Assembly: GCA_026874595.1 (NCBI GenBank)
Contig: CM049312.1
Span: 27,149,956 to 27,213,955 of the forward strand
Direction of reading: 5' to 3'
Source of the DNA: Sipunculus nudus
Taxonomy: Eukaryota; Annelida; Sipuncula; Golfingiida; Sipunculidae
Length of the DNA stretch: 64,000 nt
Below are positions 1-64,000 of this stretch, piece after piece. Below the pieces are notes generated by a model. It did no database searches. It had not been told where the DNA came from and saw only the letters and a list, made by a program, of their open reading frames with translations. Numbering within the stretch: the first letter of the stretch is position 1; each line of letters begins with the position of its first letter. Both the position numbers and the translations under genes were made by a program.

Positions 1-720
1 TGCCTGACAAAACTCAGATTTTACTAAGCTGACGGTCAGACGTGCTTCACTGAGTCTTTCGAAGAGGTCGCGAAGAATATGCAGATGTTTCTCCCAGGTG
101 TCGCTGTACATGATGAGGTCATCACTATATGCGTCGCAGCCCTGAATGTCCTTGACAACCATATGAATGCGGACACTTCTTTCGCTCGATCTGTCAGCGG
201 AACTTGCCAGAATCCTTTTGACAAGTCAAACTTGGAGACATATCTGGAGCTACCGACTCTATCAATACAATCATCGATCCTCGGAATCGGGAACGTGTCA
301 GTCCTGGTGACAGAGTTCAGTTTTCGATAATCTGTGCACATACGGTAACTTCCATCAGGTTTTAGCACAAGAATACATGGTGTACTTCAGTTACTGTTAC
401 TAGTTTCAATAAAATCTTTGTCCAGCAATTATTGAATCTCATCCTGTAGATACTTTTGCCTCTCTGGATTCAGTCTATATGGATGTTGCTTGACTGCGCT
501 TGCCTCGCCAACATCGACGTCATGGCACAACATATTAGTTCGCGTTGGAATGTCACGAAACAAATGTTCATAATTCCGTAGAAGGTTCTTGAGATCTTGT
601 TGTTGTTGTGCGGTAAGGTGTGACAGTTTGGCATCCAGGTTGTTAAGCACGTCTGAGTTTTTTAATGGTACTGTACCACACTGAATGTGTACATCACACT
701 TACAATCAGCATCTACTTTA
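1..720 (-). pseudogene. Reverse transcriptase remnant, copy 1 (internal deletion)
   Basis: Downstream of integrase, 650-429 carries the RT N-terminal linker (MLNNLDAKLSHLTAQQQQ). 368-36 carries the fingers and first palm motif: VLKPDGSYRMCTDYRKLN, then KFDLSKGFWQVPL with the first catalytic Asp. The frame ends with SAF and is joined directly to sequence that, in another frame, encodes the YxDD box (here YSDDL, near 135-120). The normal segment between these, which holds the PFG motif, is absent, so the join loses about 25 residues and shifts the frame. The window edge cuts the thumb. RT is placed after integrase here. Confidence 0.88.
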
Positions 721-782
721 ATTGGTCAGGGTCAGTTTTTACACAATTAACAGCAGTAACATTTTATACAACATCTGATGTG

Positions 783-1628
783 TTATTTCTGTCATAATAT
801 GGTTTCAACATGTTAACATGGCACAGTTGTTTCTTCTTACGCCGACCTGGTGTCTTTAGTATATAATTCAAATTACTGACTTTCTTGTCAACAATGTAAG
901 GACCAAAATACCTAGCTTGCAGAGGTCTGCCAGGGATGGGAAATAAGGCAAGGATCTTTTCACCAGGCTCAAACGTCCTACTTACAGTGTGTTTGTCATA
1001 CTTTGTTTTCGTTTTACTTTGTGCAGATTTTAGATTTGACTTTGCAAACTCACAAGCATTGTGTAGTTTAGTGCGAAAATCTGACTGAGAAGGAACTTAA
1101 ACTCAAGGACTCTTGAAAGGATTCTCTGACAGCAAACAGCAATAGGTGGATTCCTTCATCCAAGTCTTTCTGTGTGTCATAGCAGTAAGTCTTGATCATG
1201 TTTTTTAATGTCTGGTGAAAACGCTCGAGGGTGCCCTGACTTTCAGGATGGTATGGCGAAGAGCTGTACTGTTTTATACCTAGCTCAAGCATAACTTGTT
1301 GGAGTGAGCCAGACATAAAATTAGACCCTTGGTCAGACTGGACGGATTTTGGCAATCCAAAAGTTGTAAAAAAGCTTGGTCAGAGCTTTGACAGCACTTT
1401 TGGCATTAATTTTGCGCAATGGCCAGACAAAGGAGCCTCATGTACCATGCATAGAACTTCACTGCGAAAGCTTTTGGGCATTACTATTTGATGTTTGAAG
1501 GCCCACTCATCATCAGCGCATACATCAGGTGGTCGACATTTACGCATAAGCACTCCATTTTTGACATAGAAACAAACTGGGTTCTGTGACAGTTCATCTT
1601 TAGATAATGCCCTGGGAAATAAAAACAT
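783..1628 (-). pseudogene. Integrase remnant, copy 1 (lacks first catalytic region)
   Basis: The N-terminal zinc-binding part (1628-1380) shows the two histidines in MVHEAPLSGH. The sequence then jumps straight to the second half of the catalytic core (1355-1068), which has SDQGSNF with the second catalytic Asp and YHPESQGTLERFH with the catalytic Glu. The Cys pair of the zinc motif and the first catalytic Asp are missing: comparison with copy 2 shows a deletion of about 280 bp, from the point equivalent to 12358 to about 12636. A C-terminal domain ending in HVNMLKPYYDRN-like sequence follows at about 1060-783, with frame breaks. Not functional. Confidence 0.87.
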
Positions 1629-2093
1629 GAAATATCAGGGTCCTTATGCTGTTCCCCGAGAAGTTCTGACCTTGAGAATGATGCATTGACGGCTTTTCTG
1701 TCACTATTGGTACAAGCTGTACTTTATCACACGCAACATCATTGCCTAGTAGCAACTGAATTTCCTTAAAGGGTAAAGTAGTTATTATGCCCACAGTAAT
1801 ATTCCCAGAAATCAAATCTGACTTTAAATGGATACTGTGAAGCGGAACTGAAGTGTGCCTGTCTGAAAACACACCATTAACAAGTGCATGTGCATAGTAA
1901 AAGACCTATTAGAAAATGGCAAAGTGTTTGCTAACATGAGAGTTTGGCCTGAACCAGTGTCCCTTAAAATTCTAATAGGGGTAGAATCTAAAAAATCACT
2001 TGAAAGTGATATAAAACCATCATGTATGAATGGCTCAAATAACTCCATTTCAGAGTCAGGAGAGGAATCTACTACCTCAACCTCATTAAACAA
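1600..2093 (-). pseudogene. Aspartic protease remnant, copy 1
   Basis: The segment reads ILRDTGSGQTLML, with the D-T-G active-site triad at 1961-1953. Copy 2 has the same stretch with ILGDTG, so the R before D is a change in this copy. The downstream part (1872-1600) carries TSVPLHSIHLKSDLISGNIT and QLLLGNDVA, the second half of a retropepsin fold, in another frame. A frameshift therefore separates the halves. It lies between gag and integrase, as expected for the protease that processes Gag-Pol. Confidence 0.82.
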
Positions 2094-2279
2094 AGAACTG
2101 ACATTGACAGTGTCAACTCTGTTTCAGAGTCATCAAAGGAATCTATATCCTTTTTATCATCAAACTCCTCATGGAAGTCAACAGAGGGATTTTCCTCAGC
2201 AGAAACAAACTTTTGTTTGTCATAAGAGTACCTGGCCTCATTTGAATTACTCTCGCAAAGAGTCATAAAATGACTTAGC

Positions 2280-3687
2280 CTCATTTAGAGAACACTCCTC
2301 GCAGGAGTCTTGAAAGGACCTAGCCTTATTTAAGTCCTTGCAGGAATCAACTGAGGTTTTTACCCCGCGATCTACGGATTCTTCTTTGAATTCAGACGTC
2401 ATTTGGGCCTCCGTAGCATCAAATTCTTTATTAGAGTTAACAAAGGAGTTGTACTCCTTATTTACATGAAAGTGCCTGTCTGTTGTACTATGCCATCCAT
2501 AGATTTTGAAACAAACCCAGAAGGTTTCCTATTTGGTTTATTCGCAAGTTTCCAGCAGTCAGATATTAGATGACCTTCCTTCTCACAGTAATGACAGAAT
2601 TTCTTTGAAAATGACTTGCCTTGGTTAAATTCAGGTACAGTGAACGTGGACTGAGGTGTAGCAATGGACTTTGCTGAACTATCAGGACTACTAGTACTAG
2701 GTGACTGCGCTTTAAACTTCTTTTGACCATACTGATTTACATTCTTGTTTGTGAATGACTGGTTTGATTTTTAGCAAAGGATATTTTGTATTTTAATGAA
2801 TAATCATCAGCAAATTGAACAGCAATGTTAAGTGTATCAGGACTTTTCTCATCCAGAAAAATGATAACATCTGCGTTAATGCAGCGCTTAAATTCTTTAA
2901 GCAAAAACAACTGGCGCAACTTGTCATAATCTTTTATTACAATTTTGGAACTACACCAGCGATCAAACAGCTAATCTTTTGTCCTATCAAATTCGATATA
3001 GGTCTGTTCTTTGCGCTTTTCCGAATTTCTGAAGCCTCCGGAACTAACTCATAACATTTCAGGATTAACCGTTTATCCTGGTCATGGTCAGCAGCGGCTT
3101 CTACTGAAAGCTCTGTATAAATTTCTATGGCCTTGTCAGTCATTACACTTTGTAATAGCATTGTTCAATTTTCCTTAGGTCATTTTAAATTTTCAGCTAC
3201 CTTCTCAAAGTGTAAGAAATATTTATCAACCCCTTTTTTCTTGAAAAGGTGGGACAAGTCTAATGTGTTTCGTAACATCAAAACTGTGAATCGGGGCAGC
3301 ATGTAAATCATGTTCTTATTTAAGTTTTTCTAACTCCGGTCGTGTTAACTCAATTTCTTTTTCTTTTTCCTAGTCGTCTTTCTCTTTCTTACCGTTCATG
3401 TTCTTCCATTTCTAACTGTTTTAATGCTAGTTCATGTTGCATTTCTAACTTTTTTAAATTCCAACTGCATAGCAAGGCTGTCATTTCTTGATATCCCACT
3501 TCACTCTGTTCAATTAAACCTAGCTAGATCTTGCATGATTTTAGCAATGATATAAGGCTTTCTCAAAGCTTTTTTTCACACCTAGCCCTAAGTGTTGTCC
3601 CAAACGCAACAACTGGCCTTTTGTCAACTGTTCAAGTTGATTAGGGTCGGGATCTTCAACAAATGTCTCAGGTTTAAAATCTGCCAT
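2280..3687 (-). pseudogene. Decayed gag of LTR retrotransposon copy 1
   Basis: The likely gag start is the ATG at 3687 on the minus strand, which opens with MADFKPETFVEDP; the equivalent ATG in copy 2 is at 10019. The frame then breaks repeatedly. Capsid-like pieces lie at 3161-2937 (containing KCYELVPEASEIRK) and 2919-2737, matching the copy 2 segment at 10556-10864. A CCHC zinc knuckle lies near 2553-2597 and reads CHYCEKEGHLISDC, with C-x2-C-x4-H-x4-C spacing. Family gag proteins package the RNA into particles. The many stops show that this one is dead. Confidence 0.85.
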
Positions 3688-3830
3688 GTTAAGATGTTAA
3701 AACAACAACAGAAAACCACAGAGATAAATCTTGTAAACAATGTAATGTAAACAATGTGTAATCTTGTAAACAATGTATTGTAAACCATGTGTATAGGTCA
3801 AGGCCTAAAAAATTGTCAAAACTATTAAGC

Positions 3831-3846
3831 TCCCAGTCGAGCCCCA
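3831..3846 (-). promoter_or_regulatory. Primer-binding site, tRNA-Pro-like, copy 1
   Basis: Just inside the 5' LTR the minus strand reads TGGGGCTCGACTGGGA. This is close to the sequence complementary to the 3' end of tRNA-Pro that is used by many retroelements. Position and similarity support the call; the primer assignment is inferred. Confidence 0.7.
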
Positions 3847-3853
3847 TATTTTA

Positions 3854-4727
3854 TGCTACGGAACCTAATATCAACAGATCACTTGTCATGACGAGCATAC
3901 ATTTTTTATGGAGATAGAGAAAAAATCAGTTTCTGTAACACTAGGCAGCGTGAAATGCCTAGGGGAATAAATAAAGAAGTCTGTGTTTTTTTTTTTAATA
4001 ATTATAATTTATTCTTAAAACAATCCTAACTTTACAATACACTATATCAATACTATTACACAGTATAACAACAGTTCAACAGTAAATCAATACAAGTATA
4101 TAAATTGAGTGTACAGTACCTGGATACCACCACTGTCACAGCGACAAAAAGTCCCTTAAAGCAAATAACCCAGATGAATATTTCCCATAAATCTTCTCAG
4201 AGAATAACAGTCCAGTTCAATCACAAAATCAGTTTGTTTTAATCCAAAAGTGAAGTTCTGATAGTGATCCCAAAGGCAAACTGAAGACTATATAAAATCC
4301 GTTACAAATTCGAAGAAAAGCTATAACTGCCGCAACTATCGGAAAAGGTCCACAAACTGACTTACACTCTTCTGTGTCCGCTGGAATATATCTCTCATCT
4401 CTCTTTGCTCTAAAACACAGCCCCTATTTATAACTTTTTACCTCAAGCCGAGAACTTCCTATTTCCCGAACAATCCAAAGAACCCAACAAATACACACGT
4501 TACAGGAAACATCGCGAACAAATAACGCTGTGTTTCTACATATCAGGGTTCACACGGGGGCCGGCGCGGCTCGGCGAGGCGAGAAAGCCCCAGACTAGCA
4601 TGGCCGCTGTGTTTGCACGTCAGACCCCACGCGTGGGCCGGGCTATGCCGCCATAGCAACGGACAATGCTAGCGCTGCACATACACATGTAAGGCTGCTG
4701 CATACAATAAAAGCGACATCTGTAACA
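3854..4727 (-). repeat. 5' LTR of retrotransposon copy 1
   Basis: On the minus strand the LTR opens with TGTTACAGATG at 4727 and closes near CCGTAGCA at 3854, a mutated version of the GTAACA end seen in the other copy. It aligns along most of its length with the LTR at 14202-14919, including a TATA-like stretch before 'ggggctgtgtt', an AATAAA polyadenylation signal and a U5 with 'cacgctgcctagtgtt'. At 874 bp it is longer than the 718-bp LTR of copy 2, partly because of a GC-rich insert at 4536-4605 with a 9-bp direct repeat on each side. Confidence 0.88.
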
Positions 4728-6190
4728 ACACAATTAAGTGGGCTTGGATAGGTGTTTTTATTGGACAAAAGTGGTTTGATAGGCACAGAGGAAATTTCAG
4801 TAGGTCGGTCAGCTGAAAATGCCCTCATAAGGAATAACACGTGTACCGTAAGAAGAAAGCCAAACCTTACCCGAATAAAGACGGCGCAAGTCATTGCATT
4901 CATCCCTCTTAATATACTTATTTCAGAGAGAGAGGGAGAGAGAGAGGGAGAGAGAGAGAGAGAGAGGATGCGTGATGTGAGAAGAATAGCCAGGCTTACA
5001 TGTTCACTATAAGCCCATCTGAAGAGAAGGGAACATTGAATATAAACACTTGACTTGGTGCAAGGCTGAGAATTACACACCAGGTGACCCGGGCTCCATA
5101 CTCAGCCTTGAATATGTTCTTACGAAATATCGTAGCGGTCCTTCTGATTTATCAGAAGGAAAGAATAAAAGAGTAATTAAGAATAAGATGCGGCTTAAAC
5201 TATGTTCACTCTACCTATATATCCTTTATATATCAGTTTCCATATATGTGGAGTCTCCTGTTTATGTTATATATGATATAACAGCATTTTATCATGAAGA
5301 GAAGAGCAGAAAACCATCACTGACACAGCCATGTTGCTGAGGCATGAACTCTGGTCACCCATGACCTGACCTGTGACCTGACCTCTGGTGTACCAGAGTA
5401 ATTTATTGCTAATAAATCTATTAAAAAATCTTATTTCATGAATAATACTTATGAGTAAATGATAATATATGGTTACAATAAGTCCTTTATAAGTTAATGG
5501 CTATATCTTGTAAGGTTTTAACAAATTTGCCTATGGAAGTTATGGAAACAATATTTACTATAATTTATTTGGGACAATAATCAGAGGACAACTTTTCTCA
5601 TATCAATAAGGTCAAGGACAGGGTCCTGTGACATAAGATAAACATGACAGCATGGCAGGCTAAAAAAAACCAACAGGAGTTGAAATCTTAACAATTTCCT
5701 TATAAGGGCACTTCTACATAATTTATTTTTACTCCAGAACAGTTTATTAGCCATTATTGGTAAGAAATTTGCTTAACGCCTCCATTTTCTCTGTTTATTT
5801 TGCAAAATCCCAATATACCCTTGCTACGCTTTTCCATAAGAGAATTCCCATAACTGAAATCTCATTTCAGTTATGAACCCATAACAATATAAACACAAGA
5901 GTTTACCGAGATCCTGTGTATTCTCCAAAAACAATGAACCAGCATGGCAATTCAAAGATCTCTCTCTCTCCCTCTCTCTTTCTGTCTCTCTCTCTCATTT
6001 ATATATGTATGTATATAGGCCCACCACAGTATGTAGACTATAGTATAACAATTTTTTATAAGGTCATTAAATGATAATCAATGCACGGTCCAAATATTAT
6101 TGTCTGTAAGATACATGAACTAAGTAATCTGCTTCTACTTTAGTCAGACACTTCCAGTTAAAAAAAAATAACCGGTTTTTGAACTTTGCT
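4728..6190. other. Intergenic stretch with microsatellites
   Basis: I see no gene here. A (GA)n tract lies at 4926-4967 and a (CT)n-rich tract at 5961-5997. Around 5350-5390 there are several TGACCT half-site-like repeats. Short open frames (for example 4643-5080 minus, which crosses the GA tract) have no recognisable domain and are not supported as genes. Confidence 0.6.
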
Positions 6191-6191
6191 T

Positions 6192-6197
6192 TTTATT
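6192..6197 (-). promoter_or_regulatory. Polyadenylation signal AATAAA of the first C1q gene
   Basis: The minus strand carries AATAAA about 150 bases after the stop codon at 6348. It is the first canonical signal downstream in that direction. Confidence 0.55.
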
Positions 6198-6347
6198 CAC
6201 CATAAAACACTGACCCTTAGAGTCTGAAAGCTTGAATATATGAAAGAGTTGTAACAAGGTGTCTTAATTAACCTTTAACGATTGATCTTACGTACAACAT
6301 ACTTAAAGTGATTGGTTGATGTGGATATAACAGCTGAAAATGGTGCT

Positions 6348-7132
6348 TCAATAGGTGTTGACCAGAAAGCCGGAAAAGGAATTTCCATTATTATCAATGC
6401 TTGAATTTGGGCAGACCTTGACCAACACCTTGTCTCCTTTGGATAAAGGGAGCGCGGTGCTAATGTGCAGAGAGGAATGCTTCGCACGGGTGTATCCGGG
6501 TATAACCAACTTGCCGTTCTTAATCAGCCACAAACACCCATATTTCTCTGTGCCTGACATTGAGTTTACATTGAAAGCGTACAAGCCGGACACAGGAGCC
6601 GTAAATGCGTGGGTTCGATGGTCAAATCCGTTCCCGTTGTTGAAAACAACCTGGTTGTATGGCATGGCGATCGCATATGTCGTTGTTATAATGTGATGGG
6701 AGGCACCCGTGTGTTGACTCAGGAATGATATATGAGGGACATCTAAAACAATAAATTGAAATTCAATTAGAAATACTTCATTCGAGACCGGCAAAATTTA
6801 ACCTGGTTATTTTAAAATATATAAACATGATACGGTATAAGAAATATTTGTCCGATATTGATTTAATGCAAAACGTAATGAAGAATTAGGTTTTCAACAA
6901 AAATAATACAAGATCTAAACTTGTCCGTGGACTTCATTATAAGATTCCTCATCTTTAACAAACTTACTTTTCAAGGCGTTACCTCCCCTTGTTAGCTTCT
7001 TAACGGTCATCTGAAAAAATGAGGGAAAACATTTCTGAAAGCCGTTATCATATAAATGACCCATACAATCACAATTTGTTATCCCCTCGCAAAGAAATTG
7101 CAGGAGAGGATAAAGTTATTAATAATGATTGC

Positions 7133-7183
<51 letters not shown>

Positions 7184-7500
7184 CTTATTTATTAGCAAGA
7201 GGAAGTTAAATTACAAAATCATTCTTACTGAAACTTAATTGGAACGATGGCTTTATAATAATTTCCGTCTTTATCCAAAAACATTTACACTTGGGAGCGC
7301 AACATATGCATGATTTAAAACCAAAGCCATACTAGTAGCAGTACTACTACTACTACTAATGATATGTAAAATGTCAGATGTCAGATATATTTTACCTGCA
7401 GATCAAGGAGAAGGTGTTCCAGGCGTTCAACCCTGCTTGACAAGGGGTATGGTGCTGCAAAAGCAGCTAGAAGTACAAGGAAAACCACAGTAGGCACCAT
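6348..7500 (-). CDS. Secreted C1q domain-containing protein, three exons, 180 aa
   Basis: Exon 1 (7500-7396) starts MVPTVVFLVLLAAFAAPYPL, a typical signal peptide, then a short helix (VERLEHLLLDLQ), and ends in phase 0 at CAG|gtaaa. Exon 2 (7010-6968, 43 nt) follows ttttttcag, encodes MTVKKLTRGGNALK and ends in phase 1 at AAAA|gtaagt. Exon 3 (6742-6348) follows ttgttttag and holds the C1q fold, with FNNGNGF, THAFTAPVSGLYAFNV, the central SGTEKYGCLWLIKNG and the ending SGFLVNTY. The three exons add to 543 nt, exactly 181 codons with the stop, which strongly supports the joins. No collagen region is present, so this is a globular-head-only form. Such proteins are secreted ligand-binding molecules linked to molluscan innate immunity; that role is known for the family, not shown here. 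Confidence 0.9.
7135..7179. repeat. (AT)n microsatellite in intron 1 of the first C1q gene
   Basis: An uninterrupted AT dinucleotide run of about 44 bases lies inside the intron between exons 1 and 2. Confidence 0.95.
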
Positions 7501-7561
7501 GTTGCTGAACTGATCACTGATCACCATAGACTGATCACTGTGGATGACACATACATTATAC

Positions 7562-7572
7562 CAGGATATATA
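7562..7572 (-). promoter_or_regulatory. TATA-like box of the first C1q gene
   Basis: The minus strand reads ctatatatcc about 65 bases before the ATG, a plausible TATA position for a short 5' UTR. Between the two, GATCA is repeated three times. Confidence 0.45.
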
Positions 7573-9120
7573 GGTATGGATATTTTGGCATCCTGACAGT
7601 TGTAAGGCTATATGTTAAACAGATTTGCGTCCGGTGTATGTCACATGACAATATGATCTTTAGATACTATTTTTTGTTGCTTTATGTTCAAGTAGTTTCC
7701 AACAATATATCCTATATGTGTAACCAGGTGGGAAAATTTCAGTTTACCTCCCCCCACCCCTAAATATCGCAATAAATTGCACCCCCAATATCGATTATTA
7801 TTTTTTAATCGATTTCAGATTATATCCGGGGGTAGTCTGAACCTAATTTCAAATTCCCGTAGCACTCAGGTTAACCCTTCACTGATTTAACTTAATAAAA
7901 ATTCTTATGCTTTTTTAATGATATTTGTTTTAATAAGTCGCGTAAAAGCTACCAGATTGAACAGATGGAAACAATCTGTGAATAATAAAATTGTCGTTAA
8001 ATATTAACTATATTGTAAATTATATTTATATTGACTCATTAACTTCATAAAAGCGCATGGCACGTTACATATAGACACGCGATATACATAGAATGAAATT
8101 TAATTGGGAAACCAAAAAGAAAAATAAATTAATTAACAAGTAATAGAAAGGATAACCTGAAAGGGGAGGGTGATTAAGGCATGGTCACCGCAGTTGGGAT
8201 ATATTGTATAATAATATTATGGTTCTACTCAATTACTGCTTCTCGGTATGCCGTGGAGGGGGGGGGGGGGTCATGTTCGTGACTGAGGAGACGTCAGGCC
8301 ATGATATAATACTGATTTTCACCTCATGCACATTGATAGATATAAACATCAGAAAAAATTTCTTTTGCACTCCCTTGTGACCCAACACCTCTCGGTTGAG
8401 ATACACATGTGTGTTGCGAAGGTTGGGAGCGGGCTGGGATCGTTACCACACCATCAAATCATACAAATATTCACTTTTTTAAATTTTCACACCTCTTTCC
8501 TTTCTTTCTTGGGATGTAAAGTGGATACAGCTTCCACTCCGAGAAAGCAATCTGATTTGTGGTCAAAGTGACAGGTCTAAGAGCTGCGAGAAGGACAAGA
8601 AATGTAGATGAGATCGTTGATTTTAAATAATCTCCTCATACACCTTAATTGATCACGCGGCCGAATCTATAAAGACATTGTGGAATTCATTAGTAATTTT
8701 GAAATTTTCCTGTTCTCAGGCCTCTTGTTGACTTTGGTTTAACTAAAAAAAGAGATCTATTGTTCTCCTTCCAAAGATGCTATAACGCATATACCCTCAG
8801 AGCGATACAGGCCACAGAGCATAAAAACAAGCCTCTCGAAACATCTATTACTTAAATGAATCCTCACAGATATCATGAAGACTTCAGTATTTATTAACTG
8901 GATTGGTGTTGTTTAAAATTGTATGATAAAATATGTTTAAGATATATTACTGTTTTATTATTTTTATTATTATTAGTAGTAGTGGTACTAGTTGTAGTAG
9001 TATCATTATTCCTATTTTAGGCCACAAAATACTTTTTCAGTCATAAAAACAGTATTGGATTTCATACGATTTTGTTCCGGGAATTCTTTATTAAGTTTTT
9101 TAGTGACTTTTACATATAAT
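7573..9120. other. Intergenic stretch without recognised gene
   Basis: AT-rich sequence with a 12-base G run near 8261-8272 and trinucleotide-like 'tagtagtagt' stretches near 8975-9005. The short open frame at 8326-8571 has no recognisable domain. I see no gene. Confidence 0.55.
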
Positions 9121-9891
9121 TGTTTATTATGCGCAGGATTTTACATACCTTAACACGTACTTGACTTACTGATTCGTGCTATGCGCAAGCCCTGTGCGTT
9201 GCCATGGGAACCGCACTTATTGAACTCTGACTTGCTCGCAGAGTGTATAGACAGCGTGTTCGGTGCAGTCAAGAAGGTTCCAGAATGGAAGTTTCTGGAC
9301 TTCGGGTGAAGAAGCTATACATAGGAACTGTGTTTAGAGCCAGAAAGAAGAAAAATACCACCGGGCACGAAAGGGTGCGGCTTCCTCGTCACTCTTGGGA
9401 CCTTCTCTAATAATTGCATGGTTATAAATATTCTGTGGAATGTAAACAGACTTAATGCAGATTTTATACAGATTGTCTCAGTTTGCCTTTGGGATTTTAC
9501 CTGAACTTCACTTTTGAATTACAACAGATTGTCTCCGAGATTTAATTTGATTATTCACCGGGAAGATTTACTTGAACTGTGCACGTGGATTAGTTGTTGG
9601 ACTGTGACAGTTGTGGTATCAAGAAATCAAAGCCTAGGATCCGGACTCTGGTGATGTACATTTTTAATATTGTTATGTCTTAAATACTGTGTAATTGTAT
9701 AGATTAAGTGTATTGTAATGCTAGAATTTTTCTAAGAATAAATTATCATTATTTGTTAACAAGATAACACTGATTTATTTTATTCATTCCCCTAGACATT
9801 GCACGCTGCCTATTGTTTTGGAATCTGATTTTTAAAACAAAATTTATGCTTGTAACAATTACGTGATCTGTTATTATTAGGTTCCGTAACA
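9121..9891 (+). repeat. 5' LTR of retrotransposon copy 2
   Basis: It ends with CCGTAACA at 9891 and carries landmarks shared with the other LTRs: 'actgattcgtgc', 'catgggaac', a TATA-like 'gctatacatagg', 'caaagcctaggatccgg', AATAAA near 9739 and 'cacgctgcct'. The left boundary is set where similarity to other LTR starts fades. Its middle (about 9210-9650) is far closer to the solo LTR at 55780-56512 than to its own partner at 14202. Confidence 0.82.
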
Positions 9892-9897
9892 TAAAAT

Positions 9898-9914
9898 TGT
9901 AGGCTTGTCCGGGA
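9898..9914 (+). promoter_or_regulatory. Primer-binding site, decayed tRNA-Pro type, copy 2
   Basis: TGTAGGCTTGTCCGGGA lies six bases after the LTR and resembles the tRNA-Pro primer-binding sequence with a few changes. Copy 1 has a better match at the same place. Confidence 0.65.
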
Positions 9915-10018
9915 GGCTTAATATTTTTGAAAATGTAAAAGGCCTTGACCTAGACACATTGTTTACAATATATTGTTTACAAAACAGTGGTTCTTTGTTA
10001 TTGTTCTAACATCTTAAC

Positions 10019-11350
10019 ATGGCAGAAAACCTTAGGCATTTGTTTAAGATCCAGACCCTGATCGACTTGAACATTTGACAAAAGATCAGTTGTTGCGCTT
10101 TGAGAACCACTTTGGGCTTAGTATGATAAAAGCTTTCAGAAAGCCTGATATCATTGCTAAAATCATTCAAGATCTAGTTAGCATAGGTTTAAATGAAAGG
10201 AGTGAAGTGGAAACTGAAAAAAATGACAGCCTTGCTAGCAGTCAGAATTAACACAAAAGTTAAAACAGTTAGAATTAGAAAAAGAAAAAACAAAGAGAGG
10301 GAAGAACATGAAAGGTTAGTAAGAGAAAGATTGGAAAAAGATAAAAATGAGCTAAAACGACTGGAGTGAGAAAGACTTAAATTAGAACATGGTCTACATG
10401 CTGCCTTAACTCACAGTTTTGATGTTACTAAACACATGAGACTTGTCCCACCATTTCAAGAAAAAAAGGTAGATAAATATGTCTGACACTGGTAGCTGAA
10501 AATTTAAAATGGCCTCAGGAAAAATTTGGACTAGGCTATTCCAAAATGTATTGACTTGCAAGGCCAGAGAAATTTATACAGTGCTTTCAGAAGAAGCCGA
10601 TGCGATTATGACCAGGTTATTAAACGGTTAATCCTTAAAGGTTATGAGTTAGTTCCAGAGGATTACCGCCAGAAATTCAAAAATTGGGTAAAGCGCAAAA
10701 ATCAGACCTATGTAGAATTTGCTAGGACTACAAAGCAGTTGTTTGATCGCTGGTGTAGTTCTTTAAATGTAATGAAAGATTATGACAATTTGCGCCAGTT
10801 TATTTTGCTTGAAGAATGTATGCGCTGCATTAACACAGATTTTAAAACTTTTCCCGTTGAATAGTCCTGAAACACTTGACATTGCTGCTCAATTAGCTGA
10901 TGATCCTTATCACATCAAAAGACCTTTACTATCCAAATCAAACCAGTTATTCACAAACAAGAATATAAATCAGTATGGTCAAAAGAAGTTTAAGGCATAG
11001 TTACCCAGTACTAGTAGTCCTGATAGTAAAAAAAGTCCATTGCTACACCTCAATCCACGTCCACTATGTCTCAGTCAAATAAAGACCAGTCATTTTCAAA
11101 GAAAATTTGTAATTACTGCAAAAAGGAAGGTCATCTAATATCTGACTGCTGGAAACTAACAAATAAACCGAAGAGCAAATCTTCTGGTTTTATTTCACAA
11201 CCTATGCATAGCATAGTACACGAGCCTACAACTCCTTTATTGACTCTGAAAAAAGAGTTTGATGCTAAGGAGGCCATCTTGCCGTCTGACTCCAAAGAAG
11301 AACCCATTGCTTGCGGGGAAAAACCTCATTTGATTCCTGTAAGGAACTAA
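10019..11350 (+). pseudogene. Decayed gag of LTR retrotransposon copy 2
   Basis: The ATG at 10019 opens MAENLRHLF and the frame soon ends. The best capsid-like block is 10556-10864, with LILKGYELVPEDYRQKFKNW and LFDRWCSSLN. A zinc knuckle at 11108-11149 reads CNYCKKEGHLISDC. After it comes a Ser/Lys-rich tail (KPKSKSSGF) and a linker repeating short Cys-Glu segments. The matching blocks in copy 1 show the same order. Several frameshifts and stops make it non-coding today. Confidence 0.86.
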
Positions 11351-11578
11351 AGAAGGCTAGGTCCTATCAAGGCTCCTGCGAGGAGTACCCTCTAAATAAG
11401 GCTAAGTACTTATATGACTCTTGCGAGAGTATTTCAAATGAGGCAGGTCCTCTTATGACAAACAGTAGATTGTTTCTGCTAAGGATAATTCCTCTGTTGA
11501 CTCCCATGAGAAGTTTCATTGTATTTAGGATGTAGATTCCTTTTGTGACTCTGAAAAAGTTTGAGTTATTTGAGCCAT

Positions 11579-11950
11579 TCATACATGATGGTCTCGTATC
11601 ACTTTCACGTGACTTACAGATTCTATTCTTACAGAGCCTATTAGAATTTTGGGAGACACTGGTTCAGGTCAAACTCTGATGTTAGCAAACACTTTGCCAT
11701 TTCTAATAAGTTTTTTACTGGTGTACATGCACTTTTTAATGGTGTGTTTTTCGACAAGCACATTTCAGTTCCGCTTCACAGTGTAAATTTAAAGACAGAT
11801 CTGATTTCTGGGAATATTACTGTTTGCATAGGAACTTCTCTACCCTTTAAGGGAATTCAGTTGCTACTAGGCAATGATGTTGCAGGTGGAAAAGTACAGC
11901 CTGTACCAATAGTGATCGAAAAACCGTCACTTGATCAGGGCACTAATCCT
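11579..11950 (+). pseudogene. Aspartic protease remnant, copy 2
   Basis: The active site reads ILGDTGSGQTLMLANTLPF, with Asp-Thr-Gly at 11655-11663. After a frame change the second half continues at 11744 (HISVPLHSVNLKTDLISGN, then GIQLLLGNDVAGG). Copy 1 has the same two halves. Retropepsins of this type cut Gag-Pol; the frame break rules out activity here. Confidence 0.84.
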
Positions 11951-12129
11951 GAAAATCAGAAAATTCCTGGTTTGCATCCTTCATGTGCTGTAACTAGATC
12001 TATGCCCAAGAAAAACACACATGAGGAGAATGGTCCAGATAATAACACTCTGGGAGTCACTAGTGACTCATCTAACGACTCGCCCGTACAGAATGCAGCC
12101 TTTTCAAGGTCAAAACGTATCACGGACAT

Positions 12130-13240
12130 CATAGGGACCCTGATATTTCATGTTTGTTTCCCAGGACAGCTTCTAAAGATGAATTGTTACAAAACCCAGT
12201 TTGTTTCTATGTTAAAAATGGAGTGCTTACGCGTGAATAGCGACCACCTGATGTCTGCGCTGATGATTAGTGGGCCATCAAACATCAAATAGTAGTGCCA
12301 AAAAGCTATCGCAATGACATTCTAAGCATGGAACATGAGGCTCCTTTGTCTGGCCATTTATGTATAAAAAAACGTATTAGAAAGTTAGTACACACTTCTA
12401 TTGGACTTATCTCAGGACAGATGTTGTACAATACTGTAAATCATGCCACAAATGCCAGATGGTAGGCAAGCCCAGTCAGAATTCTCCTCAAGCCCCACTT
12501 AGACCCATTTTGTTTTTCCATTTAGTAGGATTATTGTTTAATTTTGTGGACCACTGCCTAAAACAAAATCTGGACATAAATACTTGCTGACAATTATGTA
12601 CGCTTCTACCAGGTTCCCTGAGGCAATGTCCTTGCGCAATTGTACTGCCAAAAAGTGTTGTTAAGGCTCTGACCAGGTTTTTTACAACTTTTGGATTACC
12701 AAAACCAAATCACAGAAAGACTGGGATGAAGGAATCCACCTATTGCTGTTTGCCGTCAGAGAATCATTTCAAATGTCCTCGGGTTTCAGTCCCTTTGAAC
12801 TAGTTTACGGACACGAAGTTCGGGGTCCATTAAAACTGCTTAAAGAGAACCTCCTGTGTGGAAATCCTTATGCTCTTAGTTTATTGCAGTATATATCAGA
12901 CTTTCGCACTAAATTACACAATGCTTCTGAGATTGCAAAGTCTAATCTAAAATCTGCACAAAGTAAAAAGAAAACAAAGTATGACAAGCACACTGTAAGT
13001 AGGACATTTGAGCCAGGTGGAAAGGTCCTTGCCTTATACCCATCCCGGGCAGACCTATGCAAGCTAGGTATTTTGGTCCTTACATTGTTCACAAGAACGT
13101 CAGTGATTTAAATTACATACTTTTAACACCAGATAGGCGTGAGAAAAAGCAACTGTGCCATGTTAACATGTTGAAACCATATTATGACAGAAATAGCACA
13201 TCAGATGTTGTACATAATGTAACTCCTATTAATTGTGTAC
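12130..13240 (+). pseudogene. Integrase remnant, copy 2 (lacks second half of catalytic core)
   Basis: About 12130-12480 holds the zinc-binding domain, including the HEAPLSGH histidines and, near 12425-12465, a C-x2-C pair in 'YCKSCHKCQM'. The first catalytic Asp region follows near 12540 (FVDHCL). At about 12708 the sequence jumps from 'FGLPKP' to sequence equivalent to 'KDWDEGIHLLLFAVRESFQ', so the second Asp and the Glu are lost. From 12743 the end of the core continues (SSGFSPFELVYGHEVRGPL), and 13057-13240 holds the C-terminal barrel (ARYFGPYIV, then HVNMLKPYYDRN). Non-functional. Confidence 0.86.
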
Positions 13241-14121
13241 TGACCCAGTTAAAGCCGCATCCATATGGTTGTCAAGGACATTCAGGGCTGCGACGCATAT
13301 ATTGATGACCTCGTCGTGTACAGCGACACCTAGGAGAAACATCTGCAAATTCTTTGCGACCTCATCGAAAAACACGTGCCTCAGTAAAGCACGTCTGACC
13401 ATCAACATCAACAAATCTGAGTTTTGCTATGCACAAGTAACATTTTTGGGACATATTGTAGGGTATATAAAACCTGTTGATGCTAAAATAAGTGCTATTT
13501 CTGCATGTCGTAGACCAGAAAACAAAAAGCAAATAATGCATTTTCTTGGTATGGTTTTATACTACAGGAAGTTTTGTCCACATATTTTCTGCTATAGCTG
13601 AACCTTTGACCATTTTTTTAAAGAAGAAACAAAAGTTTGTATGGAATGTTCAGTGTGAAAATGCATTTCAGAATTTGAAAGCAATTTTGCAAAGTTCACC
13701 GGTTTTGGTAGCTCCAGACTTTTCTGTACCTTTTAAGTAAGCTGTAGATGCTAGTGATACTGCTGCTGGTGTTGTGTTGTTACAAGAAGGCAATGATGGC
13801 ATAAATCATCCAATTTGTTACTTTTCATGAAAGTTTAATGCAAATCAGACAAACTACTCCACTATTGAAAAAAGAATGTTTGTCTTTGATTTTGGCATTG
13901 CAAATTATGTTACTTCATCAGTCAAGTCTATCATTGTTTTTAGTGATCACAATCCTCTCACGGTCATGAACAAGTTAAAGTGTAAAAATCAAAGATTGAT
14001 GAGATGGAGTTTGTTTATACAGGATTATTATCTTGAAATCAGACATATTAAAAGGAAAGCAAATGTACTTGCGGATTGCCTATCGAGATGTTTATGTAAT
14101 GCTGTTAATAAGATAGTTTGA
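13241..14121 (+). pseudogene. Reverse transcriptase-RNase H remnant, copy 2
   Basis: Immediately after the integrase tail, the RT N-terminal half is missing. Sequence resumes near 13252 with the palm box AYIDDLVVYSDT (about 13297-13332), followed by a stop. After frame changes come the RT thumb (SEFCYAQVTFLGHIVG), then 'KKKQKFVWNVQCENAFQNLK', then RNase H from 13741 with AVDASDTAAGVVLLQ and, at 13876-14121, DHNPLTVMNKLKCKNQRLM and LEIRHIKRKANVLADCL. The RNase H order and residues are of Ty3/Gypsy type. Dead copy. Confidence 0.9.
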
Positions 14122-14190
14122 AGTGCTGTAAAAATTTAGTGATTGTGATCACAAAAAGAAAGTTTTTAGAGAAAACTTTCTTTTTTTTAC

Positions 14191-14201
14191 AGGAGGGAGA
14201 C
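14191..14201 (+). promoter_or_regulatory. Polypurine tract of LTR retrotransposon copy 2
   Basis: AGGAGGGAGAC lies directly before the 3' LTR start TGTTACAGG, the expected place for plus-strand priming. Confidence 0.8.
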
Positions 14202-14919
14202 TGTTACAGGTGTCACTTTTATTGTGCGGGTGTTACAGGTGTCTGTTGACATTCTGATTCGTGCAGTGCAGGCATAGTTCGTTCGTATGGGAACCTCGCC
14301 TGTTGGGCGTTGGCTCGTGTGTGGGGTCTGAAGCGTCGAGACAGAGCGTTCTTTGTTCTAGATGTTTTGGGTCTTTTCATGTGCTTGTGTTAGGTTCTTT
14401 GGAATTTTCCATTTTTTTAATTTTCGGGTGAGAAGCTATAAATTAGGGGCTGTGTTTCAAGCCAGCAGAAAGGAATATAAAAGCGAGCAATTAGAGTGTT
14501 ACTTTCTCGTCAGGGCCCTTACCGGTATTTGCAGTGGTGTCAGAAATTTAACGGACTTAATACAGATTTAATATGGACTGTCTCCGGTTTGCCTTTGGAT
14601 TATTACTATTTACGTGGATTATTTATGTTAAAGGACTCTTGTTGAGCTGAGACAGTGGTGGTATCCAGAAATCAAAGCCTAGATCCGGACACTCTGGTGC
14701 TGTACATTTGATTATTATACTGTGTAACTGTATTGATTTAGTGTATTGTAATGTTTGGATTGTTTTAAGAATAAATTATATTTATTTGTTGAAAAAATAC
14801 CCCACTGACTTCTTTATTCATTCCCCCAGACATTTCACGCCACCTGGTGTTGCGAAATCAGATTTTATTTATCTCCGTTAAAAATTTGTGCTCGTCAGGA
14901 TTTCCTGATTTCCGTAACA
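14202..14919 (+). repeat. 3' LTR of retrotransposon copy 2
   Basis: It starts TGTTACAGGTG and ends CCGTAACA, so the ends are inverted TGTTAC/GTAACA. A TATA box (TATAAA, 14437-14442) and a polyadenylation signal (AATAAA, 14770-14775) are present. It shares its first 60 bases and its U5 with copy 1's LTR, but its U3 differs strongly from the 5' LTR of this element. Confidence 0.9.
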
Positions 14920-14926
14920 TAATATG

Positions 14927-14932
<6 letters not shown>

Positions 14933-14992
<60 letters not shown>
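14933..14992. repeat. (AT)n microsatellite next to the LTR
   Basis: A TA dinucleotide run of about 60 bases begins shortly after the LTR end. It creates Tyr-Ile repeat open frames on both strands that are not genes. Confidence 0.95.
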
Positions 14993-14993
<1 letters not shown>

Positions 14994-15227
14994 GGTTTTC
15001 TTTTGCTAAAGTAAAACCCCACTGTTTTTCGTCTGCAGATGTCACGTGTAACCACATAATGGTAAGATCAAGGTTTTCCCGCCAAATTCGGTACTGTGAT
15101 GAGGTATAGCTGTGCATCAAGCTACGCTCGGTTGGTGGAACAGAAAAGCTGGTCTGTGACATTGATAAAGGAAAGCCCGCCTGGGTAACGCCTCTAGCTT
15201 TACAGCTTTAATCAATATATAGTTCAA

Positions 15228-15632
15228 AGGTGCCCATTCACCTTTACCTATTTTATTTCTGACTTCCCCTGTGTATATATTTATGATCCAAAGGTAATTT
15301 TGGGTGTGAAAAGTTCTTATAAGGCCTTCGTGAAGGATGTGTGAACCTGTTTATCAAAAACGTGTTTATAAACACGACAATGTTGACAATGGGAAAATCA
15401 TGTAACCTAAGGTGGTAGGTTGCAAATATGCGGAGGTAGAAAGATCATTTGTTGCAAAACGACATTTGCAAAGCTCTGGCTTATCTGACTTGCTGCTAGA
15501 TGCCTTTGTTGAATTTGTTTTGATTATTTTGGTGGGCCCCCCCACGTATTATAAACACAATTATATAAACAAAACAAGCAGCCTGTGCGCGGTGATATCC
15601 ACGTTTTCTGGCCTATTTTAATGAAAGCTGTT
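15228..15632 (+). repeat. Dispersed repeat, about 400 bp, copy 1
   Basis: This segment matches 27109-27505 on the opposite strand. Shared landmarks include 'aggtgccaattcacc'-like starts, 'gtgaaaagttctt', 'gtaacctaaggtggtag', 'tggtgggcccccccac' and 'aaacaaaacaagcagcctg'. It has no coding capacity. The similarity is substantial but not recent, with many substitutions and small indels. It is probably an old non-autonomous mobile element. Confidence 0.75.
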
Positions 15633-16059
15633 TACACTAAGTCATACACTATATCTTTACATAAACCACTGGTATCAGTATACCTGTAAATATGTAAATT
15701 ACTATTTAAAATCTTTTTTGGCAAATCTCCGGAAATATAATATCTAAATCATCTGTTAGTTACATTCCATTTGGTACTGTCTAAATCGTCTGCTTGAGAG
15801 TATCTCTAAATCATAGGTTTTAGTATATCTTTAAATCGTCTTTCTTAATCATCCTTTTAACTTTGCTCAGTTTTATTTTACCCAGGACCAACAGCTTTGA
15901 ATATTGCTGGCAGAACATCGGACATGAATGGACCCGCGACGAGCGTGGAGAGATGATCGAACCTTGTATTGGTGTTTTAAAGCCAGCTATTCACTTCTCT
16001 CGTGTTTGTCAAATTTGTGTGATTTCTGACGTAACCTTCTTAATAAGGTTTGTTATAAA

Positions 16060-16300
16060 CTTTATTTATTTTACATGGATTGTACAACTAGTTATAACAA
16101 CTAAAACGAGGCACTTGCCATGGCTCGGAGGTTGGCGCTCGGTAGTTGGTAAGGGTGGAGGAAACCGTAGGACCCGGAGAAAACCACCGACCTTGGACGG
16201 GCAACTACAACCCATTCTCATAGATACGCCGGGAATCGAACCCGGGTCACCAGCGGAGAAGGCCGAGCGTTATGCCATTCAGCTGTACAGGTCGTCACTG
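16060..16300 (-). mobile_element. tRNA-derived SINE, family 1, copy 1
   Basis: On the minus strand a tRNA-like head contains 'ataacgctcggccttctccg' and a B box GGTTCGATTCC (16242-16232). A body 'tgggttgtagttgcccgtcc' and a tail 'caatccatgtaaaataaat' follow. The same head, body and tail occur at 63660-63900 on the plus strand, which defines the family. The B box shows RNA polymerase III ancestry. Confidence 0.85.
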
Positions 16301-17721
16301 TAGCAGGCTGTGCTTGATAAGGTTTAATGCTTTGATAAAAGAATTATATTAATCCTTATAGTAATGGCTAAAGATTCAAAGTCAACTTAGTTAATATAGC
16401 TGCTCTGTCAACATATTACGTACACTTAACAATAAATAAGGAGGTATTGATTACGCGTTTTTTTTATTACAGAGGAATGCTTCCCCGATTGACGGCTAGA
16501 ATGTTACAAGACATATTTCGTTCGAGCGTGCCACTTGTTGACAGAAAGAGAAAAGGATGATGTGAGGAGAGAATTTTGCCAAAACCCTGTCCGACGAGAG
16601 AGTCTATGTCCGCTGAAGACAAAAGTCTGTGATAAACAAAAATGTCGGAATCATCTGTGGACGCCACGCTCGCAGAAAGAAGAGAGGAGTTTGGATGAAC
16701 GGTCATGAATTTGACATCAAGGCGCTCCGTATGAACCACAATTCTCACGACTGTGGCAAAATCTGTACATTCCTGCGTATTCCTGCTCGGCACTGTAGCA
16801 GGCTGTGCTTTAGTGCGTATCGTCGCTTCCTCAGGACTGCTGTTATTTACATTATATATCAGCTGACCAACATCTTTCACAATGCTGTCTAGGTAAGTTT
16901 TCGGTCTGCTAACCGTCGGTTTGAGGCGCAGGAGGACAGCTTCAAGACTACAGACGTCTTTGTGAACTGTGATCCCGGTATGAGAATAGAAGGAGGAAAT
17001 GCGGTATGCTATGTGATATAATTCTGATAATGTGTGTTTTATTTGTTTATTATATTATTTAGTTTGTATTTTCATCCTGATCTTTTATTCAAAACAAGTA
17101 CAAGATATTATAAAATATTATGGTATTATTTAATAATTAAACATTAAAATTATTATCATCATTTTCACTATTGTTGGTTCTACTGTTGTCAGTAAGTTGT
17201 TGCTGCAATAAAAGTAAGGGTATTAGTAGTATATGTCGGCATCATAGAACAAATAATAATGATATAATATATATAAATTAAAATTTTAAACACCTGTAAT
17301 TTGATGTGACAAATATTATTATATTTTTTTTATATTTTCTAATAGAATATAATAAAACTAGGTATACAAGGTTAATATAATAATCTTTAAACCTTTTTTA
17401 TTCATACAAACCTTGAATTGATGATGTAATACAGACACTATCTGACTCTTATCCCTGAACTTTCTTTTATATTTTTCCTTTTTTCACCACAGTGCCCCGC
17501 CAAGCGGGGACTTTCCTAGATCAAAATAAGAAAAAGCAAACGCCTGCCAGTGCGTCCCAGTGCACAGAAGACGACGTGCACGTACTGCCGAGTCGACTCT
17601 ACCTCTACCTCAAGATCCAGCAGCTGTCAAGGGAGGCGGGTAGACTAGACTGGTACCTACTTCTTTTAACAAATTACTGAATAATAAAGGCCGTTTTAAT
17701 TTGTAAATTAACAGCGCTTGG
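16301..17721. other. Intergenic stretch, no gene recognised
   Basis: Open frames at 16467-16880 (minus) and 16629-16892 (plus) overlap and show no domain. A 20-bp perfect direct repeat (cactgtagcaggctgtgctt) occurs at 16296-16315 and 16791-16810. After a pyrimidine-rich acceptor-like site at about 17493, TGCCCCGCCAAGCGGGG resembles a decayed EGF-like exon start. None of this is strong enough to call a gene. Confidence 0.4.
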
Positions 17722-17817
17722 AAGGGGCTGATCCAGAATTTAGGAAAAGGAGGGGTCAAACCCAGGAGGACTAATGACAAAACCTGAAAAAAGGTACCCA
17801 GGTCTTTCGGTGGGGGT

Positions 17818-17842
17818 GGGGGGGGGGGGGGGGGGGGGGGGG
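17818..17842 (+). repeat. Poly-G run, 25 bases
   Basis: An uninterrupted G tract lies just inside the left inverted terminus of the minisatellite element. Its length may be unstable and may vary with sequencing. Confidence 0.95.
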
Positions 17843-17924
17843 TCAGCTTACAAAAATTTGTCCGAAACCTCTGAAAAAAAAATTTGGAAAAGCATAACGT
17901 GGACTGGCACATTATTGTCCCCAT

Positions 17925-19305
17925 CTTCTCTGTTGGGGCAGGGGCTCCAATGTTAAGTCAGTTAGCCGTTTGTTGGGTAAGGTGGTCCTATTTTGGGACA
18001 GGTGCTACAGTTATGCGGCAGGTGGTCCTATGTTGGGACAGGTGGTCCTATTTTATTTCAGGTGGCCCTGTGTTAGATCAGGTAGTCCTATGAAGGGACA
18101 GGTGCTACTAATTCTGGACAGGTAGTCCTATGTTTGGACCAGTGCTACTATTTGGGACAGATGGTCCTATGTTGGGACATGCGGTCCTGTTTTATTTCAG
18201 GTGGACCTGTGTTAGGTCAGGTAGTCCTATGTTGGGACAGGTGCTATTATTTTGGGACAGATGGTCCTATGTTGAGACAGCTGGTCCTATGTTTGGACAG
18301 GTGGTCCTATTTTATTTCAGGTGGTCCTGTGTTAGGTAAGGTAGACCTATGTTGGGACAGGTGCTACTATTTTGGAACAGGTGCTACTATTTGGGACAGA
18401 TGGTCCAATGTTTGGACAGGTGGTCCTTTTTTTCGGACAGGTGCTACTATTTTGGGACAGGTAGTCCTATGTTGGGACAGGTGCTATTATTTTGGGACAG
18501 ATGGTCCTATGTTGAGACAGCTGGTCCTATGTTTGGACAGGTGGTCCTATTTTATTTCAGGTGGTCCTGTGTTAGGTCAGGTAGACCTATGTTGGGACAG
18601 GTGCTACTATTTTGGAACAGGTGCTACTATTTGGGACAGATGGTCCAATGTTTGGACAGGTGGTCCTTTTTTTCGGACAGGTGCTACTATTTTGGGACAG
18701 GTAGTCCTATGTTGGGACAGGTGTTACTTTTTTGAACAGGTGGTCCTATGTTGGGACAGGTGGTCCTATTTTATTTCAGGTGGTCCTGTGTTAGGTCAGG
18801 TAGTCCTATGTTGGAACAGGTGCTACTATTTGGGACAGATGGTCCTATGTTGAGACAGCTGGTCCTATGTCGGGACAGGTGGTCATATTTTATTTCAGGT
18901 GGTCCTGTGTTAGGTCAGGTAGTCCTTTGTTGGGACAGGTGCTACTTTTGGGACAGATGGTCCTATGTTTGGACAGGTGGTCCTATTTTGGGACAGGTGC
19001 TACTATTTTGGGACAGGTAGCCATTGTTGGGACAGGTGCTACTTTTTTGGACAGGTGGTCCTATGTCGGGACAGGTGGTCCTATTTTATATCAGGTGGTC
19101 CTGTGTTAGGTCAGGTAGTCCTATGTTGGGACAGGTGCTACTATTTAGGACAGATTGTCCTATGATTTTTTCAGGTGGTTCTTAGTTAGGTCATGTGCTC
19201 CTCTATTGCGACAGGTCATCCAATGTTAGTTCAGGTGGCCTAATGTCGGACAGGTACATCCTAAGCTGGGACAGGTGGTCCTGAGTTAGGTATGGTAGTC
19301 TAATT
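17925..19305 (+). repeat. Minisatellite, 20-bp unit, about 70 copies, with 240-bp higher-order repeat
   Basis: The unit is close to GTGGTCCTATGTTGGGACAG, with variants such as GTGCTACTATTTTGGGACAG and GTGGTCCTATTTTATTTCAG. In 18301-18720 the variants recur in fixed order every 240 bases (12 units): 18301-18480 and 18541-18720 are nearly identical. Because 20 is not a multiple of three, all three plus frames stay open for long distances. The resulting 128-239 aa translations are repeat artefacts. Confidence 0.95.
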
Positions 19306-19385
19306 AAAAACAAAACCTATTTTGGGCAACTTTGAATTAAATGGACAAGGGTGGATTCAGAGCAGGGCGAAATAGTAGCACCAAT

Positions 19386-19409
19386 CCCCCCCCCCCCCCC
19401 CCCCCCCCC
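19386..19409 (+). repeat. Poly-C run, 24 bases
   Basis: It lies near the right terminus of the minisatellite element and mirrors the poly-G run near the left terminus. Confidence 0.95.
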
Positions 19410-19591
19410 GCGGTGTTTACTTAAAAGCCTAGGAAAAATGTACAACGAAAAGCAGCGTCTTGTACCGGCTTCTTCTCTATTCTTTTGCATGGGGGTTATG
19501 TGCAAAGTGTACACAAGCTTTCCTGGTACATTTTTTGTAACCTGTGTCGGGATATTGAGCCGCCTTTTCTAAGATTCTGTATCCGCCCCTT

Positions 19592-20326
19592 ATTCAGAGC
19601 GAGTTTATGAGGAGTGTGCATTTATTAATTATAATTAATATTATATATGTATATATAACTTTAACCCATGTATCATCACCCATGTATCACATGCTAATTT
19701 CAATTTAGGAGACCAACATGAAAACCTCTACTTTGCAAAGGCCTTAAGTTCTGAAGATGCTCCATAAGGAGACGGTAACGTTATAGAAATCATCTTTACT
19801 GGGGGATCATTGTACCATCTGTGCTGGATTAGGATTTAGTTACGCGATAAGTGAAGGCCTACTGATAAAAAAAAACAAACAAAAAACAAAAAAAAAAAAA
19901 AACAGAACAACGACCCCGGATTTATAGCGGGAATCCTTATTATAGATATTTAGATACAGGTTATTATGGGACCTTTGTAACCCAAAACACAGAGCTTTGT
20001 CAGTGTAATGCTTTTATCCAAAACGGATGCAGGATTCAAGAGATGTATAACGTGGCTTCTGGGTAAAATATATATCCTAGTTAAACTAGAATAGGAACAA
20101 CCCCTTGGTCACTGCCGACATATACCACATGTAGATCCCCTTAGCGGCCGCGCTAACAGATTTGCTTTGTCCAGTTATCATATAGGCAGATGCACAAAAT
20201 ATAGCTGATGTCATATCTCTTTCTATGGAAAAACCCATGGCCAAACGTTGATCTTGCGCGGCTTTTGCATATAGTGTTTTATTTTAGGTGTTAATAGACA
20301 TGTTTACACACACACTCTCTTTCTCT

Positions 20327-20384
<58 letters not shown>

Positions 20385-20841
20385 AGAATATATACATAAT
20401 ATATGATTCCTGAACGTTCATGACATTCGTGATACCATGACCACCTAGCCATGATAACATGACACTCAGGCCTTTTAAAATAAACAGATAGGGTTCTGCG
20501 AGACACGATGCAAGTCATAACAGATAGTTCGACAATCAGATGAAAATGAAAGAGTACTGTAAGAAATGGCGTGCACATCTGGATAAACTAGAACTGATGC
20601 GAACTCAATAGCTTGTACTGCCATCTCAACGTCTTCACTTAGTAAAAATGGACGTTTGAGTGGTAGGCTACTTGTAACGACCACTCCTTATATAGCCAAC
20701 ACTGTTTTCGGTTCTAAGGTGAGTTATGACTTGTTAAGGCTTGTTATTAATACCTTATATATACAATTTGTACTTTTAACCCCATAGTTTGTGGTGTTGA
20801 TCAAATTTTACTTTACTTTATTTGCCTTTTCATTACTTTCG

Positions 20842-20893
<52 letters not shown>

Positions 20894-20956
20894 ATATATA
20901 TATATATATCACGTTTCATATGTATTATATTTTCTTTCTTTTTTCTTTTGTCGCAG
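19592..20956. other. Intergenic stretch with microsatellites
   Basis: It contains an A-rich tract near 19868-19902, a (CA)n-(TA)n compound microsatellite at about 20329-20384 and a (TA)n run at 20845-20910. Open frames here are short, and several consist of the microsatellite itself. No gene is supported. Confidence 0.55.
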
Positions 20957-21033
20957 TGTGCCCTGACGGTCGGGACGGCCTTAGATGCAGGTACGCGTGT
21001 CAATGTGTAAACGTCAAATGTGAGCCAACACAG
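20957..21033 (+). other. Possible EGF-like exon
   Basis: After a pyrimidine-rich tract ending tcgcag, the sequence reads CPDGRDGLRC and then ACQCVNVKCEP, with cysteine and glycine spacing like the EGF-like repeats of MEGF or scavenger-receptor proteins. It ends at CACAG|gtgtgt, a possible donor site. Start phase 1 and end phase 0 do not fit the usual symmetric EGF exon, and no convincing neighbouring exon was found. It may be an isolated or decayed exon. Confidence 0.3.
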
Positions 21034-21389
21034 GTGTGTGCAGCTGTACCAGCTGATGGGAAGGAAAGTACTGCGAAAGAAGTTTATTTTGTTGTATTTT
21101 TATCCCTGCCGAAAAGAAGGCTGGGCAGAGATTAGAGTCAACCCACGTTTGTCCGTCCTTCAACGTTGGTCCTCTGCTCGTGATCTTAAATACAAGGAAT
21201 GGGTCGGAAAGAGCGTACAATGGTGTATACCTGGGAATGACGTCACATAGGTGTATTTATGGTGCCATAGAAATAAGTGGGTAGATTGGACCAGTGCACG
21301 GGTGATAGATTTAATTCCGGCAAACAACATTTCGGCATACATGAAGCGTACATATTTCCTTGGACATTATATGGTCTGTTTTAAAAGAT

Positions 21390-21600
21390 TTTTGTTGGTG
21401 GAGGTAACCGCCTCCATTTTTTTAAATCTCTCTTATCTAATTCTTTATCTAAGAATGTACATCGGCAGAGTTCCATTCCGGTTTCGGACTTCGTAACCGA
21501 GCGGTAGCACTCGCTTCCTTTCATAACATTTTTGTATCCTGGTGTCACCCAGGCCTGGTGTCTACCGCACCTGCGGGTGCTGGGCATAATATAATCTCAT
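21390..21600 (-). mobile_element. SINE family 2, 5'-truncated copy
   Basis: This piece matches the 3' part of the SINE at 49500-49900: the terminal hairpin GGAGGTAACCGCCTCC, then 'gtacatcggcagagttccat', 'ttcggactt' and 'tatcctggtg'. The tRNA-like head is missing. The next 180 bases (to about 21780) are unusually GC-rich and have no match that I can see. Confidence 0.7.
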
Positions 21601-21789
21601 CTCATATATCAATGATTGTAAAGCGGACAGCTGCTTCCGGGAGATTAACTGCCTTAAAAATCCTCGCCCCAGGGACGGGATACCGGTGTGGGCAGTGTTC
21701 CGAAGGAGTCCGCGGGGACGGAGCAGTCTGTACGAGGCTACTATCGGATTACCGTAACTGGCCGCCCAATGATGCCTAGCCAGTTACAT

Positions 21790-23080
21790 TTAATATTACC
21801 AAGGAGAGAATCGTAACCTTTTAACATATTGTCCATGGGCCTTTCAACCCAGTGGCAATAATTTAACTTCAAGGGTTGAAGGGAACACACAGGCGTGGGA
21901 AGTTAATCAGAGTTGGGCAGTTTTACTAAACACACACACATATATAACCTGTCTTTGGACATATGTCAAATATATTACAATTAAGTATAAGTCAAAAAAA
22001 AATCAGGTATTTTCAAGTATAGGATAATTCTGTACCAGGTTTATATATAATATTTCATAGGAAAATGGAACCAAAGTTGATCCTTCTAATCAAAAATATA
22101 TTTTATTTTCAATATATAAATATTATTTTCTGAATAGCAGGAGGATAATTACATGGACCATTTCCCTCATCCTAAAAAAAGGGGGTGAGGGGAATATGTA
22201 TGCCCCCACACCACAGTACTGACGCCCCTTTTTTAACCTTAATTAAAGTAAGTCCAATGGTCAGAGAAAAAGATTCGTCAACCAGACTGTACTATATCAT
22301 GAGTATGCCTCATGACGTCACACTTGCAACAGCCAAGTACGTTATGGTCTATTATTCTGTGTGGAACGAACTCACGACCCCACGCAAACCATTGCACTTG
22401 AAAATACATCCTGTTTACCTGTACTGTTCACAAAGTTCAGTTGATCTTATCAAGGCTATATATGAAATGTTGTTTAATTTCCAAAGTATTGCACTTAAAG
22501 ATGTTTTAATAATAACCAGCAAAATACTATTTCTTATCCAATAGGTGCCTTGTTCTAACGAAAGAAAGAAGTTAATATGGTAATCCATCTAGGGGCATCT
22601 CCATTTGAAGCACTCTTATTAGCATTGATGTGATATTGTTTTATATATAGTTACAGAGATTCTGTGCCACTATTATATTTAATCGTTTGAATTAAAATAA
22701 TGGATTATTCCCTTGGGTATTATCATAACGAATTCCGTTCATTACCTTTTGCTAAAGTTGCTTAAAAAAAGATCAACGACCATAAGGGGAAAACATATAC
22801 CTTCCTGGCCTAGGTAAAACTACAAATTACCTTATTAAAATAAATGGAAACAGAGAATTTGAGATTATTATTATGTGCCTTTTTCTAAATTCACTTTTAA
22901 CCTGAGTATGTAATTTAATTTATCGCCCGATTCAGAGCTAAAGCATGGTAACATCAGCAGTGCTTTTTTTTTGCATTATGCTGTCAGTAGGTGGACTTGG
23001 CTGATTTCTCGAGTCCTTACCTCCGAGTTTGAGTCCAAGTCCGAGTCCTTAAAAATGATTTCGAGTCCGGACTTAATTAA
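21790..23080. other. Intergenic stretch, nothing recognised
   Basis: AT-rich sequence. An open frame at 22185-22544 (119 aa) has no domain and no clear splice or promoter context. From 22999 to 23070 the words GAGTCC and CGAGTCC recur several times. Confidence 0.5.
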
Positions 23081-23087
23081 TCATATA

Positions 23088-23288
23088 TCACTGTCCATAA
23101 CAAATATATATATATATATATATATAATGGCATTTGTCTGGAAGCTCCGTCGTTTCAAGGATCGGGTTCGGCTCTGTTGGCTCTCATTATTATGCTTAAG
23201 GAGCGCACACGGCTGGGGTCTTGACCACAGCCCCCTGTAGCTGCTCGAAAAAGCGAAACACATCTTCAGTCAGTCAGTGTCCATAACA
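23088..23288 (-). mobile_element. Short retroposon with 15-bp target-site duplication
   Basis: TCACTGTCCATAACA (23088-23102) and TCAGTGTCCATAACA (23274-23288) match at 14 of 15 positions and flank a 171-bp insert. The insert has an AT microsatellite at one end, like a SINE or LINE tail, so it is read on the minus strand. It begins CTGACTGACTGAAGATG and contains no long frame. Long duplications of this type mark target-primed reverse transcription. I do not recognise the family. Confidence 0.6.
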
Positions 23289-23990
23289 CTTCATGGCTAC
23301 CAGGGGAGATTCCCATCACAAGAGACCGCTTTCAGGTTGACCCAGTTGACTGGTAAGGAAAGGCTGGGTCGACTGAAACATAGTATATGCATCTCGGCTT
23401 GTGAGCTTATTAAATCGGTCCGTTTTGCATGGGGACATCTAGCCCAGCACGCATGTCACCGAACCTTCTCACGTTTCTCCATATACTTAAATTGGCCTCA
23501 AATCATTTCTTAGCTTGTATTGTGTAAGAGTAAAATGAGAAAAAGAATAGTAATGCCAGCTAGGTTCGTATATTCATTTAACCATATTCATTAGCAAAGT
23601 ACTTGTATATTTCAGCCTAACAAGTTAGGTTTACCTACTTATCTGTCGACTAGTTAGATTTAATTGCATTATTAAATTAATTAAGGGAATAACCCATACC
23701 TGTAATAATATATTCAAAGGTTAATGATAAAGGTAGTGTGTTTTATATAAACACCAAGCCAGGGTCTTACACGACTTTGCATTATGCATTCCTGCATGGT
23801 CTTTGAGCTGTTCTTTGAGGAGCTTACGTACAAGCATACCAGGGGCGTATACAGGATTTTAGAAAAGGAGAGAGCTTCACACTCTGACACGGTTACTCAA
23901 GTGTGCCGGGAGTGCTGGTAGAATTTATAATATCTTTCATATGCAACGGTATATGAAAGAAAACGGTACCAAACGCTAAATCAGAGGTCT
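23289..23990. other. Upstream region of the C1q pseudogene
   Basis: No gene is seen. At 23841-23868 lies AGGGGCGTATACAGGATT followed by TTAGAAAAGG, a single copy of the terminal motif found on the minisatellite element (17722) and on the MITE at 56664-56853. I found no inverted partner nearby. Confidence 0.5.
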
Positions 23991-24000
23991 ATATATAAAT
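23991..24000 (+). promoter_or_regulatory. TATA box of the C1q pseudogene
   Basis: ATATATAAAT lies about 65 bases before the position where the start codon should be. The spacing is close to that of the two intact C1q genes, so the promoter looks preserved. Confidence 0.5.
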
Positions 24001-24062
24001 GCTTAGTTCCGTGCCTTGAGGACTCATTGCTATCCTGTCGTCTGACAACCTAGTCAAGAACC

Positions 24063-25275
24063 ATTTACTTCTTGTCTGTGATCGGCCTGCTGTTGCTAGT
24101 AGGGTCTACAGAGTCCAGTAACCAGGATGTTAGGATCCAGCGGCTTGAGAGACTGGTCTTACAGCAACAGGTAATTTTCTTATCAAGTAACATTCTAACA
24201 TTCTTAAATTCTAATCTATAGTCCTCTATAGATTAAAATACATTGTTCACTTTAAAAGGTTAAGTAATTGCTCTACCCAAGGAAAACAGTAAGCAGATGA
24301 TAGAAAACAAATAATAAGTCAGAGCTTTAAAAAGATATACACAATGTACATCCGTTATATTATATGCATCAGACATATTAATATTCTTCAATCTTCTTAA
24401 TATTCATACTTGTTAGTTTTCGTACTTGTTAATATTATATTCATACTTGTGAATATTCATACTTGTAAATATCCATACTTGTACAAGAGGAACAGAGGAA
24501 ACGGGAACGTAATGTCATTAGGATGGCATATTGCTATGCGTTTATTAAAGTGTAATTTTCTTCCAGTGTTAGTTTCAGTTTTATTTTTCTACAGGATACT
24601 CTTTATGCATTGTCTAGAAAAGTGAAGATGGTCAAAGGTATGTTCGTTTTATCATGATATTATCTACAAAACAATTAACGTAAATCCGACGCCAGCCAAT
24701 TCTTAATATACCTGTGTGTAAATAAGTCGTAATTAAAATTTGTATTTGAAAGATTTTCATCATGTCATGATATTATTTCCCCATATGGTTCCTTGCTTTA
24801 TAATGTAACAATATGTGAAACCTATTGTAAAAAGTAAACCAAGAAGACAAAAGCACGGTGGTATTATAAAGTACATATTTTTTTAGAAATAGCGAATGTG
24901 GCCTTCCTCGTCAATTATTATGGATCTGAGATTCGCGCACCAGTAAAAATGACAATACCTTATAACAGGGTATTTTTCAATCATGGAAACGGTTAGAACC
25001 TTCACACACACGCATTTACCGCACCGGTGTCTGGTCTGTACGTTTTCCACGTGAATGGTCTCTCAGGAACAAAAGGTCATAGTTGTATTAACCTGGAGAG
25101 GAATGGACGCTCTGTCACAAGTGGATGGGCTTCCAAAACCCACTCTACCATTCATATCAGCACCGCGCTGTCATTGAATAAAGGGGATAAAGTGATGGCG
25201 AAGACGTGCTCTAATGCCAACCTGGATGATGACACAGGAAACTTTTTCTCTGGGTACATTGTGCGGGCTTACTAA
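24063..25275 (+). pseudogene. C1q domain-containing gene, start codon lost and one internal stop
   Basis: Exon 1 (24063-24170) encodes a signal peptide and helix (FLSVIGLLLLVGSTESSNQ), but the expected ATG is ATT at 24063-24065, and no other in-frame ATG precedes it. Exon 2 (24595-24637, 43 nt) encodes DTLYALSRKVKMVK. Exon 3 (24887-25275) carries the C1q domain (NVAFLVNYYGSEIR; THAFTAPVSGLYVFHVNG; end SGYIVRAY), but a TAG sits at 24994-24996, where relatives have Tyr or Phe. The exons total 540 nt with no frameshift, and both splice phases (0 and 1) are intact. That suggests recent inactivation, or an allele or sequencing difference. It is closest in sequence to the fragment at 62799-63189. 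Confidence 0.85.
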
Positions 25276-25427
25276 GCGTCAGTGATTGAAGCGGCAAGAG
25301 TTACGTCGACCTGGATGGTTTAAAAGACCATTGTTGACCTAAAAATCATAGGCTTCATTGTTTTGTAGTTTTCGTATTCTACAGTAAACCAATATATGAC
25401 AGATATGTATCATTCATTTTAATTGCA

Positions 25428-25815
25428 GTCAGACGACTGGTTTTTGAACAAATAAAATTTTATTTGAAACTGAAAACTTAAGGGTATTTGTGTGTTGATT
25501 TGGTGCTGTTAGGTTATGTATTGAATATACGACATTCTCTTACTCTGTTGAATTATCAAATATAGCAAAGGTTCCCTAAAATAAATTATTTAAATGATTT
25601 TCTAAAGAAACAACTTCATTTAAAGTGGGTCAGACGACTGGTTTTTGAACAAATAAAATATTATATGTAAATGAAAATCTAAAGATATTTGTGTGTTGAT
25701 TTGGTGCTCTTAGGCTGTGCATTTAAAGGCCCATCTCTTAGTTGGTTGAATGATCAAATATAGCAAAGGTTCTCTAAAATAAATCATTTAAATTATTTTA
25801 TAAAGTAACAACTAC
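25428..25815 (+). repeat. Tandem duplication, 201-bp period, in the C1q pseudogene 3' flank
   Basis: GTCAGACGACTGG and the following sequence occur at 25428 and again at 25629. Both copies keep the polyadenylation signal (AATAAA at 25451 and 25652), 'gtgtgttgatttggtgct' and 'caaatatagcaaaggtt'. Many differences show that the duplication is old. The first AATAAA would serve the gene. Confidence 0.85.
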
Positions 25816-26689
25816 TATTGCAATAGATTTCCCCGAGGGGTTCACACTTCAACGACTATTTAGAATGGTCATATGTTTCTGAAGTAGGGTGCCTGGTTGA
25901 AAAAAAAATGATTCGAGGCACTAAAACAGGCGTGGCGATTCAAAAGACCCCACGCCCTTCAAAATATTCCAGGTGTATTTCTGACAGGTATGCGCATGCG
26001 CACTGTATTAGTTGGGAACATGACGAATGTGGTGACACATGACGACCGTATGCGAAAGGGCCAGGTGGTTCTTCATTATTCCGTAACAGGTGTAGCATCA
26101 GTGATAACTTGTTATGTCGTGTGATACTATGATATATCGGTATATCGCGATACGGTGTTTTGCGTATCGCAATGCACTTGTCAAATATCGATTTCTTTCG
26201 ATATTCTGTATAACGTGCCTAAACTGATATTTTAAGTAAACATAATGTTTCTGTTACAAATTTATCAATCAGTTTGGTTGGGATTATGGAAGTCCAAGAG
26301 TGAAAGCAGCGACCGTGTCTTTAGACGTTTAGTAGGAAATACGCAAGGATTTGCCTGATATGGCAAAGATCATAGATCCGTCCATGAAAATGTGCAAGTC
26401 TAGTCGATGACTTATTGGTACACGAGAAATATTTCCATACTTAAAAAAAAGCAATGCTGAACACGGTTATAATATACCTACATTCATCAATATTCTATTC
26501 CTACATTTTATGAAAACTGCAAGAAGATCAAGTGTCAAGTAAACAGTACCATTGTAAAAGAACGGCAGCCTTGTGATGTATTACACGGCTGTGATTGTAT
26601 ATAAAACCTATAAATGATTGTGCTTAACCACAGTCCAGAGTTCTCTAATTGCAAAGTTATTTTTTATATATGTAAGGCTGAAAGCAAAT
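25816..26689. other. Intergenic stretch, no gene
   Basis: Near 26130-26210 lies a run of TATCG/CGATA words (atatcggtatatcgcgatac and its near reverse complement), a short imperfect palindrome. Otherwise nothing is recognised. Confidence 0.5.
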
Positions 26690-26820
26690 TTGGCCCATTC
26701 CCTGAACATTTCATGAGATTCGAGTCATGGTTGCTTGCGTTATTCTGTGAACAAACACAAAAACACACACAGACACACACCCACGAACTGGGATGAATAC
26801 ATATCCTCCTGGGGGAGACA
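26690..26820 (-). repeat. Dispersed microsatellite-bearing repeat, copy 1
   Basis: Read on the minus strand it carries the family landmarks: 'ctcccccaggaggatatg', an internal (GT)n-rich tract, a 'cacagaataacgc' block and 'tctcatgaaatg'. Four other copies lie in this window (32011, 37585, 54785 and 58315). Confidence 0.65.
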
Positions 26821-27108
26821 AGGTTAAGTGTAAACATGTTTCCAGTAGATATATGAGACCCAGCATCATATTGAGCAGTGCAGATTGGCTACAGAGAGAT
26901 GGACGACTCCTTATGTTTACTCTTCTTAAAAATATAACATTAGTCATTACAAATAAGTTTTAACTTGAAAAATTATGTGTGCAGCAAAATCATAAGGCCA
27001 GTCTATGGGCAATCATGGACATAACCCTTGAATCTGAATCCAGACTGATTGTCCGAAAAGTTTAAGTGGCCCAATCATATATCTGACCTTTATCAACTAA
27101 AGGTAATC

Positions 27109-27505
27109 CCTTGCAGCTTTCATAAAAAAATTGACCAGAACACATGGATATAACTGCACACAGTCTGCTTGTTTTGTTAATATCAACGAGTTAATAACAT
27201 GTGTGGGCCCGCCAAAATTATAAAAAAAATCAAAAAGGGCATCTGGTAACAAATCAGATAAGCCGTTTTGCAATGAGTGATCTTTCTACCTCTGCGTACA
27301 TGCAATCTACCACCCTAGGTTACATGTTTTTCAGGTTTGTCTAAATTGTTCTGTTTACAAACTTGTTGTTGATAACAAGTTCACACCCCCTTCACGAAGA
27401 ACTTTTCACAACTAAAATTACCCTTATAGATCATTGATATATACACAGAGGAAGCCAGGAGTCTCATAATTCTTTTTCAAAAGGTGGGTGAATTGGCACC
27501 TTTAA
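27109..27505 (-). repeat. Dispersed repeat, about 400 bp, copy 2
   Basis: Reverse-orientation partner of 15228-15632. Matching blocks include 'acaaaacaagcagactgtgt', 'ggtagattgca' and 'aaagttcttcgtgaaggggg'. It has no coding capacity. Confidence 0.75.
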
Positions 27506-28310
27506 AAAATGTAATATTTGAACATACTGTTACATATATGTATGTTGACATATGTATATATAAATAATATGTGCACTGAACCAATATGAAAAGATAGATT
27601 TGACGAATGTATAATTTTTGTTAAAGTTCTTACTGTTGGCGCTATACACTAATAGAGTAATATGATAAGAGGTTGCACTCCCTTTCTAAACAATAGTGAA
27701 GGATCGACCGCATCGCCCCAGTGTGTCGAGGAAGACGGCAGAGATGAGGAGCCGGTCTGGCCCTCGTCATGGAGAAACCACTCTTACTCTGCCCACAACT
27801 GTTCCAACAACCGAACAGGATGGGCATTTAATAGAATCGGAGACTTATGAGCAACTCTTAGTTGAATGATGTTAACATGTTCATGTAATTGTGTCATGCT
27901 TGTGGGCGAAAATAGGTACAGCTGTAAAAATTCTGAAACGTTCCCGTGTCTTAAACTATTTCTAAAGTATCGAAAGTATATCGACTTGTCCCAAAAATTT
28001 AAGAAACCAAATTTCTAAAATATATGTTGCTTTTCATGCAAAGTTGATATTATAAAATAGAGTAAATAAAACTCTTCGTTTGGTCATGCATTTTGTTATC
28101 ATATTACACTCTTTTCTCTGAATACAAAGAAAATAGCCGGTGATCATTCCTGAACATCATTTAAAATATATCACTTCAAATTTTGAAAAAAAGTTATGAT
28201 TCTACTTCTCAAGCAGTGTTATGCTACATGTTTTCTATAACCTTTTCCCCGCGAAAGAAGGGAGATGCAGTGCAAATATAACACCGTTAACCGGGGCTAC
28301 TTTGATCGGC
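27506..28310. other. Intergenic stretch, nothing recognised
   Basis: AT-rich DNA. Two overlapping short open frames on opposite strands at 27642-27850 have no domain. A 'ggggctac' word appears twice near 28290-28320, at the edge of the inverted repeat arm. Confidence 0.5.
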
Positions 28311-31073
28311 GGGGCTACATTAAACATTAAAAAAAATCATGAGAATATTTAAAGAGAAAATATTTTATAAGATTTTTTTATCATACGATATAAAATATTA
28401 CAAGTTTAAATAAATACAGGTGTAGATTGTACCATTTACTGTGAGAATAAATTAATCTTGCACTTGTAGTCAAGATGGCGTCTGTCAAGATGTGATTTTT
28501 GGCAATACTGCAAACTTGTGTGTGCATGTACTCAGGTATATGATGGTTTCATATTGAATCATATGCAGGGTAAAAGTTATCTCTCCTTGTTGGTAAATAA
28601 CAACAACAGTTAACTGAGACTTTCAATTTTATTAGGGAAAAGCTTTTAAATATTCCACTTATGACCTACTTTGAACTCGTGCGAGGGGCTACTTAGGACA
28701 TGTTCAAAGAAGCCCCAGCACTAATTTAGTATAATTCTTTTCAGTATATTATATGGAATACAGAGCTATAATCAATGCTTAACATCATGTTGCACACAGA
28801 AACTTATAATGAACAAAGGGAAAGTATTCTGGTTACAAAATACAAAAATAGGCCAACTTATCTTGATGAAAAAAGATCCACAATTAGGCCTAAATTCAGT
28901 GCGTATTCAGAATATTAGAACAAGGTCCACGTTTTTGAATGAGAAGTTATGAAGTGTCTCTTCTTATTAAATTCTCATTTTTACCTCCCGTGTTTCGAGA
29001 TATATCAACACTGATTTTAACATCATAAATTGGACACCTGATGCAATGTCTTGGAAACGTCTCCGTGCACCTGAGATTAAACAGGTGCGCCTTTGGACCA
29101 TTTACGCCATCTGTCGGCCGTATATTGAACAAATACTTTGATTTGGATAGTGATAGATACCTAGAAAAAAAGAAACGTTACATAACACACAGACACAAAC
29201 ACAATCACAGAAAAAATGATAGAGAGAGAGATATATATAAAAGAATCAAAACTTTAGTATTATACCCGAAGATGGAGGGGGTATAGTTTAAATAATAACT
29301 GTGGCACTTTTGCTAAAGAGACTAAGATTTGGACATAAAATGGGGAAAATGTTAATCGCCTTTCATTTGTAATTTAAAATATAATTGATTATAAAATAAT
29401 ATAAGTTAAGACGCGCTTTCACCAGAGGTCCCCCCCCCCCGTTCAAAACAGTCTGTCTCAGTCAGGAATTGTGGGACGGCCGAGACTAATTGTTTCAACT
29501 GTAAAACATAAAGAGCAAAATTCAAGAAAGAAAAAAACTTCCATTCATATTGCACACGCACATACTCACCGAATCTTACTTATTCTGTAAGATTCTAACC
29601 AAGGGAACACTTATATTCTTGTAATTTGCCTTGAAATAATTTTAATCCAACTTATTTCAATTGACTTCATCTGCTAATTCCCAACATTTTATGTCAACGC
29701 CATGGGCGGGTGCATTGTGGGAGAGAGATTTCTAAATACACAATCGCTAACCAGCAGAGTCGTACGCTTGTGGTTATTGCTGGTCTCTTCCACAGGTTCG
29801 CCAGGACTAGGGGTTGAGGGGCGCCTCTGTATGTCCTTGTAAGAGACTAAAATGCGTATCGACATTTTGGGAATTTCCTAAAAGCGGATCAGCACGCGAA
29901 ATTAACGCACGGATCCACAACTTTCTTCAGGTTCCTAATCTTTATAAACGCGGACCAGCGCGGACAACCAATAAAAAATTGTTTTCCAAGTTCTTAGTGT
30001 TATTTCTTTGTCTAATCATTTTTGTGGACGTTTTATCTTAGCGACAACTGGAGTACGTTATAAGTTTATTTTTCATAACTCGTGGCAACAAATAGCCTGT
30101 ATGACCAGGATATAAACATAATTTTACATGGGTCCGTAATATCAGACCAATGGCTGTGCGTCGTTCCGAACTATATCTTGCTAACTGGATAATGAATATA
30201 ATATTAAATACCCTTAACTTGATATTATTATATAGCATCTTATATGTAACTACATTATTCAGCATTATAATCAATATGTGCGAATCCAACGCTTCGTGGA
30301 CCAATGCCGGCTGCCAGATAATTATTCTTCCCTTTAAATGATGCATTGTCAGATATATATTCCTGCTGCGATTATCATATGTTTGAGGATATTTACCCGT
30401 TTTATATTAATTGATGAAATGACACAAAATATTTTATTTATTTTTTTTTTTAATTTTGACCATCTGTCATTGAGGATTAACACATTTACATGCGAATTAG
30501 AATTAATAAGGGATTCCTATAAATCAACCGTTAACATGGGATTAAACAGAGCAACAGCTGCTAATGGCCTTCAAGTTCTGTAAGCTGTTACTTTAACCCA
30601 AGCAACTGTACGATTTGATTTCGTTCTTTCTAACAACAGCAATAACGTGGGAAAAATATTCCAATTTAAGTTAACCAAATAAGCCTCTTTGTTTATCTTA
30701 GCACAAATAAGCCTGTCTCCCACGGATTTTACGTGGCCTGTGGCGTATAATAGGGAATCAACGCCCTGGCATAATAAGCACGTGTACCGGAAGTGCAAGT
30801 TGATTTTATACGTAACTCCCGCATGCCGATGTATACGGAGAAAACGCTGGGAAACGGTATTAAACGTATATTATTCTATTTTCAAGCTTGGTTATGTCGC
30901 CCACTTCGCACTCCTAATTTTCACAAACCAACCGTCTGTTGCCGAAGTCGTAAATACTTTTTTGCTACTTAGCTCTGTATTGTTAGGAGAATATCATGCA
31001 GTCTCCATTTTTAAATAATGAAAACTCATATGAGCATGTATAAGCAAAAGTTTTCATTTTTACCATTTCTCAT
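28311..31073 (+). repeat. Left arm of large inverted repeat
   Basis: About 2.76 kb that reappears reverse-complemented at 33008-35771. Paired segments translate identically or nearly so (for example 29041-29286 with 34789-35034, and 30571-30798 with 33277-33504). Differences are scattered: base substitutions, a C run of 10 here against a longer G run there, and a 9-bp insertion near 35055 in the other arm. Short open frames inside have no recognised domain and change freely between arms. I see no gene in the arm. Confidence 0.95.
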
Positions 31074-33007
31074 ATATCATAAAATGTTAGTCTATTTCCA
31101 TCCTACAGGTTGATGATGGGTTGTCAATTCCTAGATTTTGGTCGAGGTAAATGTTCAAGACCTTTGACCAGTGGTGTTCACAATTCTGTGCTAATTCGCA
31201 TATTCCATGTATCATCTAAACAGGCAGAGCTTATTGTTCAAGATTAAAAACCTTTTGAGGTATTGTCATTTTATGGTTTCCCTGAAACAGAGGTTAACAC
31301 CTAACACGACGTTTATCGAGGAATTTCTATAGATCCATTTTACCAATCTCACTGTTTCATGTAATTTTCCTGAAAAACAGGAATATGTACCGATATCGAA
31401 TTAACATACAGCAAGTACTTAACTCGTATACATATAATGATTGAGTAATAATCTTGCAAAAAATTGCTTACCCTTATATTTAGCTTTTAATTCATAAGCT
31501 TTCCTTCATTCTGGTGGGGGGAAATCAATTTTTCTTTATTTAGTGTAGGCCTACAATGAGAACAATACACACATCTGGTTAATAGGCAGGAATGATTGAA
31601 TGGTATTTTTTTTTTCATTTTGTAACGGCGTGCTCGTGGCATGAAATTTGTACCATCGGTATGGACATATAAACGATAGATCAATGTAAGAAAGGAAAAT
31701 ATTTAATATATGATTTAAAGCAAGGAATCTTATCTAAAGGCAAGAAAGCGGGCCTATGCATACCCCATAAGAAGCCAGCGTCTTGGTGTGCATTGAGGCA
31801 ACACTTCGTTTTAGCTTAGGATTGGACGGGAAACAGACCTTAGAAATTTGGATTAGAGCGGCATCAATACCAATTTCACACCACTAGCTTATAGGCATAA
31901 ATATATTGTTTATACAATCGGCCCACCGACTTCCAGGTCGGTCAGTCCGGCCCTGCTTCATTGACACATGTTGTAAGTATAGGTATGTACATGATTAGTC
32001 TGCTTGCTCTGCCAGAAGGGCATGCGTTCATCGAGCTACTTTCCTGTGTGTGTGTGTGTGTGTGTGTGTATTTGCATACAACATTACTCACGCAATCATG
32101 AACGGAATCTCATGAAATTTCCAAGCCATTCGAAAATGGGAAGAATCGATTAGATTTGGTGTGGATCCGGCATATGATTGTTTCTGGAACGTCATCAAGG
32201 AATATTCACATATCTACAATCACCTATTCACGAATGAATCTGGCAATATGAATAAGTGAACGCAAATGCGCTATTGGAAACATCAAACAACAGGACCCTC
32301 CCCCCCCCCTCCCCCGCCCACACACACACACACACACCCTCACACACACAGACACACACATTGCGGAGGCTGCTTGCATCCCTTAGAATGAACATATCTA
32401 GTGAGTAAATTAGATCGCAAATTCTAAATATTTTTGGAGACTAACTGATGTATTTAAGCTGGGAAGCCATTCAAAGTAAGGGGTTCAAATACATGTATAT
32501 ACATGGTCCGGAGGCTTGTTTCCCTCTTATTATCGCAGGGCCAATGATTGCTGACACTGTCTCCGGTCAGACTGATGCAGTTTATCTACTATATGTTATC
32601 ATTGTAAATAAAGCTATTCCATACATACCTGCCAAAATCTTGAATGTTCCAGCATATCCACATGAGATACTTTCGTAAAATGATTTTAGCATCTGATGAC
32701 ACAGTTTTCCTTATGCAGAAAAAAAAAATTATCTGTGCATGATAAAAAAACTAAAATCCTATATTATCTAAAAGAGAAAAGCCACATATTAATTACCATT
32801 CTGTAAATTTAAAGGTGACACCCTTCAGCGCGGCCCTGCCATATATGTTCTGGTCCAGATACCTTCATGTCAAGCGACAACGTGGGCATTCCGATCTCTG
32901 CCGAAGGCAGTTCGGCTATTTTCCTGGCTATTCTGCACGCAATTTAGAAATCACTCAAACATCACTCAAAATGATTTGAACAAGACACAATACTATTGTA
33001 TACGGAA
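31074..33007. other. Spacer between the inverted repeat arms
   Basis: About 1.93 kb of unique DNA. It holds one copy of the microsatellite-bearing repeat (32011-32175), a (TG)n run at 32046-32069 and a C/CA-rich tract at 32298-32360. No transposase or other gene is visible, so the whole structure is not an obvious autonomous transposon. Confidence 0.6.
32011..32175 (+). repeat. Dispersed microsatellite-bearing repeat, copy 2
   Basis: Landmarks are 'ccagaagggcatgcgttcat', then (TG)n, then 'caacattactcacgcaatca', 'gaacggaatctcatgaaat' and 'ggtgtggatccggcatatg'. This is one of the more complete copies and defines the order of blocks. Confidence 0.7.
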
Positions 33008-35771
33008 AAATTGGTAAAAATTCATTATCATGTCACTATGCTGATATGAGTTTTCATTATTTAAAAATGGAGACTGCATGATATTCTCCTAACAATACAG
33101 AGCTAAGTAGCAAAAAAGTATTAACGACTTCGGCAACAGACGGTTGGTTTGTGAAAATTAGGGGTGCGAAGTGGGCGACATAACCAAGCTTAAAAATAGA
33201 ATAATATACGTTTAATACCGTTTCCCAGCGTTTTCTCCGTATACATCGGCATGCGGGAGTTACGTATAAAATCAACTTGCACTTCCGGTACACGTGCTTA
33301 TTATGCCAGGGCGTTGATTCCCTATTATACGCCACAGGCCACGTAAAATCCGTGGGAGACAGGCTTATTTGTGCTAAGATAAACAAAGAGGCTTATTTGG
33401 TTAACTTAAATTGGAATATTTTTCCCACGTTATTGCTGTTGTTAGAAAGAACGAAATCAAATCGTACAGTTGCTTGGGTTAAAGTAACAGCTTACAGAAC
33501 TTGAAGGCCATTAGCAGCTGTTGCTCTGTTTAATCCCATGTTAACGGTTGATTTATAGGAATCCCTTATTAATTCTAATTCGCATGTAAATGTGTTAATC
33601 CTCAATGACAGATGGTCAAAATTAAAAAAAAAATAAATAAAATATTTTGTGTCATTTCATCAATTAAAATAAAACGAGTAAATATCCTCAAACATATGAT
33701 AATCGCAGCAGGAATATATATCTGACAATGCATCATTTAGAGGGAAGAATAATTATCTGGCAGCCGGCATTGGTCCACAAAGCGTTGGATTCGCACATAT
33801 TGATTATAATGCTGAATAATGTAGTTACATATAAGATGCTATATAATAATATCAAGTTAAGGGTATTTAATATTATATTCATTATCCAGTTAGCAAGATA
33901 TAGTTCGGAACGACGCACAGCCATTGGTCTGATATTACGGGCCCATGTAAAATTATGTTTATATCCTGGTCATAGAGGCTATTTGTTGCCACGAGTTATG
34001 AAAAATAAACTTATAACGTACTCAAGTTGTCGCTAAGATAAAACGTCCATAAAAATGATTAGACAAAGAAATAACACTAAGAACTTGGAAAACAATTTTT
34101 TATTGGTTGTCCGCGCTGGTCCGCGTTTATAACGATTAGGAACTTGAAGAAAGTTGTGGATCCGTGCGTTAATTTCGCGTGCTGATCCGCTTTTAGGAAA
34201 TTCCCAAAATGTCGATACGCATTTTAGTCTCTTACAAGGACATACAGAGGCGCCCCTCAACCCCTAGTCCTGGCGAACCTGTGGAAGACCAGCAATAACC
34301 ACAAGCGTACGACTCTGCTGGTTAGCGATTGGGTATTTAGAAATCTCTCTCCCACAATGCACCCGCCCATGGCGTTGACATAAAATGTTGGGAATTAGCA
34401 GATGAAGTCAATTGAAATAAGTTGGATTAAAATTATTTCAAGGCAAATTACAAGAATATAAGTGTTCCCTTGGTTAAAATCTAACAGAATAAGTAAGATT
34501 CGGTGAGCATGTGCGTGTGCAATATGAATGGAAGTTTTTTTCTTCCTTGAATTTTGCTCTTTATGTTTTACAGTTGAAACAATTAGTCTCGGCCGTCCCA
34601 CAATTCCTGACTGAGACAGATGTTTTGAACGGGGGGGGGGGGGGGACCTCTGGTGAAAGCGCGTCTTAACTTATATTATTTTATAATCAATTATATTTTA
34701 AATTACAAATGAAAGGCGATTAACATTTTCCCCATTTTATGTCCGAATCTTAGTCTCTTTAGCAAAAGTGTCACAGTTATTATTTAAACTATACCCCCTC
34801 CATCTTCGGGTATAATACTAAAGTTTTGATTCTTTTATATATATCTCTCTCTCTATCATTTTTTCTGTGATTGTGTTTGTGTCTGTGTGTTATGTAACGT
34901 TTCTTTTTTTCTAGGTATCTATCACTATCCAAATCAAAGTATTTGTTCAATATACGGCCGACAGATGGCGTAAATGGTCCAAAGGCGCACCTGTTTAATC
35001 TCAGGTGCACGGAGACGTTTCCAAGACATTGCATCAGGTGTCCAATTTATGATGTCCGAATAGTTAAAATCAGTGTTGATATATCTCGAAACACGGGAGG
35101 TAAAAATGAGAATTTAATTAGAAGAGACACTTCATAACTTCTCATTCAAAAACGTGGACCTTGTTCTAATATTCTGAATACGCACTGAATTTAGGCCTAA
35201 TTGTGGATCTTTTTTCATCAAGATAAGTTGGCCTATTTTTGTATTTTGTAACCAGAACACTTTCCCTTTGTTCATTATAAGGTTCTGTGTGCAACATGAT
35301 GTTTAGCATTGATTATAGCTCTGTATTCCATAAAATATACTGAAAAGAAATATACTAAATTAGTGCTGGGGCTTCTTTGAACATGTCCTAAGTAGCCCCT
35401 CGCACGAGTTCAAAGTAGGTCATTAGTGGAATAAAAGCTTTTCCCTAATAAAATTGAAAGTCTCAGTTAACTGTTGTTGTTATGTACCAACAAGGAGAGA
35501 TAACTTTTACCCTGCATATGATTCAATATGAAACCATCATATACCTGAGTACATGCACACACAAGTTTGCAGTATTGTAAAAAATCACATCTTGACAGAC
35601 GCCATCTTGACTACAAGTGCAAGATTAATTTATTCTCACAGTAAATTGTACCATCTACACCTGTATTTATTTAAACTTGTAATATTTTATATCGTATGAT
35701 AAAAAAATCTTATAAAATGTTTACTCTTTAAATATTCTAATGATTTTTTTTTCATGTTTAATGTAGCCCAT
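33008..35771 (-). repeat. Right arm of large inverted repeat
   Basis: Reverse complement of 28311-31073, with about 1-3% differences by eye. Inner similarity fades at about 33008 and outer similarity ends with the word GGGCTACATTAAAC. A G run of about 16-18 bases near 34629 replaces the 10-base C run of the other arm. Confidence 0.95.
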
Positions 35772-36039
35772 GTTGGTGTGAAAACAGTACTTGAAGTCAG
35801 CATTCTTTGGTGAAAGGATATAAATTTATATTAAGAAAGCACCTGTCCATATTCTCTATGTATTATGAGCAAATACATGGACAATAGGAATCTAGACCTG
35901 TGTATAACTTTTGAAATATGTGCATGTCAACAGGACTAAATGAAGGATAACGATATATCAAACAAAGGAAGGAAAGAACGCTTGTGCACTTCACCTTCAA
36001 GAAGTGACCTATAAAAGCCCAATTTACACTAGAAAAAAA

Positions 36040-36540
36040 TGTGGCGCGCTAGACCGGTCCTAAAAAATGTGGAGAAGGTTACATTTTAACTTGCGTTCAC
36101 ACTGTGCCTTAACAAGTGACCCTGTAGAGCGCGCGACCCTGTCAGGTTAGGCCGCATTGCACTTGGCCCGGCCTTAAATCTGCATTGCGTTTACACGCAG
36201 ATTAATACTGCAAAACAGCGCGGTCAAGATTGGATTCCCCCTTGCGCGCATGGGTAAATCCCAGTCACATGACGGCCGAGTCTTGCTGGGGCGCGCTGTA
36301 TAGATAGCGCGCTCCACTTCTGTTTACACACGTTCGAAGCACAAATGAAGCGCGCGCCAGACAGTGTCTGCGCGCGCTAGAATGAAGAACCGACTCAAAC
36401 AGGTGGTCAAAATGTAGCGCGCTCCAGACCGACAATCCTCGAAATCTGGCGCGTTTGGGGGAGTTGTGATGCCAATATAGACTCGAATTTTGCGGTTTTA
36501 CCTTAGTTTGCTTCTGCCACACGAGTCACAGTAAACAGCT
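36040..36540. other. CpG-rich block with repeated GCGCGC words
   Basis: In otherwise AT-rich DNA, this block repeats GCGCGCT next to 'ccagaccg' or 'tagaccgg' (36041, 36288, 36306, 36340, 36380, 36415) and 'gcgttcacac' or 'gcgtttacac'. It includes a hairpin, AATCTGC...GCAGATT, near 36177-36204. It looks like a non-autonomous element or a CpG island; no exon is evident. Confidence 0.5.
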
Positions 36541-37584
36541 GACTCGTTCCCACGTCCATAAACTTATCCGTGTACGAGGGACGGGGTAGCAGGGATCCAG
36601 GCTAATGAACTTTTCATAAGCCACAAAGAAGACCCGGTTGGAGCCTTCTGCTTTCTGCTAGAAAAGTTATAGACTTTCCAGCATAACATAAATACATACT
36701 AAGGCGTGTATATGCGCTTCTCACAAATTAAGGTTATTATTAAGGGCTGGGATAAAGTTAACAAGGCATCACATCAGAAACATCACATTAAAAATTATGT
36801 ATTATTAGCTACAACGGGACCATCATTAGCTTCAGTGTGGTATATCGTATGCTTATCACCTGTGTATATAACTCTTATTCAAACAGTCAAATTAAGATGT
36901 ATCAAGGCTACAGAAAAGTAAACAATAATCAGCTCAGCATTGCCGACCTTAGCCGCGTTCTTTGCTAAAGCACCCGCATATTTCAGCTTAGCATCACCTG
37001 ATTCCTGTAATGGCGTGACAGGAGGAACAGATTGATCTTTGATTCAAATGTATACAGTCATTGGCTTCATATTCGCGAGGCTGCATTTTCGCGATTTCTT
37101 CATTTTGAACGTTTTCAAAGGGTTTAATTTTCGCGATCGCATAAGAATTTATGAAATCTAACTACAACAGTATTTGCATTTATTATGAATTAAGAATAAG
37201 TCCCACAATGTCTCACTCATTTCAGTTATCGTCCTTGTGTCATAGTCGATGTTTTAACAAAATGTTTATAATTGCATATTTGCCTGTGCCGCTTCTGATC
37301 GTATCCACACATTATGTTGTTGATTGATAAACTATCTTTAACCAATCCGTTTGAGCAGATTCATCATACCCACTTGTTAACCCTAGTTAACTGGGTATCT
37401 TAATCCCTAGGGATTCATGTTCGCGATTATTTCCGATTCGCCAATATCGCGAAACTAAACCCCTGAGAGCAAAAAGGCAACCACAGATTATTTTAGAGAA
37501 GGTGTTTCCATAGACGGGTCCTCCTACGTCACTAATATTCCAATTACACTTGATCCTTTCTCCCTTTATTGCCTTATTGCTTCC
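36541..37584. other. Intergenic stretch with TTCGCGA-type repeat
   Basis: Between 37060 and 37465 the word TTCGCGA or TCGCGA recurs (37071, 37088, 37129, 37412, 37440), with the right group in inverted orientation relative to the left. This suggests a small element of about 400 bp with inverted ends. No gene is seen. Confidence 0.45.
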
Positions 37585-37750
37585 ACCAGGAGGATATGCG
37601 CTCATCCACGTTCGTGTGTGTTTGTATGTAAGTTTGTTCGCAACATAATTCACTCGGTAATGAACGGAATATTATGAAATTTTCAGGGCATTTCGAGATT
37701 AGGCCGATGAAGAATCGACGTTTGATTTTGGTGTAGTTCCGGAATATGAA
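37585..37750 (+). repeat. Dispersed microsatellite-bearing repeat, copy 3
   Basis: Carries 'ccaccaggaggatatgcgct', a 'gtgtgtttgtatg' tract, 'gcaacataattcactcggta', 'gaacggaatattatgaaatt' and 'ttggtgtagttccggaatat', the same order of blocks as the copy at 32011. Confidence 0.7.
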
Positions 37751-39899
37751 CCTGGCAATATGGACTGGACAAGGGAATGTTAGCCGGGTTTCGGACAACC
37801 CAAAATATGGACCGGGTGTGTTGGAAAATATATTTGAATTTTCTTTCTTTTAGAATTAATGTCTTCATAGACACACGTGCTCCAGCATGACGCCCCCTTT
37901 TAACAATTATGCCTTCGTTATGATGATCACCACCCAAAGGGTATGCTGGTGGTTGTGAATACACTGACATAATTTAACATTTATGTGGAGGAGTATTATT
38001 ACCTTGCGGGCCAAATCGGAAAAAAGGTTCCTGAAGGACAGCCTTTGTTTAAACAGCATATGTGTCCATAGAACCAACATCAATGTGGGTGTTACGAATA
38101 TGTCGATATTTTCATGTATGACTTGTGTTACACCTGAATAGGGTAAGTGGGTGTTATGTTATAACGCCACATGTAAAGTTAAATTTTATATTATTCAGCT
38201 GTTGTTGGAAACAGGTAAACCTTATTTGCTTAATTTTCAGATGGCACCATTTTGAAATACAATAAGCTTACAATAATTAAATTGTATATTTGCAGGACGC
38301 TAGAAAACTCCCTTATCCATTCTCTCTCTCTCTCTCTCTCTCCTGCTTAATAAGTAATGATTTATTTAATTTTGGCAATCACTCTTCGCGCTCAAAACCC
38401 AAAGCCATTGGATGAAAAGGCTATGAATGTATATTTTAGGTCATGAAAAAGCCATGAAGTATCATTGAATTCTTATCTTCTGGATGTGTAGGGACCCTGT
38501 ATTGGTTCTTTGCCATGTTCAAATTGCATTGACTGATGAGCGTATTCTCGATATTGACTCAATCATAAAGAATTGGCAACACAACTAATGGGAATATATT
38601 TCTCGACCCTGAAGGGTATATAGACTGTTTGAAGGATTCCTTGTAACTATCTGCTATTGTAATTGCCCAGTGAGCTGAGCTCCATAAACCATTATAATTA
38701 TATATCATCTTCTTAGTATTATGAGTGTAGATTAATGTTGAGTTGTTATATGGCGATGTCTGGTTTCCGGTGTATATGACCAGTATGGTACAAAAACATG
38801 CAAAAAGGCATACACAATCAACATAAATGATCAAACGAACAAAAAAGTGTTATGGTTTAAGGTCGCATTGGTTTGTTACTATAAGAGTTAGAAGGGAAAA
38901 CAGTATACAAATCTTACAGATCGAACCCAATGGTTACTAAAAATAATAGAATAAATAGATAATTATTTTGATACGTTTTGATTTTTTTATAATAAACGTT
39001 TATTATGTTTGCATGTATGACCATGTAAATATTGTTGATATAACATATGGATGACCAGAATCCAGCATAAAATCTCTGTTTAATAAGGCCATTTCATTAA
39101 ATGGGTAACAGTTTTCTTGTCCATTTTATGAAATGGTGACATTTTTTTCGTCCATTTCATGAAATGGGCAGATATTTTGTTGATCAGCAAGATCAGCAAG
39201 AGTATGATAGTTTCACGTTAATATTATTAACAGTTGATTCACGGAAATAATATTTGAAGTACTATTTTATATTTTTTTTACATCTCAAAGAGAACATATA
39301 CTAATGATACTATGATATTGAATTTAAGGATGTATATCACTTATACTATATTGTTTACCTCGTAATAACAACAATCATTCCAATCGATGGTAAATAATCC
39401 AGTTTTTTTCTTTATTCTGATCGCATATTTACCATGTGTGATGTGCTCTATGAACAATTATTATCCATAAATAATTTCCTATCATATGCTTTGTCTCACG
39501 CGTATGTCACTAGCGTGGTTCCAAAATTGGCCTCATTACATTATTTCATTGTTTTGATTTTTAACTGGAATGTTTGTATCTATCAGAAGACACTCACGGA
39601 TCCCTCTCTCTCTATATTTACAGATAAACTGAAAATGCTGAGTTTAAATGCTTGTAATTTGCATTTGACTCAAACAATGCTAAAGATGTCGCTACAAAAC
39701 TTCCCACTGCACGCCCACATTGCAAATGACTCGTCTTAAAAGTTTCAGCTTTCTAGAACAAATTGTTTTTAGGAGACGTGAACAAACTGAAAGTGCGAAG
39801 TGGCCTATCTTTCATATTTCTTAACATTAGGTGAAATACATAATTGCCCATTGAAATATTGGGAACCAGATTCTATATTCCCACTTTAACCTTTTTCTA
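37751..39899. other. Intergenic stretch, no gene recognised
   Basis: AT-rich. A (CT)n run lies at about 38321-38342. At 39091-39172 'catttcatgaaatgg' is repeated in direct and inverted form. The open frame at 39434-39739 (101 aa) has no recognised domain. Confidence 0.5.
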
Positions 39900-41050
39900 G
39901 CTCGGTTGAAGGAAAGTCATCTAAGCCATAGCTTTCACTTTTTGTCCGACGTCTAGCCGTCAGAGCAATCGTTGGACCTAGAATCGTCTATCCTGATATC
40001 CTGGTAGGCCTTTGAACATTCTCCCTGGCCACCTGAATTTCGGTCACTGCGACCCATATTTTGTTAGTTACGGGGCCTGTTTGTGCACCCCAGATTATTT
40101 AAAATAAATGATACAAAACCTACTGTATCGGAATAACCAATGTATCGATTGCAATATTTCTTTAAGTGCATATTGATCATGGACAGTTTCATCAGTTCTT
40201 ACAAGTTTTACTCGTTTGTATTTTTGTGCCGTTAACAGGGCACTTGTACCTGTAGTTCAAGAGAGGTTCACTGCATTTCTCCTTGGAAACCTTATATTAC
40301 GTCATGATGACCTATTTAACACGCTACATACAAAAAAGCATGATTATGAGCACCAAAAATATCAGAAAGGGCACAGATTGTATCCTTTAGTACTAGAAAC
40401 TTCCAACAAAACACACACAGAAGGCCCGGGCAAATCTCCTCTGATTCTGTTAATTAGGTCATGGGGACCTTAATTCTACGAGCTATGGGCCAAAACATTA
40501 TTCTCAGAACCCAGAGCGTCAGACCGGGTACGAACACCACATACAAGGAGTATCTGACCAAATCGGCTTGGAAACCTAAAACTAGATCCTGGTGAACTAC
40601 GGACCAAAACATGATTTTGAGCATCAAGGCGTTCACATAAGGTACACATTGTATCTTTTAGCCCTAGAAACTTTCAGCAACAGCCAGAAAGGTTATATGT
40701 CAATCTCCTTGGAAAAAGGAAACTATGTCATGGTGACCTCTATTCTGCGACCTTGTGACCAAAATAATGATTTTCAGTACCAAGGCATTCAGATTTGGTA
40801 CATATTGCATCTGTTTGCATTAGGACCTTCTAACACAGCTTTATGGGAGGTTAAGGACAGATCTCCTCGGAAACATGGAATTCGTTATGGTTCAAAAACA
40901 TGATTTTAGAACCAAAACAGACTTGGTAGGAACACAGCATCCGAGGAGTGTCTGAGTTAAATCTCCATGGAAACCTGAAACTAGGTCCTGGTGTCTTATG
41001 GAGATATTGTGCAATTTATGGGCCAATAACATGATTTGAGCAGGCTGAAC
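39900..41050 (+). repeat. Composite tandem repeat, left part (interrupted by LINE)
   Basis: A head module, 'gaaagtcatctaagccatag' with 'ttttgtccgacgtc', is followed by diverged units of about 150-165 bp. Each unit contains 'tctccttggaaacc', 'ggtcatggtgacct', 'ttctgcgagct', 'ccaaaacatgattt' and 'acacattgtatc'. The array stops at a poly-T tract, the tail of the minus-strand LINE, and similar units resume at about 46140. Open frames inside are not genes. Confidence 0.75.
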
Positions 41051-41153
41051 ATCTTTTTTTTTTAGTTTTTTGTACATCAGAGAAATAACAAGTTTTATAT
41101 TTTTTGTTTCATCATTTGTACCAATAAAAACTAGTTTGTTAAAGACAAAGGGC

Positions 41154-41690
41154 TTACAATGCAATTCCAGCAATTGTTAACCATTTCAATCTTTGCTTGT
41201 CCAGCTGATGAGTTTGTCTTGCAGAATTAAATTCGACATATTCTGTATCTTTTATAAACTGAAGACAAGATTCAAAGTTTAGAGCTTGATCCTTACACCT
41301 AATTATATAAATATACCTTTTCACAAGCAATACAATGATATCCTCCTCACCTGAACCAAAAACATCCAATAATATTTTATTTAGAATAATTCAGATTGAC
41401 ATTTTATCTGTTTTCTCTCAACCAGCATGTTTCCCTTTTCCAGCCGTAGTTTAATTTTACTCTACAAAGATATGTGTCACTGTTTATTCTTCGTCTTGCA
41501 AAAAGAACATCTACTGTCTGTTTTTTATTAATAATAAAAATAGAAATAATTTAATACTAGAATTCCATGAAGAATATTGTACTGAAACATTCGTGATTTA
41601 ACTCTCACTGATTTTAAGTTTGTCTAACTTCTTGGTAGCTGTAGTTGGAGTTTCATTAAAATTTTTGCCGGCATAATATATATATTATAT

Positions 41691-41749
<59 letters not shown>

Positions 41750-44700
41750 ACCAGAGATAGGGCTAGTTTTTTTCATCAGTTTTAGAATGTTTCCAATTTT
41801 TAGGAATAGCACTCATAATACTGTTCAGATGCAATATGTTAATGGATATATTATACTTTCCATTTAGTTTTTTAACTGACATAAATGTTAATGTTTTGTT
41901 AACTTCTGAAATATTTATGTCAACTACATTTTATGTATATTGTCCCTTGTTTATACATATATTAATACAGAACTGGCTTACGGTCTGTCAGTATTTATGA
42001 CTTATACCTTAGTACCTGATTTAGGATTTCTTTTCTTGTCTCTGGGGCATGCTTTAATTCATACCAGTATTGAAATATTTCTAACCTTAAGGAATTAAAT
42101 CCACTGAACACCTTTTTTAATTATTTGCTTTCTATAAAACATTCGAGTATATCTAGGCCCATACTTCCCAACTGATAAATAATTATTTCCTTCCACGTTT
42201 TATTAGCAGGTCCATTTGATTATCTTTACACCCACATGTTTTTAGGGCTTTATTTTGTGACCTCAGGTGTGTCATATCAAGACCTTTCATTCCTTTTGGA
42301 GCATTAAGTGAATTCCTTTTGATTTTTTTCTAGTCCTCCCCAGTCCTTAGGGGCCCTCCGTCTATTTTATTCCAAACGTTTTCATTTTGGATTTTTTTTA
42401 AAGTATGTTCATACAATGGCATTATTTCAGTCTTTGCTAAATTCATTTTCAATCCAGACACCTTTTGGAATCTGTCAAATATTTCTGAGGCACATTTTAC
42501 ACGTTCTGCTCCTTCCGTTACCGTAAGTAGTAGTATCCGCGTATTGCATGATTTTGGATTGGGTATTCATTATACTGAACCCTCTTACAAATGGACTTTC
42601 TTTTATATAACATCCTTAAGGTTCCGCTGATAGAAGAAACAAATATGGTGAGAGGGGTCATCCCTGTAGAATTCATCTTGTTAACTTAAAACATCAGCCG
42701 TTATTTAAAACACAACTTGAGATATCTGAGTATAACACTTTAACCCATCTCATAACCGATTCATCAAAATTATATTTATTCATGACATTAAAAAATATAT
42801 GGTATTTCTACACTATCAAAAGCCTTTTTAAAAATCGAATGTTCAAAATGTATCCTTGTATTTCTTTATTCTCAGCATATTCCATTAAAGGTAACAGTAT
42901 ATTAATATTTTCTCCTATATAGCTGTGTTTCATAAATCCGGTTTGCTAATGATGCATGATACTCGGTAGCATCCGCTTGATCCCATTTGCCAAGCATTTA
43001 ACAAGAGGTAAATAATCAAACTGAGTAATGAGATTGGCCACCAATTTTTTAAATACCGTAAATCTTTTTCTTTTTTTTTCAGGATCAGTGTTATGATCCC
43101 TTGACGAGCCGAAATATGGAGTTGACCAAATTCATAACCATAACAAAAACAATTATATTATATGTTTTAATTACATCCCAAAATGTTAAGAAAAATTCAA
43201 ATGGCAGTTTCGCAATTCAAAAAACAGACCCAGGGGTTTTACCTCCACTGCAGTTTTTTTATAGCAGTGTACATTTCGTCAATTGTTAAAGGTATATCAC
43301 ATTGCATAGACTCTTCAACTGACAAAAGTGTACTTGGTGCATTGATGTAGTAGATATCAAATTTCATCTGGTGATTTAAGTTACCTTGATAAAGGTTTTC
43401 ATAAAATGAACTTTGTTCCTTTAAAATAAGTTTGTCATATATAATATATTTACCATTGTCTGAGATTAAAGCAGTAATTACCTTTTTATTATAATATCGT
43501 TTTTCTAAATTTAAGAAATATTTTGACGCCTTTCTACCTCTTAATGCCATTTAGTTTTACACCGTGTTATCGCTGCCATCATCTTTTTTTTTCAACTCGG
43601 GATTTATGTTTATTTTTAACTTAAATAAAATATCTTGTTAACTCTAAACATTTTTTTCAGATAAGTCTTTTCTAAAATACTGAGAAAATTTCTTTTTGAT
43701 TTGGCCTCCTGGGCTGAATATTGTTGTCCCTCTAACCTGACATTTAATGGTATCCCATAGAAGGTTAGGTTTACAATCTTTGTTTAATGAGATTGTTTCC
43801 TTTATTACAGTATTATTTTTTTCAGTTTACTCCTCCTTCTCAAGGAGAATACAGTTGAATTTATAAAAGCCTAACCTCGGGATGGCAGGCTATCTTTAAT
43901 TACAATGACAATAGCAGAGTTTTTAGAGGGTATAGTTTATAATCCAAAATCAACTGTTAAAGACCTTCACTGATCAGAAAATAGTCAATACGGGTCTGTA
44001 TTAAAACAGGATTGTAACGTTGCCATGTAAATTCCTGTGTGTTACTATGATTTCGTCTCCATATGTCTCCATTTTTAGTGTTTCTTGGAATTTTATAAAT
44101 GTACTCTGACGTCCCCCTTTTCTGTCTACTTTAGGATCCATAACAAAATTAAACCCATAATTGTATGAGGATTATCAATCTGTGACATATTTTCAAACAA
44201 AGTCTCTATTACTTCTGGTTTATCAAAATTCGGGCCATAAATATTTACCAGTGTTAACTGTATATTACCTAGGGAAATATCCATTATGATATATCTACCA
44301 TCTTCATCTATTTTGTATGAATTGACCTTATGTTGTACACCATTTTTATTAAGATAGCAACCCCTATGGAATTGTCTTTGCCATGACTAAAGTATGCTTT
44401 AGCGCCCTATTCAGCCAGCCATAATTTCTGCGTGGTTCTCGTGCTTCGAGTTTCCTGAAGGAGTATGACTGTAGAGGATCCCTGATTTAACCAATATAAA
44501 AGTTTTCTCCTTCTCTTTGTTTAAGAATCACATGGATGTTTTCATTCAAAAGGTTGCAGTAACAAAAATTTCTATAAAATATACTTTTTTGTGTCAACAT
44601 TTGTTTAAACATCTGTAATAGAGAGATATCACCAACAGCTGGAGTATTTTTGTTTCAGATTGATTTGTTAAAGTCTGCGTAAAGCTGGAGCCCAACAGGA
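41154..44700 (-). pseudogene. LINE ORF2 remnant: endonuclease and reverse transcriptase
   Basis: Near 44490-44380 the minus strand encodes VILLQETRSTRTTQKLWLAE and YFSHGKDNSIGVAILIK, the apurinic endonuclease start. 43550-43239 encodes KASKYFLNLEKRYYNKKVIT and SSFYENLYQG, the region before RT. Broken RT pieces follow (KNWWPISLL, QTGFMKHSYIGENI, QGxPLSPYLF-like, MQYADTTT at the catalytic box, where the family has ADD). 41369-41154 encodes the C-terminal RYIYIIRCKDQALNFESCLQ. The catalytic motif is altered and no frame is continuous. Confidence 0.85.
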
Positions 44701-45099
44701 AAGTTAGCATTTAAAAAAAATAAAGAAATATATATCTGTCAAGTGAACACACCTTGTGTCCTGCAAGTTGCACATCATAATTGAACAGTTTCTCTACAAT
44801 GGGTTAGGACAAAAAGAACAAACAAAAATGTGCAACTTATATACATAGGAAGTTTTTAATATAATGACATGTATATTTATAAACGAGGAAGTACCAGCTT
44901 TTTATATCTAAACTTTACATTCAATTGTGAACCAGTTTCAATCTCATATTCTCAGTGATAATATCTACAACTCACCGGTAAGTTTGGTGAAATCATCATA
45001 AATATATACCTGAACTTTTTTGACGGATTCCCTTAAAAATGGCCAAAATTAGACTATTCCATACCCAGGCCTGTTGTAATCAATCATTTCCATACAGCT

Positions 45100-45771
45100 T
45101 GTACAGTAATTTAGAGAGATGTCAAGTCCTCTTTAAGCCTATACCTGGCCCCTTTAAGAACATTTTCCCCCGTTTCAGTCTCTAGCTCCACTGTCACTGA
45201 ATTTAACCAAAATATCACGCTCCAGGTTATCAGGGTTGCCTACACGATGTGCCAATTGTACCATTGATATATTCAATTCATAGTTCAGGTACTCATGCAG
45301 CATTCTAATGCCCACTGCAGCACCATCTTCCTTCTCTTCTCCCTTAATTCCAGCAATATGTAGAGAGTCTTTTCTGGAATATTGTTCATTTCTGTTTGCA
45401 AGCTACAGTGCCTTAACAGTGTATGCTTTATTTTCATAAATTTCTTCTTTGAGACTTTCATGACCTTCTGGCCGAGTTCAAGTCAGTTTTCAGTTTGTCA
45501 TTTTCCATCTCTAAGTCTGCAATTCTATGCTCCATTTTATGTAGCATATTAATTCTTAATGTCTTGAGACACTTACTTTCAAACATTCTCAGTAAAAGCC
45601 TCCTCAACCTTTTGCAGTTCATCATTTATTTTCTGGTCCATAGCAGTTACAGCTTCATTCAGAACTACGTTTATGTTTTTTTTTTACAGAGCCAGATATT
45701 TCCTCACCTGGTTATCCATCAGTAACGCTGAGAGGACTTGGCCTCTTAGAGGAATCCTGCTGTCCAGGCAT
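45100..45771 (-). pseudogene. LINE ORF1 remnant
   Basis: The frame opens at 45771 with MPGQQDSSKRPSPLSVTDG and a stop. Later parts, in shifted frames, give a coiled-coil-like stretch (KMEHRIADLEMENDKLKTDL) and then 'LANRNEQYSRKDSLHIAGI' and 'ISMVQLAHRVGNPDNLERDI', the RNA-recognition part typical of L1 ORF1. This protein coats LINE RNA; the remnant here is broken. Confidence 0.75.
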
Positions 45772-46139
45772 TCTAATTTCTTCAAACTTTAAGTGAAGTG
45801 TTTTAATAATAAAAAACTTCTTTTTTGACAAGTAACCTCACTGGGGTTTGTACGCTGAACGCTGGTTACCAAACCACACTTGGGTCTCACCTATTGATTT
45901 CTATTCACTGATTTCTATACACCTCAGTGGTCCTCAATACCTATTATGAACCTTGGGCCTGTGTCCACCTTGCCTATGCATTATTTAACTGGGTGTAAAA
46001 CATGGTAAAAATGTTAAGATTTCCCCGACAGCTGGTTCTCACTTATAAATGAAAATGTGCTCAGCTATAACAGACCGTGTGCATGCTGTAGATTTGCAAC
46101 CTTTACCACGCCAGCTGCTGTCGCTGAAGACCATTTTAC

Positions 46140-46800
46140 AAATTGTATGCGTTAGGCCTAGAACCATCATAACAACTAGGGAGATCTAAGGCAATTCTCC
46201 CTTGAAACCAAATGTTTGGTCTTAGTGACCTATATTCTGTGAGCTACTGTCCAAAACATGATTTGGCCGCCCAGACAATCAGACATGTCTCAAAACGTGT
46301 GACCTATATTCTGCGAGCTATAGGAGTGTAACATAGTTTTAGATCTTGAAAGTCAGATGGCCGTAAATCAAAACAGCGTGAGCTAGAAACTTCGGTCTTA
46401 AAAGTTAGAGGAGGTCCTGGGCAAATCTTATTCCATACCCGAGATGAGGTCATTAGGACCAATATCCTGTAAACTACCAGCAGAGAAAGTTAGACAGGGT
46501 ACATAACTTAACTGTTGGATATAGACATTTCTTTCTTTGTGAAAAGAGAAGCCACTGTATTGTCTCCTTGGACGTTGGAAATGAGATCACAGTGATCTAT
46601 ATCGTGCAAGCTATGTGAAGGAACATGATTTAAGCACCCTTGAAGTCAAATGTGACCATTTGAAATAATGTCACTGTGCCCTATATATTCTTCGAGTTAT
46701 GTGAAAGAATGCGATTTAAGCACCCTGTAAATCAGATGAACGCAAATTGTACCATTTGGATATAGAAACTTTCAACTTAGAATTGAGGTAGTTCCTTGTT
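46140..46800 (+). repeat. Composite tandem repeat, right part
   Basis: Diverged units continue with 'gtgacctatattctgcgagc', 'aacatgatttaagcaccct' and 'tttggatatagaaactttc'. They match 39900-41050 in structure and lie immediately beyond the 5' end of the LINE. Confidence 0.7.
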
Positions 46801-47700
46801 CAATCGTCTTGGAAATCCTAAATCAGGTAGCTGTAACCATTTTTCTAAAGATTATGGGGATAAACATGATAATGGGCACATGGGAAGTCTTTCTATCCTT
46901 TATTCAAGGTTCCTTTACCAATATTCTCCCAAGATCACAACATCAACAATTAATACACGTGCATTGCTTGTATGTCAACTAATCTGAGCTTTTATTGCCT
47001 GTGGGCCACTCATTCTGTGCAGTTTGTAGATTAGGAGTAAATTTATATTGAAAATCTGAAAAAAATCACCCTTTTGGGTACTGTGACCCTGTGAAATTGG
47101 ATAATAGGGCTAGGTCACTCGAAATGAATCAAAGTAAATGGTCCATAGTAAGGTTCATAATGGGTGAATAAATAATTAAAATCAGATAAAAATTGACAGA
47201 ATAATGAGAAAAAAATAACAAGAAGACTAAAGGGGGGAAATATAACTGAATAACTGAAATTGATCAATATTTGTTTAAAGCCTTTCTTCGTGGCATAAGA
47301 CTTTATGTTGTTCATTTCAATATCGATACCTTTAAATTCACATGTCAAAATACATATCATTCTCATGCAATTGATGAAAGGTAGATTCATGGTAATATAC
47401 ACGTTAGAATAACATAAAAAATTCTGCTAACGTCGCATCAAGCATCTGTATTAACGCTTAAAATGGTCGTGATCTGAGGCATACTTTAAGGATAAAGACA
47501 GCTGATTCCATAGCTATGGACCTGAATAACTAAAACTAGATTTAAAATGTTCACGCGTGGGCCTGGGTAAAATCAAATTATGGCTGTCAGAAGGCCGTGT
47601 TTCACATGGCGCTGGTTTACGAAGAGAGAAAACATTTTTTTTCTTGACACGTTTCACGTTGATTTTGTGTCCACGTATGGCAGGCAGCTTATCGTGAACG
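46801..47700. other. Upstream region of the third C1q gene
   Basis: No gene is recognised. The open frame at 47115-47402 (minus) has no domain. The last 100 bases before 47740 carry an ATTGG (inverted CCAAT) followed by TGACATCA, a CRE/AP-1-like site, at 47713-47726. Confidence 0.45.
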
Positions 47701-47739
47701 TGCAAAGTTCTGATTGGATGACATCACAAAATCGCAGTG

Positions 47740-47749
47740 ATATATAAAA
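47740..47749 (+). promoter_or_regulatory. TATA box of the third C1q gene
   Basis: ATATATAAAA lies about 64-73 bases before the ATG at 47813. An inverted CCAAT box and a CRE/AP-1-like TGACATCA lie 15-27 bases further upstream, a conventional core promoter layout. Confidence 0.65.
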
Positions 47750-47812
47750 CTAATCAAGTCGCACGCACATTAGCTTTCTGCCAAAGCAAGAGACAAGACA
47801 TTCAGCTTGACG

Positions 47813-50800
47813 ATGAGCATCATTCTGATCATCACGGTGATAACGATAACTGCTGCATCACAGGTAAGAATACATCGGCCAATTCCCTCAGTTAAAGCTA
47901 GTAACTCCATATGGGATTTATGGTTTACCTTTGGTATTTATTTATGAACTGCCGGTAATTCTGGCTTAAAATTTGGCGACATGGATAATTTGAATTTAAA
48001 AACGCCATTAGAATCATTAAAGGAATAATAGCTAAAGTCAACTGGCATTGTTTTGACATATGGGCAAGTTTACTTCAGGTGTATCTAAAAACAGAGAGCA
48101 GGTTTTATTACAGTCATTATGGAAAACAAAATTAAGATACAAAATAAGTCAGTAACTTTAAGGTTTTTCGATACCATGAGAATGACATTTGTCGATCACC
48201 TTTCTGATTATAATGGAACTCCGAAACAACTGTCGGAAAATATTAAACCTGAAAGTAAATTATTTAATGAATATATTATGCATTGATATTCTTTACAACA
48301 AGCAATACCAAGAGACTGGAAATTAATCTTAAAATCACAAAATATGGAAGCTAATTTCGTAGAAGAAGATTGGAAATTTCCATTGAAAGATCAGATTATA
48401 GACTTAAGGAAAATAGATTATAAATTTGTGTACAGTATTACGTTACACGATCACGTAGTGGAACGTACCAGTTAAGTAAGCAAAATTACAAGACAATTTA
48501 TCCAGTGATTTTATATGGAAACGTGCAATAGATTATATGTACTGCAGCACCATGTATAAATTTCTTAAGCAATTTCAATTCAGTATTTTACATTATGTAT
48601 TATCTGTGAATTAAAAAATAAAAAATTGTACGTCTCGAGAATATCATATTCCAATAGATGGTCATATTGTCAAAAAGAAACAGAATTTGTTATTTTTCTG
48701 TTCTACGGTTGTGATACCTAAAATGTTATACGGTATTATTCTAAAGTGCATGGGCTGAAAAGGCTGGAAGAACCATGCATGTATTGCATCCAGTCCTCAT
48801 CCATACGGGCTGCGACAACGATACCGACCAGAAATGTTTAATAGATTTGTTGCTACTACATGTATTATTTAAAATTGTACTATTTAATAATCGAGAGTCT
48901 GGTGTTATACCTACGTCACTATTACGAGACGTTTCTGTTTTCCTTCATCGGCCCAGTTCTGTGCGCAAGTTATATTTTTCTCTTATATCTTCAGCCTCTC
49001 CTGCTCAATTCTAAACCAACTTTTTGTTGTGAGTGACCGAGCATTCTGCCGAAGCTCCTCTATAAAATTTCTAATTCTGAAGTTTTGTTCTCTTGAATGT
49101 CTTTCCATTTCATTCTTTTCTTTTGTATTCACTACTATATTCCTCAGTTCTCTCTTTAGGTTATCTGTCTCTAACTGTAAGTCGTCAACTTGCTTTTTCA
49201 AACTTGCCTCATCCTATTTTAGCTCGACCACCCCTTACAAAGTAAATTCTAAACCTTCCTTTATGCTTCCTATGAACTGTGGAATTCCGTATTTATTTCA
49301 TCACATTTTAATTTAATAGTCTTTTGCTTCATAAGTCATGTCTTGATTCTGTGAGGGGCTGTTCCGCCTCATGTTTAAACATTTGGAGTCTACCTCTGAC
49401 GTGGTGCTCATAGTGGAACTGATCCTGGATATGGTTAAAATTCCTTCCTGACACAAATATCATCATCATTACTTTGTTTCTTCTTTTGTGCGTTTTTTTA
49501 TATTTTTTGTTGGAGGTTACCGCCTCTATTTTTATTAAATGCTAGCTTAACTAAATATATGTACATCTGCAGAATTCCATTCCGAATTCGGACTAAGTGA
49601 CTGGGCAGCATCACACGCTTCAACTCATATTATATCCTGGTGGCAACCTGCCCAGCGACTACTGCACCTGTGGGCTCTGAGTAGGTTATCGTTCCCATTA
49701 CTGGTTCATACCACCGAGGAACCTCCGAAAGGCGCACTCCTTTGTGTATTGGGCACGGCCTTCCCATTAAGCCTGCAGAGCGCTCACCCTCGCTCACCCT
49801 GGTGGGGCCGACAGGGCAAAATCTCATCGACTCGGCTGGGATTCGAACTCGCGATCTCCCGGCTTTGAGTCCCGTGCTCTACCCTTGATCCACAGAAGCC
49901 AGTCTCCTTCTTGTGTTCTGTTGTTCCATGTTTAATATCCTTGGTTCTTTTTGAATATATTTTATTTATTATAACCTTAGCTTTCACCTGGGCTTAGAAT
50001 CATACGTCTTTAACCGGCCACATACCGACCTTTTCCATTGAACATTGTGTGAAATTTATAATTGAACATAAAAGGCACTGTCTTAAAATGTGGCAAATAT
50101 GAACATACTGAACGGTTTTATAATCTTATTATCATGAACTAAGCGGAAATAAATAATTCTACACTTGAAAGGACATAATCAGGAGCAATTTTATGTCTAT
50201 TCTTTCACAATATAAGTTCCGTTTTGCTTTATACAAAAGTTTTCTAGCAAACCCATCCAAGCACACTTCTTTAGTACCTACCGTTCATCCGTTTAACAGC
50301 TGTAGTGCCTTTTCGCGTCAGTAAACATAATCCACGTGTGTCTGTTCACAATATCAAGACCTATTGACCGGAGGTCCAATTTTGTGCGACACTTCCCAAA
50401 CAAAGACTGGTCCAGAGTTGTCTGTACATTGACCTTCATATCGTACGATACATCCCTGTAGGATGGACATTACACTGTATAATGCAGAGTGGCAGAATGT
50501 ACATTCACTGTAGAACCTATCACAACAGATCTGTGAGATAGGCCCAGGAGCCTCAGCTGAAATGACACGTCCAGCACAGTGCGATCCCGTGTACTGGTCC
50601 TTCAGTCACCACAACAGCCGAAGTTTCAGCCAGCGGGAACATGTATCTCATTACACAGCGCGTGGGGCTGTGTTCATTGCGTGGGCAAATTTGATACGCG
50701 AACGATCAAGCTTAGCCAGAAGCAATACAGATCTATTGATATTCCTTACCTTAACTGAGCGACCTTTTGCGACCTTTATTTCACCTTTTTCGGCAATGAT

Positions 50801-50956
50801 TTGAACGAGCTTTAAGGTAGCATAAATGCGCTCTCATGGTGCACCTGACCGTAGTAGCCTGCTGGGTTTAATGATATAATAACTTAATATTCAATCAAAT
50901 ACAAGTGCAATGTAATTAAGTAACAATTTATTTTTTTTATCCCTGCACTTCTTAAT

Positions 50957-51013
<57 letters not shown>

Positions 51014-51931
51014 TTGATTGAAGTCTGAGCAATCTTTTGATTTATTTTAGCAAAGAGTCAACTTCATCGATATAAATGCGTTATTGTCAACTAAAAGCCA
51101 AGGAAATTTGACATGACATGTTTCCGTATTTTGTTCAGCGGGATTGAAATTTCTCTCACCGCCCCGGGCCTCAACAATGCTAGGTACTGCGCTGTAAATA
51201 ATCAATTTTTACCCAAGACATACTCAGAGCATTCTTTACAATGTCTGCTAAGCAAGCATGATTTGGCCTTGCTGGCAGAGGGGTCTACCATTTCTGCCCA
51301 GTTTCACCCATTTCTACCGGAGAGAAACTCAACCCTGCTCTTTTGTAATTGAAATCTTTTTGTTTCAGGACAGCAGCTCCCAGAAAGAACTTGTCGGTCA
51401 ATTTGAAAAACGGTCAATATGTAAGTTTCTTTTTATGTATCTTTAAAACGAGTAAACCATTATGGAATACTAATATGTGATATTATATGCTTATGAAATA
51501 ATAAAACGTGATATTATTTATTTTAAAAAGGTGGATGGGGGACTCCCGTGGCTTTTTCTGTGAGGACAGTACGCAAAATTCCGATTTCATCTGTGCTTAA
51601 AACCATTCGCTTCGATGAAGTCCTCCTAAACATGGGTGGAGGATACAGCTCGTCATCCGGCGTGTTTGTTGTCCCTGTCACAGGGGTTTACCTGTTCACT
51701 GTTAACATACGGGCAGTTAACAGCGGCACTGGAGGCTGGGTCCACCTGATGAAGAACCACAAAGTGATTGCATATGTATACGACAACAATGCCGGAGGAA
51801 ATTCCAACCAAGTCATCGTAAAGGCAAGGAAGGGAGAACATGTTTTCGCAAGGCTGATGCCAAACTACGGTATTTGGGATCATGTTGAGCCCTACAATAC
51901 CATGAGTGGAATCCTTCTGATACCCGGTTAA
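47813..51931 (+). CDS. Secreted C1q domain-containing protein, three exons, 167 aa
   Basis: Exon 1 (47813-47863) encodes MSIILIITVITITAASQ, a signal peptide, and ends in phase 0 at CAG|gtaaga. Exon 2 (51369-51420, 52 nt) follows tttgtttcag, encodes DSSSQKELVGQFEKRSI plus one base, and ends at TAT|gtaagt in phase 1. Exon 3 (51531-51931) follows ttttaaaaag and holds the C1q domain: IRFDEVLLNMGGGYSSSSGV, FVVPVTGVYLFTVNIRAVN, GGWVHLMKNHK and the ending SGILLIPG. The total is 504 nt with no frame break. The protein is quite diverged from the other C1q loci here but keeps the same exon phases. Intron 1 is 3.5 kb and full of LINE and SINE debris. Likely a secreted immune-type lectin-like protein, inferred from family. 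Confidence 0.88.
48110..48900 (+). mobile_element. LINE ORF2 C-terminal fragment in intron 1
   Basis: Broken frames on the plus strand read IPRDWKLILKSQNM, 'FPLKDQIIDLRKIDYKFVYS' and, after shifts, 'HIVKKKQNLLFFCSTVV', matching the organisation of the L1 ORF2 C-terminus (insertion-site region followed by a Cys/His-rich end). No complete domain remains. Confidence 0.55.
48983..49230 (-). mobile_element. LINE ORF1-like fragment in intron 1
   Basis: The minus strand encodes a heptad-rich stretch (MKKQVDDLQLETDNLKREL) and then NEMERHSREQNFRIRNFIEE, the junction between coiled coil and RNA-binding part seen in L1 ORF1. It lies in opposite orientation to the ORF2 fragment just before it, so it is a separate insertion or a rearrangement. 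Confidence 0.6.
49500..49900 (-). mobile_element. tRNA-derived SINE, family 2, full copy
   Basis: The minus strand begins at 49900 with a tRNA-like head: 'ggcttctgtggatcaagggt', an A-box-like 'gggtagagcacgg' and a B box AGTTCGAATCCC (49849-49838). A body of about 250 bp follows, and it ends in a hairpin (GGAGG...CCTCT, read on plus at 49511-49527) beside a T-rich end. A truncated relative lies at 21390-21600. Confidence 0.8.
49901..51368. other. Remainder of intron 1 of the third C1q gene
   Basis: No gene is recognised. A (TA)n run of about 54 bases lies at 50958-51012. Open frames at 50562-50804 and 51113-51352 have no domain. Confidence 0.5.
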
Positions 51932-52034
51932 GGTTTTCAAACACTCAGCCAGCAAGTAGGGCCTACAGCTTCTCAGTCAGATATATTGAACTTTTACCAA
52001 ATCCAAACTTATTAATCTTGCAAACCTACCTAAC

Positions 52035-52040
52035 AATAAA
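52035..52040 (+). promoter_or_regulatory. Polyadenylation signal of the third C1q gene
   Basis: AATAAA occurs about 100 bases after the stop codon at 51931, the first canonical signal downstream. Confidence 0.6.
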
Positions 52041-54360
52041 CTTTAATTAATCTGGGCTTAATGACATAATGCTATATTTTATACTTTTCAAATCCTTCTG
52101 CCTCAGAGGAAACCAAGTTTAAATAACCCCTACCCCGTTCGCCTTCCGACGAACACACTGAGATATATGTGTTTATGATATGCACTGTTCTATGTTTATA
52201 AGTCGATAAAATTACATCAGCCAGTATTAAATATGTTATATTTGTACTGATGTGTAGATTATTTTCCTCCGAAAATCGGCGCAGGCATTCCTCATATATG
52301 CCTAACTGGTGAAGGCATTCATAATGTTACTGGTACAAGCATTTTAAATGGTATAACTGGTACAGGCATTCACAATGTAATTGATGTTTGCATTCATTAT
52401 TTCACTTTTAAAGCAATTCATCAGGTGATACGTTAACAACAATGGAATGCTGGCGGAATAAAAAAAAACTGATAAAGGCTGAGAAGTTGTTAGTTTTCAA
52501 TAACCTCACAACTGGTGACAGGCAAGCGCGGCATGTGCTTGCAATCGTGTTTGTCTACGGGTGTGTACGGTCGTGGGCGGATGTGAAAGTGGACATCTGA
52601 AAATGTGAATGGGCTAATAATTCTAAATCAATGATTTAATCATAAAACAGAAACAGAAAAACCCTCATGAAAGTCGTATTGATAAGTACTTATAACGCAA
52701 TACTACCATATACTGAAATGAAAAAGGTATACGTTCATAATTATGTAGAAAAAAATAGTTTTAGTGGTACATAGTAAACAAACATTATTTTTTTATTAAG
52801 AATAATTTGCCGGGAGTCAAGTATTGATAATTATTTTATGTTCCTTGCATCTGCTCTAAACACTTCTGAAGTTTGAACCCCCGAGGATAGAGCTTTGTAA
52901 TATACATAGATCTGTAATTAAAAAAAAAAACACCGTGATTGACGTAGAAGGACTGGTTGATTCCTAAAAAATTGATGTTTCTGGAATAAAGGTATACTTT
53001 ATATTGAATATTCGGCGGATCTAATACACCTGAGCACATTTTGGGTGTACATGGAAACACAAACTTTTATATGGCATCATGTTATTTCTGCTGTCTCCTG
53101 AGCCTATCGAAAGATACGCAAAATTATTTCCAAATAAGCTACTTGATATCTCGATCATAACGTCTTGATATATTTACTGTCAACATCGGAATAACTAAAT
53201 ATTATGTACATAACAATCGAAAATACCATGGGCCGAAGAAGCAAATCTCGAATGCCTCTTGGTAAACTGCAGATGTTGAATGAACTAAAGATCCAGCGAG
53301 CCGAACCTGGTGAGTGTCCAGGCTTTCTCCGACTCTGTTATTTGTTGAATGTTTAATTGGTTATCAGTTATTGATATTACACAAATAATCCTTATTAGAA
53401 GATATAAACCGGGCTCTATTTCTGACGTGAGCGTCTCACTACCTCCTTTAAAGGAACCAAAACAAGACCACTTGACAAGTAGGTCTATGCCAGTATGGGT
53501 ATGCGAGATTTTTAATATCGTTGAAAGCTAGTTTTATTTTCAACTCCCAAAAGGGTGTAAACCGTGATTAGTAAATCAATCCTCGCAGCCTCGTTCTCCT
53601 TGAATGCCCATGATATTATGGCATGGTTTGATAACTTACGTCTTGCCCATATTTATGTGACTGTCAGCATGAAGTAATGCTTAGTGACGTCTGTTGTACG
53701 AATATTCTCTATGTAAGTAGTTTTTGCCAAGTTTCTTAAAACTTCATTTCACCTGAACATCTTATCTTTGGAGCGTTATTTCTCAGTTATAACTTATCCG
53801 AAACATACCATCTTTGACATATGTAGTTGATATTATGTCAATTAAAATGCGTATTTTCATTTTACGCCTAAACGTAATTCGAAGGATTTTATTAAGAAAA
53901 ATGTAAAAACTGAAATAATTTGTAAGGGTTTCAAATTGAATACTCCGTAAAATTGAAATGTTAAACCAACTTACAAAAAAAACACACCTGGGGATTTCAA
54001 TCTTAATATTCGAATAAAAAATATATTCTGTGTCTGCATTAGATTTGCTGACATAAGCTACTTTTTTAAATTCAAACTTTTATAAATTAAAAAAAAGTCC
54101 TACAAAAAAGTTAATTTTAATCAAAATGTAGAGAAACTCTTACCTTTCAGGAAATGTATAATTTAAGGGGTCATAAGGCATTAGATCTTCCAATGCAAAA
54201 AAAAAAAAAAACGAAACAAAGTCAGGTCATGCGGGTTGACCAGTCCTGCTACCTTGAAGGATGTTTGACCATGATATCTGATCTCGAACATTTGATTCCA
54301 CAGAGAGCAGGCTGTACACATCAAACATGACATACAACCATTACTAACGCAGCCTGTCGG

Positions 54361-54409
<49 letters not shown>

Positions 54410-54784
54410 TCAGAGTTACTATATCGGTTGTGATATACGGCTGTTCATCATATTAGGGCAACTGAAAAGTACAATAGATAGAATCCTGCAATAATGAATC
54501 TCATTTTGCAGAAATTCCTTTCCCGAAATTTATTATAAGGAACCAAAATTTACCTCTGTAACCCTCAAATATCAGTAAAAATAATAGGTTTTTCGAATTA
54601 AATTGGCGTTTTATTCTGGAGATTGCCAAGGATAGAGTTCTTGAACTTTAACAGCAGTGTACACATTACAGCATAATGTTACTCCTGTCGGGATATGGTG
54701 TCTCTGACATCTTGTTTATACATATCATACCCAATTTTAAGTTCAATGATTGGACACTATGTCTTTACCTTTTTGGCCAGTTAT
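52041..54784. other. Intergenic stretch, mostly featureless
   Basis: Near 52280-52395 the phrase 'ggcattcataatgtaactgg' recurs in diverged form about four times. An A run lies at 54197-54211 and a (TA)n run at 54367-54406. Apart from the weak exon candidate at 53228-53309, no gene is supported. Confidence 0.5.
53228..53309 (+). other. Possible first coding exon, uncertain
   Basis: An ATG in good context (accATGG) opens MGRRSKSRMPLGKLQMLNEL and runs 27 codons plus one base to CCTG|gtgagt, a strong donor-like site. No downstream exon was found and the peptide is not recognised. It may be chance. Confidence 0.2.
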
Positions 54785-54865
54785 CTCCGCCAGGAAGGTA
54801 TGCGTTCATTTCCGTTCCTCTGGGTGTGAGGATGTGTGTGTGTGTGTGTGTGTGTGGTGCACGAA
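54785..54865 (+). repeat. Dispersed microsatellite-bearing repeat, copy 4 (partial)
   Basis: 'ctccgccaggaaggtatgcg', 'ttcatttccgttcctctggg' and a (GT)n tract at 54833-54855 match the left half of the family; the right half is absent. Confidence 0.6.
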
Positions 54866-55153
54866 GGTTACGAGGCGCAGTGGAGACTGCCACGGTGCTG
54901 TGGATTATGAATTTTTCATGGGGTTTTATTTTTGTAGAATTTGTGGGTAACTTTGATATTAGAAATTAAAACCCCAAATTAGTTTGGAATAGAACGTTTA
55001 AGAGGTCAACACGTCGCTGTGCACGTGTGGTATACATGGACTTGCTCTCTCTATCTCTGTCTGTCTCTCTCTCTCTCTCTCTCTCCGGATTAAAGCAAAT
55101 TTAGTACTGCTCACAGTTACATCATCATTAAAAAAAGCTCTTGTGCTCACTTA

Positions 55154-55194
<41 letters not shown>

Positions 55195-55779
55195 TTACGT
55201 GGGACAAAGGTAACGATAAAAGGGAAAAGAAATTTATTATGTTGATCTGATTACTTCAACAATTTAATGAATAGCTCATAAGCTTTTACGCTAACCCTTT
55301 GCACATTTTCTATAAAATCCGGATATACCCATTTGCGTTTGTTTTACTTAAGACAAAGCAGCGAACCAAGTCTGAAGTTATTATTTTTCTTGCCACGGAC
55401 TACCATCAATTGACAACTAAAACATCAGTTTTCGTCATGTCCTTTGAGCTTCAATTATTACAAGGATTTTATCTTTAATTTCCAATTTCTAAAGTTGTGG
55501 ATCACTGCAGTGACCATTAAGATCCTAAATAAGTTGAAATTAAATATCATTACAATCATTCTTTGGCTACACTGAAACGAAATCTATTTTGGCAAGGGTT
55601 ACAACTGCCATTTATGAAATACATACATGGATGTTTAAAAGAGAAATGAGTGTAAAGAGGTCAGGGAAACGGACTAGGATATCAGCTGAAAATGTCATCT
55701 ATACATTGGCACCATCTGTTGCTTGTACATGGGGGGGGGGGGGGGGGGGGCGTACTACAGATGGTACCACTGTATAGAC
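54866..55779. other. Intergenic stretch with microsatellites
   Basis: (CT)n at 55045-55085, (TA)n at 55158-55191 and a G run of about 19 bases at 55732-55750. The short frame at 55589-55777 runs into the G tract and is not supported. Confidence 0.55.
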
Positions 55780-56512
55780 TGTCACATGTATCTGTTTATT
55801 ATGCATGGCTTGACATGTGCCGCACTTGTTGAACTCTGGCTTACCCACAGGGAGTACTAAAACGGCGTGTTCGTTGTGGTCTAAATTCTTCGAGTTTGTT
55901 CTTTGGAAATTTTGGACGGGAAGCTTCTGGACTTTGGGCTATTCATAGTGACTGTTCATAAAGCTATTCATAGGGGCTGTGTTTGGAGCCGGCAGAAAGG
56001 AAAATACCAGCAGGCACTAAAGGGTGCGACTTCTCGTCAGTCTTGGGACCTACTCCGATAATTGCATAGTTACAGATATTCTATGGACTCTATACAGACT
56101 TTATACAGATTTTATATAGATTGTCCTTAGTTTGCGTTTGAAATTTTACCTAGACTCCACTTCTGGGTAACAACAGATTGTCTTCGGGATTTAATTGGAC
56201 TTTTCACGTGGATTATTTGTGCTGAAAGACTCGATCTTGTTGGACTTTGACAGTTGTGGTATCCAGGAATCAAAGCCTAGGATCTGGAATCAGGTGATAT
56301 ATACTTTTAATATTGTTTAATATTGTCTTAAAACTCCGTAACTTTAATTTGATTTAGTGTATTGTAATGGATTGTTCTAAAAATAAATTATAATTATCTG
56401 TTAACCAAAAAAAAAAAAACACTAACTTCTTTATTCCCCTAGATATTTCACGCAGCCTAGTGTTGCGAAATCTAATTTTTTTTGTCTCCGTAACAAGGGT
56501 TTGTGCTCGTCA
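55780..56512 (+). repeat. Solo LTR of the same LTR retrotransposon family
   Basis: Starts TGTCACATGTATC and matches the LTRs at 9121-9891 and 14202-14919, with 'ttgttctttggaaattttgg', 'ggggctgtgtttggagccgg', 'gtggtatccaggaatcaaag', a polyadenylation signal near 56386 and 'gcagcctagtgttgcgaaat'. No internal retrotransposon sequence lies on either side, so it fits LTR-LTR recombination. The last 20-30 bases of the LTR are missing or altered. Confidence 0.88.
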
Positions 56513-56663
56513 CGGCTTAATAAATGCTGGGCCGGGGGTCAGCTATGCTAGCAGAGAGTGTAATATTATAAATCATCAATACTACCTATAATTATAATAT
56601 ATCATATAACGCCTTTTGACACTTGGATTTATAATTCCTAGTGTAATATAGTATTGTAATTCC
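56513..56663. other. Short gap after the solo LTR
   Basis: AT-rich sequence between the solo LTR and the MITE-like element. Nothing recognised. Confidence 0.5.
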
Positions 56664-56853
56664 GAAGCGGATCCAGGGATTCCGGACGCATCCTTTTCAG
56701 CCGCCGCAACCTTTTTAAGGTTTCAGACCAATTTTTTACGTCCTGGAACCATTCTCCCTTCCTTTTCCAGACCTTAGGGCTCTTTTTTTAGGTTTTGTCA
56801 TTATTCCTCCTTAGTTGGACCCTTTCTGTTCCTAAATCATGGATCCGCCCCTG
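56664..56853. mobile_element. MITE-like element with inverted termini
   Basis: The left end AAGCGGATCCAGGGATTCC and the right end, reverse-complemented as CAGGGGCGGATCCATGATT, are imperfect inverted repeats. The inside of the right end ('ggttttgtcattattcctcc') matches, in opposite orientation, the sequence just inside the left terminus of the minisatellite element at 17750-17790. The two are therefore members of one family. It is non-coding, about 190 bp. Confidence 0.6.
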
Positions 56854-58314
56854 TAAATGATGTACGCATAATTCACAAGTCAGATACAAAATGATGATAG
56901 GGAGTGGAGGCGGGGCCAGCGAACTGCTCAGTTTGTAAAGTTTTTGAACTTAAGTGTACCGGATGGGAAGGGCAGTTTTTACCATAATACATTTTACATT
57001 ATATAAAAGAGACAGGGAGTGTATTCGTTTGGAAAGCTGTAGTGAAATCTACCCAATAATGGTATATAGAATTTCACTATGAAGTTAAGTTATGGCCTCA
57101 TATGCCACCATGGGCAAACGTACAGAACTTTTATCCTAAAGGATCTGTAAAAGACAATTAGAACTCATGCAAAGAAATTGATATTTATAGATATTTATAC
57201 TAGCACAGATGTATCTGATATGTAATCTGTAATGTAGATTTCCCGATGAAATGATAAAACATTACAAAGTGATTGAGTATGTTTTTGTACCGTATTTCGC
57301 CATTGTACGAGGTTTCCTCAGTAGCTTCCTGGATTCAGCTTAAACCTTCCAGATAGGAGGATCGAAATTTGTTTCTGTTAAAGGACCGCCAAACAGACGG
57401 TAAAGGTGGACCGACCGGCAAGGGTTCATTGTTTTAGCTCACTTGACATACAGTCAAACATAATATACAGATCATATCCTACCTCCATTAGGTGGCAAAG
57501 ATATTATGGTTTCACATGTTGTTTGGTCTTATTACGACAGATATATGAATCGGTGATAATCATAATAATAAGATATATACAAAGTCGGATGACGAGCTAC
57601 TCTGAAGCTAGTCCGCGCCTCCCGATCTCAGGATCTGGATAAAACACTGAGATCACTGGTTGTTCGTATACCATTCATAGTGATGTCACCTTTCAGAACA
57701 AGGATGAAAATTAGATTAATGCCGCACAGATGTTATGTTTTTAGCGAAATACCAGCGATACCATCCCTTTACCAGGATGGGTTTGACACAAGTAGATTTT
57801 ATCTTTGTGGCTCTCGGCCAAGGAGATAATCTGAAATAACCATTTGGCCTAATGCCAATCCAAAAAACTTCCTTATTTTGTGGGTTCATAGAGGTAGTTA
57901 TACCTCACGCCCACGAATGTACACCGGGAAATAAAAATCCACTTCACCTTTTGTATCTTTGCTCCCTACAAACTTCCCTCTCACTGTTGTAATCAATTAT
58001 AGCCTTATAAAAGTGTTTTCAAGGCGTAACATTCACATTCTTACTCTCATTATAATGTAGTAATAGGTTCGAAGCAGAATAAAACTAGAAATATGAATTC
58101 TCAGGAAAGAGGCCTCTGCCATGTGGGCGGTCCTTAACGTGGGTACTCCGTAAACCTTTTTTTTTTCATTGTCTTATTAAACCCACAATAACATATACTC
58201 CCTAGATTCATTGGTGCAGAGGTTCATTCTCCAACAAGTGCTTTCATTCATTTATTCGGCCCATCCTGTGTTATATCGTGCAAATGCCATTATTTGTAAA
58301 TAGTCCTTCCTGTA
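56854..58314. other. Intergenic stretch, nothing recognised
   Basis: The open frame at 57406-57642 has no domain. No microsatellite or clear repeat stands out. Confidence 0.45.
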
Positions 58315-58505
58315 TCCGGATTATGAGCCGAACCCACACCAAAATATTATCGATTCTTTATTATCGAATCCCTGGGGTACCCTGAAACTTTTATGGGATT
58401 CCGTTACTGATTGCGTAAGTATGTTGTGCACAAGCATACCAGCAAATACACGCGCACACTCACACACGAGCAGTAACGAACGCATACCCAACCGGCGGAG
58501 ACAAA
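58315..58505 (-). repeat. Dispersed microsatellite-bearing repeat, copy 5
   Basis: On the minus strand it carries 'ctccgccggttgggtatgcg', a GT-rich tract ('gtgtgtgagtgtgcgcg'), 'cataaaagtttcagggtacc' and 'ggtgtgggttcggctcataa', the same order as copies 2 and 3. Confidence 0.65.
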
Positions 58506-58799
58506 TATAAATCTGTAGTCCTAGGAATACAAGCCTCTGCCATTTGGGTATCCACTTATTCGGCCTTCATTTCCAAGTCCATTCATGCACAAGTGACCGA
58601 ACATTTGTGAAATAATGCTAAATACACACAAATTGCCAGAATCTTCAAGAACAACTGAATGGCTTGTAATTAAATTTGGTGTGCTTATGGGTCTTGATTA
58701 ACTTAAGCTGATATGCATGAATGATGATACCACTTACATTATCTTAATTAGTTGCCTGTGCAAGGACATATTTTCAACATGTCAGTCGGCTGAGAGCCA

Positions 58800-60030
58800 T
58801 GACCCATGGATAACTTGTCTGGCTGAAAGTCATCTGAGCTAAAGCGATCAATCTTTGTCCGTCGTCCGCCATTCGTGCCGGCGTGCCGTCCGTCCGTCCG
58901 TTAACAGGGCACAACTAGTAACCGTTCGACCAAGAAACTTCTGTTTGTACATCCAGGGAGTTCATAACGAATCTCCTTGGTAACCTTAAATTAGGTCTCT
59001 GTTACAACTATCCGCCGAGCTATGGGGCTCGAAATACCCCTAAGACTAATTAAAATGTTATACAAAAGCTCAAGTACCTGAATATTTAATGCATTGATAG
59101 CTATGACTCCTTGCATGCATATTTATCATGGATTATTTCAGCTTTTCCTACAGACTGATGGCGCTACCTGTATTTTTCAATTTTTTACTCATTTTTTTTT
59201 ATTTTTGAGAACTTTAATTGAAGTATCAAATGTATACAGGGCACAAATTGTCACTCTTGGACCTATAATTTTATTACTTAATATCCAGGGAGGTATAGGG
59301 ACAGTTTACTGAAAACCTGAAATTAGCTCTCTGTTGCCCATGTCCTCGGAGCTATCGGGCTCCTAATTACCCCTCAGAGTAATTTAAAATTTGACCCACA
59401 AGCTTCAGTATCTGAATAGCTAATGCATTAATCGCTAGATTAATTTGCATGCATATTGACCTTGGAGTGTTTCATCATTTTCTCGAAACTGGTGGCGCCA
59501 CCTGTATTTTTTCGAATTGTAATGCATTTTTGTCTCTCTGTGGCCTTCAAATGAAGTATACGTACGTAAACAGGGCCCAAATCATTACTGTTGGACTTAG
59601 GATCTATCTTCTATCTTCACATCCATGGAGATCCATGAAAAATCTTCTAAGAAACCTGAAATTAATAAGGCCGTGGTGAATTAACTTTAGCAAATTAGAG
59701 AGAAACAGGATTTTAAAGCACACATTAAGTCAGATGGGTCACAAATTGTATCCATTTGGTCTAAATTCCTCATGCATGACTTTCTGGAAGGTCCCTAGAA
59801 TTTCTTTGAAAACCTGAAATGTTACTCTGATCTATTTACTGCAAGCTGTGTAAAAGAACTTGATGTTAACACTCTTTAAGTCAGGTGAGCACAAATGGTA
59901 GCAGCTGGATGTCGAATAAGGTCACTGTAACCTATATATGAGGTCTATTGACAAAATGCATGGTTTTGAACATACTTTGAGTCATTTTCTCCATTGTTCA
60001 AGGTTTCTAGAATTCAGCTGAGCGTCATGC
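58800..60030 (+). repeat. Composite tandem repeat, second locus
   Basis: The head 'tgaaagtcatctgagctaaa' with 'tttgtccgtcgtccgcc' and 'cgtccgtccgtccgttaac' is followed by diverged units ('aatctccttggtaaccttaa', 'ctgcatgcatatttatcatgg', 'gcgctacctgtatttttc'). Two units, at about 58917-59290 and 59320-59650, are clearly related to each other. It is the same family as 39900-41050. Confidence 0.7.
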
Positions 60031-61719
60031 CACGGTTAGGTTTGTATATGGAAAAACTACGGTATTCAACATCTCAAAGCTTCCTATGTTTCATAAGAAA
60101 TCGTTTAATCCATTACAGATGCAACAAAAAACGGGTAATTAAAGTATTTTGAGATATTGAAATAAATAAAAAAAATATATATAATTTTCTTGTGTCTTAG
60201 GGCATCATAAGCGCTTCGCATCGAAATTGGGAGGAATTTCCCAGAAATGTAACGATCTGATTACTCATATTTTTCAGGTGCTTCGAGCTGAGATCCGTCG
60301 TCGACTTTGACACAATATCTCCCCGTTACATAATCAGCGGAATATTAAATATAGAAGAAGTCTGGTTTATGCGCTGGTGGTTTTATGGACCTATAGAATG
60401 GACCAATATAAAATATGGTGATGGAATTTGAAACATTTAACAACTGAATTTCCAATATGCTTCGGATTCCTTGTCTCTTGTTGACACTGTAAGACATCCG
60501 CATAATGTAGATGGTAAAAAAATGTTCAGTGCGAATAAACGATAATTTGTGAATATCTCGGCACCTGGGTTCTAAATATTGCTTTTGACAAACACAAGTG
60601 ACAATTTTATAAACAAAGTTCTTAATATTGTTTGGATTATTGCTGAACCATCTGGTGAGTTATATGAATCTTTGCATTATGATTCTTTCAATTGTGTGTT
60701 GTGGTCATTTCTAATTTCTCCTATTATTGCCACTAATCTTTCCACCAGCCCTTGAAATTTTGAGTTGTGCCAATCATATCACAGTATTGACTCGGAACCA
60801 TATATATCTTGTCTATGACTATCAGGTAATGTTTTGGCAACCATATAATCCTGCCTGGTTAAAAGATTTCATACGGAATATTTTAAAAGAAAATTTCATA
60901 TTTTAAAGAAAACAACAGGACATTTAGGAAGATATTAAAGCAAGTAATGATAACTTAATTCAATAGGGCTTAGGACCTGTAGTGAAGTGTAGGACATGGC
61001 GGAGGTGTGCGCACTCGAAAGATTGTCTATTCCTGAACTAAATCATATTTGTTTTTCTCTATAAATCTTTTGATTGGATAGTTATCACAAGGGGATCAAT
61101 AAAAATTCCACAAGTTCATGGCACTTAGTTCATTCGCTATGGTCAGGCAATACACTAAATACTTGCATGATAACACTAATAATTTTTCTCAAGAAGCTTT
61201 ATAGTTTTTTTGTTTGCTTTTTTGTCTCTGAAACATATCTTAAATGTATGTATGGAACTTCAAATCACGTATTCTGTAAGATACACAGATCATTGGTACA
61301 GTGGCTGGTGCTGACATATGTTGAATAATATTGGAACTATAAGAAATAGATTTGAATCAACTATCCACACGAATCGACCACTAAATCAAAACGCTACATC
61401 TGTTGAATGAAAAGTGATCCATTCATTTCAAGTTTGTTTTTGCCGATGATACAAGCAATTGGCAAATTTACCCAGAAATGTTACTTTTTCACTTATCAAG
61501 TGGTGTCCTTTTTTTGTTTAGTTAGCAAATTACACTTAGAATATTGACATAATTACTGTTTACTACAAGAAACGTTATATGACAAGGATTACGAATTTAC
61601 TGGCACGAACATGCTTAGGAGTTTATCCGGAGTCACCACAGACACGCTTTCTTTACATAAGGGTTTGTGAAGCCTGTACTGATGTTTTATAAGGATTTTC
61701 CTATTGCATAAAAAAAAAC
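60031..61719. other. Intergenic stretch, nothing recognised
   Basis: AT-rich DNA with no convincing open frame; 61074-61328 (84 aa) has no domain. Confidence 0.45.
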
Positions 61720-62340
61720 ACCCGAATGTAGGATGGATGGCCCGAATGGTAAGGCCCTGTGACCATGACCTTTGATCCTTTTACGCCGCAATCAACAAAA
61801 ATCTTCCCCTATTAGCAGGTGAGCAATATCTGAAAGAAGGATAGTTTGTAATGAAAAGTTTGGCTAAAAATGCATGTACATTCTTTTTAAAGAAATTGGT
61901 CCTATTACCTCGCCCTTTGATCTCATGACTCCAAAATCGACAAGGTTCTTACATTTGTGGTGTGCCAAATATAAGTCAAACGAAACTGGTGTTATCTTCT
62001 AGAACCTAAATTGAGGACAGATGGCCCTTGCGACCTAAATCTTTCACCTTATGACACCAAAATTAATGAGATTCTTCCCATACTGGCCGGTCAGCTATAT
62101 GCGCAAAATGACAGGTTTGGGCTTAAAATGCATACAAAAAGTTTTTTAATAAGTGGGTCCTTTGACCTTTGACCTGATGCCTCCAAAATCATCAGGGTTC
62201 TTACTTAAGTGGTAACCATACATAAATAAAGTTTAAAATCCACATGTCAATCCAAACTGGTGTCAACATTCGGAAACAAAAGTGTGAATGGACGGACAGA
62301 CAGACATACAGGACAGGGTGACTACTTTACGGCATCCACT
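61720..62340 (+). repeat. Diverged tandem repeat of the 'gaccttt' type
   Basis: Units of about 150-160 bp recur with 'ggccctgtgacc', 'ccttttgaccttatgac'-like phrases, 'ccaaaatcaacaaggttctt' variants and 'taaaaatgcatgtac' or 'taaaatgcatacaa'. The array ends with 'atggacggacagacagaca', 'cagggtgactac' and 'cggcatccactta'. Such arrays are common in molluscan genomes by general knowledge. Non-coding. Confidence 0.65.
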
Positions 62341-62798
62341 TATGATCAAAAACACAACAGGTTTCGGGACACTAGATTAAACCATAGCTGAGGAAATGAC
62401 ATGATTGCTGTCATTTTATGGTCTTTAAAGTAAAAAAATGTTCAAATTAGACAAAAATAAAGTTTTCAGGAACTCGTTAAACTAGTCATGGTCAATATTC
62501 AAGGAAATGTTCATGAAAATACACGCATTAATTATCAAGATACTAGATGATTTGTAACATTTTTTTTATTTATCCTGCATGTACTACAAGCCATTTCGCT
62601 TGGAGGATACGAGTCACAGTGACCAAATTTCAGGTTTTAGAGTATTATCAGTCTGTCAGACAGGGGGTAATAATAATGAAACATCTGGACAAAAAAACTA
62701 GAAAATTAGAAAGCCTCTGATTTATTAATCAACGTTGGTTTTTCATATCATCCAGGACGATGGAGCCTTGGATTGATAAAGCTTCAATCGCTGATGCT
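62341..62798. other. Intergenic stretch
   Basis: No gene is recognised. The last part (62760-62798) resembles the region just after the stop codon of the C1q pseudogene at 25275 ('catcagcgattgaag' in the minus-strand reading). Confidence 0.5.
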
Positions 62799-63189
62799 TA
62801 GTAAGCGCGCAAAATGTAACCAGAGAAAGAGTTCCCGGTGTCATTATCCAGGTTGGCATTATTGCATGCATTCGCCGTTAGTTTATCGCCTTTTTTTCAA
62901 GGAGAGTGTGGTGCTTATATGAAGGGTTGAGTGTTTATTAGCTGCCCATCCTCGTGTGACACCGCGTACATTCAGCATTAGGTCGATACAGCCAAGACGT
63001 TTTTCTACTGAGAGACCGTTCACGTGGAAAACGTACAGACCAGACATTGATGCGGTAAATGCGTGTGTGTCAAGGTTATAACAGCCTCCATTGTTGAAAA
63101 ATACCCTGTTGTAAGGTATATTGTCATTTTAACTGAAGCGAAAATTTCTGGTCCGTGATAATCGGCAAGGAAGGCCAAATTATGCATTT
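62799..63189 (-). pseudogene. C1q pseudogene, last exon only, frameshifted
   Basis: After ttttttccag the minus strand encodes MHNLAFLADYHGPEI, then breaks by a 2-bp insertion near 63118. It continues in other frames with THAFTASMSGLYVFHVNGLS and a C-terminal end of the form SGYILRAY before TAA at 62801-62799. A second break lies near 62895-62905 in an A-rich run. It is close in sequence to the locus at 24887-25275, including the preceding intron 2 up to about 63360. Exons 1 and 2 were not found, so this is a truncated duplicate. Confidence 0.85.
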
Positions 63190-63659
63190 CTGGAAAAAAA
63201 ATTTAGTACGTCAGTATTTATTATTGGTAGCTTCTTGCTTTACTGAAGGATTACAATAAGTTTCACGGGTTATATTATAAAGCAAGGAGCCACATGACGA
63301 AATAACATTATGACTGTTGAACATTTTTCAAAATTCAAATTTTAATTGATTTATCCACATACATGTATGTATTTAGAGTTATTTGACGTCAGGGCTTGGG
63401 TTCTAATGCGACTCACAGCTTTTAAATGCAAATCAAATGTTTTAAATCTTTCAAATGTAAATGTATTTAGATATTATCAAATGCAAATGAAAGTGCGATA
63501 AAAAAGATCAAATGCATATGCAGATGCGATAAAAATCATTATATTCAAATGCACTTTAAACGCATTTTGCATTTGAGCCTTTTTTGGTTCCATTACATGC
63601 AACAGGACTCAGGTTTACCGCCCCTTTATTATAAGATTTTTTAATAACTAAATATTAAC
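63190..63659. other. Flank of the truncated C1q pseudogene
   Basis: 63190-63360 resembles intron 2 of the C1q pseudogene at 24638-24886 ('ccttgctttataat' is shared in reverse). From about 63424 to 63575, 'aaatgcaaatcaaatg'-like words recur as a short irregular repeat. Confidence 0.5.
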
Positions 63660-63894
63660 TGTGGGGCCTGGACAGCTGGGTGGTAAAACGCTTTGCTCTC
63701 TCCGCTGGGGACCCGGGTTCGATCCCCGGCATGGCTATGAAAGTGGGTTGTAGTTGCCCGTCCAAGGCCGGTGGTTTTCCCCGCGTACTCCGGTTTCCGC
63801 CACCCCTGCAGACTAACGAACGACGTCACCGGAGCCATGGAGAGTGCTTCGATTAGTAATAATGACTATCCCTACAATCCATGTTAAATAAATA

Positions 63895-63933
<39 letters not shown>
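63660..63933 (+). mobile_element. tRNA-derived SINE, family 1, copy 2, with (TA)n tail
   Basis: A tRNA-like head with an A-box-like 'tggtaaaacgctttg' and a B box GGTTCGATCCC (63716-63726) is followed by the family body ('tgggttgtagttgcccgtcc', 'aaggccggtggttttcc') and the tail 'caatccatgttaaataaat'. It runs into (TA)n at about 63899-63933. It matches the minus-strand copy at 16060-16300. Confidence 0.87.
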
Positions 63934-63936
<3 letters not shown>

Positions 63937-64000
63937 GTCTTGTTAAAAAATAGCCATGATTGTTACCACTGATATCGTGAGACTCACATATTAATAGTTA

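Follow-up and report, generated by a model that had tools for sequence, protein, structure and literature searches.

Retrotransposon superfamilies usually keep a fixed domain order, and the locus described here raised the question of whether an integrase encoded upstream of a Ty3/Gypsy-type reverse transcriptase (RT) was native to its family or had arisen where two elements were nested in, or abutted, one another. The order was found in two decayed LTR retrotransposon copies within a 64,000-nucleotide stretch of DNA (the window; G000:C7:27149956-27213955, from an assembly of 1.43 Gb in 153 contigs). Our analysis indicated that the order is native to the family, which is a mobile element of a known kind, uncommon in its gene order and very probably Gmr1-like.

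Architecture of the two copies

The two copies were on opposite strands, copy 1 on the minus strand from 1 to ~4.6 kb and copy 2 on the plus strand at ~9138-14919 (Table 1). They were collinear, with a DNA identity of ~78-89%, and both were broken by stops and frameshifts. The original prediction, made from the sequence alone, described two opposite-strand copies with gag, protease, integrase and then RT, and this was confirmed by Pfam, run on stop-free pieces of both copies, with the protease recognized by motif. The span claimed for the pair, 1..14919, held for the two copies themselves; the 4.6-9.1 kb stretch between them was part of neither. Scanning the window against Rfam and for tRNAs gave no matches.

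From 5' to 3', copy 1 matched a zinc knuckle (E-value 0.001), H2C2 (0.05, weak) and rve (8.6e-7), followed downstream by the integrase p58 C-terminal domain (9.9e-11) and RVT_1 (7.2e-11 and 2.7e-6). Its RNase H was out of sight because the RT ran off the start of the window. Copy 2 matched a SCAN-like capsid (4.8e-5, below cut-off) and a zinc knuckle (0.002) on the gag side, H2C2 (0.00045 and 5.4e-8) and p58_C (2.7e-10) in the integrase, and the end of RVT_1 (0.048, weak) and RNase H (5.5e-6 and 5.3e-10) in the 3' part; the RNase H that had been claimed for this copy corresponded to families PF17919 and PF17917. Compared with copy 1, copy 2 lacked ~170 bp of the integrase core and ~556 bp of the RT region (present in copy 1 at window 173-728), and its piece at 12665-13108 matched no Pfam family. 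The protease pieces of both copies were likewise without a Pfam match, and the protease was called because of its DTG and LLGND motifs. A YIDD site had been proposed for the RT; it was read by eye in copy 2, whereas copy 1 reads YSDD.

Table 1. Features of the two element copies and of a third LTR, in window coordinates
Feature	Position	Strand	Basis or remark
Copy 1 5' LTR	3854..4600, outer boundary approximate	-	Aligns with other LTRs; ends CCGTAGCA
Copy 1 primer-binding site	3830..3847	-	5 mismatches to tRNA-Pro
Copy 1 gag, CCHC zinc knuckle, broken	2465..3696	-	Pfam; collinear with copy 2
Copy 1 protease region	1603..2123	-	Motifs DTGSG, LLLGND; no Pfam match
Copy 1 integrase: H2C2, rve, p58/GPY-F C-terminal domain	767..1634	-	Pfam
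Copy 1 RT region, running off window	1..725	-	RVT_1
Copy 2 5' LTR	9138..9891, start approximate	+	LTR alignments
Copy 2 primer-binding site	9898..9915	+	4 mismatches to tRNA-Pro
Copy 2 gag, SCAN-like capsid piece (10655-10861) and zinc knuckle	10048..11347	+	PF02023 23.5 bits, below cut-off 27
Copy 2 protease region	11613..12289	+	Motifs DTGSG, LLLGND; no Pfam match
Copy 2 integrase (H2C2, damaged core, p58_C)	12271..13302	+	Pfam
Copy 2 RT remnant	13255..13598	+	RVT_1 end 0.048; alignment with copy 1
Copy 2 RNase H	13537..14118	+	PF17919, PF17917
Copy 2 polypurine tract	14190..14201	+	Read from sequence
Copy 2 3' LTR (TGTTAC...GTAACA)	14202..14919	+	LTR alignments
Third LTR, without internal region	55751..56497, boundaries approximate	+	Alignment with other LTRs

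Integrase upstream of RT in further copies

A 371-base integrase piece was searched against the genome, yielding 41 listed matches (best 40 of 1514 candidates scored), and twelve 9-kb stretches were taken around such matches. The window elements belong to a large family with many copies in the Sipunculus nudus genome. In all 12 further copies, integrase matches lay upstream of RT matches; one (L020) retained the N-terminal part of the RT only, and another (L017) was without gag, protease and H2C2. LTR pairs enclosed the integrase-first order in L011, L014, L016 and L019 (main BLAST segments 88, 95, 97 and 94%). In L013, a single open frame of 478 residues carried H2C2, rve and p58_C and continued into the N-terminal region of the RT, and the next open stretch in the same frame was RVT_1 (4.3e-33). 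A single 1,100-residue open frame in L051 carried SCAN, H2C2, rve and p58_C and ended at the RT motif SxWxSP.

The broken state of both window copies and the strong difference between the two LTRs of copy 2 (K2P 0.37) would fit an artefactual order, produced by one element lying within or against another. Against this, the two window copies and all 12 others had the identical order, and open frames of the integrase continued into the RT region. RT-first relatives and nesting, which the original prediction had named as its refutation, were sought in the 12 copies and not found. Because the order was shared by all 12 further copies examined and frames ran from the integrase to the start of the RT, nesting is ruled out as its cause for practical purposes, and we consider such an artefact exceedingly improbable; the integrase-first order is native to the family.

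Three integrase-first lineages in one genome

An H2C2 profile search of the genome (best 150 of 6033 candidates scored) provided 30 loci which, with 8 chosen loci, were classified by best domain matches, using profiles from the window's lineage on pieces of ~3 kb. Integrase preceded RT or RNase H in 25 of these 38 loci (23 H2C2>IN>RT, one H2C2>IN>RH and one H2C2>IN>RT>RH). In seven the piece showed H2C2>IN and neither RT nor RNase H, and in six RT or RNase H came first (five RT>RH>H2C2>IN, one RH>H2C2>IN).

The integrase-first elements formed three diverged lineages: A, that of the window; B, comprising L051, L053 and L056, for which L051 and the adjoining L059 showed RT after integrase; and C, comprising L057 and the adjoining L061. 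Lineages B and C were far from lineage A. Trees were built from 17 integrase, 13 RT and 12 RNase H rows, all from elements of this genome, and in each a branch separated the integrase-first rows from the conventional rows (support 100/99 for integrase, 93/95 for RT, 100/98 for RNase H). These values should be read with the composition of the trees in mind: the minimum length excluded L020 from the integrase tree and L059 and L022 from the RT tree, leaving lineage B absent from the latter; two of the conventional rows (L041 and L055) are near copies of one another; and the tree program warned of long branches for lineage C, L054 and others. Three diverged lineages sharing one swapped order on one side of the branch would fit a single old rearrangement that has been lastingly successful.

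A SCAN-type capsid accompanies the order

The capsid region matched the SCAN family (PF02023), for which the Pfam cut-off is 27 bits. Scores above it were obtained for L057 (42.5 bits), L056 (40.6), L051 (39.5), L053 (38.4), L058 (36.3) and L013 (27.9), corresponding to two of the eight pieces with a SCAN match in lineage A, all three capsid pieces in lineage B and the single piece in lineage C. Copy 2 of the window scored 23.5 bits, and a ninth piece of the window's lineage, from copy 1, had no SCAN match. None of 10 Gag and protease pieces from five conventional elements matched SCAN at E<=0.01. Genome-wide, all 150 scored SCAN matches (best 150 of 2198 candidates) passed the cut-off, with a top score of 57.1 bits. 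Among the 13 listed pairs of SCAN and H2C2 matches within 8 kb, 12 shared a strand and had SCAN 1575-1743 bp upstream of H2C2; the remaining pair had SCAN 4.6 kb downstream of an H2C2 match in a 1304-residue frame. Comparison of the SCAN profiles with the PDB gave nothing useful.

For the specialist, the most useful result is that the integrase-first order is linked to a SCAN-type capsid in three lineages. The accessible parts of earlier reports describe the SCAN domain as derived from a Gmr1-like Gag and the SCAN gene family as vertebrate specific (PMC4592553, PMC3424704), and the available portion of a frog study describes SCAN in over half of Gmr elements, and in Gmr elements only (PMC4131045). 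Like the SCAN of vertebrate zinc-finger proteins, the capsid region here matched PF02023 (at up to 42.5 bits in the scanned pieces); unlike it, SCAN here was in a transposon Gag, upstream of pol. The pairing of order and capsid bears on the origin of the SCAN domain in vertebrate zinc-finger genes. With three long-separated lineages all carrying SCAN in this invertebrate genome, and at least 150 copies above the cut-off, we give even chances to the whole Gmr1-like clade having had SCAN as its ancestral capsid. A SCAN match followed ~1.6-1.7 kb downstream by an integrase H2C2 could serve as a simple marker for genome scans.

Probable assignment to the Gmr1-like elements

Among solved structures, the RT was nearest to Ty3 (2.1e-45), and the best match of the integrase was foamy virus (8.7e-34), ahead of Ty3 (2.8e-30). 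Together with the Pfam families, the RT result agreed with the Ty3/Gypsy type originally proposed for RT and RNase H. Gmr1-like elements had also been named as the precedent, and the integrase-first order, Gypsy-type pol and SCAN-type capsid upheld this comparison. The order and a SCAN capsid occurred together in all three lineages and in none of the five conventional elements, and the RT was of Ty3 type; both copies are very probably dead members of a Gmr1-like Ty3/Gypsy family, the trees covering elements of this genome only. Speaking against this reading are the foamy virus match of the integrase, the SCAN scores below cut-off in most pieces of the window's own lineage, the fruitless comparison of SCAN with the PDB, the two near copies among the conventional elements and the absence of lineage B from the RT tree.

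A different Gypsy lineage could have moved its integrase independently, making the likeness to Gmr1 convergent, and the trees, which hold elements of this genome and no Gmr1 sequence among them, leave some room for such an event. However, all three lineages combined the order with the SCAN capsid, which was not found in the five conventional elements, and the published work cited above, as far as its available text goes, ties SCAN to Gmr1-like Gag; an independent rearrangement is therefore unlikely. Membership of Ty1/copia, which the gene order alone would favor, is ruled out by the match of the RT to Ty3 and by the Pfam assignments (an H2C2 and p58/GPY-F integrase, Gypsy-type RNase H families), and we give it almost no credence.

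In the accessible text of earlier work, Gmr1-like elements are members of Gypsy whose integrase precedes RT (PMC6238403, PMC2774666); crustacean members were reported as the first in protostomes (PMC3587641), and one was described in the annelid Lamellibrachia (PMC8220671). As far as these sources and the frog study (PMC4131045) describe them, the members of the clade (cod Gmr1, Ciona, frogs, crustacean GyRex4/5, annelid LGF3) have in common with the present family the integrase upstream of RT, a Gypsy-type pol and a SCAN-type Gag; here, three lineages occurred in one genome, compared with the clade by description. The five conventional Ty3/Gypsy elements found alongside it (L021, L041, L052, L054 and L055) shared the RT, RNase H, H2C2 and rve families with the present family and differed in that RT and RNase H preceded integrase and their Gag had no SCAN match. 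IMG/VR, queried with integrase, RT and RNase H, returned no external relative.

The available part of a mollusc survey lists six known Gypsy clades, without Gmr1, plus sixteen MolGy clades defined on RT/RNase H, and some MolGy clade could be integrase-first, unnoticed. Our search of the open literature on Gmr1 or SCAN in molluscs, with subscription papers and Repbase outside its scope, listed no mollusc Gmr1 element, and two hits that were checked proved unrelated. A mollusc host, if confirmed, would extend the Gmr1 range to a further phylum, for which the main mollusc survey does not list Gmr1.

LTRs, primer site and predicted replication

The LTRs of the family started with TGTTACAG and finished with CCGTAACA, and the primer site followed six bases further. 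A tRNA-Pro-type primer site had been predicted, and in L014 and L020 it was an exact match, being the complement of the 3' end of a host tRNA-Pro (L070) plus CCA; L016, L018 and L019 shared a common variant of it. Target duplications of 4 bp flanked L014 and L016, and none could be read at L011, L019 or window copy 2.

The divergence between paired LTRs (K2P) was 0.04-0.05 in L014, L016 and L019 and 0.11 in L011. In window copy 2 it reached 0.37, with an integrase end that was 91-92% identical to the other copies. Because its LTRs differ too much, copy 2 would not simply represent one insertion; an unaltered pair is unlikely, and the divergence most likely arose as copies recombined or underwent conversion with one another.

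Judged from its domain families, the family would copy itself through RNA, beginning with a transcript driven by the LTR. This would be followed by a particle whose capsid is of the SCAN type, tRNA-Pro would prime reverse transcription, and the element's own DDE integrase would integrate the copy with a 4-bp target duplication. The main difference from an ordinary Gypsy element is the placement of integrase between protease and RT in the polyprotein.

Three of the 12 copies (L011, L013 and L018) lay between tandem arrays that matched in period (41, 18 and 48 bp), against ~4% of the window outside the elements in arrays of period 10 or more; the numbers are small and the LTR ends eroded. A preference for minisatellites, or arrays growing into copies, are possible explanations. 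Elsewhere in the assembly, G000:C14:19081327-19319682 contained ~15 matches of a tRNA-Pro 3' end, many ~3.65 kb apart, and the one examined was a tRNA-Pro gene.

Other sequence in the window and assembly

Searches for the mollusc hemocyanin domain found no match in the genome, and the controls also matched nowhere. COX1-family matches numbered 11, ten on small contigs (G000 C60-C89, C123) and one short and chromosomal; nine of those on small contigs shared frames of 577-578 residues. The match on C123, read in part, was a bacterial cbb3-type oxidase, and no mitochondrial COX1 was identified among the 11, of which this one was read in part. Bacterial sequence was also present in the assembly, possibly from symbionts or contamination.

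Reading frames with a C1q domain were found at window 6351-6797 (minus strand) and 51527-51928 (plus strand), scoring 55.3 and 81.3 bits, and more C1q matches lay on this contig close beyond the window. The original prediction had spoken of a molluscan lineage that may be a new branch. Across the genome, 141 C1q matches were obtained among 150 scored (203 candidates), two of them in the window; they fit a mollusc host, which is plausible, and are no proof of one. The window also contained a minisatellite at 17971-19164 (20-bp unit, ~60 copies) and a near-perfect inverted repeat at 28329-31037 and 33038-35751, with arms of ~2.7 kb that were 97-100% complementary and a spacer of 2.0 kb.
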